Assembly: GCF_041080625.1 (NCBI RefSeq)
Contig: NZ_CP163518.1
Coordinates: 8,859,501 to 8,923,500, forward strand
Direction: 5' to 3'
From: Streptomyces sp. CG1
GTDB lineage: Bacteria > Actinomycetota > Actinomycetes > Streptomycetales > Streptomycetaceae
Length of the DNA: 64,000 nt
This document shows, one piece after another, positions 1 to 64,000 of this stretch (its first letter is position 1; each line of letters starts with the position of its first letter). The position numbers and the translations under genes are program-made. The notes below the pieces were generated by a model. That model did no database searches and was not told where the DNA came from. It saw nothing but the letters and a program-made list of their open reading frames with translations.

Positions 1-639
1 CGACCAGGCGGTGCGCAGGCCGGCCTTGCGGGCCACGTTGAAGACGGTGTTCACCTGCAGGTACGAGTGCGGGTAGACCGGCTTGCAGGTTGTGGGGTCG
101 ACGGGCAGCTTGCTCGGGTCGAGCAGGCTCTGCGGCCGGCCAGTCATCTGCAGGATGCTGCCGGGCAGGTTCTTCAGGCCCTGGCCGGCATCGAGGGAAG
201 CCTTGTTCTTGTCCATGTCCTCGGTCATGTCCACCTCGACGCCGGGCTTGACGCCCTTACAGTTCGTGGTGCCTGCCGGGAGCAAGGCGTGGTTGTACAC
301 GTCGTCGTAGTAGATGCCGGTCGTACCCGGGCCACCGCCGGTGACCTGGGCGGTCATGCCGGGGAAGGAGTCCGAGGGGTTGGTGGTGTGCGCGTTGGTG
401 TAGTGCACGCCGCCGTTCACCAGCCGGGCCAGCGCGGAGCCGGGGTGGCGGGCGATGTACCAGGCCAGATCCGACTGGTGCAGACCGTCGACGGACAGCA
501 GGAGGACGTGCTTGGCGGCTGCGGGCTTCTGCGGCGCGGCGGAGGGGCCGGTGAGCTCCGACGCCGCGGCGAGCGAGCCTCCGGCGAGGGTCGCGGCGAC
601 ACCGAGGGCGGCGGCCAGTCGTATGGATCGGCGGGTCAC
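1..639 (-). CDS. Secreted alkaline phosphatase-family phosphoesterase (5' part, runs off left edge)
   Basis: 213 codons are visible from a GTG start at 639, preceded by a GGAG Shine-Dalgarno about 7 bases away; the rest lies outside the window. Residues 1-27 form a signal peptide (arginines, then an Ala/Leu/Gly core). The sequence then shows LLLSVDGLHQSD, whose Asp fits the first metal ligand of type I phosphodiesterase/nucleotide pyrophosphatase proteins, and TTNPSDSFPGMT, which fits the segment bearing the nucleophilic Ser/Thr. An extracellular role in releasing phosphate or cleaving nucleotide-type phosphodiesters is expected from the family. Substrate cannot be told because the C-terminal metal-binding half is missing. 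Confidence 0.85.
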   Translation of the reverse strand, partial: MTRRSIRLAAALGVAATLAGGSLAAASELTGPSAAPQKPAAAKHVLLLSVDGLHQSDLAWYIARHPGSALARLVNGGVHYTNAHTTNPSDSFPGMTAQVTGGGPGTTGIYYDDVYNHALLPAGTTNCKGVKPGVEVDMTEDMDKNKASLDAGQGLKNLPGSILQMTGRPQSLLDPSKLPVDPTTCKPVYPHSYLQVNTVFNVARKAGLRTAWS

Positions 640-1113
640 AACTAACTCCAGTTGCTACTGATGACGCGGGCAGCGATGCGGGATATGGGTAATCGACAGT
701 CCTGTCCCGACGACGGCCGGAATCTGAACATTTGACAAACCCGCCGTGTTTGCCCCTCCGCGTAAGACCGTGGGCCCGTGACGCCGGAGCGATGGAAGTG
801 AAGCAGGCGCTGGCCTGGACCAGCCTGCACGAGGCGTCGGCCGAAGACGTTGAGAAGAGGTTGAGAAGTCGTTGAGCGGGGCGGACGGCGACCCTGTCAG
901 CGCAGGCGCAACGGTGCCGTCGGCAGGCTCGGGCGGCGAAGAGGGGCCGCACGCCGAGGAGCTCGGGCTCGGGCGATCACCTTCCTCGCCGAGCCCGCCG
1001 CTGTTCGATTCTCGCTGGTGACGGCAGGGCCTCCTTCTTCGAACTGGAGGTCCCGGGGATCAGGCTCAGTGGAACCTTGGTTGGGGCCGAGTCGCTGAGG
1101 CGCGGGTGCACTG
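640..1113. other. Non-coding gap with one hairpin
   Basis: No convincing gene. The minus-strand promoter of the phosphoesterase should lie in the first 200 bases. The only structured element seen is the hairpin at 964-997. Confidence 0.5.
964..997 (-). terminator. GC-rich hairpin, possible terminator
   Basis: CGGGCTCGGGCG at 964-975 pairs with CGCCGAGCCCG at 987-997, with one bulged G. It lies about 115 bases past the stop of the frameshifted minus-strand gene ending at 1114. There is no T-run, as is common in actinobacteria. Confidence 0.45.
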
Positions 1114-1508
1114 TCAGGGCGTGAGGGGGATGGCACGGGCCAGGGGTTCGAGGTGGCCGTAGAGGGCGGTGTGCAGGGCGGCGGCCAGTTCGCGGGCCCG
1201 GGCCTCGCTGGCCACGTCGTGCAGCACGAAGTAGACGGGGCCGGCGGAGGAGTCGGGGCGGATCCGCCGGGGGCGGATCAGGCGGAGGACGGCCTCTCGT
1301 ACGGCGTCGTACGCCGATGCATCGATGGTGTGGGGGGACTGAGCACGTCGGCTTTGACCGCCCACCGCGGGCCTTGGCGTTCGACGGCGATGAACACGGC
1401 TCGCTGCTGTTCGGCTGCCCTGCACACGGTGTTGAAGGCGTCCAGACCGGTAGCGTCCGTGATCAGGTCGGCGGGGCAGGGAATCGGCAGCGGCTGCACG
1501 GTGGGCAT
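1114..1508 (-). pseudogene. Small hypothetical protein, one apparent frameshift
   Basis: Two overlapping frames together give a plausible protein of about 130 residues. The N-terminal part begins MPTVQPLPIPCPADL at 1508 and runs to KADVLSP. The C-terminal part, SPHTIDASAYDAV to AIPLTP, lies in the next frame. The switch falls on a run of six C on the coding strand (1332-1337); one more C would restore a single frame. Both halves have normal high-GC codon use and amphipathic helices (for example ARARELAAALHTALYG). I do not recognise the family. This is either a recent frameshift or a homopolymer error in the sequence. Confidence 0.5.
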
Positions 1509-1738
1509 CCCCCAGGGCGGGAGGCGCTTCCGCGTTGGCGCGGGGCGTGTCCTTGATGGGCACCTCCGGCCGGTGCACCGAAACCGTCACGGCCTGGGCC
1601 AGGTCGGCCGGCCGGGTTCGAAGATCCGTCGCGCGGGCACCCGCCATGACGTGGGCAGAGTCCTTGTCACTGGCGCGACTTTCCCAGTCAACGATGCGGT
1701 AGTTACAGAGCCTGTGCCCGGGCTCGCGTCAGTCAGGC

Positions 1739-2956
1739 TCAGTGATGCACGAAGGGCCTGCTCGCTTCCTCGCCGACCGAGTGGGCGACCCACGGGTCTC
1801 GGGGAGGAAGTCGGAGGCCGCCGGCGCCGGCCTTGCTCGGTTTCGGCGCGACGCACCAGTCCCGTGGAGCCAGCAGGACGCTGAGGGACACCGCTAGGAC
1901 CAGCCAGAGTCGGAGGTCGCCCAGGACCTGCGCGTCGTTGGTCAGCCTAGGGGCGAGGTAGAGCGCGCCGAAGGAGACCAGCGACCAGACGGGCACGGGC
2001 CGACGCAGCCCCAGGGCCTCCCAGAACAAGGTGCCGAGCAGGAATCCCGCCGAGTAGTAGTCGTAGACGCCGGGATCCAGCAGGAGTCGCGCGCCGATGC
2101 CGAGCAGCGGCACCGCCACCCAGCGCCCTCGGAGGATCGCGGCCGCCCCAAGCACGCAGCCGAGCACGAGTTGCGCCGGCCGGTCCCACGACGGCGTCCC
2201 CGCCGCCGACACTCCGAGCGCGCGGAGCGCCGAGGACGGTTCGTTGACGATGTGGTACTGGGTCGCACCCAGCGTCGCGGGGTCGGCGACGACGAAGGGC
2301 AGCCAGGCCAGCAGCACGACGGCGACGGCGTAGAACGCGACATGCCGTCGTCGGTCGCGGGCCACGGCGAGAGCCAGCGGCAGGAAGACCAGGGCCCACG
2401 GCTTGGCGTCCACGGCCAGGCCCAGGCTCAGTCCCGCCAGTGCCGGGACGTCGGCGAGGACCGCCCGGATCGCCAGTGCCGCGAAGAGCAGGGCCAGCAC
2501 GTCGTCGAGGTGGCTGTAGTGCACCGCCAGGGATGCCCAGACGATCAGGAACACCGCACCGGCGGCCGCGACGGTCATCCGCAGGGCCTGCGGGCGCGAC
2601 CGCAGATCCGGCTGCCGGGCCAGTGCCGTCTGCTCGATCAGCCGCAGCACCAGAAGGCCGACGCTCATCATCGTCAGCTGGGCGGTGACGACCCCGCCGA
2701 GGTTCCCCAGAACCCAGGCGCAGAGGAAGGCCAGTGGTCCTATCTGCAGGTTCGGGTAGTTCGCATAGAGGTGCAGGCCCCCCGCCGGCGAGGCTCCGGT
2801 GCCGGAGAACAGCAAGGTGCTGCCGTGCGCGAAGTAGTGCCACGAATAGCCGCCGCCGTGCAGGTCCGCCAGGAACCAGACTGCCGCCCAGGGGCCGAGG
2901 AACCACCAGTGCCAGGCGGCCCCGCCCCGCGCGGGGCGGCTGCTGTGATCAGCCAT
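1739..2956 (-). CDS. Polytopic membrane protein, glycosyltransferase-87-like
   Basis: 405 residues with roughly ten hydrophobic segments and short charged loops such as RARQPDLRSRP. The composition and motifs (NYPNLQIGPLAFL early, an AVHYSHLDDVLALL region, and a segment ending VDAKPWALVFLPLALA) fit GT87/DUF2029-type polyprenol-phosphate-mannose transferases, which add mannose to lipoglycans on the outer membrane face. The start is placed at the ATG at 2956 because AGAGAGG sits 7 bases upstream; an in-frame ATG at 2962 is too close to that site. The frame stays open further upstream, but nothing supports a longer protein. A broken gene of similar type lies at 3771-5025. The exact sugar and acceptor are unknown. 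Confidence 0.7.
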   Translation of the reverse strand: MADHSSRPARGGAAWHWWFLGPWAAVWFLADLHGGGYSWHYFAHGSTLLFSGTGASPAGGLHLYANYPNLQIGPLAFLCAWVLGNLGGVVTAQLTMMSVGLLVLRLIEQTALARQPDLRSRPQALRMTVAAAGAVFLIVWASLAVHYSHLDDVLALLFAALAIRAVLADVPALAGLSLGLAVDAKPWALVFLPLALAVARDRRRHVAFYAVAVVLLAWLPFVVADPATLGATQYHIVNEPSSALRALGVSAAGTPSWDRPAQLVLGCVLGAAAILRGRWVAVPLLGIGARLLLDPGVYDYYSAGFLLGTLFWEALGLRRPVPVWSLVSFGALYLAPRLTNDAQVLGDLRLWLVLAVSLSVLLAPRDWCVAPKPSKAGAGGLRLPPRDPWVAHSVGEEASRPFVHH

Positions 2957-3169
2957 CCTCATGCCTCTCTGGTGGTCGACCCCCTGCCTGGAATGACTCC
3001 CCCTGACCGCTCCCGGGTTCCCGTACAACCATGAGATTTGGGTATGAAGTGTCTGAAACTCGGCCTGGATGGTGGGCTTGTGCGTCAGCGCCGACTCATC
3101 GAGCCCCGTTACTGAACGCTTCGAGTCGTTGTCGGGGGTGACGTGTGGTGATCCCTGCGGTAGGCGGGT

Positions 3170-3532
3170 CGGGCTGACCGCGGAGCGGCGACGGTTTCGC
3201 GAGGATCCGGTACGAGGCCGGTGAGCGGTTCGTTCGTGGTGAGAGAACTGCAGTGATCGCGAGGGATCTGCGGGTGAGCGGCCGGTGGAACGCCGGCGGC
3301 GCGCCTGGCGGAAAGGCGGGGTGGACGCGCTGGCTTCCGGCGGGCCGCCGAAACTGCCGAAGCTGTCCGATGAGCGGTTCGCCGAGGTGGAGAAGGAGCT
3401 GGCGCGAGGGCCGGCCGTGCATGCCTGGGAGGACCAGCGCTCGACCCGGGCGCGGATCAGGGTGCTGATCGCCCGGAAGTTCAGGTTGGACTGCTCGTCG
3501 GCGGCGGTGTGGCGGCTGCTGCACCGGCACGG
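3170..3532 (+). pseudogene. IS630-family transposase, N-terminal remnant
   Basis: The plus strand reads LTAERRRFRED followed, after a frame change near 3280, by VERRRRAWRKGGVDALAS and LPKLSDERFAEVEKELARGP, then RIRVLIARKFRLD and VWRLLHRHGWS. This is the double helix-turn-helix start of IS630-type transposases. Homology stops abruptly at about 3533, where a MarR-like sequence begins in another frame. No DDE catalytic part is present, so the element is dead. No terminal repeats were found. Confidence 0.7.
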
Positions 3533-3835
3533 CTGGTCGCCGCCGGGCTCGTCACCCGCGAGGCCGCCCTCACCGACCGCCGCGCCGTGGTCGTCACCTT
3601 CACCGACACCAGCCGCGCCGGGCTGGGGGCCTGGCCTCAGGTTCACGAACACCGCCTCGGCGCCGCGCACGACAGGCTTGGCGAGACGGAACGGACGGCC
3701 GTCGGGGCCGACTTGCCCGCCCTCTTCCGTACGGCCGAAAACCTCGGCGACTGGCCCGGCAGGGTCCTTCTCACCATGTCCAGCCGTGGCCGCCGCTGTT
3801 GTGGGACAGGGCCAGGACGGCGGTGGCCACAGTGA
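3533..3835 (+). pseudogene. MarR-family regulator, C-terminal fragment
   Basis: From the junction the frame reads RLVAAGLVTREAALTDRRAVVVTFTDTSR and continues to ALFRTAENLGD. This matches the wing and dimerisation helix of MarR regulators (the wing Asp-Arg pair in TDRRAV is visible). The recognition helix and N-terminus are missing, replaced by the IS630 piece. The last 60 bases overlap the opposite-strand pseudogene. It cannot make a functional repressor. Confidence 0.65.
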
Positions 3836-5025
3836 GGTACTGAGTCGGGCGGCCCTGGCTGAACAGGGCCGCCAGGGCCCAGGCGAGAGCCGTTACCACG
3901 GCATCGACCACGGTGCCGCGAGGACCCAGGCGAAGGCCAGCGCGAACGGCAGGGCGATGATGGAGGGGGCGTCCGGAGCGGCGCGGCGGCGGAGTGCCCA
4001 CGCCAGCGCGAGCATCACCACCGGCCCCAGCACGCTGACGATCGCCGCAGTCGCGTGAGGGCCCAGGACCGCGGTGCCGAACTGATCGAAGACCGCCGAC
4101 AAGGAGGGTGCGGAGACCAGTCGGGAGGCCACGGAGAGCGGTGCAAGTGCGTGCGTGCCGCATACCCCGTACAACGCGGCCAGGGTCAGCGCGGCCGCGC
4201 ATGCCTGCCGGTCGGCCGGTCGCCAGGCGCCTGAACGCAGCAGCGGCCAGGCCAGTCCGACGCCCAGCAGGCCGGCGCTGACCATCACGCCGCAGGCGAG
4301 GCCGATCAGTCCTCCCACGGTCAGGTCGTGGTGCCATCGAGTCGAACTGCGGGCGAGGTGGATCGCGCTGACGGCCAGGCCCGCGACGAGGGTGTCCAGA
4401 TGCCCGCCCACGACCAGCACGCTGATCAGCAGCGGGTTGACGCTCCACAGCAGACCCGCGCGGACCGGATCGTCGGCGGTACGCAGCAACAGGTACCCGG
4501 TACCCACGAAGACGGCGGCGTTCGCGAGCATCAGCGCCCATATCGTCAGCCACGGCCGCTCCTGGCCGAGGGATGCCGCAGCGCCCTGCCACCACGTCGC
4601 CACCGGCCCGTACACGGACGGTGTGTTCCGCCCCCCTCGCTCACCAGGTGGGCGTACGCGCTGCCCAGCCTGGCGGGAGTCGTCACGTACGGGTCACCGC
4701 CGAGCGCGGCGATACGGCCGTACGCGGCGTAGCTGGCCATGTCGGAGGAGTCGACCGGGGACAGGATGATGGCCGTGATCGTGGCCGTCTGGGAGACGGT
4801 GTCGGACATGGCAGGCAGCCGGAGCCAGGTGATCGGTGCCCTGAGCGTGTTGTGGTTGGGCGCACTCGCGCCGACCAGAGCGAACAGTGCGATGCCGACC
4901 CCGGCCATCCACACCGCCGGGCGCGGCGTTGGCCGGTCGACGACCATCAGCTTCCGCGGGGGAGTTCTTCGCATCGGGCCCGCGAGACGCAAAGCCCACT
5001 CATTATGGTTGGTCGTCAAGGTCAC
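3771..5025 (-). pseudogene. Polyprenol-mannosyltransferase-like membrane protein with two frameshifts
   Basis: Three frames join into one protein of about 415 residues. Frame one starts GTG at 5025 (or ATG at MRRTPP) and includes SPVDSSDMASYAAYGR and HLVSEG. At a G6 run near 4633 the reading must gain a base to enter YGPVATWWQGAA. That frame runs through WSVNPLLISVLVVGGHLDT to LAAPWSMPW and a TAA at 3893. One more missing base there would restore PWYTALAWALAALFS. The order (SSD segment, a VNPLL..GHLD loop, and a PWY motif near the end) fits MptB/GT87-like mannosyltransferases. The GTG start overlaps the TGA of the BlaI-like frame, as in an operon. Both lesions are single-base deletions. Confidence 0.65.
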
Positions 5026-5506
5026 TCTCTGGAGTACTGCTTCAGCTCGCGGCGTGGGCTGCCGTGACGATCTTGTCCGCGCACCTGTAGCCCTTGCTGC
5101 TGTCGGGCATCACGGTCGCCGCCACATCGCCGCTCGTCCGGCAGATTGGCCAGCAGCTGCCGCAGCAGTTCTTCGTCCGTGGCGGGCAGTTCGTCGACGA
5201 ACCGGGCGAGCACGGCCTCGCGGTCCCGGTCGGACTCCAGCGCCTGGTGCATCCGGCCAGCGGTCATGCCCGGGGAGTCCTCACCGGCGCGTACGCATAC
5301 GAGCGGCCCTGCTTGGTGCGGGTCAGCACTCCCTTGTCGTGCATCCGGGACAGCACGGTCGCCACCGTGCTGTGTGCGAGGTCGTCGCCCAGGCTGCGCA
5401 GCAGCTCGCGAGCGGTCAGCGCCCGGCGGGTGGACCGCAGCAGGGCAAGCACTTCGGCCCCCGGAGTGCCCGGCCGCCGCCTGCGGGTGGCGAGCCCGGA
5501 GGGCAC
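5022..5506 (-). pseudogene. BlaI/MecI/CopY-family repressor, frameshifted
   Basis: The GTG start at 5506 has AAGGGAAGGA upstream. The frame gives a winged helix: TPGAEVLALLRSTRRALTARELL, then DLAHSTVATVLSRMHDKGVLTRTKQGRSYAYAPV. After this it stops early, but one inserted base near 5278 reaches the adjacent frame, EDSPGMTAGRMHQAL and REAVLARFVDELPATDEELLRQLLANL, the dimerisation helices typical of BlaI. So DNA-binding and dimer parts are both present but out of frame. The family represses beta-lactamase or copper genes and is usually released by an M56 protease (BlaR); no such gene is in the window. A perfect operator-like palindrome lies 24 bases upstream of the start. Confidence 0.75.
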
Positions 5507-5529
5507 GAGTTGGTTTCCTTCCCTTCATT

Positions 5530-5548
5530 GTCTACAGGCCGTGTAGAC
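5530..5548. promoter_or_regulatory. BlaI-type operator upstream of the BlaI-like gene
   Basis: Perfect dyad GTCTACA-N5-TGTAGAC, 24-42 bases before the repressor start. BlaI/MecI/CopY proteins bind dyads built on TACA..TGTA, so this is a good autoregulatory site. A matching dyad occurs at 26475-26494. Confidence 0.7.
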
Positions 5549-5643
5549 GTAAGCGTGCCGCCGAGTGTGCCACTCCCTCCCGTGCACCACGCAACCCGGT
5601 ACGCGGCTGTCCGGTAGTACCGTCATGGGCTCGGCACCGGTCG

Positions 5644-5770
5644 CTACCGCCGCAGGCGGTGCAGTCCGAAGGAGACGGTCAGATCGCGGGCGAGCGCGAG
5701 ACCGATGCCCGTTCCCGGCCCCGCGGCGCCGTAGACTGCGCTGTCGGCCGCCGGACCAGTCAGATCGGGG
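5644..5770 (-). pseudogene. Sensor histidine kinase, C-terminal tail fragment
   Basis: The minus strand reads AAGPGTGIGLALARDL and ends at TAG (5644). This matches the G2 box of histidine kinase ATPase domains. Nothing upstream of it resembles the rest of a kinase, so it is at most a relic of about 40 residues. A chance match is possible. Confidence 0.35.
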
Positions 5771-5818
5771 ACCCGCGCACCCCATCGGCCCGTGCAGCAG
5801 CTTCTTGAGGCGGAAAAC

Positions 5819-6667
5819 GTGACGGCGAGTGCGGCATCTCTTGTACCGGTCAACCCGACCCTGGGCGTCCTGCTCACCGCTCTGCTGCTGGTGGCGGTAG
5901 CGGTTGCGGGCTGGTGCCGTCTCGATCCGCACCCGTACAAGAGCCGGGCCCGGGAGATCTTCCTCGCCGGCTTCCGCGCGGCCGTCCAGCTCGCTCTGGT
6001 CTCGGTGGTCATCACCTGGGCCGTCAAGTCAGTGCCGGGGCTCCTGGCGTTCCTCGTGGTCATGTTCGCCGTGGCCGTGCGCACGGCCGGGCGCAGAATC
6101 ACCGGCAACCGCACCTGGTGGCTGACGGCCGTACCGATCGCCGCCGGTGTGATACCGGTCGTCGTGGCGCTCCTTGCCACCGGGCTCGTCCCTCTGAAGG
6201 GCGTTGCCCTGATTCCGGTCACGGGCATCCTCATCGGTGGCGCGCTCACCGTGACCGTACTCGCCGGACGCCGTGCCCTGGACGAACTGTCCCAGCGTCG
6301 CGGCGAGGTGGAAGCCGCGATGGCGCTGGGATTCCCGGACCGCGACGCACGCATGGAGATCGCACGTGCCGCGGCCTCCGAGGCACTCCTGCCCGGTCTG
6401 GACCAGACGCGTACGGTCGGCCTGGTCACGCTCCCCGGCGCGTTCGTCGGCATGCTCCTGGGAGGGGCGAGCCCTGTGCTGGCCGGAGTGGTGCAACTGT
6501 TCGTCCTCATCGCGCTCATGGCTGTGCAGGCCATAGCGGTGGCGGTGACCCTTGAGCTCGTCGCCCGGCACCGTCTGTATCGCCCAGGGCCGGACACCCG
6601 CACAGGTTCCCTGCGTAAGGCCAGAAGGTTTCGCAGGGTCCCGGCGCCGAGCCGTCCTTCCGAGTAG
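5819..6667 (+). CDS. FetB-type (UPF0014) ABC transporter permease
   Basis: 282 residues from a GTG with GAGG 8 bases upstream. Seven or so hydrophobic segments. Family landmarks include NPTLG near the start, the FRAAVQLALVS helix, the AVRTAGRRI region, the ALDELSQRRGEVEAAMALG loop, and TVGLVTLPGAFVGMLLGGASP, the most conserved stretch of the FetB/YbbM family. E. coli FetAB is an iron exporter that protects against oxidative stress. The partner ATPase (FetA) is not next to this gene, so the ATPase would have to come from elsewhere. An upstream GTG at 5792 is possible but has a poorer ribosome site. Confidence 0.85.
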   Translation: MTASAASLVPVNPTLGVLLTALLLVAVAVAGWCRLDPHPYKSRAREIFLAGFRAAVQLALVSVVITWAVKSVPGLLAFLVVMFAVAVRTAGRRITGNRTWWLTAVPIAAGVIPVVVALLATGLVPLKGVALIPVTGILIGGALTVTVLAGRRALDELSQRRGEVEAAMALGFPDRDARMEIARAAASEALLPGLDQTRTVGLVTLPGAFVGMLLGGASPVLAGVVQLFVLIALMAVQAIAVAVTLELVARHRLYRPGPDTRTGSLRKARRFRRVPAPSRPSE

Positions 6668-6984
6668 AGGCCAGGCCGGTCATGCGCGGTTACCACGAGC
6701 GCGATCACGATCTCAGCCATGCGGCCCGGGCGCGGCAGCCAGGTCCTGGCGACCTACCAGTTCGGGATCGACGAGTGCAACGCCGTTCGAGGCCGTTGCC
6801 CCGGCCTGGGAGGCGCTCGACGCCGCCGAACTGCCCGACCCCGCCTGGCCGCTCTCGAAGACGACGGCCGGGTACTGGGCTCGATCGCACCGGCTCCGCT
6901 CTCCGCCCGGGCACGTATGTCGGCGTCGTCGAGCACTCCGTTATGCGACTTGGAACCGCAAGACGCCAGTGTGCACGAAGTCGT
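6668..6984. other. Gap without a recognisable gene
   Basis: Open frames exist on both strands but none shows a domain or good start. The segment 6681-6706 resembles one at 30548-30573 (see findings). Confidence 0.4.
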
Positions 6985-7755
6985 TCACGGATCCAGGCGG
7001 TATCCGTGTCCTCTGAGTGTGGTGATGCGGGGCAGGCGGCTGGGGGCGGGGTGTGTCTGGGCGGCGTCGGTGAGTCGGCGGCGGAGGGCTGCCATGGTGA
7101 CGTCGAGGGTCTTGGTGGAGCCGAACCAGTTCTCGTCCCAGATCTCGGCCATGAGGGTCTCGCGGGAGACAGCCTCGCCCGCGTGTCGGGCCAGGAGGGC
7201 GAGCAGTTCGAACTCCTTCAGACGCAGGGGGAGTTCCGTGTCGTGGAGGTGGCAGCGGCGTGCCGCGGGGTCGATGACGAGGTCGCCGAGATGGATCGGC
7301 TGGTCGGCGACCGTGGTGACGGTCTGGCGGCGCAGGTGGGCGCGGAGGCGGGCCAGCAGGACGGTGAGGCTGAAGGGTTTGACGAGGTAGTCGTCGGCGC
7401 CGGCGTCCAGGCCGGCGATGATGTCGATGTCGTCGGTGCGTGCGGTGAGGACGACGATCAACAGGTCCCGGAAGCGGGCGCGCAGGGTGCGGGCGACGTC
7501 GAGGCCGTCCATGTCGGGCAGGCCGAGGTCCAGGAGCAGGGCGTCGTAGGGGGCGCGGTCTGCTTCGGCGAGGGCGGCGGTGCCGGTGCGGCTCCAGACG
7601 GTGGTGTAGCCGTTGCCTTGCAGGCCGGTCTGGAGGTGGTGGCCGATGACGTCGTCGTCCTCGACCACGAGGACTCGGAAGCGGCCGTTGTCGGGTGCGG
7701 CGGGCGTGCCCATGGCCGTCAGGGTAGACATGTCGGTTGTCGCGTGCTGGTTCAC
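6985..7755 (-). CDS. OmpR/PhoB-family response regulator
   Basis: 256 residues from a GTG at 7755 that overlaps the TGA of the upstream permease gene (GTGA), implying coupled translation; an internal ATG at 7731 is the alternative. The receiver has VVEDDD acidic pocket residues, phospho-Asp in LLLDLGLPDMDG, TAR switch residues and the K of YLVKPF. The C-terminal winged helix begins IHLGDLVIDPAARR and ends ITTLRGHGYRLDP. It is the last gene of an ABC exporter operon whose far end faces a histidine kinase at 12557-13873, so these two are the probable pair. Confidence 0.93.
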   Translation of the reverse strand: MNQHATTDMSTLTAMGTPAAPDNGRFRVLVVEDDDVIGHHLQTGLQGNGYTTVWSRTGTAALAEADRAPYDALLLDLGLPDMDGLDVARTLRARFRDLLIVVLTARTDDIDIIAGLDAGADDYLVKPFSLTVLLARLRAHLRRQTVTTVADQPIHLGDLVIDPAARRCHLHDTELPLRLKEFELLALLARHAGEAVSRETLMAEIWDENWFGSTKTLDVTMAALRRRLTDAAQTHPAPSRLPRITTLRGHGYRLDP

Positions 7756-10403
7756 AGGTCGCGCAGTTCCTCGATGGCGGGGCGCCGGGCGCGGCGGATT
7801 CCGTTCAGGGCTGCGGCCAGTACGGCGATCAGGGCGGCCAGCGCGGTCAGGGCGAGGTAGCCGCCGGGCACCGCCAGGGCGGCAGGGGGCGGGTCGAAGA
7901 CTCCGGTGAGGACCTTGACCAGCATCTGGGACAGGGCCCAGCCGATCAGCGCGCCTCCGGCGAGACCGGTGACGGCCAGGAGGAGGGCTTCGGCGAGGAC
8001 CATGCCGCGCAGCTGGCGGGTGCGGGCGCCAAGGACGGTGGCGATGGCGAAGGTGCGGCGGCGTTCGGCGAGTCCGAGGGCGAGGAGAAGGCCGCCGGCG
8101 CCGGCCGCGAGCAGGACGGCGAAGGCCAGCTCGATGCGGGTGAGGCCGGCCAGGTCGACGGAGGTCAGGCTGGTACCGACGGTGCCACGGGTCTGGGTGA
8201 GGTCGGTGACCGTGGCAGTGGTGCCGAGCCCGGCCCGCAGTTGTGCGGCGGTCTGCTGCTGGTGGGTGCCGCCGGTGTCGAGGAGGAAGGCGCCCACCGC
8301 GTCGCTGCCGGTCGCCTGCGTGATGTAGGAGGCATTGGCGACGAAGAAGCTGTCCTTGGGGGCGGTGGGAAACTCCTTGACGATGCCGGCGTAGTGGAAG
8401 GGGACCGTGCGCAGGGCCTTGGTGCGGGCGTCCTGGATGCGCAGGTTGACGGTGTCGCCGGGGGAGAGCTGGAAGTCGTTGACGGTCTCGGCGCTGACCA
8501 GCAGGTTGTCGGGCCGCTCGGCGAGGCGGCGCATCAGCTGCCCGGTGGTGCCGCCTGCGAAGTAGGCGTCCTGGAGGGACGTTGCCTGCGCGATGGTGCC
8601 GGGGCGGACGCCGTAGAGATCCTGGAGGTCGGAGCCGACGTAGGCGAAGCGGTGCTGGACGGGTTCGACGTGCCGTACGCCTGAGACCTTCAGCGTGTTC
8701 GCGGCGCTGGGCGGGACGTAGGCGCCGGGGGGTTCCGTGACGGTGACATCGGCGCCGTTGGTCAGCCGGGCGTCCACCTCGGCCTGCTGTTTGTAGGTGG
8801 CGTTGAAGACGGCCGTGGAGACCGCGAAGGACACGGCGAGGGCGAGCAGCACCACGGAGCGGGCGAGCGGGCGGCGGCGCCGGGCGAGCGTGGCGGCGGT
8901 GGTGCCGGCGAGGTTCGCGGTCAGCGGCCGGGCCAGCCGGGCGAGGACCGGGCGGCCGTGGGCGAGGGCCAGCAGGGTCAGACGCCACAGGAGCAGGGCG
9001 GCGCCGATCCACAGCAGTGCGGGGCCGAGGAAGGCCCAGTACGACACGGAGATGCTGGGCACGCCTTCCGGGGCGAGGACCAGGGCGTACTGGTTGCCGG
9101 AGGAGGCGCGGAAGACCAGCCAGGAGCCGATCAGCAGAGCGAAGTCCAGGCCGTAGCGCGCCCACCAGGGGGTGCGGGCGCCGGATGCGCCGGATTCCTT
9201 GCGGGTCTCGGCGACGGTCACCGTGTGCAGGTCGCGCAGCGCGGGGACGAGGACGGCGCCGGTGGCCACGGCGGCGCCGAGTACGAAGGCGATGCCGTAC
9301 CAGACCGTCCATGTGCCGGTGCTCGTCTCGAAGGTTGCGGTGCCGAAGGCGAGGCGCCCGGTCAGCGCGGCGATGCCCAGTCCGGCCAGGCCGCCGAGCA
9401 GGCCGATCAGCGCCGCTTCCAGTCCGGCGAGGCGGGTGATCTGGCCGGGGCGCAGACCGCGCAGCCGCAGCAGCCCCTGCTCCTGGCGGCGCCGTTCACC
9501 CCCGGCGGAGGCGACCGCGACGGTCAGCGCGGCGGCCAGGACCGCGCCGGGGACACCGAGGAAGAGGAAGAGGATCTGGGCGTAGAGGGCGTCCTGGCGG
9601 GCGGAGTCGAGGGCGGCGCCGACGTTGTTTCCGACCAGCGCGGTGCCGGCGGAGCGAGCCTCCAGGTTGTGAGCCGCGCGGGTGACGGAGGTGAAGGCGG
9701 CGGCCGGGTCGGCGGGCAGGCGCGCGGTGTCGCGGGTGACGTGGATCTGGGTGGTCGTACCGGTGGAGCCGTGGGTGAGCGCGGCGAATCGGACGGCGGG
9801 CAGCAGAACGACGTTGTCCGGCGGCGCGGTCGGTTGGGACTGGCTGGGAGCGCCGACCGTCTGGAAGAGGGAGTCGGCCTGGGGCAGGTCGACCACGCCG
9901 TCCACCTTCACCTGACGCACTCCGACGCCTGGCAGCTGGACGCTGATCGTGTCGCCGGGGGCTGCGTGCAGGTTGGAGGCGGTCTGCTGGGCCAGCAGGA
10001 CACCGGTGGAGGCGCCGGACAGGGTGCGGATCGCGTCGGGGAACAGGCTGCGGTAGCCGTCGGGCAGACCGAGCGCCATGCCGGGGCCGGTGGTCTGGGT
10101 ACTGCCCTGCACGCGGGCGGTGAAGCCAGTGGTGCGGGCGTAGCCGACGGGAAGGGCGGCCCGGGTACCGGGCGCCTTCCGTACCAGCGAGAGTACTGAG
10201 CCGGAGTCGGCGCCGGGCTGGACCTGGACCTGCCAGTCGACGGCGACCGAGCGCAGGGCGCGCTGGGTCATGGTCGCTTTCGACGCGGTGAGGAAGGAGC
10301 CGAGCGCGGCGACGAGGGCGACCGCGAGCGCGATCCCGGTCAGGGCGGCGAGCAGGCGACCGGTGCGGTGGCGGGCCAGGCCGCGGGCCCAGGCGGTGAT
10401 CAC
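7752..10403 (-). CDS. FtsX/MacB-like ABC exporter permease (large, duplicated)
   Basis: 883 residues from a GTG at 10403 with GAGGAGG four bases upstream, overlapping the ATPase stop. One N-terminal membrane helix (LLAALTGIALAVALVAALGSFL) is followed by a long extracytoplasmic domain of about 230 residues. A three-helix FtsX block follows, then a second helix and outer domain, and a second FtsX block near the C-terminus (LAFAVLLAAGAGGLLLALGLAERRR). This two-fold layout is typical of actinobacterial MacB/BceB-like permeases that move lipids, lipoproteins or antimicrobial peptides mechanically rather than through a pore. It works with the ATPases at 10400-11062 and/or 11049-11762. Confidence 0.9.
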   Translation of the reverse strand: MITAWARGLARHRTGRLLAALTGIALAVALVAALGSFLTASKATMTQRALRSVAVDWQVQVQPGADSGSVLSLVRKAPGTRAALPVGYARTTGFTARVQGSTQTTGPGMALGLPDGYRSLFPDAIRTLSGASTGVLLAQQTASNLHAAPGDTISVQLPGVGVRQVKVDGVVDLPQADSLFQTVGAPSQSQPTAPPDNVVLLPAVRFAALTHGSTGTTTQIHVTRDTARLPADPAAAFTSVTRAAHNLEARSAGTALVGNNVGAALDSARQDALYAQILFLFLGVPGAVLAAALTVAVASAGGERRRQEQGLLRLRGLRPGQITRLAGLEAALIGLLGGLAGLGIAALTGRLAFGTATFETSTGTWTVWYGIAFVLGAAVATGAVLVPALRDLHTVTVAETRKESGASGARTPWWARYGLDFALLIGSWLVFRASSGNQYALVLAPEGVPSISVSYWAFLGPALLWIGAALLLWRLTLLALAHGRPVLARLARPLTANLAGTTAATLARRRRPLARSVVLLALAVSFAVSTAVFNATYKQQAEVDARLTNGADVTVTEPPGAYVPPSAANTLKVSGVRHVEPVQHRFAYVGSDLQDLYGVRPGTIAQATSLQDAYFAGGTTGQLMRRLAERPDNLLVSAETVNDFQLSPGDTVNLRIQDARTKALRTVPFHYAGIVKEFPTAPKDSFFVANASYITQATGSDAVGAFLLDTGGTHQQQTAAQLRAGLGTTATVTDLTQTRGTVGTSLTSVDLAGLTRIELAFAVLLAAGAGGLLLALGLAERRRTFAIATVLGARTRQLRGMVLAEALLLAVTGLAGGALIGWALSQMLVKVLTGVFDPPPAALAVPGGYLALTALAALIAVLAAALNGIRRARRPAIEELRDL

Positions 10404-11062
10404 AGAACCTCCTCGGGTGCGAGCAGCCGCCCGTCGCGCATGGTGCGCCGGATGGTCAGGCGTGCGGCGATGGCGGGGTCGTGGGTGGTGACGACGAGGG
10501 CCGCGCCGGTGTGGTCGGCGGCTGTGAGCAGGGTGTCCAGTACCCGGGCGCCGGTGGCGTGGTCGAGGCGGCCGGTCGGTTCGTCGGCGAGGATCAGGCG
10601 CGGGGCCTGGGCCAGGACGCGGGCGGCGGCCACGCGCTGGGCCTGGCCGCCGGAGATCTCCTCGGGCAGCCGGTCGGCGAGGTCGGCCGCGTCCACCAGG
10701 GCGAGCGCGGCGAGCGCGGCTTCACGGGCCTCGGGTTCAGGGCGGTCGGCGAGGATCAGGGGCAGGGCAGCGTTCTCGGCGACGCTGAGGGCGGGGATCA
10801 GGCTGTCGCCCTGGAAGACAAGCCCGATCCCGTACGGCCCGAGGGACTCGGCCCGGATGACGGTGCCGCTGGTGGGCTGTTCAAGCCCCGCCAGCAGGTG
10901 CAGCAGCGAACTCTTCCCCGACCCGGACGGGCCGACGACGGCCAGCCGGTCACCGGACCCGATCTCCAGGTTGGCTCCGTGCACGGCCACGACCGCCTGT
11001 GGTCCCTGGCCGAAGGTGAGGGCCGCTTCCCGGCAGACGACGAGTGGCTCATCCGGTGACAT
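10400..11062 (-). CDS. ABC transporter ATP-binding protein (LolD/MacB type) 1
   Basis: 220 residues. Walker A VGPSGSGKSSLLHLL, Q-loop in LVFQGDSL, signature EISGGQAQRVAAARVL, Walker B LILADEPTGRLD and the switch His in VVTTHDPA are all intact. It overlaps the following permease by four bases and the preceding ATPase by 14 bases, so the genes are translated together. It lacks fused domains, as expected for ATPases of FtsX-type exporters. Confidence 0.95.
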   Translation of the reverse strand: MSPDEPLVVCREAALTFGQGPQAVVAVHGANLEIGSGDRLAVVGPSGSGKSSLLHLLAGLEQPTSGTVIRAESLGPYGIGLVFQGDSLIPALSVAENAALPLILADRPEPEAREAALAALALVDAADLADRLPEEISGGQAQRVAAARVLAQAPRLILADEPTGRLDHATGARVLDTLLTAADHTGAALVVTTHDPAIAARLTIRRTMRDGRLLAPEEVL

Positions 11063-11762
11063 CGGGGGCCTCCTGCCGCTCCGGCTCCGCTGAGGCGCCG
11101 ACTGTTCTTCCGTCCTCCAGGCCGATGACCCGGTCGGCGACGCGAACAGCGGCCGCGCTGTGGGTGACGATCAGCACGGCGCAGCCCTGGGCGGCCCGGT
11201 CGTGCAGCAGTGTGAGGACGACCTGTTCCGTCTCGCCGTCCAGTTCGCCGGTCGGTTCGTCGGCCAGCAGGATGTCGGGGGAGTTGGCGAGTGCGACGGC
11301 CAGGCCGGCGCGGGCCAGTTCGCCGCCGGACAGCTGCCGGGGCAGGGCATGGCCCCGCCCGGCGAGTTCCACCTGGCCGAGCAGCTCCCGCGCGGAGACG
11401 GCGGGCCTGCCCGCGGCCGCCCGCTGGGCCAGGCGGATGTTGTCGCGGACGCTCAGGTGGGGCAGCAGGTTCTGGGTCTGGAGCAGCACCCCGATGTGGC
11501 GGGCCCGCAGCCGGGCCCGTTCGGTCTCCGGCCGGTGGCTGATCCGTACGCCGCGCACGCGCACCTCGCCGCCGGAGGGTTCGTCGAGCCCGGCCAGGCA
11601 GGCCAGCAGGGTCGACTTGCCCGAGCCGGACGGCCCGACCACCGCGACCGTCTCGCCGCGCCGCACCCGCAGGGACACCCCGCGCAGGGCGAGCGTCTCC
11701 TCCTCGCCGGCCCGGTAGAAGAGGTACAGCTCACGGGCGGCGAGGACCGTGTCGTCCGCCAT
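11049..11762 (-). CDS. ABC transporter ATP-binding protein (LolD/MacB type) 2
   Basis: 237 residues from ATG 11762; a GTG at 11771 overlapping the upstream stop is an alternative. Walker A is VGPSGSGKSTLLACLAG. The signature is QLSGGELARAGLAVAL, with A-R-A in place of the usual Q-R-V. Walker B is ILLADEPTGELD and the H-loop is IVTHS. Two different ATPases with one permease of two FtsX halves suggests a heterodimeric motor, though each could also form its own homodimer. Confidence 0.93.
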   Translation of the reverse strand: MADDTVLAARELYLFYRAGEEETLALRGVSLRVRRGETVAVVGPSGSGKSTLLACLAGLDEPSGGEVRVRGVRISHRPETERARLRARHIGVLLQTQNLLPHLSVRDNIRLAQRAAAGRPAVSARELLGQVELAGRGHALPRQLSGGELARAGLAVALANSPDILLADEPTGELDGETEQVVLTLLHDRAAQGCAVLIVTHSAAAVRVADRVIGLEDGRTVGASAEPERQEAPDVTG

Positions 11763-11767
11763 GGTGG

Positions 11768-12400
11768 TCACCGCCAGGCGAAGGAGTCGCTGATGATGCG
11801 CCAGGGGTCGACGTTGTCGGCGTTGACCGGGCCGGACAGCGTCAGGTCCACCTCGTGACCGGAGCGATAGAAGGCGTACCGCTCGAAGGCGTCCCGCACC
11901 ACCTTTCCGGTGACCGGATCCTTGGGCGAGTCGCCCTGGTAGGTCAGCAGGACGACGCGGCCGGCATGCCGGTTCACCTCGGACACCTTGGGCGCGGCGA
12001 ACTTCGGGACTTGTCCACGCAGCTGTGGGACGACGGTGTTCGTCGCCTCGCCGACCGTGGGCGCGGTGGGCACGGAAGCCGTCTGGATCGTTACGGTGTT
12101 CAGTTTGTCCGTGAAGGCCGTCGTGCCGTCCCGCTGGGTCTGGGCCCACCCCTCGGGGACCTTCACGGTGAAACCGGTTCCGTCGAAGGGGACGTACACC
12201 TGGTTGTCTGGGATGTCACCGGGCGGGTTGGACTCGGTGGGCGCCGCGTTGTTAGGCGTGCCTGGGGCCGACGAGGACGACGGCGAGCTTGGGGCGGGAG
12301 GGCTCTTGGAAGCCGACGAGCCGGATCCCGAACAGCCCGCCGTCACCGCCGCGACGAGCGCCAGCCCCACGCATGCGGACGTCCGTACGTGTGCTGCCAT
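11768..12400 (-). CDS. Lipoprotein encoded with the FtsX exporter
   Basis: 210 residues. The start is ATG 12400 with GGAGGG nine bases upstream; the GTG at 12406 is too close to that site. The signal peptide ends in a lipobox (VTAGC), followed by a Ser/Pro linker of about 35 residues. The globular part begins YVPFDGTGFTVKVPEGW and carries repeated hydrophobic strands. It resembles small PsbP/LpqN-type substrate or signalling lipoproteins only loosely; I do not recognise the family with certainty. As first gene of the exporter operon it may be its accessory factor or its cargo, or present a ligand to the divergent sensor kinase. Confidence 0.8.
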   Translation of the reverse strand: MAAHVRTSACVGLALVAAVTAGCSGSGSSASKSPPAPSSPSSSSAPGTPNNAAPTESNPPGDIPDNQVYVPFDGTGFTVKVPEGWAQTQRDGTTAFTDKLNTVTIQTASVPTAPTVGEATNTVVPQLRGQVPKFAAPKVSEVNRHAGRVVLLTYQGDSPKDPVTGKVVRDAFERYAFYRSGHEVDLTLSGPVNADNVDPWRIISDSFAWR

Positions 12401-12556
12401 GTCCACTGCCCTCCAAAGGGAAGCCCTCGGACCGGACGGTCGTACCGTCGACGCTAGGGGCGGGCCGGTTAACGCCCTGCTCGGCGAGGGTTAGACGACG
12501 GCAAAACGTTGCGGCGTGCGTGGTCGCGGCTGCCGACTGGGCCGCATGATGAAGGC

Positions 12557-13873
12557 ATGAGACAGCGCGTGGTGCGAGTCGCCGTCGTCGCCGCTCTGGT
12601 CGCCCTCGTCCTCCTCGCAGTCCCCCTGGCCCTGGCCATCCGCTCCTCGCTCTACGCCGACCAGCGCGACACCCTGGAACGGGCCGCCCTCGCGGGCGCC
12701 GTGCGCGTGAGCCCGGACTACACGACCGGCGACCCCGTCGAACTGCCCGCGCCCCCGGCGGGCGGACACCTCGGTCTGTACGACGCGCGGGCACGACTGC
12801 ACACGGGCGGCGGCCCCGCGACCGGCGACGCCCCCGTCCAAACGGCCCTCTCCGGCGAGGCCGTCCGGACCCGGTCGGGCGGCGACCTGGTCGTCGCCGT
12901 ACCCGTCTCGCACGCCGAACGGGTGATCGGTGTCGTACGGGCGTCTTCCCCGGTCGCCGCCGTGCGCGACCAGGTCTTCCTGACGTGGGCGGCTCTCCTG
13001 GGCGTGGCCGTGGTCGCGCTGGCTATCGCCGTCCTCGTCGCCCGCCGTCAGGCACGGGCCCTGGCCGCGCCGTTGGAGGACCTCTCCCGGCACTGCCGGG
13101 CCGTCACTGAAGGCGACCTCAGTGCCCGGGCGGCCCCCAGCAGCATCGCCGAGATCGACCAGGTCGCCCGCACCCACAACGAGATGCTGCACAGCCTGTC
13201 CGAACTCCTGCGTCAAGAACGGGACTTCGCGGTCAACGCCTCCCATCAGCTGCGCACGCCCCTGGCCGGCCTTCAGCTGACGCTGGAGTCCGGCCTGGAG
13301 CAGCATGACGAGGCCCGGCTGCGCCCCGTTCTCGCCGAGGCCCTCGCCATCACCCGCCGGCTGCACGACACGGTGGAGGAGGTCCTGCGCCTGTCCACGT
13401 CCCGGGTGACCCTCAGGCGCAGGGCGGCCGACCGGCCCCTGGGCCAGGTGCTGCGGGCCGCGGAGGAACGCTGGCACGGCCCGTTCGCCCAGGCCGGCCG
13501 ACGCTTCGCGTGTCTCGCTCGGGACGTACCGGACGACGTCCCTGTGCCCGGCGGACCGGTCACGGAGATCCTCGACATCCTGCTGGACAACGCCCGCGTC
13601 CACGGCCGCGGCACGGTCCGCCTGGTCGTACGCGACCTCGACGACGCCCTCGCCTTCGATGTCACGGACGAGGGCGAGGTACGCGGCCCGGCGACTCGGT
13701 TGTTCGACCGCGGCCACAGCGACGGCGGGCAGGGAACGGGCATCGGCCTCGCCCTCGCCCACGATCTGGCGATCGCCCTGGGCGGCCGGCTCTCCCTGAC
13801 CGGCAGCGCTCCGACCACCTTCACCCTGCTCGTCCCGGTCCACTCCGAGGGAGCGTCGCACGGAGCGGGGTGA
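12557..13873 (+). CDS. Sensor histidine kinase, divergent from the exporter operon
   Basis: 438 residues. Helix one is at residues 5-29 and helix two at about 150-170, with an outer sensor region of some 120 residues between, then HAMP. The phospho-acceptor is in NASHQLRTPLAG (H box). The N box LLDNARVHG and G box GQGTGIGLALAHDL are intact. The N box lacks the usual A-x-K/R run, common in this actinobacterial subgroup. The start is ATG 12557; the ribosome site is weak. It faces the lipoprotein-ABC-regulator operon across 156 bases, and the likely partner regulator is at the far end of that operon. Confidence 0.9.
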   Translation: MRQRVVRVAVVAALVALVLLAVPLALAIRSSLYADQRDTLERAALAGAVRVSPDYTTGDPVELPAPPAGGHLGLYDARARLHTGGGPATGDAPVQTALSGEAVRTRSGGDLVVAVPVSHAERVIGVVRASSPVAAVRDQVFLTWAALLGVAVVALAIAVLVARRQARALAAPLEDLSRHCRAVTEGDLSARAAPSSIAEIDQVARTHNEMLHSLSELLRQERDFAVNASHQLRTPLAGLQLTLESGLEQHDEARLRPVLAEALAITRRLHDTVEEVLRLSTSRVTLRRRAADRPLGQVLRAAEERWHGPFAQAGRRFACLARDVPDDVPVPGGPVTEILDILLDNARVHGRGTVRLVVRDLDDALAFDVTDEGEVRGPATRLFDRGHSDGGQGTGIGLALAHDLAIALGGRLSLTGSAPTTFTLLVPVHSEGASHGAG

Positions 13874-14031
13874 GGAGCGGCAGCCCGCGATTCCGGTCAG
13901 CCCGGGGACGACGCGTACGCCGTGCGTCGTGCCCGGACCCGTACGAGCTGGTGCTATGACCGCATAGGTTGACCGGTTTGGTCAGGCTGCCGCGGCTAGA
14001 GGGCGTCCGCCCAGCGGATGCCCGTTTCGCT

Positions 14032-14079
14032 GCGGATGCGGATGCGGATGCGGATGCGGATGCGGATGCGGATGCGGAC
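14032..14079. repeat. GCGGAT hexanucleotide tandem repeat
   Basis: Seven perfect GCGGAT units (14032-14073) plus a degenerate eighth. In the three plus frames or their complements it would encode dipeptide repeats, so unit gain or loss would never shift a frame. Confidence 0.9.
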
Positions 14080-14233
14080 GCGCTCGCGTCGTCGGGCGGC
14101 GAGGACGTCGGGGTGGCGGGCCTTGGTGTTGCGCCGGCGCAGGCAGGCGTGCGGGGGCCGGGTCTGACTGTCACCGGCGCCTGCTTCTGGCGTATCCGCC
14201 ACCACCGCGATTGACCCGCCTGGGGCAACAGCG

Positions 14234-14270
14234 GGGCGGTCGAAGCCATTGACGCCGGCTTCGACCGCCC
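14234..14270. terminator. Strong bidirectional hairpin terminator
   Basis: A perfect 14-bp stem (14234-14247 with 14257-14270) and nine-base loop, between the convergent sensor kinase gene (ends 13873) and the membrane protein gene (ends 14428). Confidence 0.75.
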
Positions 14271-14427
14271 ACGGGAGTCCGCGGACATGCCCGGGCTGCC
14301 ACAGGCAGCCCCGGCCGCCTGCACTGTCCGCGGCTCGCCGGCGTGTATCGAGGCGGCGCGGTTCTCGGCGCAGCCCGCCACACTGAGCCCGTCGGCCGGG
14401 TGGGCCGGCCGGGTGCTGTGCGGTCTG

Positions 14428-15702
14428 TCAGCCCAGGTCCGCCAGGAGGGCGTTCAGTTCGCTCTCCTGCTGCGCCGGCGACATCGGCGGGTTCGGGTGA
14501 TCGATACCGAAGGTCTTGAGCACTTTGTCCATCTGGGCGTCGATGGAGGTCCAGCCGGTCTGGTCCAGCGGCTGCAGAGAGGCCTGGTCGGCATCCCACA
14601 GGTCACGCAGCGACTGGGCGGCCGCGTGGGCCCCGGCCGCGTCCCCCGCGCGGGCGTCCTTGAGCGAGGTGGATGCGAGGTTCCGCAGCGCGGCGACCTT
14701 CGCGGGCGGGAATTTCTTCACTGCCTGGCCGGGAGCCAGCTGGACGGCCGAGGTGGTGTCGGTCTCCGGCGCCGGGCCGACGTGCGGCTGACCGTGGGCC
14801 CAGAACAGCAGGGACGCGGTGGCGACGGCCAGCACTCCGAAGCCGGCGAGCGCGATGCGCTCCTTGCGCGGGTCGCTCGTGACCGGTGCGGCGTGGGTCG
14901 CCTGGTGGGTCTCGGTCACATCCGAGCGCGTCACCGTCAGGTAGACCACTGTCGCCAGGATCAGGGCGAGGAAGATCAGGCTGGTGGTGAACGTGCCCAG
15001 CGCGAGACCGGTCGGGTCACCCGGGTTCTGGGCGACCTTGGGGGAGGCGAGCCAGTCGCCGATGTTCGCGCCCAGCGGGCGGGTCAGGATGTAGGCGAGC
15101 CAGAAGGACAGCACCGGGTTCGCGCCGAACCTCCAGAGCGCCGTGATCGCCGCGATGAGGCCGAGCGGCAGCAGCACCGAGACGCCCGGGCTCCAGCCGG
15201 TCAGCTCCAGAGTCCAGTCGCCGGTCGCGGTGCCGAGCGCGAAGGTGACCAGGACGGTCAGCCAGTAGAACGACTCCCGCGAGAGCGTGGTGACCGAGTG
15301 GATCGACAGCGTGCGCTCACGCGCCCACCACACGCCGAAGACCACCGCGAGCAGCACCGAGAAGACCGCGGAACTGATCCACAGCGGCACGTTCAGCTGG
15401 TCGGTCAGGATGTCGGTGTACAAGGTGCCCGTGACGCTGACAACGACCACGGTCAGCCAGTAGGGGAACGGGACGTACCGCTTCAGCCGCAGCTGGACGG
15501 CCAGGACCACCACGAAAACCGCGGTGAAGATCCAGGCCGTGTTCACCAGGCCGACGCCCAGCTGGGTGTTGATCCAGTCGGCGAAGCTCTCACCGACGGT
15601 CGTGCACAGGACCTTGATCACCCAGAACCAGATGGTGACCTCGGGGACCTTGTTGAGCATGAGCCGCCCGCTGCGCGTGCGTGCTTCGGTTGTCGTTGTC
15701 AT
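14428..15702 (-). CDS. COG4705 membrane-anchored protein with C-terminal extension
   Basis: 424 residues. Residues 15-255 hold about eight hydrophobic helices with landmarks KVPEVTIWFWVIKVLCTT near the start, SRESFYWLTVL in the middle and SFWLAYILTRPLGANIGDWL near the end. All three recur in the paralogue at 20043-20879. The extra part (about residues 270-424) has one more helix and an outer region of helices rich in Ala and Lys. The function of this family is unknown to me. It sits 38 bases after a two-component kinase gene, in the order regulator-kinase-membrane protein, so it is probably controlled by, or senses with, that system. No good ribosome site is visible at 15702. Confidence 0.8.
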   Translation of the reverse strand: MTTTTEARTRSGRLMLNKVPEVTIWFWVIKVLCTTVGESFADWINTQLGVGLVNTAWIFTAVFVVVLAVQLRLKRYVPFPYWLTVVVVSVTGTLYTDILTDQLNVPLWISSAVFSVLLAVVFGVWWARERTLSIHSVTTLSRESFYWLTVLVTFALGTATGDWTLELTGWSPGVSVLLPLGLIAAITALWRFGANPVLSFWLAYILTRPLGANIGDWLASPKVAQNPGDPTGLALGTFTTSLIFLALILATVVYLTVTRSDVTETHQATHAAPVTSDPRKERIALAGFGVLAVATASLLFWAHGQPHVGPAPETDTTSAVQLAPGQAVKKFPPAKVAALRNLASTSLKDARAGDAAGAHAAAQSLRDLWDADQASLQPLDQTGWTSIDAQMDKVLKTFGIDHPNPPMSPAQQESELNALLADLG

Positions 15703-15740
15703 GCAGTGAGGTTTACGCGGCGAACCTGCACGTAACCTGA

Positions 15741-17009
15741 CTACGTGGTCGCACGGGCGGCCGGGAGCGTCACCTCGACGTGACCGCGGCCGTCCGCGAT
15801 CGCGCGGACCTCCACACCGGCCGAGGCGGCGATGCGCCGGACCACCGGGAGCCCCAGCCCGTACCCGCCGCCGCCGGTCACACCAGCTTCGAAGACCCGG
15901 TCGACCTGCGCGGGATCGAACCCGGGGCCGTCGTCCAGGACATCGACAACGATTGCCTCACCCTTGATGCGAGCGGTGATCCACACACGCGACCGCGCAT
16001 GCCGCAGGCCGTTCTCCAGGAGGGGCGACAGCAGCGACACGGCGACGTCGGCCGCCACGGCGACCTCGGCCTTCGCGGGGAAGGCGACCTCGACCGCGCG
16101 GCCGGCGATCGCCTGCCGCGCGGCGGAGCGCAGATCGCACCGGGTCCCCTCGTCTGTCCGTGCGCGCGCGGCGCGCAGAATCGTCGTGATCGCCGCATCG
16201 AGGCGGTCGACCTCGCTCAGCACCGCCTCCGGCGGCACCGGCTCGCCGGACAGCTGCGCCAGCTGCGCCTCCGCCCGCAGGACCGTGAGCGGTGTCCGCA
16301 GCTCGTGGGCGATCTCATCGGTGAGCCGGCGCTCGTCCGCCAGCGCGTTGTCGACGCGCTCCAGGAGGTGGTCCAGGGTCCGGCCCAGTTCCCCGAACTC
16401 GTCGTGGGGGACTCCGAGGTTGAAGCGGCGCCCGGGTTCGTGATGGCCCCAGTCGTCGGCGAGGGCGGCCATCTCGTGCACGACCCGCAGCGCGCGGCGC
16501 ACCACGAGGTGAGCGACACCGCCGGCGAGGAGGATCGTGAGGCCGCCCAGTATCAGCGACAAGGTCAGGCTGTGCTGCTCGGACGTCTCGTAGGGCGTGA
16601 GGTCCACCTGGACGATCACCATGACGTGGTGGCCGTCGATCGGGACCTTCCGTGCGTACAGGAGGTAGTTGCCGACGTCGGCGGTCTGCGATCGCCCTGA
16701 GTCTGCCAGCGCCTCGACGCGCTCGACCACGCTTGCCGGTACGTTCCCGTCGATCAGGCGGCCGTCGGCATACACCCAGGCGACCTCGTCCAGCGCCTCG
16801 CTGCTGTTCTCCGTCAGCACGACACGGCCGCCCACGGCGGTGACGTTCGCCGCGACCGCCTCGGCGCGGGTACGCGCCAGATCGCGCGCGTCGGCGTCCG
16901 TCACCCGGCTCAGCAGCACGTGCGAGACCACGACCAGAATCGCGACCACGGCGGTGGCGATCAGCACAGTGAGCGCGACGACCCGCTTGCGGAATCCCGT
17001 CACTGCCAT
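15741..17009 (-). CDS. Sensor histidine kinase
   Basis: 422 residues, ten-base overlap with the response regulator gene. Helices at about residues 10-35 and 155-175 flank an outer sensor domain of 115 residues (TENSSEALDEVAWVYADGRLIDG region). A HAMP segment follows. The H box is DEIAHELRTPLTVLRAE. The N box ENGLRHARSRV, the D box DVLDDGPGFDP and the glycines in GGYGLGLPVVRRIA are intact. The architecture is that of EnvZ/QseC-like kinases. The signal is unknown. Confidence 0.92.
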   Translation of the reverse strand: MAVTGFRKRVVALTVLIATAVVAILVVVSHVLLSRVTDADARDLARTRAEAVAANVTAVGGRVVLTENSSEALDEVAWVYADGRLIDGNVPASVVERVEALADSGRSQTADVGNYLLYARKVPIDGHHVMVIVQVDLTPYETSEQHSLTLSLILGGLTILLAGGVAHLVVRRALRVVHEMAALADDWGHHEPGRRFNLGVPHDEFGELGRTLDHLLERVDNALADERRLTDEIAHELRTPLTVLRAEAQLAQLSGEPVPPEAVLSEVDRLDAAITTILRAARARTDEGTRCDLRSAARQAIAGRAVEVAFPAKAEVAVAADVAVSLLSPLLENGLRHARSRVWITARIKGEAIVVDVLDDGPGFDPAQVDRVFEAGVTGGGGYGLGLPVVRRIAASAGVEVRAIADGRGHVEVTLPAARATT

Positions 17010-17653
17010 CGGTAGCCCACGCCGCGGACGGTCGCCAGACGCTCGGCCACACCCAGCGGACCGAGCTTGGTTCGCAGCCGGCGCACGAAGGAGTCGAGGG
17101 TGTTGTCATTGACCTGCGCTCCGTGCGGCCAGCCGGCAGCGATGAGGGCATGGCGGCGTACCGCGTCGCCCTGCGAGGCGATCAGGCGGCCCAGTAGCCG
17201 GAACTCGGTCGGGGTCAGGCTCATGCTCACCGAATCGTAGGTCACCATGTGCTTCGCCGGATCGAGGACGACCTCGCGCGGTGCGGGCGCCACGGTGGCC
17301 CGGCGCAGCAGCGCTCGGACGCGGACCAGCAGTTCCGGGATGTCGAAGGGTTTGGTCACGTAGTCGTCGGCGCCGGCCTCGAAGCCGCCCACCTTGTGAT
17401 GCAGGCCGTCCAAGGCGGTGAGCATCAACACCGGCGCGTCGACGCCGCGAGCCCGCAGGGCCAGGCAGACGTCGCGGCCGTCGGCGTCCGGAAGCCCGAG
17501 ATCCAGGACGACCAGATGGGGCGCCGGTGCGAGCTGCCGCAGCAGGCTGTCGGCCGTGGCGGCGACGGAGACGGTGTGGCCGTCGTGTTCCAGGGCGCGC
17601 TTGAGGACGCCGCGGACCGCCGCGTCGTCTTCGCACACCATGATGAAAGCCAC
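17000..17653 (-). CDS. OmpR-family response regulator
   Basis: 217 residues from GTG 17653. Receiver residues: CEDDAAVR acidic pair, phospho-Asp in VVLDLGLPDADG, T in MLTA, K in YVTKPFD. The winged helix shows LTPTEFRLLGRLI and ends RLATVRGVGYRWQ. First gene of a regulator-kinase-membrane protein operon. Confidence 0.94.
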   Translation of the reverse strand: MAFIMVCEDDAAVRGVLKRALEHDGHTVSVAATADSLLRQLAPAPHLVVLDLGLPDADGRDVCLALRARGVDAPVLMLTALDGLHHKVGGFEAGADDYVTKPFDIPELLVRVRALLRRATVAPAPREVVLDPAKHMVTYDSVSMSLTPTEFRLLGRLIASQGDAVRRHALIAAGWPHGAQVNDNTLDSFVRRLRTKLGPLGVAERLATVRGVGYRWQ

Positions 17654-17818
17654 GTGCTGACCTTAGATACTCCCGTCCCGGTTCTCCATCTGCCCTGGTC
17701 AGCCTCCTGACGGTCGGGAGCAGGCCGCTGGTTCCGCACGCCTCTGCCCTGCCATGAAGCCGCGACAGTCGGGCAGACCGGCCGAGCCGCGGCAGCGGGG
17801 GTCCGCGGGAGGACCACA

Positions 17819-18166
17819 ATGGGTCGCATGGACTCTGTGCAGGAGTACATCGACGCCATTGCGCCAGGTCACCGCTCGCTCTTCGACCGGGTGAGCGGAC
17901 TGATCCTGGAGGAATTCCCGCAGGCGAGCGTGGCACTGTCGTACGGAATGCCCACCTACCGGGTCGAAAAGCGCAGGCTGCACATCGGTGTCTGGCAGCA
18001 CGGCGTCTCGATCTACGGGTGGGGAACAGACCGCGATGGTGGCTTCAGCTCCCGCCATCCCACGCTCATCAGCGGAAAGGCCACCATTCGGCTGCGGTCC
18101 ACGGACATGGCGGCTGTCACTGACGATGAACTGCGCGCTCTCATCCGTGCCGCGCTGAGGGCCTGA
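17819..18166 (+). CDS. DUF1801 (YdhG-like) protein
   Basis: 115 residues from ATG 17819 with GGGAGGA six bases upstream. The pattern VQEYIDAIAPGHRSLFDRVSGLI, then ALSYGMPTYR and a C-terminal RALIRAALRA matches the DUF1801 fold (SHS2-like, iron-chaperone frataxin-like in some annotations). The biochemical role is not established. It lies alone between a divergent regulator and a convergent small gene. Confidence 0.85.
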   Translation: MGRMDSVQEYIDAIAPGHRSLFDRVSGLILEEFPQASVALSYGMPTYRVEKRRLHIGVWQHGVSIYGWGTDRDGGFSSRHPTLISGKATIRLRSTDMAAVTDDELRALIRAALRA

Positions 18167-18426
18167 CCGGGGACTCGGCCCTGCATGCAGGCACAGCCAG
18201 GCGGACCCTGGACGGCCCGACCGCGTTCCGCCCTCCCGGTTGGATGTGCGGTGACGTCCGTTGGTCTGACCGTTGGGCGTGTGGTGGCACAGCCTGTGTG
18301 CGCAGGTTGACCGACCAGGAGGGCGGGGGCTGCAGCAGATCGTGCGCCGGGGCAGCACCAGTTCTGATCGTCTTCGGACCCGAGCCGGCGTGTCGTATCC
18401 GTCCTCGACATTTACGGCTGAGCATT

Positions 18427-18645
18427 TCAGTGTTGGTCGGGCTGCTTGCGTCTCATCGCCCCGGCCGTCTGCTGACGGGCGACGCACAGCGCCGTGTCCA
18501 GTCGGCGGGTGCCGGTGAGCAGGCACAGTGTGTGGGTCGCGTCTTCGAGCCGACGGGCGGTCTCCGCGCTGTGGCCGACGGCCAGGCGGCGCCTCAGCGT
18601 TTCGCATCGTTCGACCAACTCGCGCAGGTGCGGAGGGTACGCCAT
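18427..18645 (-). CDS. Small DUF5133-type protein
   Basis: 72 residues from ATG 18645. PPHLRELVERCETLRRRLA and a C-terminal ATHTLCLLTGTRRLDTALCVARQQ resemble the Streptomyces-restricted DUF5133 family, judged from memory. All helical, no signal peptide. The function of this family is unknown. The frame stays open upstream to 18687, but the extension adds nothing family-like. Confidence 0.65.
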   Translation of the reverse strand: MAYPPHLRELVERCETLRRRLAVGHSAETARRLEDATHTLCLLTGTRRLDTALCVARQQTAGAMRRKQPDQH

Positions 18646-18803
18646 GACCAAGTCTGCCTCCCGTGCGGGCCGGCCCGCACCGATCACTCTTCACCCATAC
18701 GGTCGCAGCATCGACGCCTGTCGCATCCCGGGAACATGCTGCGACAGCTTGCACGCACCGGTGTCCTGCGGCCCCCGGCATCGGGCCCGGGGACCGCGAT
18801 GTT

Positions 18804-19874
18804 CTAGGCAATGGAACGCAACACCGTGGGAGGCCGGAGCCGTACGACTCGGTTGGCGGCTGTCTTCTGCAGCAGGCCGTAGGCGAGGACCGGGAGCAGT
18901 AGGTGCGGTTTGTCCGGGAGCGCGGCGGTGATCAGCACGGCACTGGCGCTGCTGTTGTTCATGCCGCAGGCGAGGGTGAGCGAGGAGGCGGCGGGCGGGT
19001 CCAGCCGCAGCAGCCGCGCCGCGCAACGGCCGAGCACGAACGACAGCTGGCAGACCAGTGCCGCCACGACCAGCGCGGCACCCAGCAGCAGCGGGCGTGG
19101 CCGGGCGACGAAGGAGCCGAGGGCGCCGCTGGCGTTGACGTACGTCAGGACGAGCGAGCCGGCCAGGGCCACAGGCACGACTGCGCCCAGTACTCGGACG
19201 AGCAGGGACGGGGGCAGGGCTAGGCGGACCAGAATGCCCGCCGCGCAGGGCAGCACCACGGCGACGAGGGCGAAGCCCCCACCCGCAGTGTGGACGCTCG
19301 CGGCGAGCGAGTCGGAGTAGCCGCCACTCAGGAGCGGTGACAGCAGCTCGATAACCAGCGGTGTGGTGAGCGGGCTGAGGAGGGTGGAGGCGATGACCAG
19401 GCCGACCATGGTGGGCTGGTCGCCGTCGCCCTTGCCGGTCCACACCGTGGCGCCGGCCGCCACGGGCATCGCCACGATCAGGATCATCGCGGTGACCAGG
19501 CCGCTGCCGCCGTCGGAGTCGGGCGAGGCGTGCAGCAGGACCGCGATGAGCGGGACGACCAGCAGTGGGATCGCCAGGTGCAGCGCGAGCCCGGCGAGCA
19601 GTGCACCCGGGCGCCGCAGCACTCGGCCCAGCTCACGGACGGGGACCTGGAGTCCGGCCGAGAACAGCACCAGCCACAGCAGGCATGGTGCGGTGGACAC
19701 CGACAGTCGGATCAGCGGTCCGAGCGGCAGCGCGTGGGAGTGGCGCAGCCACAGGCCGGGGCCCGGCAGGAGCAGGGCTGCGGCGTAGGACAGGACGACG
19801 GCCCGGCCCAGACGGCGCCGCAGCCAGGCGGTCGCGCGGTCAGTGGGCGCAGGGGCGGTGCTCGGAGTGTTCAA
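18804..19874 (-). CDS. BASS (bile acid:sodium symporter-like) family transporter
   Basis: 356 residues with nine or ten helices. Early loops carry LFSAGLQVPVRELGRVLRRPG, the middle has MPVAAGATVWTGKGDGD, and the conserved crossover near the end reads ACGMNNSSASAVLITAALP, typical of the sodium/substrate site in BASS proteins. It is expected to import an organic anion with sodium; the substrate cannot be inferred. The last 15 residues (RVVRLRPPTVLRSIA) are basic and probably cytoplasmic. Confidence 0.85.
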   Translation of the reverse strand: MNTPSTAPAPTDRATAWLRRRLGRAVVLSYAAALLLPGPGLWLRHSHALPLGPLIRLSVSTAPCLLWLVLFSAGLQVPVRELGRVLRRPGALLAGLALHLAIPLLVVPLIAVLLHASPDSDGGSGLVTAMILIVAMPVAAGATVWTGKGDGDQPTMVGLVIASTLLSPLTTPLVIELLSPLLSGGYSDSLAASVHTAGGGFALVAVVLPCAAGILVRLALPPSLLVRVLGAVVPVALAGSLVLTYVNASGALGSFVARPRPLLLGAALVVAALVCQLSFVLGRCAARLLRLDPPAASSLTLACGMNNSSASAVLITAALPDKPHLLLPVLAYGLLQKTAANRVVRLRPPTVLRSIA

Positions 19875-20042
19875 GGCGGCCTTCTTCCGTCACGTGGGCA
19901 GGGGAGGGGCGGAGGGCCGCTATGCGGAGGCTGTCTGTGTGCGTGCGCATGGCGCCATGGTGCTCGTACGGGACGGGTGGGGTGGGTGAAGCGCGCCAGC
20001 AGTCAGGATGCGTTCAGGTGCCCGGTGGCACGGTCGGACAAC

Positions 20043-20879
20043 GTGACCTATGAAACGTCTGAGAGCCAGGTGGTTCCGGAGGCCGGTCAGACGCCCCGTT
20101 CGCGTCACCGGCCGCGCTGGATCAAGGTGCCCGAGGTCACCGTCTGCTTCTGGATCATCAAGGTGCTGTGCACGACGGTCGGCGAGACCGCGGCGGACCT
20201 GCTGAACGAGAAGGCGGGTCTCGGACTGACCTGTGTGTCGGTCCTGATGAGTGCCCTGCTGGCCGTCGTCCTCGTGGTCCAGTTCCGCTCCAGCGCCTAC
20301 CGGCCGGGCGTGTACTGGTCGGTGGTGGCACTGATCAGCGTCGTCGGCACGCTGATCAGCGACAACCTCACCGACAACATGGGTGTGCCGCTGGAGACGA
20401 GCGCCGCGGTCTTCGCGATCGTCCTCGCGGTCGTGTTCGTCGTCTGGTACCGGCGCGAGCGGACCCTGTCGCTCCGCCACATCGACACCACCAGCCGCGA
20501 GTCCTTCTACTGGCTGGCGGTTCTGTTCGCCTTCGCCCTGGGCACCGCAGCCGGTGACCTGGTGTCCGAGCGCATAGACCTCGGCTACTGGCTGTCCGCC
20601 GTCCTGTTCGCGGCGGCCATCGCTGCGGTGGCCATCGCGCACTTCGCGCTGGACCTGGACGCGGTGTGGAGTTTCTGGATCGCCTACATCCTGACCCGCC
20701 CGCTCGGCGCGTCCTTCGGTGACTACCTCTCCCAGCCCACCGGCGACGGCGGCCTCGGCCTGGGCACCGTCGCGACCGGCGTCCTGTTCCTGGCGGTCAT
20801 CCTCGGCCTGGTCGTCCACCTTTCCCTCACCCGCAGGGACGTCGCCGAACCGGAGCAGGCGACGGGACACGCGGCCTGA
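20043..20879 (+). CDS. COG4705 membrane-anchored protein, short paralogue
   Basis: 278 residues from GTG 20043 (MTYETSESQ); no strong ribosome site, and the frame stays open upstream. After a basic N-terminus it shows KVPEVTVCFWIIKVLCTTVGET, TSRESFYWLAVLFAFALGTAAGD and SFWIAYILTRPLGASFGDYL, matching the paralogue at 14428-15702 helix by helix, but it ends after the last helix without the outer extension. It stands alone, 5.1 kb from the first copy and in the opposite orientation. Confidence 0.8.
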   Translation: MTYETSESQVVPEAGQTPRSRHRPRWIKVPEVTVCFWIIKVLCTTVGETAADLLNEKAGLGLTCVSVLMSALLAVVLVVQFRSSAYRPGVYWSVVALISVVGTLISDNLTDNMGVPLETSAAVFAIVLAVVFVVWYRRERTLSLRHIDTTSRESFYWLAVLFAFALGTAAGDLVSERIDLGYWLSAVLFAAAIAAVAIAHFALDLDAVWSFWIAYILTRPLGASFGDYLSQPTGDGGLGLGTVATGVLFLAVILGLVVHLSLTRRDVAEPEQATGHAA

Positions 20880-21353
20880 GCCACACGTCAGTCTGGTGGG
20901 TCCGGTCGCACGTGTTCCGGCCGGGCTCGGCATGCCACGTGTGCCTGGCGGGCTAACTTGTGATGTCAGGTTCCCTGCATTGCAGCAGTACCTGGTTATC
21001 TCTATACGCCCAAAGGTGATGTTGATGTGGTCCGGCATGCGGCGCCCTGTCGGCACTCATGTCCTGCTCTGAGGGTGCGACGGCATTCGCTTCGGACGGT
21101 GGGGTGCGGCTCGCATGCGGTATGGCTCGCGAGTCTCTGGCGGCTGCGGCCGGGCTTCCCTGCTCAAGCCGGCTCAGCGGTGAGCGCGCGAAGAGGGGTT
21201 GACCGCCTGGCGGTCGCCGGGATGAGGCGGTAGCAGTGGTGGTCCGCGGCCCTCCAGCTCACGGCTCGGTTCGATGCCCTGACTATGCTGACCGCCGCGC
21301 GGTGTGTGCGAGACGGTTGCGCCACTCCGGTTGATCTTGGGAGAGGTGAGGAC
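20880..21353. other. Gap without a recognisable gene
   Basis: A somewhat less GC-rich patch around 20990-21030 may hold promoter elements. No gene, hairpin or repeat stands out. Confidence 0.4.
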
Positions 21354-21587
21354 GTGGCCAAGCCTGTACGTGCGGCTGTCGGGAACGTGTGGGTCAAATG
21401 CACTTTCTGTCAGGGTGATCTGTTTCGGGACCGTGAGGTGAAACTCAACAGCTCCGGCATGGAGTTCATGAACTTCGGCTGGGCGAACGAGTCGGCGACC
21501 GGGCTGATCTGCTGGAACTGCGGCTATGTGCACCTGTTCGTGAACAGAGATCTCGAACTGTACAAAGTGAAGCAAAGCAAGGGGTGA
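21354..21587 (+). CDS. Small zinc-ribbon protein
   Basis: 77 residues from GTG 21354 with GAGGTGAGG just upstream. Two CxxC knuckles (VKCTFCQGDLF and ICWNCGYVHLF) 38 residues apart form a zinc ribbon. The linker LNSSGMEFMNFGWANESATG is typical of small Streptomyces nucleic-acid-binding zinc proteins. No catalytic residues. The exact function is unknown. Confidence 0.75.
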   Translation: MAKPVRAAVGNVWVKCTFCQGDLFRDREVKLNSSGMEFMNFGWANESATGLICWNCGYVHLFVNRDLELYKVKQSKG

Positions 21588-22319
21588 CGTAGGTTCCCCT
21601 CGCAGGTGGTCGGCGAGCCCGGGTCCTGCAGACGGACACCCGGGAGCACGCCGATTACCCGGCGAACGATGCGCCGTGTCTGCGACGGAGCGCGTTCGTT
21701 GTCCGCAGCGCGGACAGCGACAAGACGAACTCCCTTGCCAAGAGCCCATTTTGCATCGGTGTTCAACCTGATCCTGCTGCTGCCGCTCGGGGCGCTCGTA
21801 GGGATCCACTTCCGCCGCGGCCTCGTCGCGGTCACGGTGGCCGGGTTTGAAGGATAGGAGCGTTGGCTGTTCCGCCGCTGGCGGAGCATCTGCGTGGCTC
21901 GGCGGCGCTGGAGAGACGGTTCGGCGAGGTGTTTGGCGCGGGTGGAGCCCCCGCTGATATGGAAGCCTGGGGGCTCGCCGCAACGACCAGCTGATCCTGG
22001 CCCGACGGACCTGGGGCCGGCCGACTCAAGTCGCCACGCTGGCTGCTACGCCGCGGCCCTGGCGCCCCGACCCGCCGTAGCGGCAGCCTGAGGAGCCGAG
22101 GAACCTGCACATGGTGAACCCCGTTACACCGGAGTCGACCCACTGCGTGCAATCGTTCTTGGGGAGCAGCGGTGACCTGCCGCTCTTCGGTCCAGCGCAG
22201 TTCTGTCCGATGCACGGCACACCAGCCTGTCCCCAAAGGAACAGGAGCTTCGCCCCCTGGCCTCTGGTGCAGGTGTTTGACGCGAATTTGTAGGGGGCGA
22301 GCGGGGGAGAGGCGCAGAC
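21588..22319. other. Gap with a possible 44-codon frame
   Basis: Nothing is recognised. A TTG-started frame at about 21862 (LAVPPLAEHLRGSAALERRF, ends 21996) follows a GGATAGGAG site and has normal codon use. It could be a gene remnant, but I cannot support it further. Confidence 0.3.
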
Positions 22320-22668
22320 ATGACGACACCAAGATCAAGAGGCCAGGAGCCCTCGGCGGAGACGTTCAGCTCGGCAGCCCTGACGTTCGGCCTGCTGGCG
22401 TCCCGCTACGCCTGAAAATCGTGTGGCTTCTCGGCCAGAGCGAGAGTGACGTCACGCAACTGCCCGGCGGATGGGCGCAACACCGCAGGCCGTCAGTCAA
22501 CACCTGGCAAAGCTCAGGCTCGCCGGACCCGTCCGTGCTCGCAGCGAAGGCCGCTGCCAGGTCTACGCGTCGGCGGACCCGCGGTTGAACGAAGCGGTCC
22601 AGGCGATGACCGCGACGTCCATCCAGGGAGTGAATGCTTGCCGTGCCGCAGACTGCGTGCCCGCCTGA
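22320..22668 (+). pseudogene. ArsR-family regulator with two frameshifts
   Basis: ATG 22320 opens TPRSRGQEPSAETFSSAALTF and GLLASRYA, then TGA. One missing base puts the reading into LKIVWLLGQSESDVTQL, and a second missing base (near 22465) reaches MGATPQAVSQHLAKLRLAGPV, the recognition helix and wing of ArsR regulators, followed by QVYASADPRLNEAVQAM. The order and spacing are those of an intact ArsR repressor of about 115 residues. No metal-binding Cys pair of the ArsR/SmtB type is seen in the helix, so an organic effector would have been likely. Confidence 0.65.
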
Positions 22669-23123
22669 GTGGCACGCCCTGAGTTCCTGCTTCGTGCCCG
22701 GCCCGGCTGTGCCCAACTCGATCGCCGGACCACGCGAGATCGAACAAGCCACCTGCCTCGCCACAGCCAGGTCCTCGATACGGGTCGCACCACCGGCACG
22801 AAACCGGGAACGCGTACCCCCGTCGGCAACCGCTGTAGGTCAGTTGACGCGCGATACCCCGCCCGTCTTCACAGCCGGACTGGGGTCTGCGGCTGACGAT
22901 GAGTCAGGGGAGATTGGCGGCCGTCGCAGTGGTCCCGCCGACCTGTGGCCCGTGACTCGGTGTGTTCTGCTGCGAGGGCCGTCAGGGGTGTTTGTGGGAC
23001 GGGAGAGCGGGTCACGGCCGGTTTGCCGTGACCCGCTCTCCCGTCCATGCCGCCGAGGGGACCCCACGTCCCCCTCACGGTGGCGGCTCCCCGTGACCCG
23101 ACGGGGCGGTCATACGGTGTAGA
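22669..23123. other. Gap ending in a terminator
   Basis: No gene seen. The perfect hairpin at 22997-23046 is the only structured element. Confidence 0.45.
22997..23046 (-). terminator. Perfect 22-bp hairpin terminator
   Basis: 22997-23018 pairs base for base with 23025-23046, loop six bases. It lies 78 bases past the stop of the S53 peptidase gene. The stem is unusually long and mismatch-free. Confidence 0.8.
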
Positions 23124-24491
23124 TCAGCTGGCGCTGAAGGCGCTGATGCCCTCGGGGGTGCCCCAGCCGGTCGGGCCGTCGTAGCCGGTGCCGGCGGTGC
23201 AGAAGTACGACGGGGAGCAGGTGCCGTTGCTGCCGCTGGTCACGTCGTTGAGCGCCGATGTGCCCGCCTTGTTGTAGGGGTATTGGGCCGGGTAGTCGCT
23301 GGAGCCTGGGGTGCCGGCGAGGGCGTAGACGCCGGCGATGATGGGCGAGGAGGCGCTGGTGCCGCCGTAGGTGTTCCAACTGCTGCTGGTGCCGTAGGAG
23401 TCATAGACCGAGACGCCGGTGGCCGGGTCGGCGACCGCGGAGACGTCGGCCTCCATGCGGTTGGAGCAGCCGGAGTCGGTCTGCCAGCTCGGCTTCGGGT
23501 CGTACGCGGAGCAGCCGGAGCCGGTGCCCTCAGTGCTGGAGGTGTTCCACACGGACTCGGTCCAGCCGCGGCTGTTGGAGGACGTGGACAGGCTGGTGCC
23601 GCCGACAGCGGTCACGTACTGGGAGGTTGCCGGGTACTCGGCGCCGTAGCCGCTGTCACCGGCGGAGACGGTGATGGCGACGCCCGGGTGGTTGAAGTAC
23701 TCGGAGTCGTACGTCGTGTCGGAGGGGTCCTCCGAGCCGCCGTAGCTGTTGGAGACGGATGTGGCGCCCAGGCTGACGGCCTGGTTCACGGCCGTTCCGA
23801 GGTCGTCCATCGAGGAGGAGTTGGCCTCGACGAGCGTGATGTTGCAGTTGGGGCAGATGGCGGAGGCCATGTCGAGGTCGAGGGAGATCTCGCCGGCCCA
23901 ACCGCTGTCGGCGGTGGGGAGGTTGGAGGAGCCGTCCTGCGCGACTTTCGTGAAGCAGCCGTTGGAGGAGGTGCAGGCGGACAGGCCGTAGTTCGAGCGG
24001 TAGGTGGCCAGGTCCGACTCGGCGTTCGGGTCGTCGTAGGCGTCGACGATGGCGATGGTCTTGCCGGAGCCGTTGGAGGCGGCAGCGGAGGTCAGGCCGT
24101 AGGCCGACTGCAAATCGCTCGGGCCGTAACCGGTGGGCGAGTCAGCGGCGGCGTTCGGCCGGACGCTCTGCGGCGCGATGCCCTTCTTCGCCGCCTGCTC
24201 CTCCTGGAAGGCGGTGGTGCCGCCGGTGACGCGCAGGGCGTTGCAGGACGCGTAGCCCTTCTTCGGGGTGCCGGCGCACTGCTGGGTGTACTGCACATGG
24301 GCCTTGGCGACCGCGGCGGCGATCGCCTTCGGGCTGACCGTTTTGGTGTGGGTGTCCGTGGGGCTGGCCGCGCTCGCGTGGGCCGCGGTGCCGAGTCCGG
24401 CGAGTACGAGGGCGGCAGTGGCCGCGGCGGCGGAGCCTATTCGGCACCATCTGCCGCGTCTTTTTGTGGTGTTGGGGGATGACGTACGCAA
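23124..24491 (-). CDS. Secreted S53-family (sedolisin-like) serine-carboxyl peptidase
   Basis: 455 residues. The start is placed at TTG 24491 because AGGAGG lies seven bases upstream and a clean signal peptide follows (basic MRTSSPNTTKRRGRWCRIG, then an Ala/Leu core to AHASA). Catalytic residues of the S53 fold are visible: Glu and Asp in GWAGEISLDLDMASAI, oxyanion Asp in TVSAGDSGYGAEYPA, and the nucleophile in GGTSASSPI. The C-terminus has paired cysteines (NGTCSPSYFC) and ends TGWGTPEGISAFSAS, near the usual calcium-site region. There is no large propeptide of the classical type, as in the short bacterial S53 group. It would act on proteins outside the cell at low pH. Confidence 0.9.
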   Translation of the reverse strand: MRTSSPNTTKRRGRWCRIGSAAAATAALVLAGLGTAAHASAASPTDTHTKTVSPKAIAAAVAKAHVQYTQQCAGTPKKGYASCNALRVTGGTTAFQEEQAAKKGIAPQSVRPNAAADSPTGYGPSDLQSAYGLTSAAASNGSGKTIAIVDAYDDPNAESDLATYRSNYGLSACTSSNGCFTKVAQDGSSNLPTADSGWAGEISLDLDMASAICPNCNITLVEANSSSMDDLGTAVNQAVSLGATSVSNSYGGSEDPSDTTYDSEYFNHPGVAITVSAGDSGYGAEYPATSQYVTAVGGTSLSTSSNSRGWTESVWNTSSTEGTGSGCSAYDPKPSWQTDSGCSNRMEADVSAVADPATGVSVYDSYGTSSSWNTYGGTSASSPIIAGVYALAGTPGSSDYPAQYPYNKAGTSALNDVTSGSNGTCSPSYFCTAGTGYDGPTGWGTPEGISAFSAS

Positions 24492-25232
24492 CGTACAGCC
24501 TCCTGTGAGTGGGGTGGAAAGAGGCATGCGGGTGCGGGGGTCCGCCGGTGTGGTTTCCGGCGGGGGCGGCGGCCCGCGACGAACCTGGCTTGTTGAGTAC
24601 GCGACAAACAAGACGCGTTCCGGATTCCTGACTCCGGCATTGCCGAAGGAGGAGGCAGGCTTGCCGACCAATGGTGACCCAATGGCCAAGCTGTGGCCTG
24701 GACTTGACCCTGGCCACACCGCCGACAACGGTGCCGTAGCGGACACCTATGAAGGACCAGTGCCAGCCTCAGGATCCACCGCACGTACTGCTCACGCGAC
24801 CCCGGAGCCGGTCCCCGTTCCACCGCCGCGCACAACGAACGCCACCACCCTGACGCCCGGCTTTGTGTCCGGCGCGGACGGCCGGGAACGCCTCGACACG
24901 GGTCAGCCTCGGGAGGGGGATGCCCTCTGGATCAGGCCGACCAGTTTGCTGCTGGGCGCCCGATCGGCACGACTGAGCCGGGAAGTAGGTGTTGGCCGCA
25001 GGGAGGAACATCAGCACCACGGCAGCGGACTGCGTGTCACACCCGCGGCCAGGGTCGCGTCCCCATGGTCGGTCGTTCGCTCCGGGCCGTGCCTTGCTGC
25101 GATGAGTGTGCGGCATGTGCAGGCGATGACGGGTCGCCCTGGACGGTCAACAGGTGGGCTCGTTGCACGTGTTCCAGGCCGAAGAGCCTGGTGCGTCTGC
25201 GTGTTGTCCGAGCCCTCCGACCGATCGGAAAA
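24492..25232. other. Gap upstream of the S53 gene
   Basis: Only shadows of other frames were found. The first 150 bases should contain the S53 promoter and leader. No repeat, tRNA or hairpin stands out until the terminator at 25233. Confidence 0.4.
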
Positions 25233-25266
25233 CGTCGGGCCGGCACATGCTCGTGCCGGCCCGACG
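25233..25266 (-). terminator. Hairpin terminator
   Basis: A perfect 14-bp stem (CGTCGGGCCGGCAC with its complement) and six-base loop, 35 bases past the stop of the secreted propeller-like gene. Confidence 0.75.
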
Positions 25267-25300
25267 CGATGGTCCGTTCGTTCGGACGGAAGGGGCCGTG

Positions 25301-26371
25301 CTACTTCCGGTTGTCGCGGTCGGCGGCGGCGAAGAGCAGGCCCTTCGGGCTGGGGGCGGCGTTGCCGAAGGCGGTGACGGTGCCGGTCTTGAGATTGAGG
25401 GTGCCGAGGCCGCCCTTCGCGGAGACGAACGCTTCGCCCTTGGTGAAGTGGCCGGTGATGGCGACGACCGTGCCGTTGGCGCTGTCCACCACGTAGAGGG
25501 TGCCCTCGGTGGAGGTCGCAAAGACGGTGTCGTCGACCTCCTGGCTCAGCGGCAGAACGACGGCGCGCTGCTTCTTCGTCCCCCAGTTCTTGACGAAGAC
25601 CGCCTGCTGGTCGCCCTGGCCGTCGAGCAGCAGGCTGCCGCCGAGGCCGGGCACGCTGCGTGGGACGAAGGTGCTGGAGTCCGGGTCGGTCAGGTTGAGC
25701 GCGCCGGTCTTGCCGTTCACCAGGTTGGTGGCGGTGATGTTGTCGTTGAAGACCGGGGTGGTCCTGGCGGTGGTGCCGTGGAAGGTGACCTTGTAGAGCG
25801 CGGGGCGGCCGGCGGTGCTGCCCTTGGCGTCCGCGCTCGGGTTGGAGGCGACGATGTAGACGACGCCGTGCCGGACACTGACGTTGTCGGTGCCGCCGCC
25901 GTGCGGCAGCGAGCTGAAGTGGTAGTGCTTGACGGCGTGGTGCTTGCTGTCCGGGTCGATGGTGTAAGCGCTGCTGTTGCCGTCCTCGTTGACCGTGGCG
26001 ATGACCTGCCCGGTACGCGGGTTGGCGCCGAGGCCGTCGACCTTGCCGGCCATGTCCCAGTGCGCCACCTCCTTGCCGTGCCGGTCGAACTCCACCACGG
26101 TGCTGTTCTTGGTGCCGTTGGCGGCGGGCTCGCCCTTGGAGCCCACGCCGTTCTGGTAACCGACGAAGAGCTTGCCGCCGAGCAGGGCGATGTCGTCCGC
26201 TCCGGTCAGCTTTCCCCCGGCGTGGGCGAACACGGTCGTGGAGAAGCCCGCGGGCACGGTCGCCGGCGTCGTCGTGGCACTCGCCGACGCCGAGAGGCCG
26301 AGCCCGGTGACGGCCACAGCCGCGACGGTTCCCGCGCAGATGCGGGCGAACTTGGTGGACATCTTTGCCAT
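25301..26371 (-). CDS. Secreted beta-propeller-like protein behind a BlaI-type operator
   Basis: 356 residues from ATG 26371 with GAGGA a few bases upstream. Signal peptide: KFARICAGTVAAVAVTGLGLSASASA. The mature part has repeated strand motifs with a VIAT/LYVV/GKLFVGYQ rhythm and turns rich in Asn-Gly-Asp (KLTGADDIALLGGKLFVGYQ, TGQVIATVNEDGNSS, GTLYVVDSANGTVVAITGHF), which fits a six- or seven-blade NHL/SMP-30-like propeller. No catalytic residues can be assigned. The dyad at 26475-26494, about 100 bases upstream, matches the operator of the broken BlaI gene at 5.5 kb, so expression is probably repressed by a BlaI-type protein. Confidence 0.75.
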   Translation of the reverse strand: MAKMSTKFARICAGTVAAVAVTGLGLSASASATTTPATVPAGFSTTVFAHAGGKLTGADDIALLGGKLFVGYQNGVGSKGEPAANGTKNSTVVEFDRHGKEVAHWDMAGKVDGLGANPRTGQVIATVNEDGNSSAYTIDPDSKHHAVKHYHFSSLPHGGGTDNVSVRHGVVYIVASNPSADAKGSTAGRPALYKVTFHGTTARTTPVFNDNITATNLVNGKTGALNLTDPDSSTFVPRSVPGLGGSLLLDGQGDQQAVFVKNWGTKKQRAVVLPLSQEVDDTVFATSTEGTLYVVDSANGTVVAITGHFTKGEAFVSAKGGLGTLNLKTGTVTAFGNAAPSPKGLLFAAADRDNRK

Positions 26372-26474
26372 GAGATTCCTCGAGCCGGGAGGGTGGGGGG
26401 CCGTGGCCGAGCCTGCGCGGCATCCATGGCGCACCAGTGGCCCCGAACAGGCGCACAGGCAACATCCGGCTTAA

Positions 26475-26494
26475 CGTCTACACCTCTGTAGACG
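26475..26494. promoter_or_regulatory. Second BlaI-type operator
   Basis: Perfect dyad CGTCTACA-CCTC-TGTAGACG, 103-123 bases before the ATG of the secreted propeller-like gene. It shares the half-site GTCTACA with 5530-5548; the spacer is four rather than five bases. Confidence 0.7.
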
Positions 26495-26628
26495 ACAAAC
26501 GGGTGCACCGACGGCAGAGCGCTTCACACCGGCTTGCGCGCTACTGCGAACGGCGGGTCACCGTCATCGAAGCCTGTGGGATGCGAAAACCCGGATCTAG
26601 GGTTTGACCTGCGGCTTCTCGCGTACGG

Positions 26629-27560
26629 CTATGCAGCGCTCCGGTACTCGTTGATCAGGCCGTCAACGGCTTGGCGCCGCGTGAGCCGGACGTGATTCAG
26701 GTCGGCCGGAGCCGCCGGTAGCGGTTGGGGCGGTCGCCGGTCTCGCGCCCGGTGCGGGCGATGGGTGTTGTAGTGGTGCTCGTAAGCGGTGGCACCCTGC
26801 GCAGGTGCTGCTCGTTGTAGATCAGGAGCCGGTCGGTGCATTCGCGCTGGACGGTGTCGCCCCAGCGTTAGGCGATTGCGTTCGCCCGCGGTGCACGGAC
26901 CGGTGTCCGGGTCACCCGGGCACCCAGTGAGGTGAACACCTCATCGAAGACAGTGGTGAACTTCGCGTCGCGGTCTCGGATGAGGGACCGCACCTGTTCG
27001 GCTCTGTCGCCCAGATCCGTGACCTGGTTCCGGGCCTGCTGGGCGACCCACGAATCCGTCGGGTTCGCCGTGGCCCTGCGATGTGGACGAGCCTGGAGCC
27101 GTGCTCGATGAAGAACAGCACGTAGATCCGCTTGAGGAACGCGGTCTCGACGTGGAACAGATCGCAGGCGATGATCCCTTCAGCCTGCGCATTCAGGAAC
27201 TGTCCCCATGTGGGGCCGCTGCTGCGCCGTGGAGCTGGGCCCAGGCCGGCGTGTTTGAGGATGTCCCGCACGGTGCTGGGCGGTACCCGGACGCCGGCTC
27301 CGGCGAGTTCACCGCTGATCCGCTGATAGCCCCACGTCGGGTTCTCACGAGCCAACCGCGCCACTGCATCACGGATATCGGCCCGGGTAGAGGGACGGGC
27401 GGGACGCCTGCGCGGATAGGTCCACTTGCGGGTGATCAGACGGCGATGCCAGCGCAGCAACGTCGCCGGCGTCACGAAGAAGCTCTTCCACGATGACCGA
27501 GGCAGTAACCGCGACAGCGTGGCCAACAGGACCCGGTCTCCAGGATGCCCTCTACCTCAC
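26629..27560 (-). pseudogene. IS481-like integrase-core transposase, decayed copy 1
   Basis: Begins near GDRVLLATLSRLLPRSSWK, with FFVTPATLLRWHRRLITRKWTYP and RLARENPTWGYQRISGEL, then ACDLFHVETAFLKRIYVLFFIEHGSRLVHIA (first catalytic Asp). After a frameshift near 27085 it continues SWVAQQARNQVTDLGD, IRDRDAKFTTVFDEVF and RTPVRAPRAN. A TAA follows where the catalytic Glu region should be. The C-terminus, out of frame again, ends AVDGLINEYRSAA at TAG 26629. At least three lesions; not functional. Confidence 0.8.
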
Positions 27561-28091
27561 CTTGCCCCGGCTACGGAGCCGCAGGCCAAGGCCCTGAACC
27601 GGGTCGTCGGTTACGGCATCTCACTACGGCGGAAACGGTGAGATCGCGTGCGTGGTGACCTCACGCGCGCACGGACCGAGCCCCGATGAAACCCGCATTC
27701 GCGCGTGAGGTTGCCACGCGTGGGCGGGGTCCAGGGGTGCGACGTAGCGCCCCTGGTACCACCGGCCCCAACCTCTTCGGCACAACCCAGTCTGTCACGG
27801 TGAGTAGCGTTTGCCTCGTTAGCCAACGGTGTGTCAGCACATCGAGCTGGTACCGGTGATGGGAGAGTGGACCTCGCTCCCGTGCCGCACCTTTCCCGAA
27901 TCGGCCGACGGAGCAGACAAAGAAGCCCCCGCGCTGCCGTCCCGCCGGGGGGCTTCTTGCTTGGTCGGGGGCGGTTGTGGCGGTTGGGCGGCTGCCGACC
28001 GGACGGGACCGGCCGAAGGCCGCACGCCCGGCCGAGGAGGCCAGAGCCGCCCAGCGCGCCAACGGCGCGCCCGTGAGCAAGTAAAGAGAAG
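27561..28091. other. Gap with a terminator-like hairpin
   Basis: No gene is supported; the frames on both strands are shadows. The hairpin at 27920-27958 is the only clear element. Confidence 0.4.
27920..27958 (-). terminator. Hairpin terminator with A/T flanks
   Basis: AAGAAGCCCCC (27920-27930) pairs with GGGGGCTTCTT (27948-27958), loop 17 bases. Read on the minus strand a TTTGT run follows. It lies downstream of the GntR pseudogene. Confidence 0.65.
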
Positions 28092-28760
28092 TTACTCCGA
28101 CTCGGATCCGCGGCGCGGGGCGCGCTTGGCGGCTGCTTTCGTCGGCGTCACAGGGAAAGCGAGCTGGCACGTGGCGGCGGGGGCCTTCAACTCCTCGGCC
28201 TTCAACTCCTCGCACACCAGGGGGCGGTCCTGGTCCGTGTCGGTGACTACGCGGTAGGTGATCAGGAGGGGGCTGGCGTCGCTGAATCCGAGTGCGGTGC
28301 GTTCGTCGGGGTACGAGGTGCGGGCGGTCACATGTTCGGTGAAGGACAGACTGAGTCCGGCATCGGCAAGTTGCCGGTACAGGTCGGCGATCTCGGCGTC
28401 AGACTGCTCGGCCGGAGTGGGCACTTCGGCGGCGGTGGCCATCGGGATCAGGACACGGTGAGCCATCCGGGCGCCGGTCGCCGCGTCGCAGAGCATGCGG
28501 TCAACGCTGATGGCATCCTGGTCAAGCTGGTCCAGCAACAGCGCTGGAGGTCCATCCAGCGCGGCCCTGCTGAGGCAGGCGCCTCCGCCTTCGTCGCCAG
28601 GGGCAGGCGCCAAACCCCCTTCACGGTGCGCTGGATGGACCGGTCAATACGAGTGGCGGGGACAACTCCGCCGGACGGAAGTACCCTGCTGCCCTTGCGC
28701 TGGAAGGACTCCACCAGTCCCATGCGGCGCAGATCGGCGACGGCGGCGCGGGCGGTGTGC
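28092..28760 (-). pseudogene. GntR/UTRA-family regulator, N-terminally cut and frameshifted
   Basis: The visible 5' end is the GntR recognition helix and wing, [20 protein letters not shown] and [13 protein letters not shown]. After a one-base frameshift near 28570 comes the UTRA effector domain: [52 protein letters not shown] and SPLLITYRV. The first 45 or so residues of the winged helix are absent; an ISAs1 transposase remnant on the opposite strand begins exactly there (about 28760), so insertion truncated the gene. The C-terminus carries a duplicated EELKA pentapeptide from the tandem repeat at 28183-28212. Confidence 0.75.
28183..28212. repeat. 15-bp perfect tandem duplication in the GntR pseudogene
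   Basis: GCCTTCAACTCCTCG occurs twice without a gap. In the GntR frame it doubles EELKA just before PAATC, where relatives have one copy as I remember them. Confidence 0.85.
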
Positions 28761-29335
28761 GACGCACACGCAGACCGATCACGCCGAGCAGATCACCGCC
28801 CAGGGCGCCCACTACATCCTGGTCGCGAAAGAACCAGAAGAAGCTCCGCCGACAGCTGCGGCGACTGCCCTGGCGCGAGGTTCCGCTCCAGCACCGCACA
28901 CAGGACACAAACCACGGCCGCCGTGAGATCCGCGTCTGAAGGTCTGCACCGTCCAGCCCGGCCTGCTCTTCCCGCACGCCGTCCAGGCCATCGAGGTCAA
29001 GCGCCGCCGTACAAACCGCAAGACCGGCAAGACGACCGTCAAGACGATCTACGCGATCATCAGCCTCACCCCCAGCCAGGCCACCCCGGCCCAACTCGCA
29101 CAACTGATCCGCGGGCATTGGCAGGTCGAGGCCCTGCGCCACGTGAGAGACGTGACCTTCGCCGGGACGCCTCCCGCATCCGCACCGGCACCGCACCCCG
29201 AGCGATGGCGACCCTTCGCAACCTGGCCATCGGCCTCATCCGCCAGGCCGGCTGGACGCACATCACCGCCGCCACCGACCACTATCGGCCACGAACCGAC
29301 CATGCACTCCAACTACTGGATCTATTGAAACCTGA
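28757..29335 (+). pseudogene. ISAs1-family transposase, C-terminal remnant
   Basis: Spread over several frames: [23 protein letters not shown], then [19 protein letters not shown] and HGRREIRV, then [65 protein letters not shown], and finally [21 protein letters not shown]. This is the order of the second half of ISAs1 (H-repeat-associated) transposases, including the [15 protein letters not shown] block with the catalytic Glu. Three or more frameshifts make it inactive. The 5' half is missing at the GntR junction. Confidence 0.8.
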
Positions 29336-29555
29336 GAACGCATCAGCCCTGCCACACGGCCCAGTGCGGCAACCCCAGCGGACGTTCGGTCACGCGGCTG
29401 GGGGCGGTCGGCCCCAGGACGGACGGTTTGTTATTGCAAGGCTGTGACGGGACGGGGAGATTGTTGTCGAGAACGGTCGAAAGGATGGCATGCACGGGAC
29501 AGGCATGACCTGCCTGTTTCCACGTCATCTGCTCTTTCTGGGGGGATCAGTTCTG

Positions 29556-30107
29556 ATGCGTTCCACTATGCCTCGCGTGATGGCTTCGGCCGCTGTCACG
29601 TTCTCCGCCGTGCTTCTGCTCGGCGCGTGCAGCAGTACCGGTTCTGGTTCCGGTTCGGTTCATGCGGGCGGTTCGGCTGCAGCGGCTCCGGGCGGGGCTC
29701 AGCCGGCGGCCACCGCGGCTGCAGGCGATGGTCAGACAGTGACGGCTGCGTCTGAGAAGACCACCGGCTGCCGGAACCTGGTCGCGACCGCGGCGGTCAA
29801 GACGGCGGTCACCCGCGCGTACACCAGCCACAACTCCCTTTTCCACCACATCAAGCCGCGGCCGGGCCAGTTCCTGTACGGGCAGTGCGGGGACACGCGA
29901 TACGCCGCGACCGCCTTCGAACTCACCCCGGGCGCGACGCACCAGGAGCAGATCGGCATCCAGGACGACGGCAGCGCGCGCAAGTACTTCATCCGCCGGG
30001 ACGGCCAGCCCTGGGCTTACAGCCACAGCGCCGCCCCGTTCAGCGGCGGCTGCGTCGGAATCCCCAAGGAGCTGTCCAGGCTGTGGGGCAACTGTCCTTC
30101 GGAATGA
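29556..30107 (+). CDS. Lipoprotein of unknown function
   Basis: 183 residues from ATG 29556 with GGGGGAT upstream. Signal peptide with lipobox LLLGACSS, then a Gly/Ser/Ala-rich linker of about 45 residues. The folded part has four cysteines (GCRN, YGQCGD, GGCVG, GNCPSE) likely forming two disulfides, with KTAVTRAYTSHNSLFHHIKPRPGQFLYG and YFIRRDGQPWAYSHS. This pattern is recurrent in Streptomyces lipoproteins of unknown role, to my knowledge. No catalytic motif. It stands alone. Confidence 0.8.
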   Translation: MRSTMPRVMASAAVTFSAVLLLGACSSTGSGSGSVHAGGSAAAAPGGAQPAATAAAGDGQTVTAASEKTTGCRNLVATAAVKTAVTRAYTSHNSLFHHIKPRPGQFLYGQCGDTRYAATAFELTPGATHQEQIGIQDDGSARKYFIRRDGQPWAYSHSAAPFSGGCVGIPKELSRLWGNCPSE

Positions 30108-30613
30108 CGACTGACCAGTGCCGTAGGGCCAGGATCCGACGGCCGGGTCGGGTGCAGGCAATCCCGCCTGCCGGGGCCGAGGTACGAGGCGGAGCAGCGC
30201 GATTGGCGGGCCAGTTCGTTCAGCGGGAGTTCCGACGGCTGCTGTTTGCGGTTGATCGCGTTCCGCTCGTGGTGGTCGGCGTGACGCCTGTTCTCACACC
30301 TCGCCTCCCCAGCCCTGGGCGTCACTCGATACGGCCCCCAGCCACCGCGGTGCCGGTCATTGCCCGTTCCAGGCCAAGGCCGGCGAGCCGCTGACGCTGC
30401 ATGTCGGACAGCGATGTCCGCCGACTGCCCATGTCTTCTCTGCTGCGGACGGCCACAGCAGAGAAGACGAAGCCCCACCGAAATCCGAACTCACAGTCTT
30501 TTACCGGCGGCCAGACACGGAAAGCTGTCCGAGTACCGGGCAAGGAACATGCCCGGTAACCACGAGCGCGAGACTGTCACCCGGAATGAAAACAGCAGGG
30601 ACCGCAGTGACGT
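30108..30613. other. Convergent intergenic region with hairpin
   Basis: No gene seen. It holds the hairpin at 30433-30468 and, at 30548-30573, a segment similar to 6681-6706. Confidence 0.45.
30433..30468. terminator. Bidirectional hairpin between convergent genes
   Basis: GTCTTCTCTGCTG pairs perfectly with CAGCAGAGAAGAC across a ten-base loop. It lies between the lipoprotein gene (ends 30107) and the lectin gene (ends 30614). Confidence 0.65.
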
Positions 30614-31135
30614 CTACGAAGCAAAGAGCCGCCAATTCTGGCTCACGCTTCCGTTGCAGTCCCTGACCACGGCCTGGCTGTAGCTTCCCGCCATGTCCAG
30701 GCACTGCCCCTCGAACAAAGCGTTCTCGAAGATGATGCGGCCCCCGGGACGCCGTTCCTTGTACCAGCGCTGACCGAACTGTGCACTGCTGCACCCCTGC
30801 AGCGTGACAACCCCGTGCGAGCCGGAAGGAGCAACACACATTCCGCTCTGCGCGCCCACGATGGCCACTGTCTCATCCGGTTGATCAGCCAATGACCACC
30901 TCTGGTTGACTCCACCATTGGCGGCCCAGGTGACCACCGGAGTCCCACTCGCCGTGCCGAAACCGTAGGCGTCGAGAACCTGCTGAGGACTCGAGTCGTT
31001 CGACAGGACACTGTACCCGCTGTCCGCCCGCGCACCCGGGAGAATTTCTTGAGCATGCGCGGAAGGGGCGCCGAGAGCCAAAAGGCCCAGAACACCGGCA
31101 CCCGCCACCGCGAGCGGAACGTTCAGGAACTTCAT
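30614..31135 (-). CDS. Secreted ricin-type beta-trefoil lectin
   Basis: 173 residues from ATG 31135 with GAGGAGT seven bases upstream. Signal peptide MKFLNVPLAVAGAGVLGL to APSAHA. The mature part of about 145 residues shows the three QxW repeats of a ricin B lectin domain (VNQRWSLAD, FGQRWYKE, VSQNWRLFAS) and three Cys that pair loops (GMCVAPSG, LQGCSS, GQCLDMAG). It has no attached enzyme domain, so it is a free carbohydrate-binding protein, perhaps a lectin toxin-like or adhesion factor. Confidence 0.85.
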   Translation of the reverse strand: MKFLNVPLAVAGAGVLGLLALGAPSAHAQEILPGARADSGYSVLSNDSSPQQVLDAYGFGTASGTPVVTWAANGGVNQRWSLADQPDETVAIVGAQSGMCVAPSGSHGVVTLQGCSSAQFGQRWYKERRPGGRIIFENALFEGQCLDMAGSYSQAVVRDCNGSVSQNWRLFAS

Positions 31136-31404
31136 GGAGCAACTCCTCGAAGGTCGAACCAAAAGGGGAATTGCCGAGCACCGAGATACTGTCCTCATCG
31201 GACAAGAATCGCAAGAGATAAACTGGCACCTTCCAGCCAAAAAATTCACCAATAGGCCGGAAAAGCCCCTATGCGATAACCGCCTGAGAGGGAATCAACT
31301 ATCCAGCGCATGAATGGTTGACGGGAAGGTCGTTCAAAAGCCAGCCTTTCCCGGTAACGGATCGTCGCTGTTGCCCGGTCCAACGGCCAGGTACTGCCGT
31401 CGCG

Positions 31405-32115
31405 TCAGAATCGCTCGGCAGACGTCCATCCCTGCCGGTGGAGTCGTTCGCAGCCGTCCAGCAGGAGGTCCAGGGCGAACTCGAACTCGAACTGGTCGTC
31501 ACAGCCCTGGCCCACCACCGATGCGCTGTCATGCGGGCGAGCCAGCACGATCTCGACGATGTGGGGGTACCGGGCGGCCATCTCGCCGAGCAGGGCCGCT
31601 GGCGCCTGCGGGTGGGCGCCGGCCGGAGCCGGGCTCGGCGAGGCGGGGAACAGTTCCTGGGTGAACCCCCATACGCGGCTGCCCAGGGCGTGCATCGCAT
31701 GGTGGGTGAGGTCGGCGGACAGGCCGCCGGCCCGGAACATGCCGATGATCGAGTTCAGGTAGTCGAGTACGCCAGGGGTGGGGGCGGTTCGGGACTCGAT
31801 GACGCGCGAGGCCCAGGGGTGTCGCAGTAGCGCTCGTCGTGCCGAGAGGATGCGGCGGCGGATCGCGCTCTTCCAGTCCGCCTCGCCGGCCGGGGGCTCG
31901 ATCTCGCCGACGATGACATCCACCATGCCGTCGAGCAACTGCTCCTTGTTGGCCACGTGCTTGTAGAGCGCCATCGGCACGACGTCCAGCTCGTGTGCCA
32001 GGCTGCGCATGCTCAGCGCCCCGATGCCGACGCGGTCGGCGAGCGCGACGGCGGCACGCAGCACACGGTCCCGGTTGAGGGGCTTCCGGCGCGCCGGTTC
32101 TGCCTGCTGGGCCAT
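31405..32115 (-). CDS. TetR/AcrR-family transcriptional regulator
   Basis: 236 residues from ATG 32115, AGGAGG about ten bases upstream. The N-terminal helix-turn-helix reads RDRVLRAAVALADRVGIGALSMRSLAHEL and VVPMALYKHVANKEQLLDGM. The C-terminal ligand domain (TetR_C type, residues 75-220) contains LRHPWASRVIESRTAPTP and GCDDQFEFEFALDLLLDG, typical of the TetR/Tet-C subgroup that controls drug or solvent pumps. Next to it, divergent, lies only a truncated DUF4386 gene, its possible former target. Confidence 0.9.
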   Translation of the reverse strand: MAQQAEPARRKPLNRDRVLRAAVALADRVGIGALSMRSLAHELDVVPMALYKHVANKEQLLDGMVDVIVGEIEPPAGEADWKSAIRRRILSARRALLRHPWASRVIESRTAPTPGVLDYLNSIIGMFRAGGLSADLTHHAMHALGSRVWGFTQELFPASPSPAPAGAHPQAPAALLGEMAARYPHIVEIVLARPHDSASVVGQGCDDQFEFEFALDLLLDGCERLHRQGWTSAERF

Positions 32116-32149
32116 CTGCTGACCGCCTCCTGTTCGACCGGTCGTCGCG

Positions 32150-32460
32150 CGACCCACATCACTCACTTCATCTGCGGAGCCAACACGACGGTGGTGGCGT
32201 ACCTGATGTACCGCTCGCAGCTCGTGCCGCGCGTCATCGCCGCGCTGGGGCTGATCGGCGGCCCACTGATCTTCGCCTCCGCGATCGCCGAGCTGTTCGG
32301 CCGCTACGAGCAGGTCTCCGGAATAGGGGCGCTCACCGCGATCCCGGTGTTCGCCTGGGAGCTGACCTTGGCCATCTGGCTCATCACCAAGGGATTCAAG
32401 CCGCCTGGCGGCGCGATCGACGCCACCGCCCCCTCGCCTGCAGGCGGTAAGCGCCACTGA
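32150..32460 (+). pseudogene. DUF4386 membrane protein, 3' fragment
   Basis: The frame ending at TGA 32460 reads ANTTVVAYLMYRSQLVPRVIAALGLIGG and GALTAIPVFAWELTLAIWLITKGF, the last helices of DUF4386 proteins. The first two thirds are missing and no start with a ribosome site is present. It begins right at the promoter region of the TetR gene, so a deletion joined the two. Confidence 0.6.
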
Positions 32461-32496
32461 CAGCACCACCGGGATGGTGCCGCACGTGGGGTGTCA

Positions 32497-32720
32497 GTCG
32501 CAGGTGTTGAGCATCGTGACGAGCGCGCGCGGAAAAGGAACGCGTACGACCTGCCAGCGGCGGACAGTTCGCTGACGTAGGAGCGCAGCGGGCTGAGGCC
32601 CGTGTGGAGGAAGGCTTCCAGCACGAACGAGCTGTAGGCGAGCGCGCCGGTCATCCCGAGGACGGCGCCCGGCCTGAAGGCGTGGGTCCGCAAGGAGGAT
32701 GTGAGGTCCTGTTGCGGTTC
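32497..32720 (-). pseudogene. DUF998-like membrane protein, 5' fragment
   Basis: The minus strand reads PGAVLGMTGALAYSSFVLEAFL, then TGLSPLRSYVSELSAAGRSYAFLFR. This is the start of DUF998 proteins. Homology ends at about 32500 with no further helices. The esterase gene next to it ends at 32728. Confidence 0.5.
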
Positions 32721-32727
32721 CCATGGC

Positions 32728-33861
32728 TCACCCACCCAAGACCTGGGGTGGGGGTGCGAGCAAGGGCACGGACACCGGGAGGTGGCCGACGAGCCAGTCG
32801 AACGCGGCTGGGCACGCCTTGGACCACACGGTGAAGTTGTGTCCACCCGCCGGGGACTCACCTGTGGTGATGGGAACGCGGCCCCGGGCAGCGGCCTTCA
32901 GATGCTGGATGGCACGCTGTGCCTCGGGGTCGGCCCGTCCCGCCACGACGTACAGGGGCACGTCGATGTGCCGGTGTGCGGCCTGCCACTGCGGGCTGTT
33001 CCACTGCCGCACGCCGCGCCTGCCCCGGTACAGGTCCCCGGTGGAGGCGTCGGTGACCGGGCTGAAGTAGCCGGACAGAGCAGCGGCGGCAGCGTACCGT
33101 GCCGGGTGGTGGAAGGCGACGTTGGCGGCACAGAACCCGCCGGTGGAGTACCCCATGGCCGCCCAGCTCCGGGGCGCGTTGGAGACACGGTAGTGGGCCG
33201 CCAGCTGCTCTGGTACGTCCACCGCCAGATAGGTTTCGTTGCGTCGGCCGCCCACTGCGTCCACGCACTCGCCGTCGTGCCCCGGATCGCTGTCGGTCGG
33301 GACGACGACGATCACCGGCGGTATGCAGCGCGCGGCGATCTCCCTGTCCAGCACGGCGGTCAGGTCCAGGTGGCGCTGCCAGGCGCCGGGCCCGCCCGGG
33401 TAACCGTGGAACAGCTCGATCACCGGGAAGTGGATGCGGGCCGCAGCCGGTGACACATAGACGGCCGGGAGGTAGACCAACGCGTCGCGCGAGATGCCGG
33501 AGACGGAACCGGCCAGCCGAACGTGATCGACCCGTCCGTGCGCCGGCGCCGCGGGCGGCCCACCGATGCCGCCGGAACAGGGCGTCGCGGTGAGGGGCGG
33601 CAGCCGGCCGAGGAGGTCGTCGAACGAGGCGTAGAAACCGAACTCGCGGTTGACGACATCCGCCGTCACCACGGCTCCCATCACCATCAGCAGCACCAGG
33701 CACCCCAGCCGCAGCACCAGCGCCCAGCCCTTCGGCCAGCGGTTCCACATCATCATCGTCAGGGTGATCAACGCGATCGAGAACGCGCAGAGCAGAGCCA
33801 GGAGCGGCCAGCCGGTCAGCGCCAGCACCCCGGCGGTGCGGAACGGCCCGGCTCTGGTCAT
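32728..33861 (-). CDS. Membrane-anchored Ag85/esterase-D-like alpha/beta hydrolase 1
   Basis: 377 residues from ATG 33861. Two or three N-terminal helices (GVLALTGWPLLALLCAFSIALITL and VLRLGCLVLLMVMGAVVTADVV) precede an outer domain starting near residue 85. Hydrolase landmarks: LVYLPAVYVSP, VIELFHGYPGGPGAWQ, VPTDSDPGHDGECVD, nucleophile elbow GYSTGGFCAANVAFHH, acid in AGRADPEAQ, and the histidine in AGGHNFTVW. This is the layout of actinobacterial esterase-D/mycolyltransferase-like proteins acting at the cell surface. The paralogue at 56142-57266 has the same layout. Substrate is unknown. Confidence 0.85.
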   Translation of the reverse strand: MTRAGPFRTAGVLALTGWPLLALLCAFSIALITLTMMMWNRWPKGWALVLRLGCLVLLMVMGAVVTADVVNREFGFYASFDDLLGRLPPLTATPCSGGIGGPPAAPAHGRVDHVRLAGSVSGISRDALVYLPAVYVSPAAARIHFPVIELFHGYPGGPGAWQRHLDLTAVLDREIAARCIPPVIVVVPTDSDPGHDGECVDAVGGRRNETYLAVDVPEQLAAHYRVSNAPRSWAAMGYSTGGFCAANVAFHHPARYAAAAALSGYFSPVTDASTGDLYRGRRGVRQWNSPQWQAAHRHIDVPLYVVAGRADPEAQRAIQHLKAAARGRVPITTGESPAGGHNFTVWSKACPAAFDWLVGHLPVSVPLLAPPPQVLGG

Positions 33862-34540
33862 GAGTCTTCCGCGGCCGGCTGCCGGACCGCGTTCTGCCTC
33901 GGCGTGGCAGGAAGACGGGCCCGTCCCGAGGCCGTGGTGGCCGGGCACCTATCACCACGGTCGACGACCAAGGGCCGGGGCTCATTCACCGCCAGGCGGG
34001 TATGGCACGCCCCAAGGGCGCCCGCCGGGTCCAGGAACAGCTGGTTCCTCACGGCGCCCCCTTTCCGACCGCAGGGCCTCGCCGGTGGAGCCCATGCGCT
34101 TGTGGGCGCAAGCGGACGACTGGGCGATCAGTGACGGCCGGGTTCGCACCGGCGTGGACCGCTCGGCCCGTCACCACCTGTATCGATACTCCAGTGTGCC
34201 TCGGGAGGGACAGGAGACGCGCGGTCATCCTCCAGCGTGCGGAGCAACTCGTTGACGGGCACCGGCCTGTCTGCCCGGGATACGAACCTGCGACACCCGT
34301 CTCAGGAGTGGGATCGAATCCTTGCCGGGGGGTGCCCGATGCTGCCGCGTGGTGCTGTCATGCCTGGTCAGCGCCACGCGGCCGCGCACTCCATTCCGCA
34401 CGTGACACCTCGTGCCGGAACGTCCGCTCACGCATCGCGCACGCACGTGCGGGGGCCGGAGCTTGCCGCCGGGTTCCCCTGGACCCTGCCTTGCCACTCG
34501 TGCAGCGAATGGGAGGGGCGGGGCGCTGGGGCTGTAGTGG
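33862..34540. other. Gap containing a tRNA-like remnant
   Basis: No gene is supported. The only recognisable content is the tRNA-Arg-like sequence at 34271-34336. Confidence 0.45.
34271..34336 (-). other. Degenerate tRNA-Arg 3'-half, possible old attachment site
   Basis: On the minus strand CTCCTGAGACGGGTGTCGC (34292-34310) followed by AGGTTCGTATCC matches, with a few changes, the anticodon-to-T-arm part of actinobacterial tRNA-Arg(CCU) as I remember it. On the plus strand ATCGAATCCTTGCCGGGGGG (34313-34332) resembles the 3' end of such a tRNA, with one extra T. Neither can fold into a full tRNA. Integrative elements often leave tRNA 3' ends behind. Confidence 0.4.
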
Positions 34541-35434
34541 TCAGGAAGCCGTAGCAGGGCGCGACTCGCCGTGGAAGACCTGACGGGCGTGCCAGTCGCG
34601 GTGAGCGTCGGCGACAGGGCGCACGCCGGGCTGCGGGCCGATGAGCGTGCGGCCCGCGAGGGCTATGACGTGCTCGCGGGCGGCTGGGCTATGGCCGACG
34701 AAGCGCCGTGAGACCTGGATGCGGTTGCCGTCGCCCACGCCGAGGACGCCCTTGTCGAAGAGTTTGTGATGCAGCGAGCACAGGCACAGCCCGTTGTCGA
34801 TGTCGTCGGGGCCGCCGAACGCCCACCAGCGCACATGGGCGGCCTCCAACCCGACCGGCACCGTGCCGATCCTTCCGTCGTAACCGCAAAAGGCGCAGCG
34901 GTATTCATAGGCGGTCAGCACCAACTCCCGCATCCGCGGATCCCGCTGCCTGCGCACCGAGGCCGGCTGCTCGGTCTCCGCCGGCTCCAGCTCGAGTCCG
35001 ACGGCTTCGCACAGTTCACTGTGGAGGGAGGGCGGGAAGTGCAGGTCGAGCAACAACCGTGCCATTCTGCCGAGCAGTTGCGGTTCGCGTCGCAGCGCCG
35101 CTCTCAAGTCCGGCGCGAGCTGCCCCGCGGCGCCAGTCTCCCGGAGGTCCCGTACCCCGCTTCCGGGGCTGCCGGGCCCGCGGTCGGTGCGGACTTCCCA
35201 CACACCGTCGCTGGCCAGGTGGTGGAAGGGGTAGGCGGGCGTCGTCTTGTTCGGCGGCCCGTACTCGTTCAGCAGCCGCTGTAGGTCTTGCTCCACCGCG
35301 CTGTACCGCAGTTCGCCCTCCGCGTCCTCCTGGAACCGGCTGAGGGCGTACAGGAGCAGCAGCGGTTTGTGCGGAGCGCGAGTTCCGCTTCTGGTCCACT
35401 GCCTCAGTTTCGCGGTCCGCTCCAGCCACTCCAT
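34541..35434 (-). CDS. Sulfur-DNA-binding McrA-type HNH restriction endonuclease
   Basis: 297 residues from ATG 35434 (upstream in-frame ATG at 35473 is the alternative). The N-terminal part (about 1-150) has APHKPLLLLYALSRF, LLNEYGPPNKTTPAYPFHHLA and VWEVRTDRGPGSPGSG, the pattern of the SBD domain that reads phosphorothioate (S-modified) DNA in ScoMcrA-like enzymes. The C-terminal HNH nuclease has the zinc knuckles CAFCG and CLCSLHHKLFD, with AAHVRWWAFGGPDDIDNGLC carrying the His and Asn. It should cut DNA bearing dnd-type sulfur modification. No dnd genes are nearby, consistent with a stand-alone type IV defence enzyme. Confidence 0.88.
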   Translation of the reverse strand: MEWLERTAKLRQWTRSGTRAPHKPLLLLYALSRFQEDAEGELRYSAVEQDLQRLLNEYGPPNKTTPAYPFHHLASDGVWEVRTDRGPGSPGSGVRDLRETGAAGQLAPDLRAALRREPQLLGRMARLLLDLHFPPSLHSELCEAVGLELEPAETEQPASVRRQRDPRMRELVLTAYEYRCAFCGYDGRIGTVPVGLEAAHVRWWAFGGPDDIDNGLCLCSLHHKLFDKGVLGVGDGNRIQVSRRFVGHSPAAREHVIALAGRTLIGPQPGVRPVADAHRDWHARQVFHGESRPATAS

Positions 35435-35867
35435 GGCGGCTGATCGTAGATGAGTCCTCCCGGCACGTGACATGGAAGAGTGGGAAACCCACCCCGGCAC
35501 GGGCAATGCGAAGTGCTCGACGCTGACGACGCGATGCCCGGTGCGAAGCCGTCGTCGCCCAGCCCGGCAGAGTGCCCTTGCGTGCGAGGTGGCCATGGAT
35601 TTTGGCGGTAGTCCTCAGCGGCGACGCGCATCGGCTCTGCGGTTCGGGAGCTGTCCGCATCAGCTTCTCAAGTCGGTCCACAAGCCTCCTGCCGGTGCCT
35701 GGCCGGCATGTTGCACGACGCCGCAACCTCGTCCCGCAGCCGCCAGTGTGCCCTGTGCGCACTCGTGAGTATGAAGGCCCTGCCGTCCATCGGACGGAAG
35801 GGCCCTGTTCTGGCGGCGCGACGGGCAATCCGAGTGGAGCAGTGGCGGGGCCGGGCCTGGTCCGGGA
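35435..35867. other. Gap with a terminator
   Basis: No gene is supported. The hairpin at 35776-35804 probably ends the chitinase transcript. Confidence 0.45.
35776..35804 (-). terminator. Hairpin terminator of the chitinase gene
   Basis: GGCCCT.CCGTCC pairs with GGACGG.AGGGCC with one internal mismatch and a three-base loop, 64 bases past the chitinase stop. Confidence 0.65.
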
Positions 35868-36872
35868 TCAGCCGGTCCAGCCGCTGGCCGGTAGCCCTCG
35901 CACCCCTCGTGTGTGCGCCGTCAAGACCTGGGCGTTGATCTGGTTGAAGGCGCTGGAGTATGCGTAGCCGGTGGGCTTGTCGTAGCCGTCGACCTCCCAG
36001 AAGGCCAGTTCCCCGACTCCGTGGGAGGCGGCGAAGTTCTCCAGCGCGGTGGCGTCTGACTGCGAGAAGAACTCGTCGTCGTCGTTCTGGCCGGCGATCG
36101 GTGTCAGGCCCATCATCTGGTACGCCTGGGAGTTGGAGATGCCGTAGAGAGTGGCGAGCTGCCCGGCGGTTGCCTGCGCGGCGGATTCGGCGTCCAAGAG
36201 GGCGTTGTGCCCGTTGCCGAAATCCATGGTCATGAGGTTGACGGTGCTGACGTTGACCCCGTTGTCCTTGGCGTCCTGGAGGAGGGCGGTCTGCGCGGAG
36301 GGCAGGCCGTCTGGGGCGACCGCCAGCGTGTAGTCGACCTGGACGGAGGGGTTTTGCGCCTCAAGGGCGGCGAGTGCTTGGTTGCGGCGGGTGTTGGCAG
36401 CCGTGTCGTCCAGTGTGGTGCCTTCGATGTCGAAGTCGAGCCGGGTGACGCCGTAGGTGTTGACGATGCCGGCGTAGGCGGCGGTCAGGTCGGGGACCGA
36501 TGTGCAGGTCTGGGCGAGTTCGCCGCCGGCGGCTCCGCCGAAGGAGATGATGACGTTTCCGCCGCTGTCCTTCAGCGCGTTGATCTGTGAGGTGAACGCG
36601 CCGACGGGGTCGCCGTTGTATTCCCACTGCGCCGTGCAGCCCTCTTGGGGGATGAGGAAGGCCAGTGTGTACTGCTTCAGGCCGGTGGCGGCCATGTCAT
36701 CGGCCATGTCGCCGGCGGTGCCGGAGCCGATCTGGAGATAGGGGGCCGCGTAGTGCGCGGGCCAGGCGGACGCCGGCGCGGCGCCGGCCGGCTGGCCGAC
36801 ACTGATCAGTATGGCGGCGGTGGTGAAGGGGACAACGGCGGCGAGAGCGGCTCTGGGTGGGCGGATGACCAT
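35868..36872 (-). CDS. Secreted GH18 chitinase-like glycosidase
   Basis: 334 residues from ATG 36872, AGGA eight bases upstream. Signal peptide: a basic start then AAVVPFTTAAILISVGQPAGAAPASA. The barrel shows VIISFGGAAGGELA (strand 3 motif SxGG), the catalytic strand 4 RLDFDIEGTTLDD with D-x-D-x-E, and NLMTMDFGNGHN (strand 6, Met-x-Tyr/Phe-Asp). The strand 8 Trp is in ELAFWEVDGYD. No carbohydrate-binding module is attached, in contrast to many Streptomyces chitinases. It should act on chitin or related N-acetylglucosamine polymers outside the cell. Confidence 0.9.
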   Translation of the reverse strand: MVIRPPRAALAAVVPFTTAAILISVGQPAGAAPASAWPAHYAAPYLQIGSGTAGDMADDMAATGLKQYTLAFLIPQEGCTAQWEYNGDPVGAFTSQINALKDSGGNVIISFGGAAGGELAQTCTSVPDLTAAYAGIVNTYGVTRLDFDIEGTTLDDTAANTRRNQALAALEAQNPSVQVDYTLAVAPDGLPSAQTALLQDAKDNGVNVSTVNLMTMDFGNGHNALLDAESAAQATAGQLATLYGISNSQAYQMMGLTPIAGQNDDDEFFSQSDATALENFAASHGVGELAFWEVDGYDKPTGYAYSSAFNQINAQVLTAHTRGVRGLPASGWTG

Positions 36873-36925
36873 CGCTGTGTCCTGGAGGTGGGTTGGAGTC
36901 GCGTGAGGAAGGCATCAGGACCGGG

Positions 36926-36964
36926 GCCGCCGCCCCTCGGGCTTGGACCGGGAGGGGCGGCGGC
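36926..36964. terminator. GC hairpin between two secreted-protein genes
   Basis: A perfect 13-bp stem (36926-36938 with 36952-36964), loop 13. It lies between the start of the chitinase gene and the stop of the upstream secreted protein gene and would help isolate the two. Confidence 0.5.
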
Positions 36965-37053
36965 GGTCGGACGTGGAGGGCCTGGAGCACGGAGTGGGGC
37001 GCCACGACCGGCGCCCCGGCCGGTGCGGCTGCCGCTGAGCCGGTGACCACCGA

Positions 37054-37075
37054 GACGCCCTTGCCAAGGGGCGTC
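37054..37075 (-). terminator. Hairpin after the secreted barrel-like protein gene
   Basis: GACGCCCTT and AAGGGGCGTC form a nine-bp stem with one bulged G and a three-base loop, 46 bases past the stop at 37121. Confidence 0.6.
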
Positions 37076-37120
37076 GGGAGCTCGGCTGCGGAACGGCAGG
37101 CGCCTCCGGCGCCGGACAGC

Positions 37121-37696
37121 TCAGTGGTGGACGGCCGTGCACTGTCCGCCGGAGAACAGCGGGGTGGTGTCGACGGGCAGCCCCGGGTCCGGGTCGGCGA
37201 TGATGTCGGCGTTCTGGGTGACCGATCCCTCGCAGTCGTCGAGGGCGGGCTCCGGTTGCATGGACGCGGGCCCCATCCACAGGTCGACGTGATGGATGCC
37301 GTTCTGCCAGTCCGAGCTGCATTCCGCGCACCCGTCCTCCATGATGAAGTACTTCTGGAGGTACGGGACGTAGATGCGGGTGCCGGGAGCGAACTCACCG
37401 GGGTCGGTGGCGAAGGTGGACGGCTGATCGTAGGTGCCGAGGTCTTCGGTGGCCTCGCTGTGGATCTGCGGGTAGGCGATCTGCGCGGTTCCGTAGTGGC
37501 CGTTGCCGTCGTCGTTGTCGTTGTAACCGTAAGACGTGACATTGACGTTGACGGTCTGGCTATCGGAGGACCGGGCACTGTGGAGATGGCCGCTGATGTC
37601 GGGGGTGCCGGTCGTGGCCGATGCGGACGGTGAGATGAGGGCGAGCGACAGGGCGCTCGCGGCCATGAGCAGCGGTATCGTGAGGCGATGACGCAT
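37121..37696 (-). CDS. Secreted protein with a possible double-psi-barrel/3D-like fold
   Basis: 191 residues from ATG 37696 with AAGGAGG five bases upstream. Signal peptide MRHRLTIPLLMAASALSLAL to SASA. The mature part has VNVNVTSYGYNDNDDGNGHYG, PGTRIYVPYLQKYFIMEDGCAEC and GIHHVDLWMGP. The segment with a structural Gly-Thr, a Met/Glu-Asp loop and a final Asp-Leu-Trp resembles the barrel of RlpA/3D/expansin-like proteins. The pair CAEC and later Cys (DDCEG, GQCTA) may form disulfides. A wall- or polysaccharide-related role is a guess. It precedes a chitinase gene on the same strand. Confidence 0.65.
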   Translation of the reverse strand: MRHRLTIPLLMAASALSLALISPSASATTGTPDISGHLHSARSSDSQTVNVNVTSYGYNDNDDGNGHYGTAQIAYPQIHSEATEDLGTYDQPSTFATDPGEFAPGTRIYVPYLQKYFIMEDGCAECSSDWQNGIHHVDLWMGPASMQPEPALDDCEGSVTQNADIIADPDPGLPVDTTPLFSGGQCTAVHH

Positions 37697-38372
37697 GGAA
37701 CCTCCTTGGATCCAGGGGGACATGGGCTCCGGCAGCGCGCGTCCGAGGTAACCGAGCCCGGTCACCGGTGAGGTGGCAGCGGCGGATGTGAGCCGCGGAC
37801 GGCATAGCTGCCGTAGGGGATGCCGGCCCGTCGTCTGCAAGGGCGGGCGGCGTGGCCCGCGGAGAAGTTGCGGTGGGGCGACGAGGGCAGGTTGTCCGGC
37901 TGAGAGCGCGGCCTTCGTTTTACAGAAGGACGGCAGAGGGCTGGTGAAGTGTGCGTCCGCGACGTGCTGAAGAGGTCATGCGGATGAACCTCGCTTTGGA
38001 TGTGGGGGGTTCGCGTCCGCGCCGAGTGGTCGGGAGGACCACGCGAGGCGGGTGTGCGGCGCCTCGACGCGCGGCTGACCCCTGCCCAGGTCACCGGAGG
38101 GATAGCCGTCCAGGCCCATGAGCGGGTCGAGCAGTGATGTCGGGACACCGCATGAGAGGTGGCGCTGAAGCCTGCCGGTGTGTTCGTGCTGTGCGTCGTT
38201 AGGAAAGTTTCCTAATGGAAGGGACCGTAGTGAACCTGTCAGTGGACTGTCAATGGTGTGGCGCAGATTGAGACTGCGCCTGCGTGTGGTCGGGAGGGCG
38301 GCCGGGGCTGACGGTGGCCCGTAAGGCTTCAAAATGGCTTTATCGGCTGTGATCTGTGAGTTTGTCGGGTGG
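37697..38372. other. Gap with a ROK-type palindrome
   Basis: No gene is supported. The palindrome at 38199-38215 is the only clear signal; the segment ends at an IS remnant. Confidence 0.45.
38199..38215. promoter_or_regulatory. Perfect palindrome TTAGGAAAGTTTCCTAA
   Basis: 17-bp perfect dyad in otherwise unstructured DNA. It resembles operators of ROK-family repressors controlling extracellular polysaccharide degradation in Streptomyces and Kitasatospora (for example the chitosanase box), recalled from memory. The nearest downstream gene on the minus strand is the secreted protein at 37121-37696, 500 bases away. Confidence 0.55.
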
Positions 38373-39480
38373 TCAGCTTGCCCGCCGGTACTCGTTGATC
38401 AGGCCGGCGACGGCTTGGCTGCGTTCGATCCGGGCAGTGGGCAGGGGGTGATGTTCGGGTCGTCGTGGGGCGCGAGCTGGTTGCGGCCGTGGTGAGGCCG
38501 GTGGCCGTTGAAGTGCCGGGCGTGGTCGTGGAGGATCTTCTCGGCGTGGCCTCGGTCCAAGATCAGCAGGCCGTCGGTGCACTCCTTGCGTACCGAGGGT
38601 ATGAACCGTTCCGCGTACGGGTTGCAGTTGGGGCTGCGGGGAGGAATCTTCGCCATGGCAACGCCCTCGCTGGCGAAGACGGCATCGAGAGCATAGGTGA
38701 ACTTCGCGTCCCGATCCCGGACGAAGTGCGTGAAGTCAGCGGCGCGGTTGCCGAGCTGCCACAGCAGCTGTCGGGCCTGCTGGGTCGCCCAGGCGGCGGT
38801 GGGGTGCGCGGTGACGCCCAGGATGTGCACGGTGCGAGTGCGCACTCCCGTCACGAACAGAACGTACAGCCGACGCAGCGCGATGGTGTCGATGTGGAAG
38901 AAGTCAGTGGCCAGCGATCCGCTCGTCTGGGTCTTGAGGAAGGCGGCCCACTCGTGGCGCGCCGGGTGGCGGCGTGGCGCCGGGCTGATTCCGGCGGCAT
39001 GCAGGACGCGGCGCGCCGTGGCCGCGCTGACCTTGTGCCCGAGTCGGTGCAGCTCGCCGTGCACGCGGCGGAACCCCTACTGGGGGTTCTCGCCGCCGAG
39101 TCGGACGATCAGGTCTCCGAAGCTCGTCGGGCAGCAGCGGGCGACCTGGAAGGGGCGGCTGGGCCCACTTCTTCTTCACCAGGTGCTGGTGCCAGGCGAG
39201 CAGGGTGCGTGGGGAGACGATCCGGTGGTACGCGGAGCGCCCGCGGTAGGAGCCGGGCGAGCGCCGTCAACAGCGCGCGATCCGGCCAGCCCGGCTTTGG
39301 CGCGGCGATCTGGCGGCGCAGCACCGCGACCTCGTGCCGCAGAGTGAGGATCTGCGCGTTCTTCGCCGCGGTAGGTCGGCACAGCTGAGCCAGCCATGCG
39401 AAGACCCGTGTGGCGAACAGGTAGATCAGCCGAACGAGCACGAAGACTGATCTTGCCCCACCGCTACCAAGGCTCAAACT
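38373..39480 (-). pseudogene. IS481-like integrase-core transposase, decayed copy 2
   Basis: Starts RSVFVLVRLIYLFATRVFAWL, then AAKNAQILTLRHEVAVLRRQ and LLTALARLLPRALR. A frameshift leads to RIVSPRTLLAWHQHLVKKKW. A nonsense codon (TAG, near 39079) sits in ENPQ*GFRRVHGELHRLG where relatives have Trp. The catalytic core is otherwise whole: ATDFFHIDTIALRRLYVLF, HFVRDRDAKFTYALDAVF and RSPNCNPYAERFIPSVRKE (Asp, Asp, Glu). A last frameshift precedes the terminal AGLINEYRRAS (TGA 38373). Dead, but better preserved than copy 1. Confidence 0.82.
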
Positions 39481-40053
39481 CGAGGCCAGAGGCGGTGAAG
39501 CAATTTTGGAGCCCTATGAGATCCATGATCACCGCATGGATCTCGATCATGCCCCGGTCCATCACCGTCCCGCAGCGAAACGTCCTGATCAGGGGCCGAA
39601 CTCGGGTTTTCACGCGGGACAGGCGCGGGCCTTGTTGCATACGGGGCCGGCTGGGCCGGCGACGCCATGGCAGCGAGTGCAGGTGTGCTGCCATTCGGAG
39701 GGCACACCTTGGTGGGTCGTCTCAGTTCGGTGAGGGCCCCAATGTTTCCCACGGAGAGGGAGATTCGCGGTCCTGGCGCGGATGTGTAACGCCGGGGTTG
39801 CCGATCGGGATGCTGGTTGATCCAGCCCAGGCCGCCGCTGTCGCCGCACTGGGTCTGGCCTTGGCGTCCGCCGCGCCCCGTTCAGATTCGGGCGCTCCCC
39901 TTGCCGTGAGCCGGAGCGAAGCGGATCCGTCTGGGGGGTCAAGCCCCGTGGCAGTAGTCCCACACGCTCGCCCGCGTGCTCCAACAGCCCGCGCACATGA
40001 GCCGAGCCAGCCTCTCCTGCAGTTCGGGAGGCCCACCGGTTGTGCCGTTCGTT
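39481..40053. other. Gap between IS remnant and kinase gene
   Basis: No gene, RNA or repeat could be supported. The IS right end probably lies in the first 50 bases, but no inverted repeat was identified. Confidence 0.4.
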
Positions 40054-41682
40054 TCACTCCTTGACCGGGGTGTCGCCGTTCATGGCGAAGCGGGCGGAGC
40101 ACTGCTCGCCGGATCGGTCGCTCGCGTTCCAGACACAGATCCACATCGTGTGGCCGACGTCTGGGATAAAACTTGTCTTCGCGGCGCCCCAGGAGGCATG
40201 GAACGTGTACGCGATGCCGTCGCTGCGGTAGAGCTCGGCGTAGCAGCTCTGGTTCAGGGAGGTATTGAGCACGCCTGCGAGCTCGCCGGAGCCGTTGTCG
40301 TCCAGCCAGGCGGAGCAGGCGGCGTCGTTGCCGACCCAGGAGGTATCCGCCTCGGAGCCCTTGACCTGTGCCGGGTCGTCGCTGCCGTTGATACCACTGA
40401 TCGACGACGAGGTGACGCGGGTGGCGGCTGCTGAGGACGCGGCGGTCGCGAGGGGGTCAGAGGGCGAACGCGCGCTGGACGCGCTCGGCGGGACGGTCCT
40501 GTCCGTGCCGGCCGGGACGACCGGGGTCGGGCGTCCGGACTCCGCGGTGGGCGAGGCCGAACGGCTTGGGCTCGCGGAGGACGTCCGTGTCGCCCCGGCC
40601 ACGGGCTCGACGCTGACCGACGCGCTGTCGGACGGATGCGCAGCGCCGTTGTGCCGGGAAGCGGACGGGACGAGTACGAACGCCGCGACGGCGCCGAGGG
40701 CGATCACTGCGGCGGTCGGGAGCAGGAGCAGGCGTTTGCGTGGGCGGCGAGGTAACGCGGCGGACGGGGGCGCGGTCTCAGGCGCCGGATCCGCGTCCAG
40801 GTCCGGCGGCGGGACGGTCTTCAGCTTGCCGACCGGCGTCGCGGCGAAGGCACGTCGCGAGGCGATGCGTGACATGACCTCGGAAGGCCAGGAGGGAGGA
40901 GGAACAGGCAGGTGTGCGCGGGCCGCCTCCACCACCTCACCGGCGGTGGGGCGGGCTCCGGGGCCGGTCGCGAGACAGGACCCGATGACGGCGGCGAGGT
41001 CGGCGTCCACGGCACGCAGCGGCTCGACGTCGGGGACGACACCGGGCGTGCGGCCCGAAGCCGCGTAGAGCACGAGCGCCCCGAGCGAGTAGACGTCCGC
41101 GGGCGCGTCCACGTCCTCGTCCCCGGCCTGCTGTTCCGGTGCCGAGAATCCCTGCGTACCGTAGCTGCCACCGCTCTTGGTGAGCCTCGCCTGGTCTGCG
41201 GCGCGCGCGATACCGAAGTCGATCAGCTTCACGCCGTCCCGCACCAGCATGACGTTGCCGGGTTTGACGTCACGGTGCACGATCTCGAACGCGTGCACGG
41301 CCGACAGGTGAGTGGCCGCCTCGGCCAGCAGCAGCCACAGTGCCTCGGCGGGCAGCGGGCCGCGCAGCCGCACCGCCTCGTCCACGGTGAGTCCGGGTAC
41401 GTACTCGGTGGCGAACCAGGGACGTTCCGCGGTGCCGTCGCTCGCCAGCACCCGCGGCCCGACCCCGGCCGGCACACGGTAGAGGATGCCGACCTCGCGT
41501 TCGAAGCGCTCGCTGGAGACCAACCGTGGCCGGACGCGCTTGACGGCGGCGTAGCCCTTGTCCGACGCCCCGAGGTAGACCTCGCCCATGCCGCCGACGC
41601 CGAGCAGACCGATGATGTTGAAGCTGCCGATCTCCTGCGGATCGTCCGCGCCGAGCGGCTCGGCGATCGTGCTATCCATCAT
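40054..41682 (-). CDS. Transmembrane Hanks-type Ser/Thr protein kinase
   Basis: 542 residues from ATG 41682 (second ATG at 41679), GGGGAA upstream. Kinase domain about 20-270: glycine loop LLGVGGMGEVYLG, Lys48 in AAVKRV, catalytic VHRDVKPGN (Asp138), metal-binding LIDFGIAR (Asp155), GTQGFSAPEQ, and a degenerate AxGRTPG region. Then a Pro-rich linker, one helix (LLLLPTAAVIALGAVAAFVLV), a Ser/Thr-rich stalk and an outer domain of about 100 residues with four Cys (AACSAW, QSCYAEL, ICVWN, EQCSARF). It is not a PASTA receptor. It faces the FHA gene across 171 bases; its phosphothreonines are the natural ligand for that FHA protein. Confidence 0.92.
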   Translation of the reverse strand: MMDSTIAEPLGADDPQEIGSFNIIGLLGVGGMGEVYLGASDKGYAAVKRVRPRLVSSERFEREVGILYRVPAGVGPRVLASDGTAERPWFATEYVPGLTVDEAVRLRGPLPAEALWLLLAEAATHLSAVHAFEIVHRDVKPGNVMLVRDGVKLIDFGIARAADQARLTKSGGSYGTQGFSAPEQQAGDEDVDAPADVYSLGALVLYAASGRTPGVVPDVEPLRAVDADLAAVIGSCLATGPGARPTAGEVVEAARAHLPVPPPSWPSEVMSRIASRRAFAATPVGKLKTVPPPDLDADPAPETAPPSAALPRRPRKRLLLLPTAAVIALGAVAAFVLVPSASRHNGAAHPSDSASVSVEPVAGATRTSSASPSRSASPTAESGRPTPVVPAGTDRTVPPSASSARSPSDPLATAASSAAATRVTSSSISGINGSDDPAQVKGSEADTSWVGNDAACSAWLDDNGSGELAGVLNTSLNQSCYAELYRSDGIAYTFHASWGAAKTSFIPDVGHTMWICVWNASDRSGEQCSARFAMNGDTPVKE

Positions 41683-41853
41683 CAGCAGTTCCCCGGCCGC
41701 TCGCGCTCACGGCGGGCAGGCTATCGAGCAAGTCAGGGCAATGCAACACGAGTTGGCGGCGAACGCGCCCTTGCCCGGCGTACGCATCTGTGGGAGGACC
41801 GGTCCTCGCAGTGCGCTCATACACTGACGCGAGCCGAGTCGGAGGTATGTGAT

Positions 41854-42648
41854 ATGGCGTACGGAAACTTCCCACCCCAGATGCTGCCGCCGGGCAGTCC
41901 CTCCGACAGGGTGCCCTCGGCGCCGCCAGGGACGATCTTCGTACTGGGTCCGGAGGGCGGGTACGCCGTGCCGCCGCGCCGGTACACGCTGCTGTTCGGG
42001 CGCGACCGCGAGGACGTGCATGTGCCGGTCGGTGTCGACGACCCGACCGTCAGCCGTCGGCACGGCGTGTTCACCTGCACGGCCTCGGATGGCGACTGGT
42101 GGCTGGTCAACACTGGCAATCTGCCGATCGAACTGCCCGACGGCGTGCTGATGCTCACCGGCCACAAGCGGCTCATCGAGTCCGGGTACACCCCGCTGCT
42201 GATCAACTCGTCCAAGCGGCGTTCCCACCTGGTGGAGGTCCGGGTTGTGGACGAGGACGATCGGAACCCCCGCTCCACGAGCGGTGCGGAGACCGTGGAT
42301 CCCGAGACGGTCTACGAACTCTCCCCGCAGGAGCGGCTGGTACTCACCGCGCTCGCCCGGCGCTACCTCGAGGGCCACGAGGCCTTCCCGCTCCCGCTGG
42401 CCTGGGAGGACACCGCCCGTCTGGTCAACGCCTCCCCTTACGCGACCAAGTCCTGGACCCACAAGTCGGTCGCGAATACGGTGGAGGACGTGCGCGAACG
42501 GCTGCATCGCCGGGGCGTGCGCGGACTGCTGCGCGACGAGGTCGGCGAGCCGGTCGGCTCGACACTCAGTGTCAACCTGATCAGGGAACTGCTGAAGACG
42601 GCGACACTGAATGCTCAGGACTTGGAATTGCTGGCAGACAAGGACTGA
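41854..42648 (+). CDS. FHA-domain protein with C-terminal helical domain
   Basis: 264 residues from ATG 41854 with GGAGGT seven bases upstream. The FHA domain (about 30-115) has YTLLFGRDREDVHVPVGVDDPTVSRRHGVF, with the Gly-Arg, Ser-Arg-Arg-His and, later, NTGNLP core that binds phosphothreonine. The C-terminal part (150-264) begins LSPQERLVLTALARRYLEGHEA and contains HKSVANTVEDVRERLHRRGV, a helix-turn-helix-like arrangement. A kinase-controlled transcription factor or adaptor is plausible. It is divergent from the kinase gene and convergent with the 79-aa gene. Confidence 0.88.
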   Translation: MAYGNFPPQMLPPGSPSDRVPSAPPGTIFVLGPEGGYAVPPRRYTLLFGRDREDVHVPVGVDDPTVSRRHGVFTCTASDGDWWLVNTGNLPIELPDGVLMLTGHKRLIESGYTPLLINSSKRRSHLVEVRVVDEDDRNPRSTSGAETVDPETVYELSPQERLVLTALARRYLEGHEAFPLPLAWEDTARLVNASPYATKSWTHKSVANTVEDVRERLHRRGVRGLLRDEVGEPVGSTLSVNLIRELLKTATLNAQDLELLADKD

Positions 42649-42664
42649 GCGGATCGCAGGGTAC

Positions 42665-42693
42665 GTGCCCCGGCCGGTCGTCGGCCGGGGCAC
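42665..42693. terminator. Bidirectional terminator
   Basis: GTGCCCCGGCCG pairs perfectly with its complement (42682-42693) around a five-base loop, between the FHA gene (ends 42648) and the 79-aa gene (ends 42704). Confidence 0.8.
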
Positions 42694-42703
42694 GCGGCGT
42701 TGC

Positions 42704-42943
42704 TCAGCGTTCTTCCTCAGGCTCGGCTTCGGCGTTGTATGTGACGTGCATGGTGCCGTGTCCGACGGCGAAGACGGCCGCTTGGTCCTCCGCGGAGATC
42801 TGTTGGTGCGGCTGCGGCTGCGGCTGCGGTTGCGGTTGCTCAGTGCGATGCGTCGTGTTCGTCACCTGGTTGTTGTCGCCTACGATCAACGTGCCGGAGA
42901 CGTCCCCGGCGTGGATGTCCCCGTGTGTGGATTCCGCGGGCAT
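42704..42943 (-). CDS. 79-aa protein sharing motifs with the island's other proteins
   Basis: 79 residues from ATG 42943, AAAGG upstream. The first part, IHAGDVSGTLIVGDNNQVTN, matches the N-terminus of the adjacent STAND protein (IRTGDVSGLMVAGSHNTVHT). A Gln-Pro repeat (QPQPQPQPQP, from repeated GGTTGC/GGCTGC triplet pairs) links to a tail AAVFAVGHGTMHVTY, similar to the tails of the genes at 46467 and 47220. No enzymatic residues. It lies 32 bases behind the STAND gene on the same transcript. It may be a regulatory partner docking through one or both motifs. Confidence 0.7.
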   Translation of the reverse strand: MPAESTHGDIHAGDVSGTLIVGDNNQVTNTTHRTEQPQPQPQPQPHQQISAEDQAAVFAVGHGTMHVTYNAEAEPEEER

Positions 42944-42975
42944 GGCCTGCCTTTCGTGGTCGGTCTCGGGGAAGG

Positions 42976-45453
42976 TCAGCCGCCGCAGTCGGTCAGCAGG
43001 CTGGCTTTGGCCGAGTTCAACGCGTCGATTTGACTCGACGTGTCGAACCCGGAACCAGTCGGATCGTCCTCGAACGACTGAAGCTCCTTCTCTGCCTGCT
43101 GAGTGCCGGTCAGCATGTTGTTGAGGTCTGCTTCCACGGAGCTGTCTCGGGCTTGCGGTATGGCCCCCTGCAACGTGGACTCGAAGGAGTTCAGGTCGCT
43201 GATGACCGTGCTGACGTCGGAGAGCACCGTGCTGTCGTCGGGTGCGGTGGACGTCTCCCGCGAGTTGTAGGAGTCCATGGCGCTGTTGTATGAGTCCAAC
43301 GCGTCGGACATGGTCGAGACGTCCGTGTTGTACTGCGGGATCTTTGGCGCCAGGTCCTCGATCACGGTCACGCACACAGGATCGACGGAAGGCGACGTGT
43401 TGTCGCTGGGCGATGTGTTGTCGCTGGGCGATGTGTTGTCGACCGGGCTGGATGCGCCGACGGGGCCTGACGAGACGACTGAAGACGGGGTCTGCTGGTC
43501 TGTCGCGTAGACCGCCGCACCCACACCCAGCACGGCTGCGACGCCGATGGTGCAGGCGATGGCCAGTGCTGATATCCCGCCCTTGGCACTCGCCGTGCCC
43601 GCGGCGGTGAACATCGTGTGGCTCGTGCTCGTCACGGGCGCGGTCGTACTCAGGCCGTGCGTCGGCTGGACGGCGGAGCTGTGTGCCTGCGAGAGGTCGA
43701 TCCGCTTCGGTATCGGTGCGGTGGAATTGCCGCCGGCCATGTGGGCGACAGCCTGCGGCTGTTGGGCGGGATGCGAGAGGTTGACCACTGGCTTGGCCAC
43801 GGGTGTGTGCACGGGAGCCGGAGTGGCGGGTGTGGTGGCGGCCGCGTGCGTGACGGGCGTGTTGCCCGCGATGTGGTGCGTCGGCATGTTGCCCGCGGCG
43901 TGCGTGGGGGTGAGCGGGTGGCTTGGGGGTGTGGTGGTCGGCATGTTGCTAGCCACGTGCGTCGGGGTGATCGCGTGGGCCGACTGCGTCGTGGCCGTCG
44001 CCGCGTTGGTGAATTGCTGGGCCGCCGAATGCGCGTGCAGAGCGGTCAGTTCCCGCCACAGCACGTCCGCCTCGAGCACCAGAGCCGTCGTCAGCGCACC
44101 CCGGCCGATCGCCTTGCGGCGAGTGCGAGCCTCGCGCAGGAAGAACTCCTCACCCGCCTTGTCTCCCACGCTCTTCACCGCTGCCCAACCGACTCCGAGC
44201 AGGCTGCCCCATGCATCGAACTGCCGGGACAGCGCCAGCTTCGGCGAGGCGGCACGGGCCAGCGCCGCGCCGAGCTGCGCGTGTCCGCTCTTCTCCGCTC
44301 GCAGCACCGCGACATCCAGGGCCTGAAAGTGTGCCGCGACATCTTCCGGGGTGGTGTCACTCGCCTCGACCCACGCGGTGAGCGTCCGGCAGAGCGGCTC
44401 GGCGGGAAACACCGTCTCCCGGCTCTTCAGCACGCATTCGGCGACATCTGGCGGACAGCTGTAGCCGGTCTCCGAGGCGAGCAGCAGGCCGTGTCGCACC
44501 AGGCCGTCGGCGAGCGTGTCGATGTCCGGCGGGCCGAGCAGGTCATTGAGGTGTCGGGCGGCCAACTCGGCGCCGGACAGCGAGCCGAGCAGGTGCAGCA
44601 GGTCGCGTTCCTGCGGCCGGAGCTTGTTCAGCAGCGCGGGAAGCAGTTCGGGGAGATCGGCGATGCCTGGCAGTCCCTTGCCGGTCGTGGCCGACAAGGC
44701 GATGCGCCGCAACCGGAGCGGGCTGCCGTCCACCGCGTCGCACAGCGCCTCCACGGTCCGCGCCTCGTCGGGCCGCAGCTCGCGGGCCAGCACCGCCTCC
44801 ACCAGTTCCGCCCCCGCCGAGGCCGTCAGCCCGTCGAGCCGGATCGCATGCACGCCGTCGACCCCGGACCGCTGCTGGGAGGTGAAGACGAACGTGGACT
44901 GCTCGGCCATGTCGAACAGCCGGTGCAGGTCCTTCTCGTCGAGTCCCGCGTCGTCCAGGTAGACCCGCAGCCGCAGTGTCTTCAGATGCTCCTTCAGCAC
45001 CTCCAGCGACGGCTTGTAGTTCGGCGCGTCGAAGCTGATGTCGAATATCGCTTGCGCGATGTCATCTGCCGTACGTCCGCCGGCTTCTATGTAGGCCGCG
45101 CCCTCGGGCCCGCGTGGCATCGTGCACGCGAGGTGGCGCAGCAGCGCACTCTTGCCGATCCCGGACGCGCCCCAGATCTGCACCAACTGACGTGTCTCGA
45201 CGGCCTCGCGCAGTACCCGGAGTTCCCGCTCCCGTCCGATCAGCCGCTCGGCGGCGGACCGCGGCAGCTGGGAGATCGGCTGACGCTTGACCGGATCCGG
45301 CAGCGGCCCCCCGTGCACGGTGACGGTCGAACCGTGCTCGGCGGTGATCCGCAGGGTGTGCACGGTGTTGTGGCTGCCTGCGACCATCAATCCGGACACG
45401 TCGCCGGTCCGGATCCGCTCGGGAGCGTCCGAAGTACCGTTGTCCTCTGGCAT
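42976..45453 (-). CDS. STAND-type NTPase with C-terminal membrane anchor and outer domain
   Basis: 825 residues from ATG 45453 with GGGGGA six bases upstream. Residues 12-45 carry a GDVSG..VAGSHN motif and strands. RLIGRERELRVL (70-81) opens the NTPase: Walker A WGASGIGKSALL (94-105), Walker B RVYLDDAG (about 163-170), sensor-like VFTSQQR, then GSPLRLRRIAL and a winged-helix/helical region to about 470. A long His/Thr/Pro-rich segment precedes one helix (ISALAIACTIGVAAVLGVGAAV, about 630-650) and a coiled outer domain. An 18-bp repeat codes SPSDNT three times in the stalk. STAND proteins are switch ATPases of signalling and defence. A membrane-crossing form with no obvious effector domain is unusual. 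Confidence 0.8.
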   Translation of the reverse strand: MPEDNGTSDAPERIRTGDVSGLMVAGSHNTVHTLRITAEHGSTVTVHGGPLPDPVKRQPISQLPRSAAERLIGRERELRVLREAVETRQLVQIWGASGIGKSALLRHLACTMPRGPEGAAYIEAGGRTADDIAQAIFDISFDAPNYKPSLEVLKEHLKTLRLRVYLDDAGLDEKDLHRLFDMAEQSTFVFTSQQRSGVDGVHAIRLDGLTASAGAELVEAVLARELRPDEARTVEALCDAVDGSPLRLRRIALSATTGKGLPGIADLPELLPALLNKLRPQERDLLHLLGSLSGAELAARHLNDLLGPPDIDTLADGLVRHGLLLASETGYSCPPDVAECVLKSRETVFPAEPLCRTLTAWVEASDTTPEDVAAHFQALDVAVLRAEKSGHAQLGAALARAASPKLALSRQFDAWGSLLGVGWAAVKSVGDKAGEEFFLREARTRRKAIGRGALTTALVLEADVLWRELTALHAHSAAQQFTNAATATTQSAHAITPTHVASNMPTTTPPSHPLTPTHAAGNMPTHHIAGNTPVTHAAATTPATPAPVHTPVAKPVVNLSHPAQQPQAVAHMAGGNSTAPIPKRIDLSQAHSSAVQPTHGLSTTAPVTSTSHTMFTAAGTASAKGGISALAIACTIGVAAVLGVGAAVYATDQQTPSSVVSSGPVGASSPVDNTSPSDNTSPSDNTSPSVDPVCVTVIEDLAPKIPQYNTDVSTMSDALDSYNSAMDSYNSRETSTAPDDSTVLSDVSTVISDLNSFESTLQGAIPQARDSSVEADLNNMLTGTQQAEKELQSFEDDPTGSGFDTSSQIDALNSAKASLLTDCGG

Positions 45454-45561
45454 GTGTTTCCCCCGTTCTTTCCAACGCTAGGGTTCCGGCGTTCGGTCAT
45501 GCTGGCGCCGACCCGTCGTGCGAACCCGGTGCTTTTACCTGTTCGGCGAGATCGCCGGCGA

Positions 45562-46293
45562 TCAGGCTGTCGCGGCTGCGACGCCCTGTGACGGTCCGGC
45601 CGCGACGGCGATTCGGGCGAGGTGATCCAGGTCGAGGATCGTGATCCTGCGGTAGCCGGTCACGACCGCGCCCGACTCCCGCAGCGCCCGCAGGGCCTTG
45701 TGGATCGATGACTCCGCCGCGCCGACCAGGGTGGCCATCTCCGGCTGCGACAGCGGGAGATGGGCTTCGTTCCGGCCGGGACGCCCGTAGGTGACGGCCA
45801 GGTGGTGCAGAATCCTGGCCAGCCGCCCGAGGACGTCGCAACCAGTGAAGTCGACGATCCGGCCGGTCGCCGTGCGCAGCTTGGCCACCACGCTCGCGCT
45901 GAGCGCAAGTCCTATGGCGGGGTGCTGTTTCGTGCACTCCAGCAGTTCGGAGCGCAGGATGTAACGGGCCAGCACTCTGCCGCAGGCGGTCACGGTGCCG
46001 ACGCGCGGCTGGCCGTCGATCCCGGCGAACTCCCCGACCAGGTCCCCGGCCATCCGCACGGCCAGCAGCGCCTCGCGGCCGTCCTGCGCGTGCGCGGTGA
46101 CCTTCACCATGCCGCCGAGCAGGAGCAGCGCGAAGTCCGAGGTGTCGGCCTCGCGGATGGTGATCTGGCCGGCCGGGTAGGCCACGCCGTGGCCGAGTCC
46201 CATGAGGATTCCGCGGTCGGCCTCGTCGACCCGGCCGAGCAGCCCGGCCGGCGGCCAGTAGGCCGCAGCCCCGCGAACACGTGCGTTGTTCAT
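45562..46293 (-). CDS. Crp/Fnr-family transcriptional regulator
   Basis: 243 residues from ATG 46293 with AGAGG eight bases upstream. The N-terminal cyclic-nucleotide-binding barrel has GVAYPAGQITIREADTSDFALLLLGGMVKVT and GDLVGEFAGIDGQPR, which keeps the Gly-Glu of the phosphate-binding cassette but not a clear Arg-Ser pair. The C-terminal winged helix has LPLSQPEMATLVGAAESSIHKAL, the Crp recognition helix. No Cys cluster, so not Fnr-like oxygen sensing. It is divergent from a nucleotide-cyclase-like gene, which could make its ligand. Confidence 0.85.
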   Translation of the reverse strand: MNNARVRGAAAYWPPAGLLGRVDEADRGILMGLGHGVAYPAGQITIREADTSDFALLLLGGMVKVTAHAQDGREALLAVRMAGDLVGEFAGIDGQPRVGTVTACGRVLARYILRSELLECTKQHPAIGLALSASVVAKLRTATGRIVDFTGCDVLGRLARILHHLAVTYGRPGRNEAHLPLSQPEMATLVGAAESSIHKALRALRESGAVVTGYRRITILDLDHLARIAVAAGPSQGVAAATA

Positions 46294-46466
46294 CGGCCAC
46301 ACCTCTCTTCCTCGTGCAGCCGAAGCCGCACAAGCCGTATTAGTAGCCGTTCTACCCGGGGACCCCTCCTCTACGGTCTCGTCAATCATCTTGTCGACAC
46401 CGGATGACCCGGATGACAGCAAATCGATCTTCGAATTGCCTGCCCCGTCGTGATCGCGGAGGAATC

Positions 46467-47210
46467 GTGAATCCGAGGTACGAATACCGAGCCCTGCTGG
46501 CGTGCGACATCGCGGGCTCCGCGGGCCGCGGCGAGCAGCGGCTGCAGGAGATCCGCAGACTTCTGCGTTCCGCGCTGTCCGACGCCCTGGGCGTGGCGGA
46601 TCTGGACGCGCGGGACTTCGCGTACGTCGACACCGGTGACGGCTGCCAGCTCGTTGCCCCGGCCGCACTGCCCAAGGCCAGACTGCTGTTCCCGCTGCTC
46701 CCGGAGTTGTGCTCACGGATCCGCGAGCACAACCGGCACGCCGGCGCGGACACCCGGCTGCGAGTACGGGCCGCGGTGCACGCGGGGGAGATCCGGCTCG
46801 ATCCGGACGGCACCGTCTCCGGCGCCCCCTTCGAGGCGCTGGCCCGGCTGCTCGACTCGGCCCCGCTGCGACACGCGACCCTGGCCGGTACCGGCGGCAC
46901 CCCGCTGGCCGCGATCCTTTCGCACCACTTCTACGAGGAAACTGTCGGGCACGGCTACGAGGGGCTCGAAGCCGACGCCTTCACCGCGGCCGACGTCCGG
47001 GTCAAGGAATACGCCGCGCGGGCCTGGCTCTGGTACCCGGGCAGCCCCGTCGGGCCGCAGGTCGGTTCCGGCCGGGATTCCGACTCCGGCGAGCAGCCTG
47101 CGCAGCCCGAGCCGGGGACCGTGGAGCAGCTCGTCCAGGCCACGGGACACGGCACGGTCTTCGCCGTGCACCGGGGCGACCAGTACATCCGCCACAACGA
47201 CCGGGGCTGA
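46467..47210 (+). CDS. Class III nucleotide-cyclase-fold protein
   Basis: 247 residues from GTG 46467 with GGAGGA just upstream (the longer frame from 46404 lacks a ribosome site). The core matches the cyclase homology domain: ALLACDIAGSAGRG (metal-binding Asp), ARDFAYVDTGDGCQLV (second Asp in the D-x-G-D-G loop), LRVRAAVHAGEI and GAPFEALARLLDSA. The substrate-specificity Lys/Asp and transition-state Arg/Asn are not clearly placed, so it may be a cyclase or a nucleotide-binding sensor. After residue 195 a Gln/Pro linker leads to a tail GTVFAVHRGDQYIRHN shared with the next gene and the 79-aa gene. Confidence 0.75.
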   Translation: MNPRYEYRALLACDIAGSAGRGEQRLQEIRRLLRSALSDALGVADLDARDFAYVDTGDGCQLVAPAALPKARLLFPLLPELCSRIREHNRHAGADTRLRVRAAVHAGEIRLDPDGTVSGAPFEALARLLDSAPLRHATLAGTGGTPLAAILSHHFYEETVGHGYEGLEADAFTAADVRVKEYAARAWLWYPGSPVGPQVGSGRDSDSGEQPAQPEPGTVEQLVQATGHGTVFAVHRGDQYIRHNDRG

Positions 47211-47219
47211 TACGCGCTG

Positions 47220-47636
47220 ATGAACGAGGAACTCGCCGAGCTGGCCGCGAGCGGCGCCACCGCTCTGGTCTCCGCAATGGGCACCGATCTCTGGCAGGAG
47301 GCGAAGAGACTGATGAGCCGCGTCCTCGCACAGGCTCGCGGCAGCCGCCGCAACGAGCTGTCCGTGGCGCTGAACCGGCAGTCGACGGCCACGAGGGGAG
47401 CGGTCGACGCCGGGGCCGTGGACTACTGGACCGAGGCCCTGTCCCAGCTGCTCGACCGGAACCCGGATCTCGCCCAGGACGTCATGGCCCTGGCTTCGCT
47501 GCGAACCCCGGAAAGGCCGGACATGGTGATCCAGGTCAATTCCGCCACCGATTCAGGTGAGGTGTTCGCGGTGCAGCGCGGCACTCAGCACTTCGCCTCC
47601 GGGCCGAAATCCCGCGATTCCGGGGAACGGCCGTGA
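47220..47636 (+). CDS. 138-aa protein of unknown function, shared tail motif
   Basis: 138 residues from ATG 47220, nine bases after the previous stop, and overlapping the phosphatase start (GTGA). The N-terminus ELAELAASGATALVSAMGTDLWQEAKRLMSRVL is an amphipathic or weakly hydrophobic helix pair that I have seen opening other Streptomyces proteins of unknown role. The centre is helical (VDYWTEALSQLLDRNPDLAQDV). The tail SGEVFAVQRGTQHFASG matches those of the 79-aa protein and the cyclase-fold protein. Probably a small adaptor or effector-associated module of the island. Confidence 0.65.
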   Translation: MNEELAELAASGATALVSAMGTDLWQEAKRLMSRVLAQARGSRRNELSVALNRQSTATRGAVDAGAVDYWTEALSQLLDRNPDLAQDVMALASLRTPERPDMVIQVNSATDSGEVFAVQRGTQHFASGPKSRDSGERP

Positions 47637-48835
47637 GCCGGGACGACAGCCGGCGAGACGGCTTCATGGACGGACGGCTGCGGGCGGTGCTGTTCGTGGC
47701 CGTCGTCATCGGGGCCTTCATCGAGGTCAGCACGCCGCATCGGCGGTATGGCCCGTTGGTGGACGTGTTCGCCCTCGCGGCAGTGGGTGTCGTCGGCGCG
47801 GCGGCCGTGCTGGGGTCCGAGTCCGCCGCGACGCTCGCCCGGCAGCGGGATCGGCTCGAACAGGTCCCCCAGCCGAGCACAACGGTTCCGATCTGCCGCT
47901 ACGTCACCGGACCGGTGGCACCGCCGCCCCAGCCCCCGAGGCCCCGGCCGTTCCTGCGCGAGCGGCCGACCGACCTGAGCGTTCCCCGCTTCGGCGACGG
48001 CGCCCGTGCCCAAGGCTATCCCTGGCTGCTGCCGGAGCGCACGGTGCAGAACGGGATCGCCGCCGACGAGGCCACGGTCGGTGCCTTCACCATCCGCGCG
48101 GCCTCCGTCATCGGGCCCGGCCACCGCTGCGGCCAGCCCGCCGAGCCGCGCCAGGACTCCTACCGGATCGGGCGAAGCCGGGACAGCCGGTACGCGATCG
48201 TGGCCGTCGCCGACGGCCTGTCCAGCGCGCCTTGGTCCGACGCCGGGGCCACCACGGCCTCCAGCCAGGCCGTCACCCTGCTGCGCGAGCAGATCGAGAC
48301 GGTGGGCTTCGGCGGGCTCGATGTCAAGGAGCTGTATGGGCGGATCGCGGAATCGATCGCCGCGCACGCGGCCGGCCGCGGCGTCGGCACCTCGCACATG
48401 GCCACCGTGCTGATCACCGCCGTGCTCGCCGAGCCAGACGCTAACGGCGTCGCGAAGGCCTGGGTCGCATGGCTCGGCGACAGTTCGGCCTGGACGCTCG
48501 ACCCGCGCGTCCCGCTGTGGCGGTTCTCCGCCGGCGAGGCCAAGGACCGCGCGGCCGCGGTGGTCTCGAACGAGGTCGCCGGACGACTGCCGGACACACC
48601 GCAACTGGCCAGGGACCACTACGTCACGCTGGCTCCCGGCGCCGCCCTCGCCCTGGTCACGGACGGGATCGGCGACGCGTGGGCGGACCCGGCGGGCAAC
48701 ATCAACGAGTACTTCGCGAACGCCTGGCGCTCGCCGGTGCCGGCCACCCGGTTCACCGCCGACGTCGGCTTCGACGCGCCGCAGTGCCTTGACGACCGCA
48801 GCGCTGTCGTGGCCTGGAACGGTGACCGGGTATGA
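47633..48835 (+). CDS. Membrane-anchored PP2C-family protein phosphatase
   Basis: 400 residues. Two N-terminal helices (LRAVLFVAVVIGAFIEV, VFALAAVGVVGAAAVLG) then a Pro-rich linker. The PP2C core from about 165 has RQDSYRIG, AIVAVADGLSSAPWSDAGA, SHMATVLITAV, AWLGDSSAWTL, ALVTDGIGDAW and the final CLDDRSAVVAW, giving the metal-binding Asp set. Start overlaps the previous stop and its own stop overlaps the next start, so it is strictly coupled. It should remove phosphate from Ser/Thr set by the neighbouring kinases, the second member of a TerY-type phosphorylation triad. Confidence 0.88.
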   Translation: MSRDDSRRDGFMDGRLRAVLFVAVVIGAFIEVSTPHRRYGPLVDVFALAAVGVVGAAAVLGSESAATLARQRDRLEQVPQPSTTVPICRYVTGPVAPPPQPPRPRPFLRERPTDLSVPRFGDGARAQGYPWLLPERTVQNGIAADEATVGAFTIRAASVIGPGHRCGQPAEPRQDSYRIGRSRDSRYAIVAVADGLSSAPWSDAGATTASSQAVTLLREQIETVGFGGLDVKELYGRIAESIAAHAAGRGVGTSHMATVLITAVLAEPDANGVAKAWVAWLGDSSAWTLDPRVPLWRFSAGEAKDRAAAVVSNEVAGRLPDTPQLARDHYVTLAPGAALALVTDGIGDAWADPAGNINEYFANAWRSPVPATRFTADVGFDAPQCLDDRSAVVAWNGDRV

Positions 48836-49974
48836 CCGAACCCCATCTCATCGACGGCGCCGATGACAGTGTCGGCGGCGGCCCGGCGGCCGATCCGCGC
48901 GGCTGGGCGTTGCCACGGACCGTGAGCGTCAGCGATCTCGGACCACTGGCCGAGCCGATCTCCGAACACAACGGCCAGGCCATCGCCGTAAAGCCGCTGA
49001 CGAACCATCCGGGCTGGCTGGCCAAGCTCTACCGGCCGGACCAGCATCCGGAGGACGCCGACCGGCTCGACCTCCTGATCTCGGCTCCGGGCACGCTGCC
49101 GGAGGCGGATCGTGCGCTCCTGTACGCCGGCACGTGCTGGCCCGCGGCCCGGATCCACGAAGCCGGCAACCCGGCCGTCGGCTGCGTGATCCCGATGGCG
49201 CCTGAGCAGTACCGTTCCGAGCTGCGGCGCGGCGAGTTCAGCGATCGCCGCTTCGTGGAGATCGACTGGCTGGCGAAGTCCGACGAGTCGATCCGGGGCG
49301 TCGGACTGCCGCCCCCCGGCTTCGCGGGCAGGCTGGCCGCCTGTCGGCAACTGACGGAGCTCGCCACGATCCTGGAGAGCCTGGGCCTGGTCTACTCGGA
49401 CTGGTCGTTCTCCAACGCCTTCTGGAGCCCGGATCAGCGCTCTGTCTACCTCATCGACGTCGACGGCTGTCAGCCGAAGAAGATGCCTGACATCCACCAG
49501 CCGAACTGGGCCGACCCACTCACTCCGCCGGGCACCGACGCGGACGAGTACACCGACCGCTACCGGCTCGGACTGCTCGTCGCCAAATGCATGACGGGCC
49601 GGCGTGACGCGCACACCTTCCACACCGTCGCCGCGTCCCCCTGGCAGAACCAGCCCGCCGTCTCCGAAGTACTGCTCGACATGCTGCTCGCGACCGACCG
49701 CGAGCGACGACCCTCGGCCGCTCAGCTGAACCAGGCGCTGAACAGCGGCCCCTATCTCAGGACCGTGCCACGTCCGACACGCACGGCGCTGCCGCCGTTG
49801 CCCACGCAGCCCACGCAGCTCCCGATCCCGCAGCCCCCCGCCGACCCCGACACGGCCGCGACGGAACGCGAGTCGGTGCCTCCCCAACCGCCCCAGCCCG
49901 GCCCGCAGGTCGGCTGGATTCTCGTACTCGTCATAGCCGTGATCCTGCTGTTCGTCATCGCCTCCAACCACTAG
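48832..49974 (+). CDS. TerY-associated protein kinase-like protein with C-terminal anchor
   Basis: 380 residues. The kinase fold is divergent: AIAVKPL (Lys), a helix with PEADRALLYAGTCWPAARI, catalytic segment LVYSDWSFSNAFW (Asp and Asn in place of HRD..N), metal motif YLIDVDGCQ (DVD for DFG), and an activation region YTDRYRLGLLVAKCM. This is the form seen with TerY/vWA genes. After a Pro-rich linker the protein ends in one helix (VGWILVLVIAVILLFVIASNH), so it is a tail-anchored kinase. It overlaps the phosphatase by four bases and precedes the vWA gene. Confidence 0.85.
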   Translation: MTEPHLIDGADDSVGGGPAADPRGWALPRTVSVSDLGPLAEPISEHNGQAIAVKPLTNHPGWLAKLYRPDQHPEDADRLDLLISAPGTLPEADRALLYAGTCWPAARIHEAGNPAVGCVIPMAPEQYRSELRRGEFSDRRFVEIDWLAKSDESIRGVGLPPPGFAGRLAACRQLTELATILESLGLVYSDWSFSNAFWSPDQRSVYLIDVDGCQPKKMPDIHQPNWADPLTPPGTDADEYTDRYRLGLLVAKCMTGRRDAHTFHTVAASPWQNQPAVSEVLLDMLLATDRERRPSAAQLNQALNSGPYLRTVPRPTRTALPPLPTQPTQLPIPQPPADPDTAATERESVPPQPPQPGPQVGWILVLVIAVILLFVIASNH

Positions 49975-49988
49975 CTCAAAGGTGCACC

Positions 49989-50639
49989 ATGTCACTCTGC
50001 CTGCCCACCTATGTGGTGATCGACGCGTCCTCGTCGATGAAGGAGCACGAAGCAGTGCTCAACGCGACCCTCTCGCGTCTGCACTACAACCTGGCGACGA
50101 ATCCCCGCGTCTCGGAGTTCGCCCGAGTCTGCGTGGTCGCCTTCTCCACCGATGTGCACGTGGTGATCCCGATGTCGGACATGGAGCAAGTGCCGGCCCT
50201 GCCCGAGGTGATCTGCGGCGGGCGCACGGAGTACGGCAAGACCTTCGACCGGGTGCGGGAGTGCATCGAACAGGATGTCAGTAACCTGAGGATGCAGAAC
50301 CTCGACGTGCTGCGGCCGACGATCTTCTTCCTGACCGACGGCGGTCCGACCGACGCACACTGGCAGCACTCCTTCCGCAAGCTCGTGGACAGGGACTGGC
50401 CGCGCCACCCGCACGTGATCGCCTACGGCTTCGGCGGTGCGAGGCGCGACGTGCTGGAACAGGTGGCGACCAAGGCGCTGTTCATCGCCGACGGTTCGGA
50501 CACCGAGTCGGCGCTGAGCGCGGCGATCACCGGACTGCTCAACACCCTGATCGCCTCGTCGAAGACCGGTCAGATGCGGATCGCCACCGACGTCAAGGGC
50601 TTCAAGTACGTCGAGGTCGCCCAGGAATACGTGGACTGA
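49989..50639 (+). CDS. TerY-like von Willebrand A domain protein
   Basis: 216 residues from ATG 49989, AAAGGTG upstream. The vWA fold has an intact metal-ion site: YVVIDASSSMKEHE (D-x-S-x-S), the Thr in GGRTEYGKTF, and FFLTDGGPTDAHW (the T-D-G-x-P-T/D loop). The C-terminal strands IADGSDTESALSAAITGLL and a short tail complete the TerY type. With the phosphatase and kinase this forms the three-gene TerY triad of tellurite/stress and conflict systems. Its start follows the kinase stop by 14 bases. Confidence 0.88.
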   Translation: MSLCLPTYVVIDASSSMKEHEAVLNATLSRLHYNLATNPRVSEFARVCVVAFSTDVHVVIPMSDMEQVPALPEVICGGRTEYGKTFDRVRECIEQDVSNLRMQNLDVLRPTIFFLTDGGPTDAHWQHSFRKLVDRDWPRHPHVIAYGFGGARRDVLEQVATKALFIADGSDTESALSAAITGLLNTLIASSKTGQMRIATDVKGFKYVEVAQEYVD

Positions 50640-50944
50640 TGACGGACGTCGACCCGCGTTCCACAGCGTCCCGAACACTGCGCGCCTCCGTCGGACTGAC
50701 CGCGCTGGCCGCAACGCTGCTCGTCTGCGGCGCCGCGGTCGAGGCGACGGGCAATCTCCTCGGCACCTCGGCGAACGGAAGCAGCGGCAGCTCACACCTG
50801 ACACCCACCGTGCACCCGACCCATACCCGCTCCCGCGCCTCCGAGGCGCCGTCGCAACACCGACCGCCCTCGACCTCACCCTCCTACCTGCCCACCCACA
50901 CGACCACGGCCACCGCTACCGGTAGTTCGTCAAACGGGCGGTAG
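50639..50944 (+). CDS. Small secreted or membrane-tethered Ser/Thr-rich protein
   Basis: 101 residues; its ATG overlaps the vWA stop (TGATG), so it belongs to the operon. Residues 13-40 form one hydrophobic segment (LRASVGLTALAATLLVCGAAVEA). The rest is a Thr/Ser/His/Pro-rich tail with no domain (HPTHTRSRASEAP). It could be a signal-anchored outer stalk, or a substrate phosphorylated on the many Ser/Thr. No relatives recognised. Confidence 0.65.
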   Translation: MTDVDPRSTASRTLRASVGLTALAATLLVCGAAVEATGNLLGTSANGSSGSSHLTPTVHPTHTRSRASEAPSQHRPPSTSPSYLPTHTTTATATGSSSNGR

Positions 50945-51268
50945 AGGTCAAGGCCGCGTCCAGTGGTGACCGCATCGAGCAGGGCATGGCGCTCGGAGGT
51001 CGGGTCCTTGTCCGTCCAGGCTCGCCCCGGTGCACACCAGGGGAGGGAAGGACGATGGTCCGACGGCTGCACCGAACCCGGCCCGCGCCTTTGCATGCCG
51101 TGGCATCGAGCGCGCGGCACGAGCAGCTGACGTTTACGGAGCACGCACACTGCTTGGCGTTTCTGACATGCAACTATCCAAAAACAAAATTCCGTCATCA
51201 ATCACATGGGCTCGTACGGCAATTGGGAAGGCAAACGGGCTCACGGCAGCCCAGAGCGGGAGGCGCAC
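50945..51268. other. Gap after the signalling island
   Basis: No gene is supported. Frames crossing it lack good starts and recognisable motifs. Confidence 0.4.
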
Positions 51269-51523
51269 GTGGGAATACTGCACGCGATCCGGATGCAGAG
51301 GCTCGTTGCGGACGCCAGGCGCGCACACGCGCAAGGGGACGACACCTTCGAAGCGTCCATCGACATCGACCCCCGGGGCATGGCCCGGGTCAGGAACCCC
51401 ATGAAGAAGATCCGCAAGGAGATCGACCTGGTCGTACGATCCGTCGAAGCCGTCGGCTGGGAGTGCGTGGGCGTCGACCAGTTCATGTACTCGATCAATA
51501 TGAAGTTCGTCCGAGCGGGCTGA
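51269..51523 (+). CDS. Small helical protein of unknown function
   Basis: 84 residues from GTG 51269 with GGGAGG five bases upstream (the frame opens at 51206, without a ribosome site). HAIRMQRLVADARRAHAQGDDTFEASIDI, RNPMKKIRKEIDLVVRSVEAVGWE and the last FMYSINMKFVRAG suggest a compact alpha/beta domain. Codon use fits its neighbours. I think of similar Streptomyces small proteins but cannot name a family. Confidence 0.6.
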   Translation: MGILHAIRMQRLVADARRAHAQGDDTFEASIDIDPRGMARVRNPMKKIRKEIDLVVRSVEAVGWECVGVDQFMYSINMKFVRAG

Positions 51524-51799
51524 AAGGACTTCCCCAAACCGGGTGTGGTGCTGGGGGTTCCGTATAGGCGTGCTGTTCAGGTGATTGCGGTCCCGCCGGG
51601 GCATGAGGGCAGGGCCTCCCAGTGGCACAGAGGGTGTCTACGCTACTGCTTACCGGGAGGCCCTGTTGCCGCAGTTGTGTCGGTCTGCCGGGGGACAGTC
51701 CATTGCGGGCATGCGGGAGTGTGACTGCTGCACCCACACATACGGCAACGCCGCGGACAACCCGAGCGGCGGGCACTGGTATCCGACCGACATGATGGA

Positions 51800-52310
51800 C
51801 GCGGAGTGGACCGCGGTCCGCGAAAGCGACAGGTCATCCTCACCGAACGGCCCATGCTCGGCCAGCTGTTGACCACCAGCAACTGGTCGCCGACCGTCAG
51901 GGCCTCGTCTCGCACTTCCCGCCCCGGCGTCAGCGTGCCGCTCCCGGCCGGATCGAGCCCGATCTCGGCGAGGCGCCCTTCGAGTCCCTCCGCGGGCAGG
52001 CCGAGGAACCGACGCGCCACGCTGTTGATCACGGTGATGCGACCCTGCGCGTCGCAGCCGACCACACCCTCCCGGAGGCCGTGCAGCGCGGCCTCCTGGT
52101 TCTGCAACATGCCTGCATCTCCTTTAGTTCAGGGCCGGAGGTGCCGCGCTTGGGCCTGCGGGCGAGCAGGAAGGCGGCGTCGACTCCGATGCCGACGTAG
52201 GTGCCGAACGCGGTCACCTCCTGCCCGAACTAGGCGGCGGCCCAGGTCTCGGCGATGCCCGCGGAGACCTCGCCGACCAGTCGGTGACCTTGTCAGGGCG
52301 CGTAGATCGG
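51800..52310 (-). pseudogene. CitA/DcuS-type sensor kinase, central fragment
   Basis: Minus strand, from right to left: RLVGEVSAGIAETWAAA (end of an outer sensor domain), GTYVGIGVDAAFLLARRPKRG (second helix), then, one frame over, MLQNQEAALHGLREGVVGCDAQG and RITVINSVARRFLGLPAEGL, the PAS domain, and GREVRDEALTVGDQLLVVNS. The N-terminal sensor start and the whole kinase domain are missing. It has at least one frameshift and a stop. A remnant of a C4-dicarboxylate/citrate type sensor. Confidence 0.65.
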
Positions 52311-52859
52311 CACCCGCCCCGTACTCGGCGCGCCAGCCGCCTTCCATGATCCCGGGCCGGGCGCGGGATTGCTCGCGTGCTCACGACTGGGCCTCCGCCA
52401 GGGCACCCGGAGCGGCTCTGCGCAGGTCCGCTCCCACCCGAGCTGGAGCGGGTTCGGTTCGATCCCCACTGACCGGCGGGAGCCTCGTCCTTCTTTGCTG
52501 GCCGGGCGCCCGCTCGGCGCGTAACGTGACACGGCGAGAAGATCCTCATCAGTGCCGACATGGATGGGCCACCCGTGCAACCTGACCGACCGACGTGCTG
52601 CCGGGGACACCGCAGTGGGAGCGGCGCCGGTCGCGATGTTCGCCAGACGTGAACGCCGTCGTACAGGGCTTACTTCGACGGCGAGGCGAACAGATCCTGG
52701 TCAACGAGGCCCACTAGACCATGCGCTATCTGCTGCTGAAGCACCTGGACGGGCGGGTCGAGATGCTGATGAGGCGACGCAAGGTGTTGTCCATGGTGGA
52801 GGGCGTCCAGTACGGGCTACTTCAGGCACAGAACTCCGCCCGTAAGCTGGACAGTTCCT
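52311..52859. other. Gap between two pseudogenes
   Basis: No gene recognised; probably decayed DNA. Short frames on the plus strand (about 52640-52850) show no family resemblance. Confidence 0.35.
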
Positions 52860-53470
52860 CGAACACATCCCTCGCCGATAGGTCGTCGCCTGCCGCGCAT
52901 GGTCCGTGAAGCGCGTGACGCTGATGACCTCGGTCACGCGACATCGACGTCGCTGACGCGCCGCAGACTGGCCTTCATCTCGGCCGCGGTGGCCGGTGCC
53001 TCCCGGTCCGCCGGGTCCATCCGGCTCGACAGTGCGGACACGGCCCGGTCCCGGCTCGTAGATGTAGGCGCCCGTGGGGGTGTGCTGCGAGCCTGCCCCG
53101 GGGTTGCTCCGCCCCCTCGATGGCGCCCACCGCTTGCCGGACCGTGATCTGCGGATCGGTGCCGCGAACTCGAAGCCTGCTTGACGGCGAACCAGACTGC
53201 GGCCTCCGTCGCAACCGAAGAGCCATGCCACGCGCACGTCGTCCCCGCCCCCCGGCGAACGGTGACACCGTCCGAGTGCGCGTTGTATCCACGCACCTCG
53301 ACCCCGCGCCGGACCTCGAGGCCCAGCTCCGCCGCGCACTCCCCGAGGATTCGCTCCACCTCGACCTGCGGGACTTGCACATACCAATCCGGGCCACTGC
53401 CGCAGGCTCGGGTCGTGCTCGTCGACGGGGTCTTCCGGGACCTGGATTCCGCCGAAGTGCGCCCTGTGGT
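52860..53470 (-). pseudogene. FAD-dependent aromatic monooxygenase remnant
   Basis: Fragments in different frames: FGGIQVPEDPVDEHDPSL, MQVPQVEVERILGECAAELGL, EVRRGVEVRGYNAHSDGVTV, WLFGCDGGRSLVRRQAGFEF (the GD-like FAD motif region C-D-G-x-x-S-x-V-R) and then AVGAIEGAEQP. These follow the order of PheA/TfdB-type flavin hydroxylases. The N-terminal Rossmann GxGxxG is missing and at least three frame changes occur. Not functional. Confidence 0.6.
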
Positions 53471-53594
53471 GCGGAGGGTCTGGAACGGATGCCTTCGTCA
53501 AGCCCGTGCTGCAGCGCCGGTGCAACTCGCGGGGGCAGCGGTCAAGTGCCGTCGCGACCGCGAGTTGCGGAGTGGCTGGAGCGGTAGATCCCTG

Positions 53595-54269
53595 TCAGTA
53601 GGCTCCGTTGACGTTGTCGATGGATCCGTAGCGGTGGTAGGCGTAGTTGCAGGCGGCGGTGATGTTGGATACCGGGTCATAGATGCTCGACGAGGTGCCC
53701 GGCACGTGGTAGGCGGTGAAGGTGGACTGGATCACCTGGAGCAGGCCGATGGAGGGGTGGCCGGCGGCGGCGTTGGAGTCCCAGAGATTGATGGCGTTGG
53801 GGTTGCCGGAGGATTCCCGCATCACGTTGCGGTAGATCCCGTTGTAGCTGCCGGGGATGCCGTTCTGGGCCATGATCGCCAGTGAGTGCTTGATCCAGCC
53901 GTCCAGGTCGTTGGTGTAGGTCTGGCTGCCGGTGGCGGTCGTAGTAGACGTGGCCTTCGTGGCGGTTGCCGGCTTCGTGGCGGGGGTTGACCCGGCGGGC
54001 AGGGTCAGGACCTCTCCTGGCTGGACGGCGTAGGGGCTGGCGATGTGGTTGGCGGTCGCGATGGCGGACCAGCCGCCGGGCACATGCTGGCTGCGGGCTA
54101 TGGAGGCCAGGTGGTCGCCGGGCTGGACGGTGTAGGTGGTCTCGGCGGGGGCGGCCTGGGCCGTGCCCAGTGCGGCGGTGGAGACCAGGGCGAGGGCGCC
54201 GACGGTGACGGTGCCGCCGACGATGAGTCGGCGCGTCCGGGAGGGGTGCTTACGGGCGTGACGGGGCAT
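53595..54269 (-). CDS. Secreted LysM protein with transglycosylase/Rpf-like domain
   Basis: 224 residues from ATG 54269, GAGGA about eight bases upstream. Signal peptide to GTAQAAPA. One LysM (about 47-92) reads TYTVQPGDHLASIARSQHV and ANHIASPYAVQPGEVLTLP, for peptidoglycan binding. A Thr/Lys/Ala linker follows. The catalytic part begins LDGWIKHSLAIMAQNGIPG; the acid is in RNVMRESSGNPNAINLWDSNA, with GLLQVIQSTFTAYH and CNYAYHRYGSI. This is the SLT/goose-lysozyme-like group used in spore germination and wall remodelling in Streptomyces. It has a structured leader. Confidence 0.9.
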   Translation of the reverse strand: MPRHARKHPSRTRRLIVGGTVTVGALALVSTAALGTAQAAPAETTYTVQPGDHLASIARSQHVPGGWSAIATANHIASPYAVQPGEVLTLPAGSTPATKPATATKATSTTTATGSQTYTNDLDGWIKHSLAIMAQNGIPGSYNGIYRNVMRESSGNPNAINLWDSNAAAGHPSIGLLQVIQSTFTAYHVPGTSSSIYDPVSNITAACNYAYHRYGSIDNVNGAY

Positions 54270-54817
54270 GGAACGGTCCTCTTCTTCCAGAATCTGCATG
54301 ACCCGCAGTTGCCGGTTCCCTCGGCAAGCTGCACCGCTTTTCGTTCAGCGGTGCGCTGCGGCGCGCACATTCTTAGCCCGCTGGGAATAAATCGACAATT
54401 GCCTCGTTTACTAACTGGCTTCGTTGTCGGTCGACCTTGCGTGCCGCGAGGACCTGAAATTGGGGGACTGGGGGTGGTTTGAAGCACTAAGGTGCGTCGT
54501 AAGTGAACTATGTCACCTGCTTCGAATAGAGCGCCCTAACGCCTTAAACAGAGATATGACGTGCCTTTATCGTTTATCAGGCTAAAATGGGACATTGCTC
54601 TATGAATCTCTGCCCGTTTCACATCACAGCGCAGGAGTTCGGTCCGCCCGCCTGGCCGTGTATCGCTCCCGCGGCGGGCTGGCTGGTGGGCTCAGGGTGA
54701 CCCCTTCGGCGGGCAGGCGTTCCCGTGAGCTCAGGGGCTGACTCATCAGAGAGCGCCTCGCCCGGCAGTGTGAACCGCCCCGGTTCGAACAGAGACTCCG
54801 GCCTGCCCCGAGTCGGG
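54270..54817. other. AT-richer leader and upstream region of the LysM gene
   Basis: 54360-54620 is noticeably less GC-rich than its surroundings and probably holds the promoter(s) of the LysM gene. The hairpins at 54309-54354 sit in the leader. No gene seen. The right end meets the IS3 element. Confidence 0.5.
54309..54354 (-). promoter_or_regulatory. Two consecutive hairpins in the LysM gene leader
   Basis: GCACCGCT/AGCGGTGC (54331-54354, loop eight bases) and TTGCCG/CGGCAA (54309-54327, loop seven), 40-85 bases before the ATG. They are compact and close together as in a regulated leader. The full c-di-AMP (ydaO) riboswitch fold known from other Streptomyces wall-hydrolase genes is not present. 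Confidence 0.45.
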
Positions 54818-54839
54818 TGGAGTCGAGTTGCCTGGTTTC

Positions 54840-55870
54840 AGGCTGCTGGCGGGGTGCGGAGTTCGTACTCCACCGGGCTGAGCATGCCCAGCGCGGAGTG
54901 TCACGTTGTTTCGGTTTTGGAAGATCTCCAGGTACTCGAACAGGGCCGTGGACAGCTCTGGACGCGTCCGCCACCGTCTGCGGTGGAGCAGTCCGACCTG
55001 GACCCGGGCTCAGAAGGATTCCATCATCGCGTGACGCTCCACGCAGTCCCCGATGGAGCCCATCGAAGGCAGTGGGCCGCAGGCCCTCGCGCGCTGGATG
55101 AACGCCCAGGACCGGAGGTGCGCACCATGATCGGAGTGGATGTATGGTGCCACCCGGCCGCGAAGAGCGGTTGCCGATGACCCTGGCCATGGCCATGGCC
55201 AGGGCGTTGGTGGTCGGCGCCGCAGTGGGTGAGGCGTCGATCGACCAGCCCACCATGCGAGTTCCGCTCCATCAGGTCGGTGACGGATGGAGGTCACGTG
55301 CTTGGCGCGGGGGCGCCGGTTGCCCGGCAGCCGTGCAGGCCGGCTCGCTGTATCAGTAGCTCCGCGGTGCCGTGGCTGACATGAATACTCAGGCCCAGAC
55401 CGAGCTCGGCGTGCACCTGGCGGGAGCCCTAGGTGCCGCGTGTTTGACCATGCGCGTGTTTGACCATGCGGTTCGACGGTGGACGGTCCCGCCAGGCGTA
55501 GTACCCGGACTCGGCGACGTGCAGCACCCGGCAGGCCAACTACACCGGCAGGTGCTCGCGGGTCATCACGCGGATGGCTTCGAACTGCCCTTTGGGGACG
55601 TCACCTCGCCCAGTAGTTCGGCGGCCCGCCGGTGTATGGCCAACTCGGCCTCCAGCTCGGCGATTCGCTTGCGGCAGCAGCGAGCCTGGACAGGTCGCTG
55701 CTGTTCGTGCCGGGCAACTGCCCCGTCTCGACCAGGTGTTGGCGACGCCAGACATAGATCGCCTGGTCACTGATGCCGAGGAGCCGGGCGGCCTCGACGA
55801 CCTTCCTTCCGGATGCGACGTGACCGACAACCTTGCGACGGACCTCGGGCGGATAGCTGCGGGGCATCAC
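54840..55870 (-). pseudogene. IS3 transposase orfA/orfB, decayed
   Basis: orfA starts at 55870: PRSYPPEVRRKVVGHVASGR, then KVVEAARLLGISDQAIYVWRRQ is the helix-turn-helix. After LSRLAAA a frameshift gives RIAELEAELAIHRRAAELLG (leucine zipper) and EVTSPKGQFEAIRVMTREHL. The orfB start follows but is broken by a stop, the 16-bp duplication at 55438-55469 and several frame changes; only traces of the DDE domain (such as a GCRWGTRRGP-like region) remain. No active transposase can be made. Confidence 0.7.
55438..55469. repeat. 16-bp perfect tandem duplication inside the IS3 element
   Basis: GCGTGTTTGACCATGC occurs twice in a row. The length is not a multiple of three, so it shifts the orfB frame. 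Confidence 0.85.
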
Positions 55871-55949
55871 GGCCTCCGAAGGTTGCTGGACGTTCGATTG
55901 TCCAGCAACCCGACTCCATCAGACCCGGGTCATACCAATCTCTACCGAA

Positions 55950-56110
55950 CCCGGGGCGGTCCAACCGACCTCGAATCGGTCTTCCCAGAGATCTCCGCCG
56001 CCGTCATGCAGCTTCCCGACCGCACCGCGCTCGACGGCGAACTCGTCGTGTGGGAGGTTGGACGCCTCGCGTTCGAGCGCCTGCAGGGCCGTTCACGGAC
56101 GGCCACATCA
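55950..56110 (+). pseudogene. ATP-dependent DNA ligase, internal fragment
   Basis: The plus strand reads PTDLESVFPEISAAVMQLPD, then RTALDGELVVWEVGRLAFERLQGR, the motif III region (D-G-E-L-V-x-W) of LigD/LigC-type ATP-dependent ligases. The adenylated-Lys motif upstream is absent, removed at the IS3 border, and the frame loses homology after about 56110. Confidence 0.75.
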
Positions 56111-56141
56111 CCGGTTTTACGGGGTGTCAGGCCCAGGGGGT

Positions 56142-57266
56142 TCAGTGGGCGACCAGTCGCGTGCTGAGCCACTGGAGCGTGCTGGGGATCTCCCGCTTCC
56201 AGGTGTTGAAGTTGTGTCCGCCGCTGGGAAGGATGATCGACGAAATCCTGGTCACGTTCGTGTCCTGCACACTCTTGATGAATTTGAGCGTGTCCTTGTA
56301 ATTGTGCTCACCGACCTTGCTGCTGGTGACGAGCAGCGACGTCTCCGGCGCGGTCAGATTCTTGATCGTCCAGAAGAGGTCGGCACGGTTCTGCAGGTTC
56401 TTGTTGCCGTGGAAGAGGTCCCCGGTCGTGGGGTCGATCGGCGCCTTGTAGTAGGGCGAAAGGCCCGCGGCGGCCGCGTATGAACCCGGGTGGTGCATGG
56501 CGATCTTCAAAGCGCAGTAGCCGCCGGTCGAGTCGCCGACGATGCCCCAGCTGGCAGGGGTCTTGTCGACCCGGTAGTGAGCCATCACCGAGTCACGCAG
56601 GTCCTTCGCGAAGAAGGTCTCGGCCTGGGGGCCACCGGGAACGTCGACGCACTCGGTGTCCCGCGGCGGCGCCACGGTCGGCCGCATCATCACCAGGATC
56701 ATCGGCTGCATCTTCCCCTGCTGTGACAGCTGCTGCGCCGTACTGGGGTAGTGCAGCTTGTCCACCAGCGCCTGAGCCGTACCCGGATAACCCGTGAGGA
56801 CGACGGACACCGGGAACTTGCGCGCGCGGTTCTGCGGCTGGAAGTACTCCGGCGGCAGGTACACGAACGCCGGCGTGGAGATGTGGGTCGCACGGCCGAT
56901 GATGTCGACCTTCTGGACCTGCCCGGCCACCTGCGGCAGCGCGCTGCTCACACCGATGACCCGGGACGTGGAGACCACCTGTATGGGGCTGTTGCCGCCG
57001 CCGGCTATATGGTCGACGACCACCCCCTGGCCGTTCTCCTGGCCGAACAGGTCGGACCAGCTCGCGTAGAACCCGAACGACTGGTTGGCGGCGAGGCCCA
57101 CGGAGGCGAAGATCGCCAGTTGCGTGGCGAGCATCAGCCCGATCCGTCCGCCGACGGCCCGCCAGTTCTGCCGTGCCAAGCGAGGCCACAGCCAGACCGT
57201 GCTGATGAACAGTAGGACGGCGAGGACGATCGCCAGCAGTAGCACTTTGTTGCTCGTGAGACCCAT
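56142..57266 (-). CDS. Membrane-anchored Ag85/esterase-D-like alpha/beta hydrolase 2
   Basis: 374 residues from ATG 57266. Helices at about 7-27 (VLLLAIVLAVLLFISTVWLW) and 42-62 anchor an outer hydrolase domain. Landmarks: PAFVYLPPEYFQP, SVVLTGYPGTAQALVD, MRPTVAPPRDTECVDVP, nucleophile elbow GDSTGGYCALKIAMHH, acid near VTSSKVGEHNYKDT, and SGGHNFNTWKREIPS with the His. It matches the protein at 32728-33861 in layout and motif order. Expected to transfer or hydrolyse acyl groups at the cell surface. Confidence 0.87.
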   Translation of the reverse strand: MGLTSNKVLLLAIVLAVLLFISTVWLWPRLARQNWRAVGGRIGLMLATQLAIFASVGLAANQSFGFYASWSDLFGQENGQGVVVDHIAGGGNSPIQVVSTSRVIGVSSALPQVAGQVQKVDIIGRATHISTPAFVYLPPEYFQPQNRARKFPVSVVLTGYPGTAQALVDKLHYPSTAQQLSQQGKMQPMILVMMRPTVAPPRDTECVDVPGGPQAETFFAKDLRDSVMAHYRVDKTPASWGIVGDSTGGYCALKIAMHHPGSYAAAAGLSPYYKAPIDPTTGDLFHGNKNLQNRADLFWTIKNLTAPETSLLVTSSKVGEHNYKDTLKFIKSVQDTNVTRISSIILPSGGHNFNTWKREIPSTLQWLSTRLVAH

Positions 57267-57603
57267 GGGTTGTTACCTGTCTGCGTTTTCCGCCCGGCAC
57301 AGCCCACGCGTCGTGCGAGGGCTTGCCCGGGGCTTTCCTTGGTCTGTGACCCGACTTTCCGGTGAGGAGTGAACCTCCCTCCCCGAGACACCGTCCTAGC
57401 GGGCCCAATGTCGCCGGATGCCCTATCGGGACCGGGTCCAAGGTCTCTCGCAGAACTACGAGATGCGATGTCTGTCAGGATGGATGAGTAAATGCCGGGC
57501 GAGGTTCCGCCCCGATCCAGCCAGCCGCGGCGCCTACAGCGCGGCCCGTGTCCCGAGCCCGAAAGAGTGCCACGGCAGCGGAGCACACTGATTTCTGGTC
57601 GGT
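57267..57603. other. Gap between esterase and deacetylase genes
   Basis: Nothing recognised apart from the expected esterase promoter region. Confidence 0.4.
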
Positions 57604-58464
57604 TCAGTGTCCGGCTGGCGGCTGTATGTAGTCCTCCAGGCGGGCCACCGCGAAGCCCTGTTCCCGGATGCGCTTGAGCAGGTTCGCGAACATCTCCGTC
57701 ATGGTGGCGCCCTTGAGCTCCGCAGGGCCGCGGAAGTGGGCGAGGATGATGTCGCCGGGACGCAGCTTCTTGCCTGGTTCTTGGTACTGCATATTGCGTA
57801 CCTGCATGGATTCGCGCCACCAGACGATCGCTCGCGGCCCGCACTCTCCCACCGCGGTCTTGGTGCTGTTGTTGTACGCCCCGTAGGGCGGTCGGAAGAG
57901 GAACGGGGCGGTGCCGAACTGTTGCGTGAGGATCTTCTGGTCGCCGCACACCTCTTGCTTCTGGCGGACCAGTGGGATGGTGTTCATCGCGGGATGGTGC
58001 AGGGTGTGGTTCTGGATGTGGTTGCCCATCGCCTGCAGTGGCTTGAAGTACCCGTAGTCCGACTTGATGGCGTCGTTCATCAGGAACATCGTGATCGGGA
58101 TCTTCAGGTCCCGCATCATCTCGATGAACTTGGGGTCCTTCTCCAGTCCGTCGTCGACGGTGATGAAGACGACCTTCTGGGATGTCGGTACGTGCGCGAA
58201 GACCGGAACCGGGCCGGTCGCGGACAACTTGATGGGTTTGTCAGCCGGGGGCTCGGGAGCCGCGAGCAGCGGTGTCAGGCCCCACTTCTGCCAGGCGGCA
58301 GGCTCGGCCGTGACGTGTGACGCGGTCCCGGGCGTGCCGCCGACCGTGGCGGACGCCGGATTAGTGGCGTTCCCACCGCTCGTGCCGCAGCCGCCTACAG
58401 ACAGGGCCAGGAGCCCGCTGGCCAGCGGGGCGTAGAACCTGCCACCTGTGTTGCGTCGCTTCAC
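57604..58464 (-). CDS. Polysaccharide deacetylase (CE4) lipoprotein
   Basis: 286 residues from GTG 58464 with AGGAGA eight bases upstream. Lipobox SVGGCGTS after a basic start (MKRRNTGGRFYAP). The NodB domain from about residue 95 has VVFITVDDGLEKDP (catalytic and metal Asp), HIQNHTLHHPAMN (metal His pair), RPPYGAYNNSTK, IVWWRES, and DIILAHFRG near the end with a His. This is complete for a CE4 enzyme that N-deacetylates peptidoglycan, chitin or similar polymers. The lipid anchor puts it on the outer membrane face. A 22-bp tandem repeat lies 54-97 bases upstream. Confidence 0.9.
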   Translation of the reverse strand: MKRRNTGGRFYAPLASGLLALSVGGCGTSGGNATNPASATVGGTPGTASHVTAEPAAWQKWGLTPLLAAPEPPADKPIKLSATGPVPVFAHVPTSQKVVFITVDDGLEKDPKFIEMMRDLKIPITMFLMNDAIKSDYGYFKPLQAMGNHIQNHTLHHPAMNTIPLVRQKQEVCGDQKILTQQFGTAPFLFRPPYGAYNNSTKTAVGECGPRAIVWWRESMQVRNMQYQEPGKKLRPGDIILAHFRGPAELKGATMTEMFANLLKRIREQGFAVARLEDYIQPPAGH

Positions 58465-58517
58465 CGTACCGGTCTCCTGACTGCAAAGCTGACTTGACTC
58501 TGATGGCAAGGTAACGG

Positions 58518-58561
58518 CGGCATGAAAGGTGAAGTTCAGCGGCGCGAAAGGTGAAGTTCAG
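58518..58561 (-). promoter_or_regulatory. 22-bp tandem repeat upstream of the deacetylase gene
   Basis: Two near-identical 22-bp units (58518-58539 and 58540-58561, 20 of 22 matching); on the minus strand each has CTGAACTTCACCTTTC. The spacing equals two helical turns, so a regulator could bind side by side. The TTCACC core and 11-bp phase recall Streptomyces PhoP boxes, but only weakly. Confidence 0.45.
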
Positions 58562-58625
58562 TGGAGGGTGAGAATATGACCAAGGCCGTCACCGCCCCCG
58601 CACCATGCGGGTCATCTCAGCCATC

Positions 58626-58680
58626 GCCCGGCAGGAGCCCGGCAGGAGCCCGGCAGGAGCCCGGCAGGAGCCCGGCAGGA
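58626..58680. repeat. Five perfect 11-bp tandem repeats
   Basis: GCCCGGCAGGA repeated five times without change. Unit length is not a multiple of three. Confidence 0.92.
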
Positions 58681-59005
58681 GGCGGCCGGTGCGGCGGGTG
58701 AAGGAGTCGCGCACCAGGCCCCCGGCGGGGGAGGCCATCGAGGGCCGGCGCCGCGGTGTGCAACGCGGTCGCTTGCCGCGCGAGCCGCTCGTCCAGCTCG
58801 CACGGCCGCCGCCGAACCTCGGAACGCCGACTTCCCCCTCCGCACCAGCGGCTGGGCGGCCGTGCGGGCCCGCGAAATCCTCCCCGCGCCCGACACCGTC
58901 CGCCGGCGGAATCCCCGGGCTCGTACAGCAGCCTGCACCGGTCCCTGTCGCGGATGCGTCATAGCCGTGCTGACCGTCGACATGCTCCGCGCGACAGGCC
59001 CAGCG

Positions 59006-59446
59006 TCAGCCAATCTGTTCGGCCAGGGCGACGATGATGCCTGCGGGGCCGCGGAGGTAACAGAGCCGGAAGATGTTCTCGTACTGCGCTACCTCGCCGA
59101 GGAGTTCGGCGCCGTGGGCGCGCAGGCGGGCGATGGTGTCGTCGATGTCGTCGACGGCGAACATGACGCGATGCAGGCCCAGCGTGTTGGGCGGAGGGTT
59201 CCGCGGCTCGGCGTCGGATACCGCGGGGGTGTGGTACTTGGTCAGCTCCAGCTTGCTGTGGCCGTCCGGGGTCCGCATCACCGCGATGTCGCTCCGGACG
59301 CCGTCGAGTCCGACGGTGCGGTCCGCATAAAGGCCTTCGATCTGCGCCTTGCCTTCCAGCTCCATGCCGAGCTCGGTGAAGAAGGCGACAGCCGCGTCCA
59401 GATCGTCGACGACGATGGCGACGTTGTCCATCCGCTGAACAGTCAT
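59006..59446 (-). CDS. VOC-superfamily (glyoxalase/bleomycin-resistance-like) protein
   Basis: 146 residues from ATG 59446. Two beta-alpha-beta-beta-beta units: MDNVAIVVDDLDAAVAFFTELGMEL and LHRVMFAVDDIDDTIARLRAHGAEL; metal-ligand positions His/Glu are plausible in SKLELTKYH, LHRVMF and the closing IIVALAEQ. Expected to be a metal-dependent lyase, dioxygenase-like or resistance protein; the substrate cannot be told. Confidence 0.88.
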   Translation of the reverse strand: MTVQRMDNVAIVVDDLDAAVAFFTELGMELEGKAQIEGLYADRTVGLDGVRSDIAVMRTPDGHSKLELTKYHTPAVSDAEPRNPPPNTLGLHRVMFAVDDIDDTIARLRAHGAELLGEVAQYENIFRLCYLRGPAGIIVALAEQIG

Positions 59447-59496
59447 GTCTCTGAGCCTAACGACTCGATACGCGGTAGCGCGGGGTCGGCCGAGAC

Positions 59497-59835
59497 ATGA
59501 CGACGGCCGCGCAGATTGAGTGGATTGTGACGTCCTTCTCGGCCCGCGCGGCCTTGTCCCATCCTGCCTTCTGCGGCCTTGATCATGCACATCTCGGCGA
59601 CTTGATCGAGGAAGGGGCTGGCCCGTGGGCGGCACAGCGCGAGTCTGCGCCCCAGGAACGGAGCGGCCACGACCGTCAGCGGGGGCGGCCGGTGCCGGGC
59701 CCAATCACCAGCTGGTCTTCGTCGACCCGGTGCTGATCACCCTGGTCCACCTGCGGCTGCAGCTCCCGCACGAGGCGCTGGCCGAGCTGTACGGAGTGAC
59801 CCGGTCCACCGTTACCCGTAAGACTTCGGCTCGGC
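59497..59835 (+). pseudogene. IS5-like (DDE_Tnp_4) transposase, N-terminal remnant
   Basis: The plus strand gives FCGLDHAHLGDLIEEGAGPWAAQRES and, after a frameshift, GPNHQLVFVDPVLITLVHLRLQLPHEALAELYGVTRSTVTR, the helix-turn-helix start of this transposase type. Homology ends about 59820. No catalytic part is left. Confidence 0.65.
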
Positions 59836-59869
59836 GGTCGGTACAGGCGGCCGACGCCCCGAATCCTGT

Positions 59870-60065
59870 GACGGGTGAGCCGTCAGGCGGGCCCGGCTAC
59901 GCCCCGACCACCGTCGGGCACAGCGAGACGGTGTACGCCGCTTCTACGACAGCCACACGGACGCGGGGACCGGACCGTTACTCAACCCGTTTCCACTGGA
60001 CCTGTCGCGTCGCTCTGGCCGGGCGCACGCGCACCGCAGTCCGATGGACGGCTGACGCGGAGCGG
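59870..60065 (+). pseudogene. Tyrosine-recombinase (integrase), N-terminal fragment
   Basis: GPGYAPTTVGHSETV, then in the next frame RRFYDSHTDAGTGPLLNPFPLD and LSRRSGRAHAHRSPMDG. This is the arm/core-binding start of actinobacterial phage-type integrases (GYA..T..H.ETVLRRFYDFH). The catalytic domain is missing. It abuts an IS5-like remnant. Confidence 0.6.
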
Positions 60066-60259
60066 CCCGATCGCTGACACTCAGATCCACCTCTTACCTG
60101 TATTTCCCACTACTTCCCATTCGGGTGAGAGGGCGGTGAGACCTATACGCGGTTCAGTCTCCGTTCAGATTCCGTGCATGTCGACCGACGGATACTCCCC
60201 AAGATCCGGACTGCCCACTGCGTCCGGATTGAGTCTTCGGGAGTCCTGAAAGGCCCTTC

Positions 60260-62272
60260 ATGCTCACCCCCCACAGCGAGCCGACCCGAGAGAGCGGCAG
60301 CGAGCCCGCGCCGGCGCGCGCTATCTCTGCCGTGCTGACGCGTCCCCGTAGCGGCGGGTCGGCGCCGCCCGCGCCCCGCACGGGTACGCCGCGGCCGATG
60401 TACGAGCTCCCGGTGCTGCTGGGCATCGTAGCGGTGGCCGCCGTGCTCACCCTGTGGGGCCTGGACCACAGCTCGTTCCACGGGTTCTACGCGGCCGGCG
60501 TGCGCAGCATGACCGACAATCCGGTCGCCTTCTTCTACGGATCCTTCGACCCGGGCAACACGATCACGATCGACAAGCTGCCCGGCTACCTGTGGCCGCA
60601 GGCCCTGTCGGCGCTGGTCTTCGGCTTCCACCCATGGGCGCTGGTGCTGCCGCAGGCGATCGAAGGCATGGCCTGCGTGGTCCTGCTCCATGGTCTGGTA
60701 CGCCGCTGGGCGGGCGTGCCGGCCGGTCTGCTGGCGGCGGGCTTCTTGACCCTCACTCCCGTGTTCGTCGGCCTTGGGCGGTCCGTCACGGAGGACTCGC
60801 CGTTCGCCCTGCTGCTGCTTCTGGCCGCCGTGGCCACCCAGCGGGCGACCGAGCGGGGCGAGGGACGCTGGCTGCTGCTGGCGGGCGTGTGGGTGGGCGT
60901 GGCCTTCCAGTGCAAAATGCTGGAGGCCTGGGCGGTGCTGCCCGCGCTCGCCGTCACCTACCTCGTCGCCGCGCCCACGGCCCTGCGCCGTCGGCTCGTG
61001 CACGTCGCGCTGGCCGGCGCGGTGGCGTTCGCCGTGTCGGTGTCGTGGATGGTGGTGGCCACGCTGACCCCGGCGTCTGACCGCCCCTACCTCGACGGCA
61101 CCACGGACAACTCGGCGTACGGTCTGGTCGTCGGCTACAACTTCCTGACCCGCTTCCACGGCCTCGACGCGGCCGCCGCCGGCAGCGTCGCCCCCAACGA
61201 GAGCCTGCGGACGGCCGGCACCGGGCCCGGCATGGGCGACAGCGTCTGGAAGATGTTCAGCCCCGGGATCGCCACACAGACCGGATGGCTGTACCCGCTG
61301 GCCGCGCTCGGGGTCGCGGGCGGCGCATGGGCGCTGTGGCGGCGGCGTGCGGCCCGCACGGACCGGGCGCTGGCGGGCTATGTGCTGTGGGGGTCATGGC
61401 TGGCCACGTTCTTCCTGGTGTTCAGCTTCGGCAGCGTGACCGGACACACCTACTACATGGGTGTCGTCGCCGTGGCGCTGGCCGCGATGGGCGGCGCCGG
61501 AGCCGTGCGGGCCTGGCGGGCATGCCGCAAGGGCGGCCGACGGGCCTGGGTGCTGCCCGGCGTGATCGCCGTGAACCTCGCCTGGTGCGTGACCCTGACG
61601 CTGTGGTACCCGCACTTCTTCCCCTGGTCCGTCCCCACCGCCGCCGCCCTCGGCCTGGTCGCCCTGGTGCTGTCCTGCATCCGCCGACGGCCGCGCCTCG
61701 TCACGGCCGGCCTGGCCGCCGGCCTCGCCGCGGTCCTGCTCATCCCGGCCGCCTGGTCGGCGTCGGCGCTGTCCCTGCGCTACAACCAGCCCGGCTCGCT
61801 GGGCCGCGTGGGCCCCACCAACCACCGGGTGGGCAACCCGCTCGCGAAGCTCGGCCCGACCCGGGAACGCCTGCTGGCCTACCTGACCGCGCACCAAGGC
61901 GGCGCCGAGTACCTGGCCGCAGTGCCCGGCTGGTGGGAGGCCGCGCCCTACATCATCTCCGCCAACGCACACGTGCTGCCCGTGGGCGGCTTCACCGGCC
62001 GGGTCCCGCATCCGACGTCCGGTGGCTTCCGCAAGCTGATCGACACCGGCCGGCTGCGCTACGTCGTCCTGAAGCGCGCCGAGGCGACCAGGAGCCTGCG
62101 CCACGCGGCCACGCCCACTGCCGTGATCATGCGCTGGACCGTCGGCCACTGCACGCTCGTGCCCCCGGCGGCCTACGGCTCCGGCGACCACGCGGAGGCG
62201 CTGTACGACTGCGGCCCGGGTCACGACGGGCGACCCGGGCCGAAGCGCGTGAAGGTGTCTCATCGCCGGTGA
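60260..62272 (+). CDS. ArnT/PMT-type glycosyltransferase (GT39/GT83-like)
   Basis: 670 residues from ATG 60260 with GAAAGG eight bases upstream. A long N-terminal cytoplasmic tail of some 45 residues (Arg/Pro/Gly-rich) precedes about 11 helices. The first outer loop has WGLDHSSFHGFYAAGVRSM and DPGNTITIDKLPGYLWPQAL, with the Asp-Lys-Pro motif of this superfamily. Loops LGRSVTEDSPFALLLL (GR..TED) and the large C-terminal outer domain (SLGRVGPTNHRVGNPLAKL, VPGWWEAAPYIISA, RYVVLKRAEA) follow. It should move a sugar from a polyprenyl phosphate to a surface acceptor. Single gene, no operon partner seen. Confidence 0.9.
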   Translation: MLTPHSEPTRESGSEPAPARAISAVLTRPRSGGSAPPAPRTGTPRPMYELPVLLGIVAVAAVLTLWGLDHSSFHGFYAAGVRSMTDNPVAFFYGSFDPGNTITIDKLPGYLWPQALSALVFGFHPWALVLPQAIEGMACVVLLHGLVRRWAGVPAGLLAAGFLTLTPVFVGLGRSVTEDSPFALLLLLAAVATQRATERGEGRWLLLAGVWVGVAFQCKMLEAWAVLPALAVTYLVAAPTALRRRLVHVALAGAVAFAVSVSWMVVATLTPASDRPYLDGTTDNSAYGLVVGYNFLTRFHGLDAAAAGSVAPNESLRTAGTGPGMGDSVWKMFSPGIATQTGWLYPLAALGVAGGAWALWRRRAARTDRALAGYVLWGSWLATFFLVFSFGSVTGHTYYMGVVAVALAAMGGAGAVRAWRACRKGGRRAWVLPGVIAVNLAWCVTLTLWYPHFFPWSVPTAAALGLVALVLSCIRRRPRLVTAGLAAGLAAVLLIPAAWSASALSLRYNQPGSLGRVGPTNHRVGNPLAKLGPTRERLLAYLTAHQGGAEYLAAVPGWWEAAPYIISANAHVLPVGGFTGRVPHPTSGGFRKLIDTGRLRYVVLKRAEATRSLRHAATPTAVIMRWTVGHCTLVPPAAYGSGDHAEALYDCGPGHDGRPGPKRVKVSHRR

Positions 62273-62479
62273 CTACGGCGCCTTGTCCCACTCCGCGATC
62301 ACGGGTCGCCCGTGTTCGGTGGACGGGCGGCTGACCGTGCCGGTCGCCAGCTGGAAGAGGCGTCCTCGGCGGACGGCCTCGTAGCGTGTGACCATCTGTT
62401 CGTCGCATGTGCCTCTGCCCGGGAGGCCCACCGCGAGGTGGATGCGGGCGAGGCGGCGACTGGTCCCGCGGGGTGTTCA

Positions 62480-62815
62480 GGCCGGGGTTCCGCCTGCGTA
62501 GCCGCTGTTGAAGTCGTTCTCGATAACGGACTTGACGCCGGTGTCGGTGAGGATGACGCCCGGTTCGCGGTTGTTGTCGAAGGAGTTGGTGCTGACGTTC
62601 ACGGAACCTGTTTCGACCCGAACGGTGGACAGGTCCGCAGTCGGCGACGACGGCCTTGGCATGGATGTAGAACCCGGTGCTCGACGAGTAGCCGACCACG
62701 GAGCCGCCTGCGTTCTTGAGCTGGGCGGTCTGCGAGAGGGTGATCGAGGTGCCGTCGTAGTCGGCACCGAAGACCTGCTCGATCACCAAGCAGGATGCGA
62801 TCACGGCACGTTGCG
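62480..62815 (-). pseudogene. Phospholipase D-family protein, C-terminal fragment
   Basis: Minus strand: VFGADYDGTSITLSQTAQLK, NAGGSVVGYSSSTGFYIHAKAVVAD with the HKD motif (H-x-K-x4-D), then after a frameshift near 62640 RVETGSVNVSTNSFDNNREPGVILTD, the G-S-x-N-x-S part of the second half-site. The first half of the enzyme is missing. No secretion signal is left. Confidence 0.7.
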
Positions 62816-62871
62816 TGGTGATCGCGATGCCAGACCTCGACGCAGCCGCAGGCGGCCTGCTTGATGGAGAC

Positions 62872-63080
62872 GGCCGTCCGTGATGGTGGGACGGCCGCTG
62901 GTGTTAACCACGACGATCTCGACCGTGTGCTGGGCGTTGCCGGACCAGCTCTTCGTCCAAATCCCCTGCCGCTACAGGGCGTTGGAGGACTTCAGGTCCA
63001 TGGTGGCCGCCTTCGTACCGTCGACGTACACGTACACGTACGCCTGGCCGGAGCCGGTGGCTCGGGAGACCTGTGCCGTT
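62872..63080 (-). pseudogene. Secreted-protein C-terminal sandwich domain with nonsense codon
   Basis: Minus strand: [65 protein letters not shown]. This is the end of an Ig/sandwich module common at the C-terminus of Streptomyces secreted enzymes; the stop sits where relatives have Tyr, as I remember them. Nothing of the parent enzyme remains. Confidence 0.5.
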
Positions 63081-63100
63081 CGGAAACTCGTCGCCACTGG

Positions 63101-63700
63101 TCAGTCTGCATATCTGTGCTCGTTGATGACACCGCCGAGTAAGCAGGCTGTTCCCGGCCTGATGTGGGCGATGGTGGTTGTAGTGCCGGGTGTAGCTGTC
63201 CAGGACCTGCCGGGCGTGGGCCTCGTTCCAGATCAGCAGGTGGTCGAGGGCTTCGCGCGGCAGGGCTCCGGTGGCCCGTTCGCAGTGCGCGTTCGTCCGA
63301 GGAGCTCGCGCCGCGTCGGTCCGCTGCGACGCGGGGCCGGATCGATGCCGGAAGCCGTAAGGATCTCCCAGACACCGTCGTGGTGCCGGTCGGGTGTCCC
63401 AGACGAACGAGTTCGCCGTGGATCCGACGGCAGCCCCAACGCGGATTCTCCCGGGCCAGCCGCACCACCAACGCCCTTGCCGCGCTCGTGGTCGGTGGCC
63501 TGCCCGGCCTGCTCCGGCGCTTGCTGTAGTCCCACTTGCGTGCGATGAGTCTTCGGTGCCACGCCAGAAGGGTCGCGGGCGTGACCGCGAAAACGCGCGA
63601 CCACCGATGTCGTGGGATCAGCCCGGACAGTGCCGCGAACCACAGTCGGTCCGTCGGCTCATACCGCACCGGGCCGCGGGCACCGCACAGGCGGACACCT
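63101..63700 (-). pseudogene. IS481-like transposase copy 3, catalytic core deleted
   Basis: Begins [63 protein letters not shown] and, after a frameshift, [20 protein letters not shown] and RRELLGRT. It then jumps directly to [20 protein letters not shown] and [21 protein letters not shown], and ends [11 protein letters not shown] (TGA 63101). The segment carrying the first two catalytic Asp, about 100 residues in copies 1 and 2, is missing, so this copy is a deletion derivative. Confidence 0.8.
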
Positions 63701-63849
63701 GACCCGGGAGGGCCAGTCCACCTCACGCGCGCCGGTCCGCCGGCGCAGCCCCTGGCAGCACGGTGCCCCGTGGCCGCCACGGGACCCCGGTCGCGGCCAC
63801 GGTGACGACAAGAGACGTGGCCGCGACCGTGGCGATGCCCGGGCTGCCC

Positions 63850-64000
63850 ACCGCCTCGCCCTGGTGCGGTCCAGCAGCTCACGTCGGCTCGTCTGTATCC
63901 AGCGCTCCATGAGGGAGTTCATCCGCGGTATGCGGATGCCGGTGGTGACGACGTTCAGCCCGGCGTCGGCCAGCAGGTCGTCGAGAGCCGCCGTGAACTT
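63850..64000 (-). pseudogene. IS481-like transposase copy 4, cut by the right window edge
   Basis: The minus strand opens [46 protein letters not shown], the region after the second catalytic Asp with the catalytic Glu (M-E-R). Homology fades near 63850. The 5' part lies outside the window. Confidence 0.65.

Follow-up and report, generated by a model that had tools for sequence, protein, structure and literature searches.

A candidate amyloid-type signalosome with a two-headed adaptor in a travelling gene island of Streptomyces sp. CG1

The eleven genes (g1–g11) at positions 40,054 to 50,944 of the window, the 64,000-nucleotide stretch of the Streptomyces sp. CG1 genome analyzed here, enclose a core (g3–g7) that is probably an amyloid-type NLR signalosome, a receptor-adaptor-effector system in which g3 would serve as a bivalent, ASC-like adaptor. 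Two short motifs lead to this reading, motif A linking g3 to the STAND-like ATPase g4 and motif B linking g3 to the cyclase-fold protein g6 and the Bell-like protein g7. The pairing of like motifs (A–A and B–B) is well supported by sequence comparison across loci, and g3 is the probable joint between the STAND and g6/g7. Physically, this pairing would most likely be amyloid-type templating, by analogy with what has been proposed for bacterial NLR/Bell signalosomes; we infer the amyloid nature of the system, as well as its trigger and output.

Extent and movement of the island

All eleven open reading frames (ORFs; Table 1) are intact and lie where a preliminary description of this DNA had placed them, with overlapping frames, as it had also noted, at g7/g8, g8/g9, and g10/g11. 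DNA similarity to 17 close relatives from four genera begins and ends near positions 40,054 and 50,944. Gene order is identical in all 17 of these close loci amid mostly unrelated flanks, and the block is therefore more than a chance assembly. The full set g1–g11 is present in 16 of the 17, the remaining locus (L074) ending within g8; the g11 match in L075 reaches only 25 bits. The comparison of island identity with rpoB identity across the relatives indicates horizontal transfer and, on these sequence grounds, the eleven genes are one travelling unit that moves between soil actinobacteria.

Table 1. Features of the island, with positions numbered from the first nucleotide of the window
Feature	Position	Strand	Basis or remark
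g1, Hanks-type Ser/Thr kinase with one TM, C-terminal part outside	40054..41682	-	Pkinase 88.2 bits, cut-off 31.7; hydropathy
g2, FHA-like protein	41854..42648	+	FHA 19.1 bits, under Pfam cut-off 20.7
Inverted repeat, perfect, 12 bp, between convergent g2 and g3	42664..42694		without T tract
g3, 79-aa two-headed protein, proposed adaptor	42704..42943	-	two conserved motifs, pairing with neighbours
Motif B in g3, residues 46-70	42734..42808	-	common to C-termini of g6 and g7
Motif A in g3, residues 8-30	42854..42922	-	common to g4 N-terminus
g4, STAND-like ATPase with one TM, C-terminal domain outside	42976..45453	-	just under Pfam cut-offs (AAA_16 26.9 vs 32.6 bits; nSTAND1 24.8 vs 27.1); hydropathy
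Motif A in g4 N-terminus, residues 13-33	45355..45417	-	similarity to g3 head
g5, Crp-type regulator (cNMP-binding + HTH)	45562..46293	-	Pfam, above cut-off
Divergent region g5-g6	46294..46466		core strongly conserved between the window and 17 aligned loci
g6, class III cyclase fold, non-Asn residue at the catalytic Asn site	46467..47210	+	predicted structure, alignments
Motif B at C-terminus of g6	47139..47207	+	common to g3 and g7
g7, small five-helix Bell-like protein, disordered tail	47220..47636	+	helical bundle, then C-terminal motif B
Motif B in g7 tail	47532..47603	+	common to g3 and g6
g8, PP2C phosphatase with two TM segments at its N-terminal end	47633..48835	+	PP2C_2 51.9 bits, cut-off 24; hydropathy
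g9, divergent kinase-like protein, C-terminal TM	48832..49974	+	weak kinase-region matches; motifs by eye; hydropathy
g10, TerY-like vWA protein	49989..50639	+	VWA_2 30.8 bits, cut-off 27
g11, small protein, one hydrophobic segment	50639..50944	+	hydropathy

The preliminary description had regarded a lack of co-occurrence between the two halves of the block in other genomes as grounds for rejecting it as a unit; both halves occur together in all 17 close loci, so that objection fails. The same description had linked the halves through adjacency and membrane spans, and had given the 79-residue g3 no role. Its view that all parts form one system is tenable for one clade only, because the kinase/FHA pair and the TerY-like triad are dispensable at greater distance. 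Among 37 deeper loci it is chiefly g3–g7 that is retained (g4 in 31, g5 in 33, g6 in all 37, and g7 in 25), and at 30 bits g1 is found in 1 of 37, g2 in none, and g8–g10 in 2, so that these genes are missing from at least 35. By this comparison g1–g2, each found in 17/17 close loci, and g8–g10 are optional accessory layers; g4 and g7 occur together in all 17.

Both divergent gaps (41,683–41,853 and 46,294–46,466) exist, the second with a conserved core, and the terminator proposed at 42,665–42,693 coincides with the perfect inverted repeat of Table 1, though the T tract is absent. An inverted repeat, with arms of 7–17 bp, occurs at the g2/g3 junction in 14 of the 17 close loci. The domain calls for the kinase, Crp, PP2C_2, and VWA_2 stand above Pfam cut-offs, and those for FHA and STAND/AAA fall just under them; the Pfam search gave no domain for g6, g7, g9, or g11. 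Hydropathy places membrane spans in g1, g4, and g8 (two), as had been claimed for kinase, STAND, and phosphatase, and also in g9 and g11, which had not been listed.

Motif pairing among receptor, adaptor, and effectors

The g3 protein has no match in Pfam or the PDB, and an alignment of 35 sequences resolves it into two conserved blocks separated by a variable linker. At 12 bits or more, a motif-A profile recovers 83 of 16,934 ORFs from 80 loci, namely 40 g3, 40 g4, and 3 cyclase proteins. From the same loci a motif-B profile, with its threshold at 15 bits, recovers 136 ORFs, 134 of them g3, g6, or g7. Since g3 heads (A) and g3/g6/g7 tails (B) supplied the training sequences, recall within these sets is by construction. 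Motif A is absent from 9 of 49 g4 matches at 12 bits and from 7 of 49 at 8 bits, some of these matches being weak or cut by contig ends. Across the 34 loci that have a STAND, with 168–263 ORFs per locus, the STAND is the top-scoring ORF for the g3 head in 32, the exceptions being rank 2 (L068) and rank 25 (L099).

Where the STAND is missing, the g3 head differs and matches another neighbour instead. The altered head of two Catenulispora loci (L101 and L102) best fits the N-terminus of a NACHT-type protein (the NACHT being identified in L101), at rank 1 of 210 and rank 1 of 127 ORFs, and the head in a Nocardia locus (L093) fits the C-terminus of an adjacent multi-TM protein, which ranks first of 236 ORFs with a score of 107, the runner-up scoring 36. 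These swapped heads are limited to three loci, two of them near-identical. In three further loci (L097, L106, and L108) both g3 and the motif-B tails are absent, and motif A is carried by the cyclase itself, beside the STAND. Other arrangements vary the effectors: in L085, which has no g7 match, g3 adjoins a small protein that is hydrophobic in part and bears motif B, a single ORF in L049 comprises the cyclase and Bell-like parts and a tail, and in some distant loci the cyclase tail directly matches a neighbouring large ORF. Relatives such as L051, L122, L103, and L111 show one and the same motif on the receptor N-terminus and the effector C-terminus.

The island could instead be a mobile defence-type cassette whose modules were brought together by hitch-hiking, the shared motifs being duplicated tails without joint function. 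Its mobility and the gain and loss of layers would fit such a history, but the pairing rule is kept in three independent-looking head replacements and in the three adaptor-less loci, which makes this explanation highly improbable. Under the bivalent-adaptor reading, only the g3 head must change for different receptors to plug into the same effector pair. We give an even chance to the fuller form of this reading, in which g3 would pass a self-templating signal from the receptor (A) to a second, insulated signal for the effector (B), and head swaps would plug STAND, NACHT, and multi-TM receptors into the same cyclase/Bell-like pair.

The preliminary label of g6 as a cyclase agrees with its predicted structure, for which all 50 Foldseek matches listed are cyclases (best E 6.1e-9, prob 1.00; TM-score by query 0.44–0.56); as modelled, g6 has a class III cyclase fold. 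Its start is most likely the GTG at 46,467 rather than the ATG at 46,404, because orthologues begin there and a GGAGG site lies upstream. The two metal-binding aspartates (D14 and D58) are invariant in 33 sequences and in register with the class III profile. In ten sequences compared, the site aligned to the catalytic Asn, ahead of a conserved Arg, holds E, I, A, or V, and Asn is retained in distant L052, L053, and L054. The missing Asn makes a nucleotide signal uncertain, and the cyclic-nucleotide signalling first suggested for the block is doubtful.

The preliminary description had envisaged one membrane-linked route of phospho- and cyclic-nucleotide signalling, with the information carried by kinases, phosphatase, FHA, cyclase, and Crp and only a minor part left to the small proteins. 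Such a pathway would suit the co-travel of eleven genes in the close loci (17/17), the cNMP-binding domain of the Crp protein, and the cyclase fold of g6. It is nevertheless improbable given the loss of g1, g2, and g8–g10 from nearly all deeper loci, the lack of the catalytic Asn, and a motif code that ties g4, g3, g6, and g7 directly.

Proposed mechanism and the nature of the pairing

In the proposed signalosome, the one-TM g4 would use its outer domain to sense a cue from outside or from the membrane, and would then cluster. Motif A at its N-terminus would nucleate motif A of g3, and clustered g3 would expose motif B and so recruit and template the tails of g6 and g7; the pairing in both steps is read from sequence and the templating is presumed. 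Clustered g7 may then disturb or gate the membrane, leading to death or dormancy, and clustered g6 may make or bind nucleotide. The divergently placed g5 probably governs expression, and g8–g10 and g1–g2 may be clade-specific phospho-control layers.

Motif A appears to resemble published amyloid peptides weakly. The Methanothrix peptide matches g3 heads at p < 0.05 in 14 of 37 cases (C-halves 3/37), the fungal sigma peptide in 5 (C-halves 2/37), and the Frankia BASS3 peptide in 6 (C-halves 1/37), this last comparison using one published BASS3 peptide; the window's own g3 head gives p = 0.08 against BASS3. This weak resemblance, together with the lack of any RHIM-type Pfam match, would be expected if the wiring were the same and A and B were ordinary docking motifs (e.g., beta strands that pair with a scaffold or a fixed partner) rather than self-templating amyloids. 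We consider docking unlikely: the same motif lies on both partners, as expected of self-pairing and not of peptide-to-domain docking, the tails carrying motif B are predicted to be disordered, and receptor N-termini and effector C-termini are also where bacterial amyloid motifs lie in the published descriptions covered here.

If g3 is a separate two-headed adaptor, bacteria would have evolved an inflammasome-style sensor-adaptor-effector layout, with a modular adaptor logic resembling that of ASC, using motifs ~20–25 residues long. Motif B and cyclase-fold effectors would be new players in bacterial amyloid signalling, and the downstream output of bacterial NLR amyloid cascades would become directly testable in Streptomyces. 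The specificity of such templates could readily be examined with the head swaps that occur in nature.

Relation to known systems

ASC is a PYD-CARD bipartite adaptor. Like ASC of animal inflammasomes, as far as described in the part of PMC13012725 considered here, g3 is a small protein with two different, putatively self-pairing modules between sensor and effector; unlike ASC it has no death fold and carries two motifs of ~20–25 residues, and we do not claim homology. Bacterial amyloid NLR signalosomes are described, in the portions of the literature covered, as two-gene clusters with one common motif, with pairs or triplets mentioned once (PMC7889193, PMC8086366, PMC12261475). The island shares with BASS/Bell/NLR systems, on the same accounts, a P-loop receptor (below the Pfam cut-off here) adjoining a small helical effector, motifs at the receptor N-terminus and effector C-terminus, and an occurrence in filamentous actinobacteria. 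It differs in that receptor (A) and effectors (B) bear different motifs bridged by a separate two-headed g3, in the cyclase-fold protein as second effector, and in a head that varies with the receptor; two-headed proteins and cyclase effectors were not found in the bacterial amyloid signalosome literature covered, which did not extend to Dyrka et al. 2020 itself. Bell domains are described there with one TM helix. The helical bundle and C-terminal motif of g7 agree with that description, whereas no 19-residue window of g7 reaches 1.8 (Kyte-Doolittle) in a crude hydropathy scan for a TM helix.

The conflict systems of multicellular bacteria (Kaur et al. 2020, PMC7159879) likewise include, in the sections considered, cyclase domains, some inactive, vWA/PP2C/kinase neighbours, and homotypic linking, although there the links are effector-associated domains and short two-headed proteins are not mentioned in those sections. 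The trio g8–g10 is like the TerY-P triad (PMC11090510, as partly covered here) in combining vWA, PP2C, and kinase-like proteins as a dispensable addition to a conflict system, and unlike it in that the g8 phosphatase carries two TM segments and g9 ends in a TM anchor. The triad kinase is instead fused at its C-terminus to a zinc ribbon or, in a variant, to an OB fold; g9 has no cysteine after its kinase-like part.

Pycsar systems combine a cyclase with a cNMP-binding protein, the cNMP-binding domain residing on a membrane or TIR effector. The island similarly pairs a cyclase-fold protein with a cNMP-binding protein, but g5 is a Crp-type DNA binder with the cNMP-binding domain fused to an HTH, and g6 lacks the Asn. 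The PADLOC matches of g5 fall in its cNMP-binding domain.

Extent, core layers and movement of the island

All eleven ORFs of the island (g1–g11) claimed in the preliminary description are real, and they reside in a genome of 11.1 Mb in two contigs. A search of one genome per species (84,980 species), with an alignment of ten g6 sequences as the query, produced 425 pattern matches, 219 of which encode relatives, and the best 80 of these were retained as loci L059–L138. The 17 closest loci (g6 identity 71–93%; Streptomyces, Kitasatospora, Streptacidiphilus, and Actinacidiphila) have the gene order of the window, and all eleven genes are present in 16 of them, with g11 of L075 scoring only 25 bits. 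In L074 (Kitasatospora sp. MAA4) the island has an intact core and breaks off within g8, although the contig continues.

Features of the window and of related loci
Feature	Coordinates	Description
g1		kinase; Pfam above cut-off
g2		FHA-like; Pfam match slightly under cut-off
g3		79-aa protein; no Pfam domain
g4	42976-45453	STAND-like ATPase; Pfam match slightly under cut-off
g5		Crp-type regulator; Pfam above cut-off
g6		cyclase-fold protein; no Pfam domain
g7		small helical protein; no Pfam domain
g8		PP2C; Pfam above cut-off
g9		divergent kinase-like protein; no Pfam domain
g10		vWA protein; Pfam above cut-off
g11		small hydrophobic protein; no Pfam domain
Divergent g5/g6 region	46294-46466	long core nearly invariant over 18 sequences; candidate operator or promoter
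Genes beside island	34541-36872 and 52701-53525	HNH endonuclease, family-18 glycosidase, short FAD-binding match
Stretch right of island	51057-51593	short; kept in 5 of 17 close loci (L059, L061-L064)
PP2C, kinase-like and vWA genes	L052:948-8766	near distant cyclase-fold protein
PP2C and vWA genes	L054:3633-10748	near distant cyclase-fold protein
Multi-TM protein	L093:10736-12880	TM segments assigned by eye; no Pfam domain

The g1–g11 block is a sharply bounded, moving unit. Among the closest loci, the left edge of DNA similarity to the window falls at 39904–40564 (the two latest, in L070 and L075, are both at contig ends) and the right edge at 50772–51593, or at 48486 in L074, with a single stray match beyond the island edges in L068. 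More than 400 bp were common to 7 of 630 pairs in a comparison of 36 flanks, for which the left flanks of L070 and L075 were too short. The rank orders of island and rpoB identity to the window differ: Actinacidiphila oryziradicis has the highest island identity of the 17 (90.3%), yet an rpoB identity of 89.5%, and Streptomyces sp. IMTB 2501 has values of 88.4% and 98.4%, respectively. The two identities do correlate (Spearman 0.41, 153 genome pairs), and therefore vertical descent contributes too. A search of plasmid records for the island returned no match.

At scores above 30 bits, the 37 deep loci (L076–L112) contain g4 in 31, g5 in 33, g6 in 37, and g7 in 25 instances, compared with one instance of g1, none of g2, and two each of g8–g10. 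Based on these counts, g3–g7 constitute the core, and the triad (g8–g10) and the kinase/FHA pair are added layers. Both triad-bearing deep loci belong to Catenulispora; in these, the vWA gene is followed by g3 and g4, all in one orientation. Triad genes are again found with cyclase-fold modules in loci L052 and L054, and in L052 the complete trio adjoins the distant cyclase-fold gene. Thus, the proposal that all eleven genes form one system is partly supported: the genes travel as a single unit, but the triad and kinase/FHA genes are rare in the deep loci. Nor is there a natural joint between the two halves of the preliminary description (40054-45453 and 45562-50944).

A pairing code of two motifs

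In an alignment of 35 g3 sequences, a variable linker separates two conserved blocks. The first, at the N-terminus, is similar to the N-terminal end of STAND and is termed motif A; the second, at the C-terminus, is similar to the C-terminal ends of g6 and g7 and is termed motif B. Profiles were run on 16,934 ORFs from 80 loci. At a score of at least 12 bits, motif A identified 83 ORFs (40 g3, 40 g4, and 3 cyclase proteins), and at a score of at least 15 bits, motif B identified 136, of which 134 were g3, g6, or g7, one a Bell-like fragment, and one a small partly hydrophobic protein. It should be noted that the profiles were trained on 34 g3 heads (A) and 65 g3, g6, and g7 tails (B), and recall within these is by construction; this does not apply to the g4 matches, to the three cyclases, or to the almost complete lack of other ORFs. 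Motif A occurs at 8 bits or more in 42 of 49 g4 matches, and the motif-B tail (9 bits) is present on g6 in each of the 17 close loci and in 33 of the 37 deep ones.

The same pairing was recovered when each g3 head was aligned against every other ORF of its own locus (127–263 ORFs, 37 loci): STAND was the top match in 32 of 34 STAND-bearing loci, the exceptions being rank 2 in L068 and rank 25 in L099. For the C-terminal half, g6 ranked third or better in 32 of 37 loci and g7 in 31 of 34. A protein search with 14 g3 C-halves identified 158 relatives out of 4,027 candidates; among the 120 listed (P0001–P0120), motif A was present in 114 by pattern and 117 by eye, and three had another head type. 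These relatives are a sizeable family of small proteins, with source names that are hypothetical or lacking apart from stray exceptions (cupin, P0048; triosephosphate isomerase, P0111).

Natural swaps of motif and partner

Partner and motif change jointly, as would be expected if the motif is a connector. In Catenulispora loci L101 and L102, g3 has a head that does not resemble motif A and that finds its top match in the N-terminus of a neighboring protein, which in L101 carries a NACHT domain (Pfam 2.6e-9). A third head type, in Nocardia sp. alder85J (L093), is almost equal to the C-terminus of the adjoining multi-TM protein (score 107; runner-up ORF 36). Three loci (L097, L106, and L108) are devoid of g3 and of the motif-B tail; there the cyclase N-terminus itself bears motif A beside an adjoining STAND gene, with no Bell-like gene, and the STAND copy of motif A in L108 falls under the profile threshold and was recognized by eye. 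Locus L085 has no g7 match; the gene adjoining g3 there encodes a small, partly hydrophobic protein that bears motif B. In L049 the cyclase part, Bell-like part, and tail occur within a single ORF. The cyclase tail resembles a motif of a neighboring ORF in 9 of 40 further loci, for example with scores of 78 in L051 and 80 in L122, both of which also have weak nSTAND3 matches, 74 in L103, and 65 in L111. Separately, homologous STAND proteins (g4; L039, L040, L043, L044, and L048) have, by eye, two different-looking outer C-terminal parts, a difference that suggests an exchange of sensor domains.

Predicted effectors and a possible mechanism

In a Foldseek comparison, the predicted g6 structure (pLDDT 82.9, low-confidence tail) was most similar to class III cyclases (best E 6.1e-9), which account for all 50 matches listed, with TM-scores by query of 0.44–0.56 among these. 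Residues D14, D58, R127, and K180 do not vary across 33 sequences, but the catalytic Asn position is occupied by E, I, A, or V in a ten-sequence alignment. The g6 protein is accordingly a cyclase in degenerate or altered form, which may do no more than bind a nucleotide. The predicted g7 structure (pLDDT 72.6) consists of five bundled helices followed by a tail of low confidence; in outline it is similar to the Bell domains described in a review, and a hydropathy scan of g7 detected no clear TM helix.

The data show the gene unit, the two motifs with their pairing code, the swaps, and the predicted g6 fold; the steps of the mechanism are inferred. In its mode of action, the block seems comparable to an NLR signalosome whose members are linked by motifs. 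The outer part of g4 would sense a cue and oligomerization would follow, with motif A templating motif A, motif B templating motif B, and recruitment of g6 and g7; the output could be directed at the membrane or a nucleotide, the Crp-type regulator may provide feedback, and the layers would exert phospho-control. By analogy with bacterial amyloid motifs, the motifs are likely amyloid in nature; their sequences resemble published amyloid peptides weakly. The g1–g11 block departs from the one-motif rule of the NLR signalosome family, since its receptor and effectors are joined through a proposed two-motif adaptor, and this adaptor is the new part of the block.
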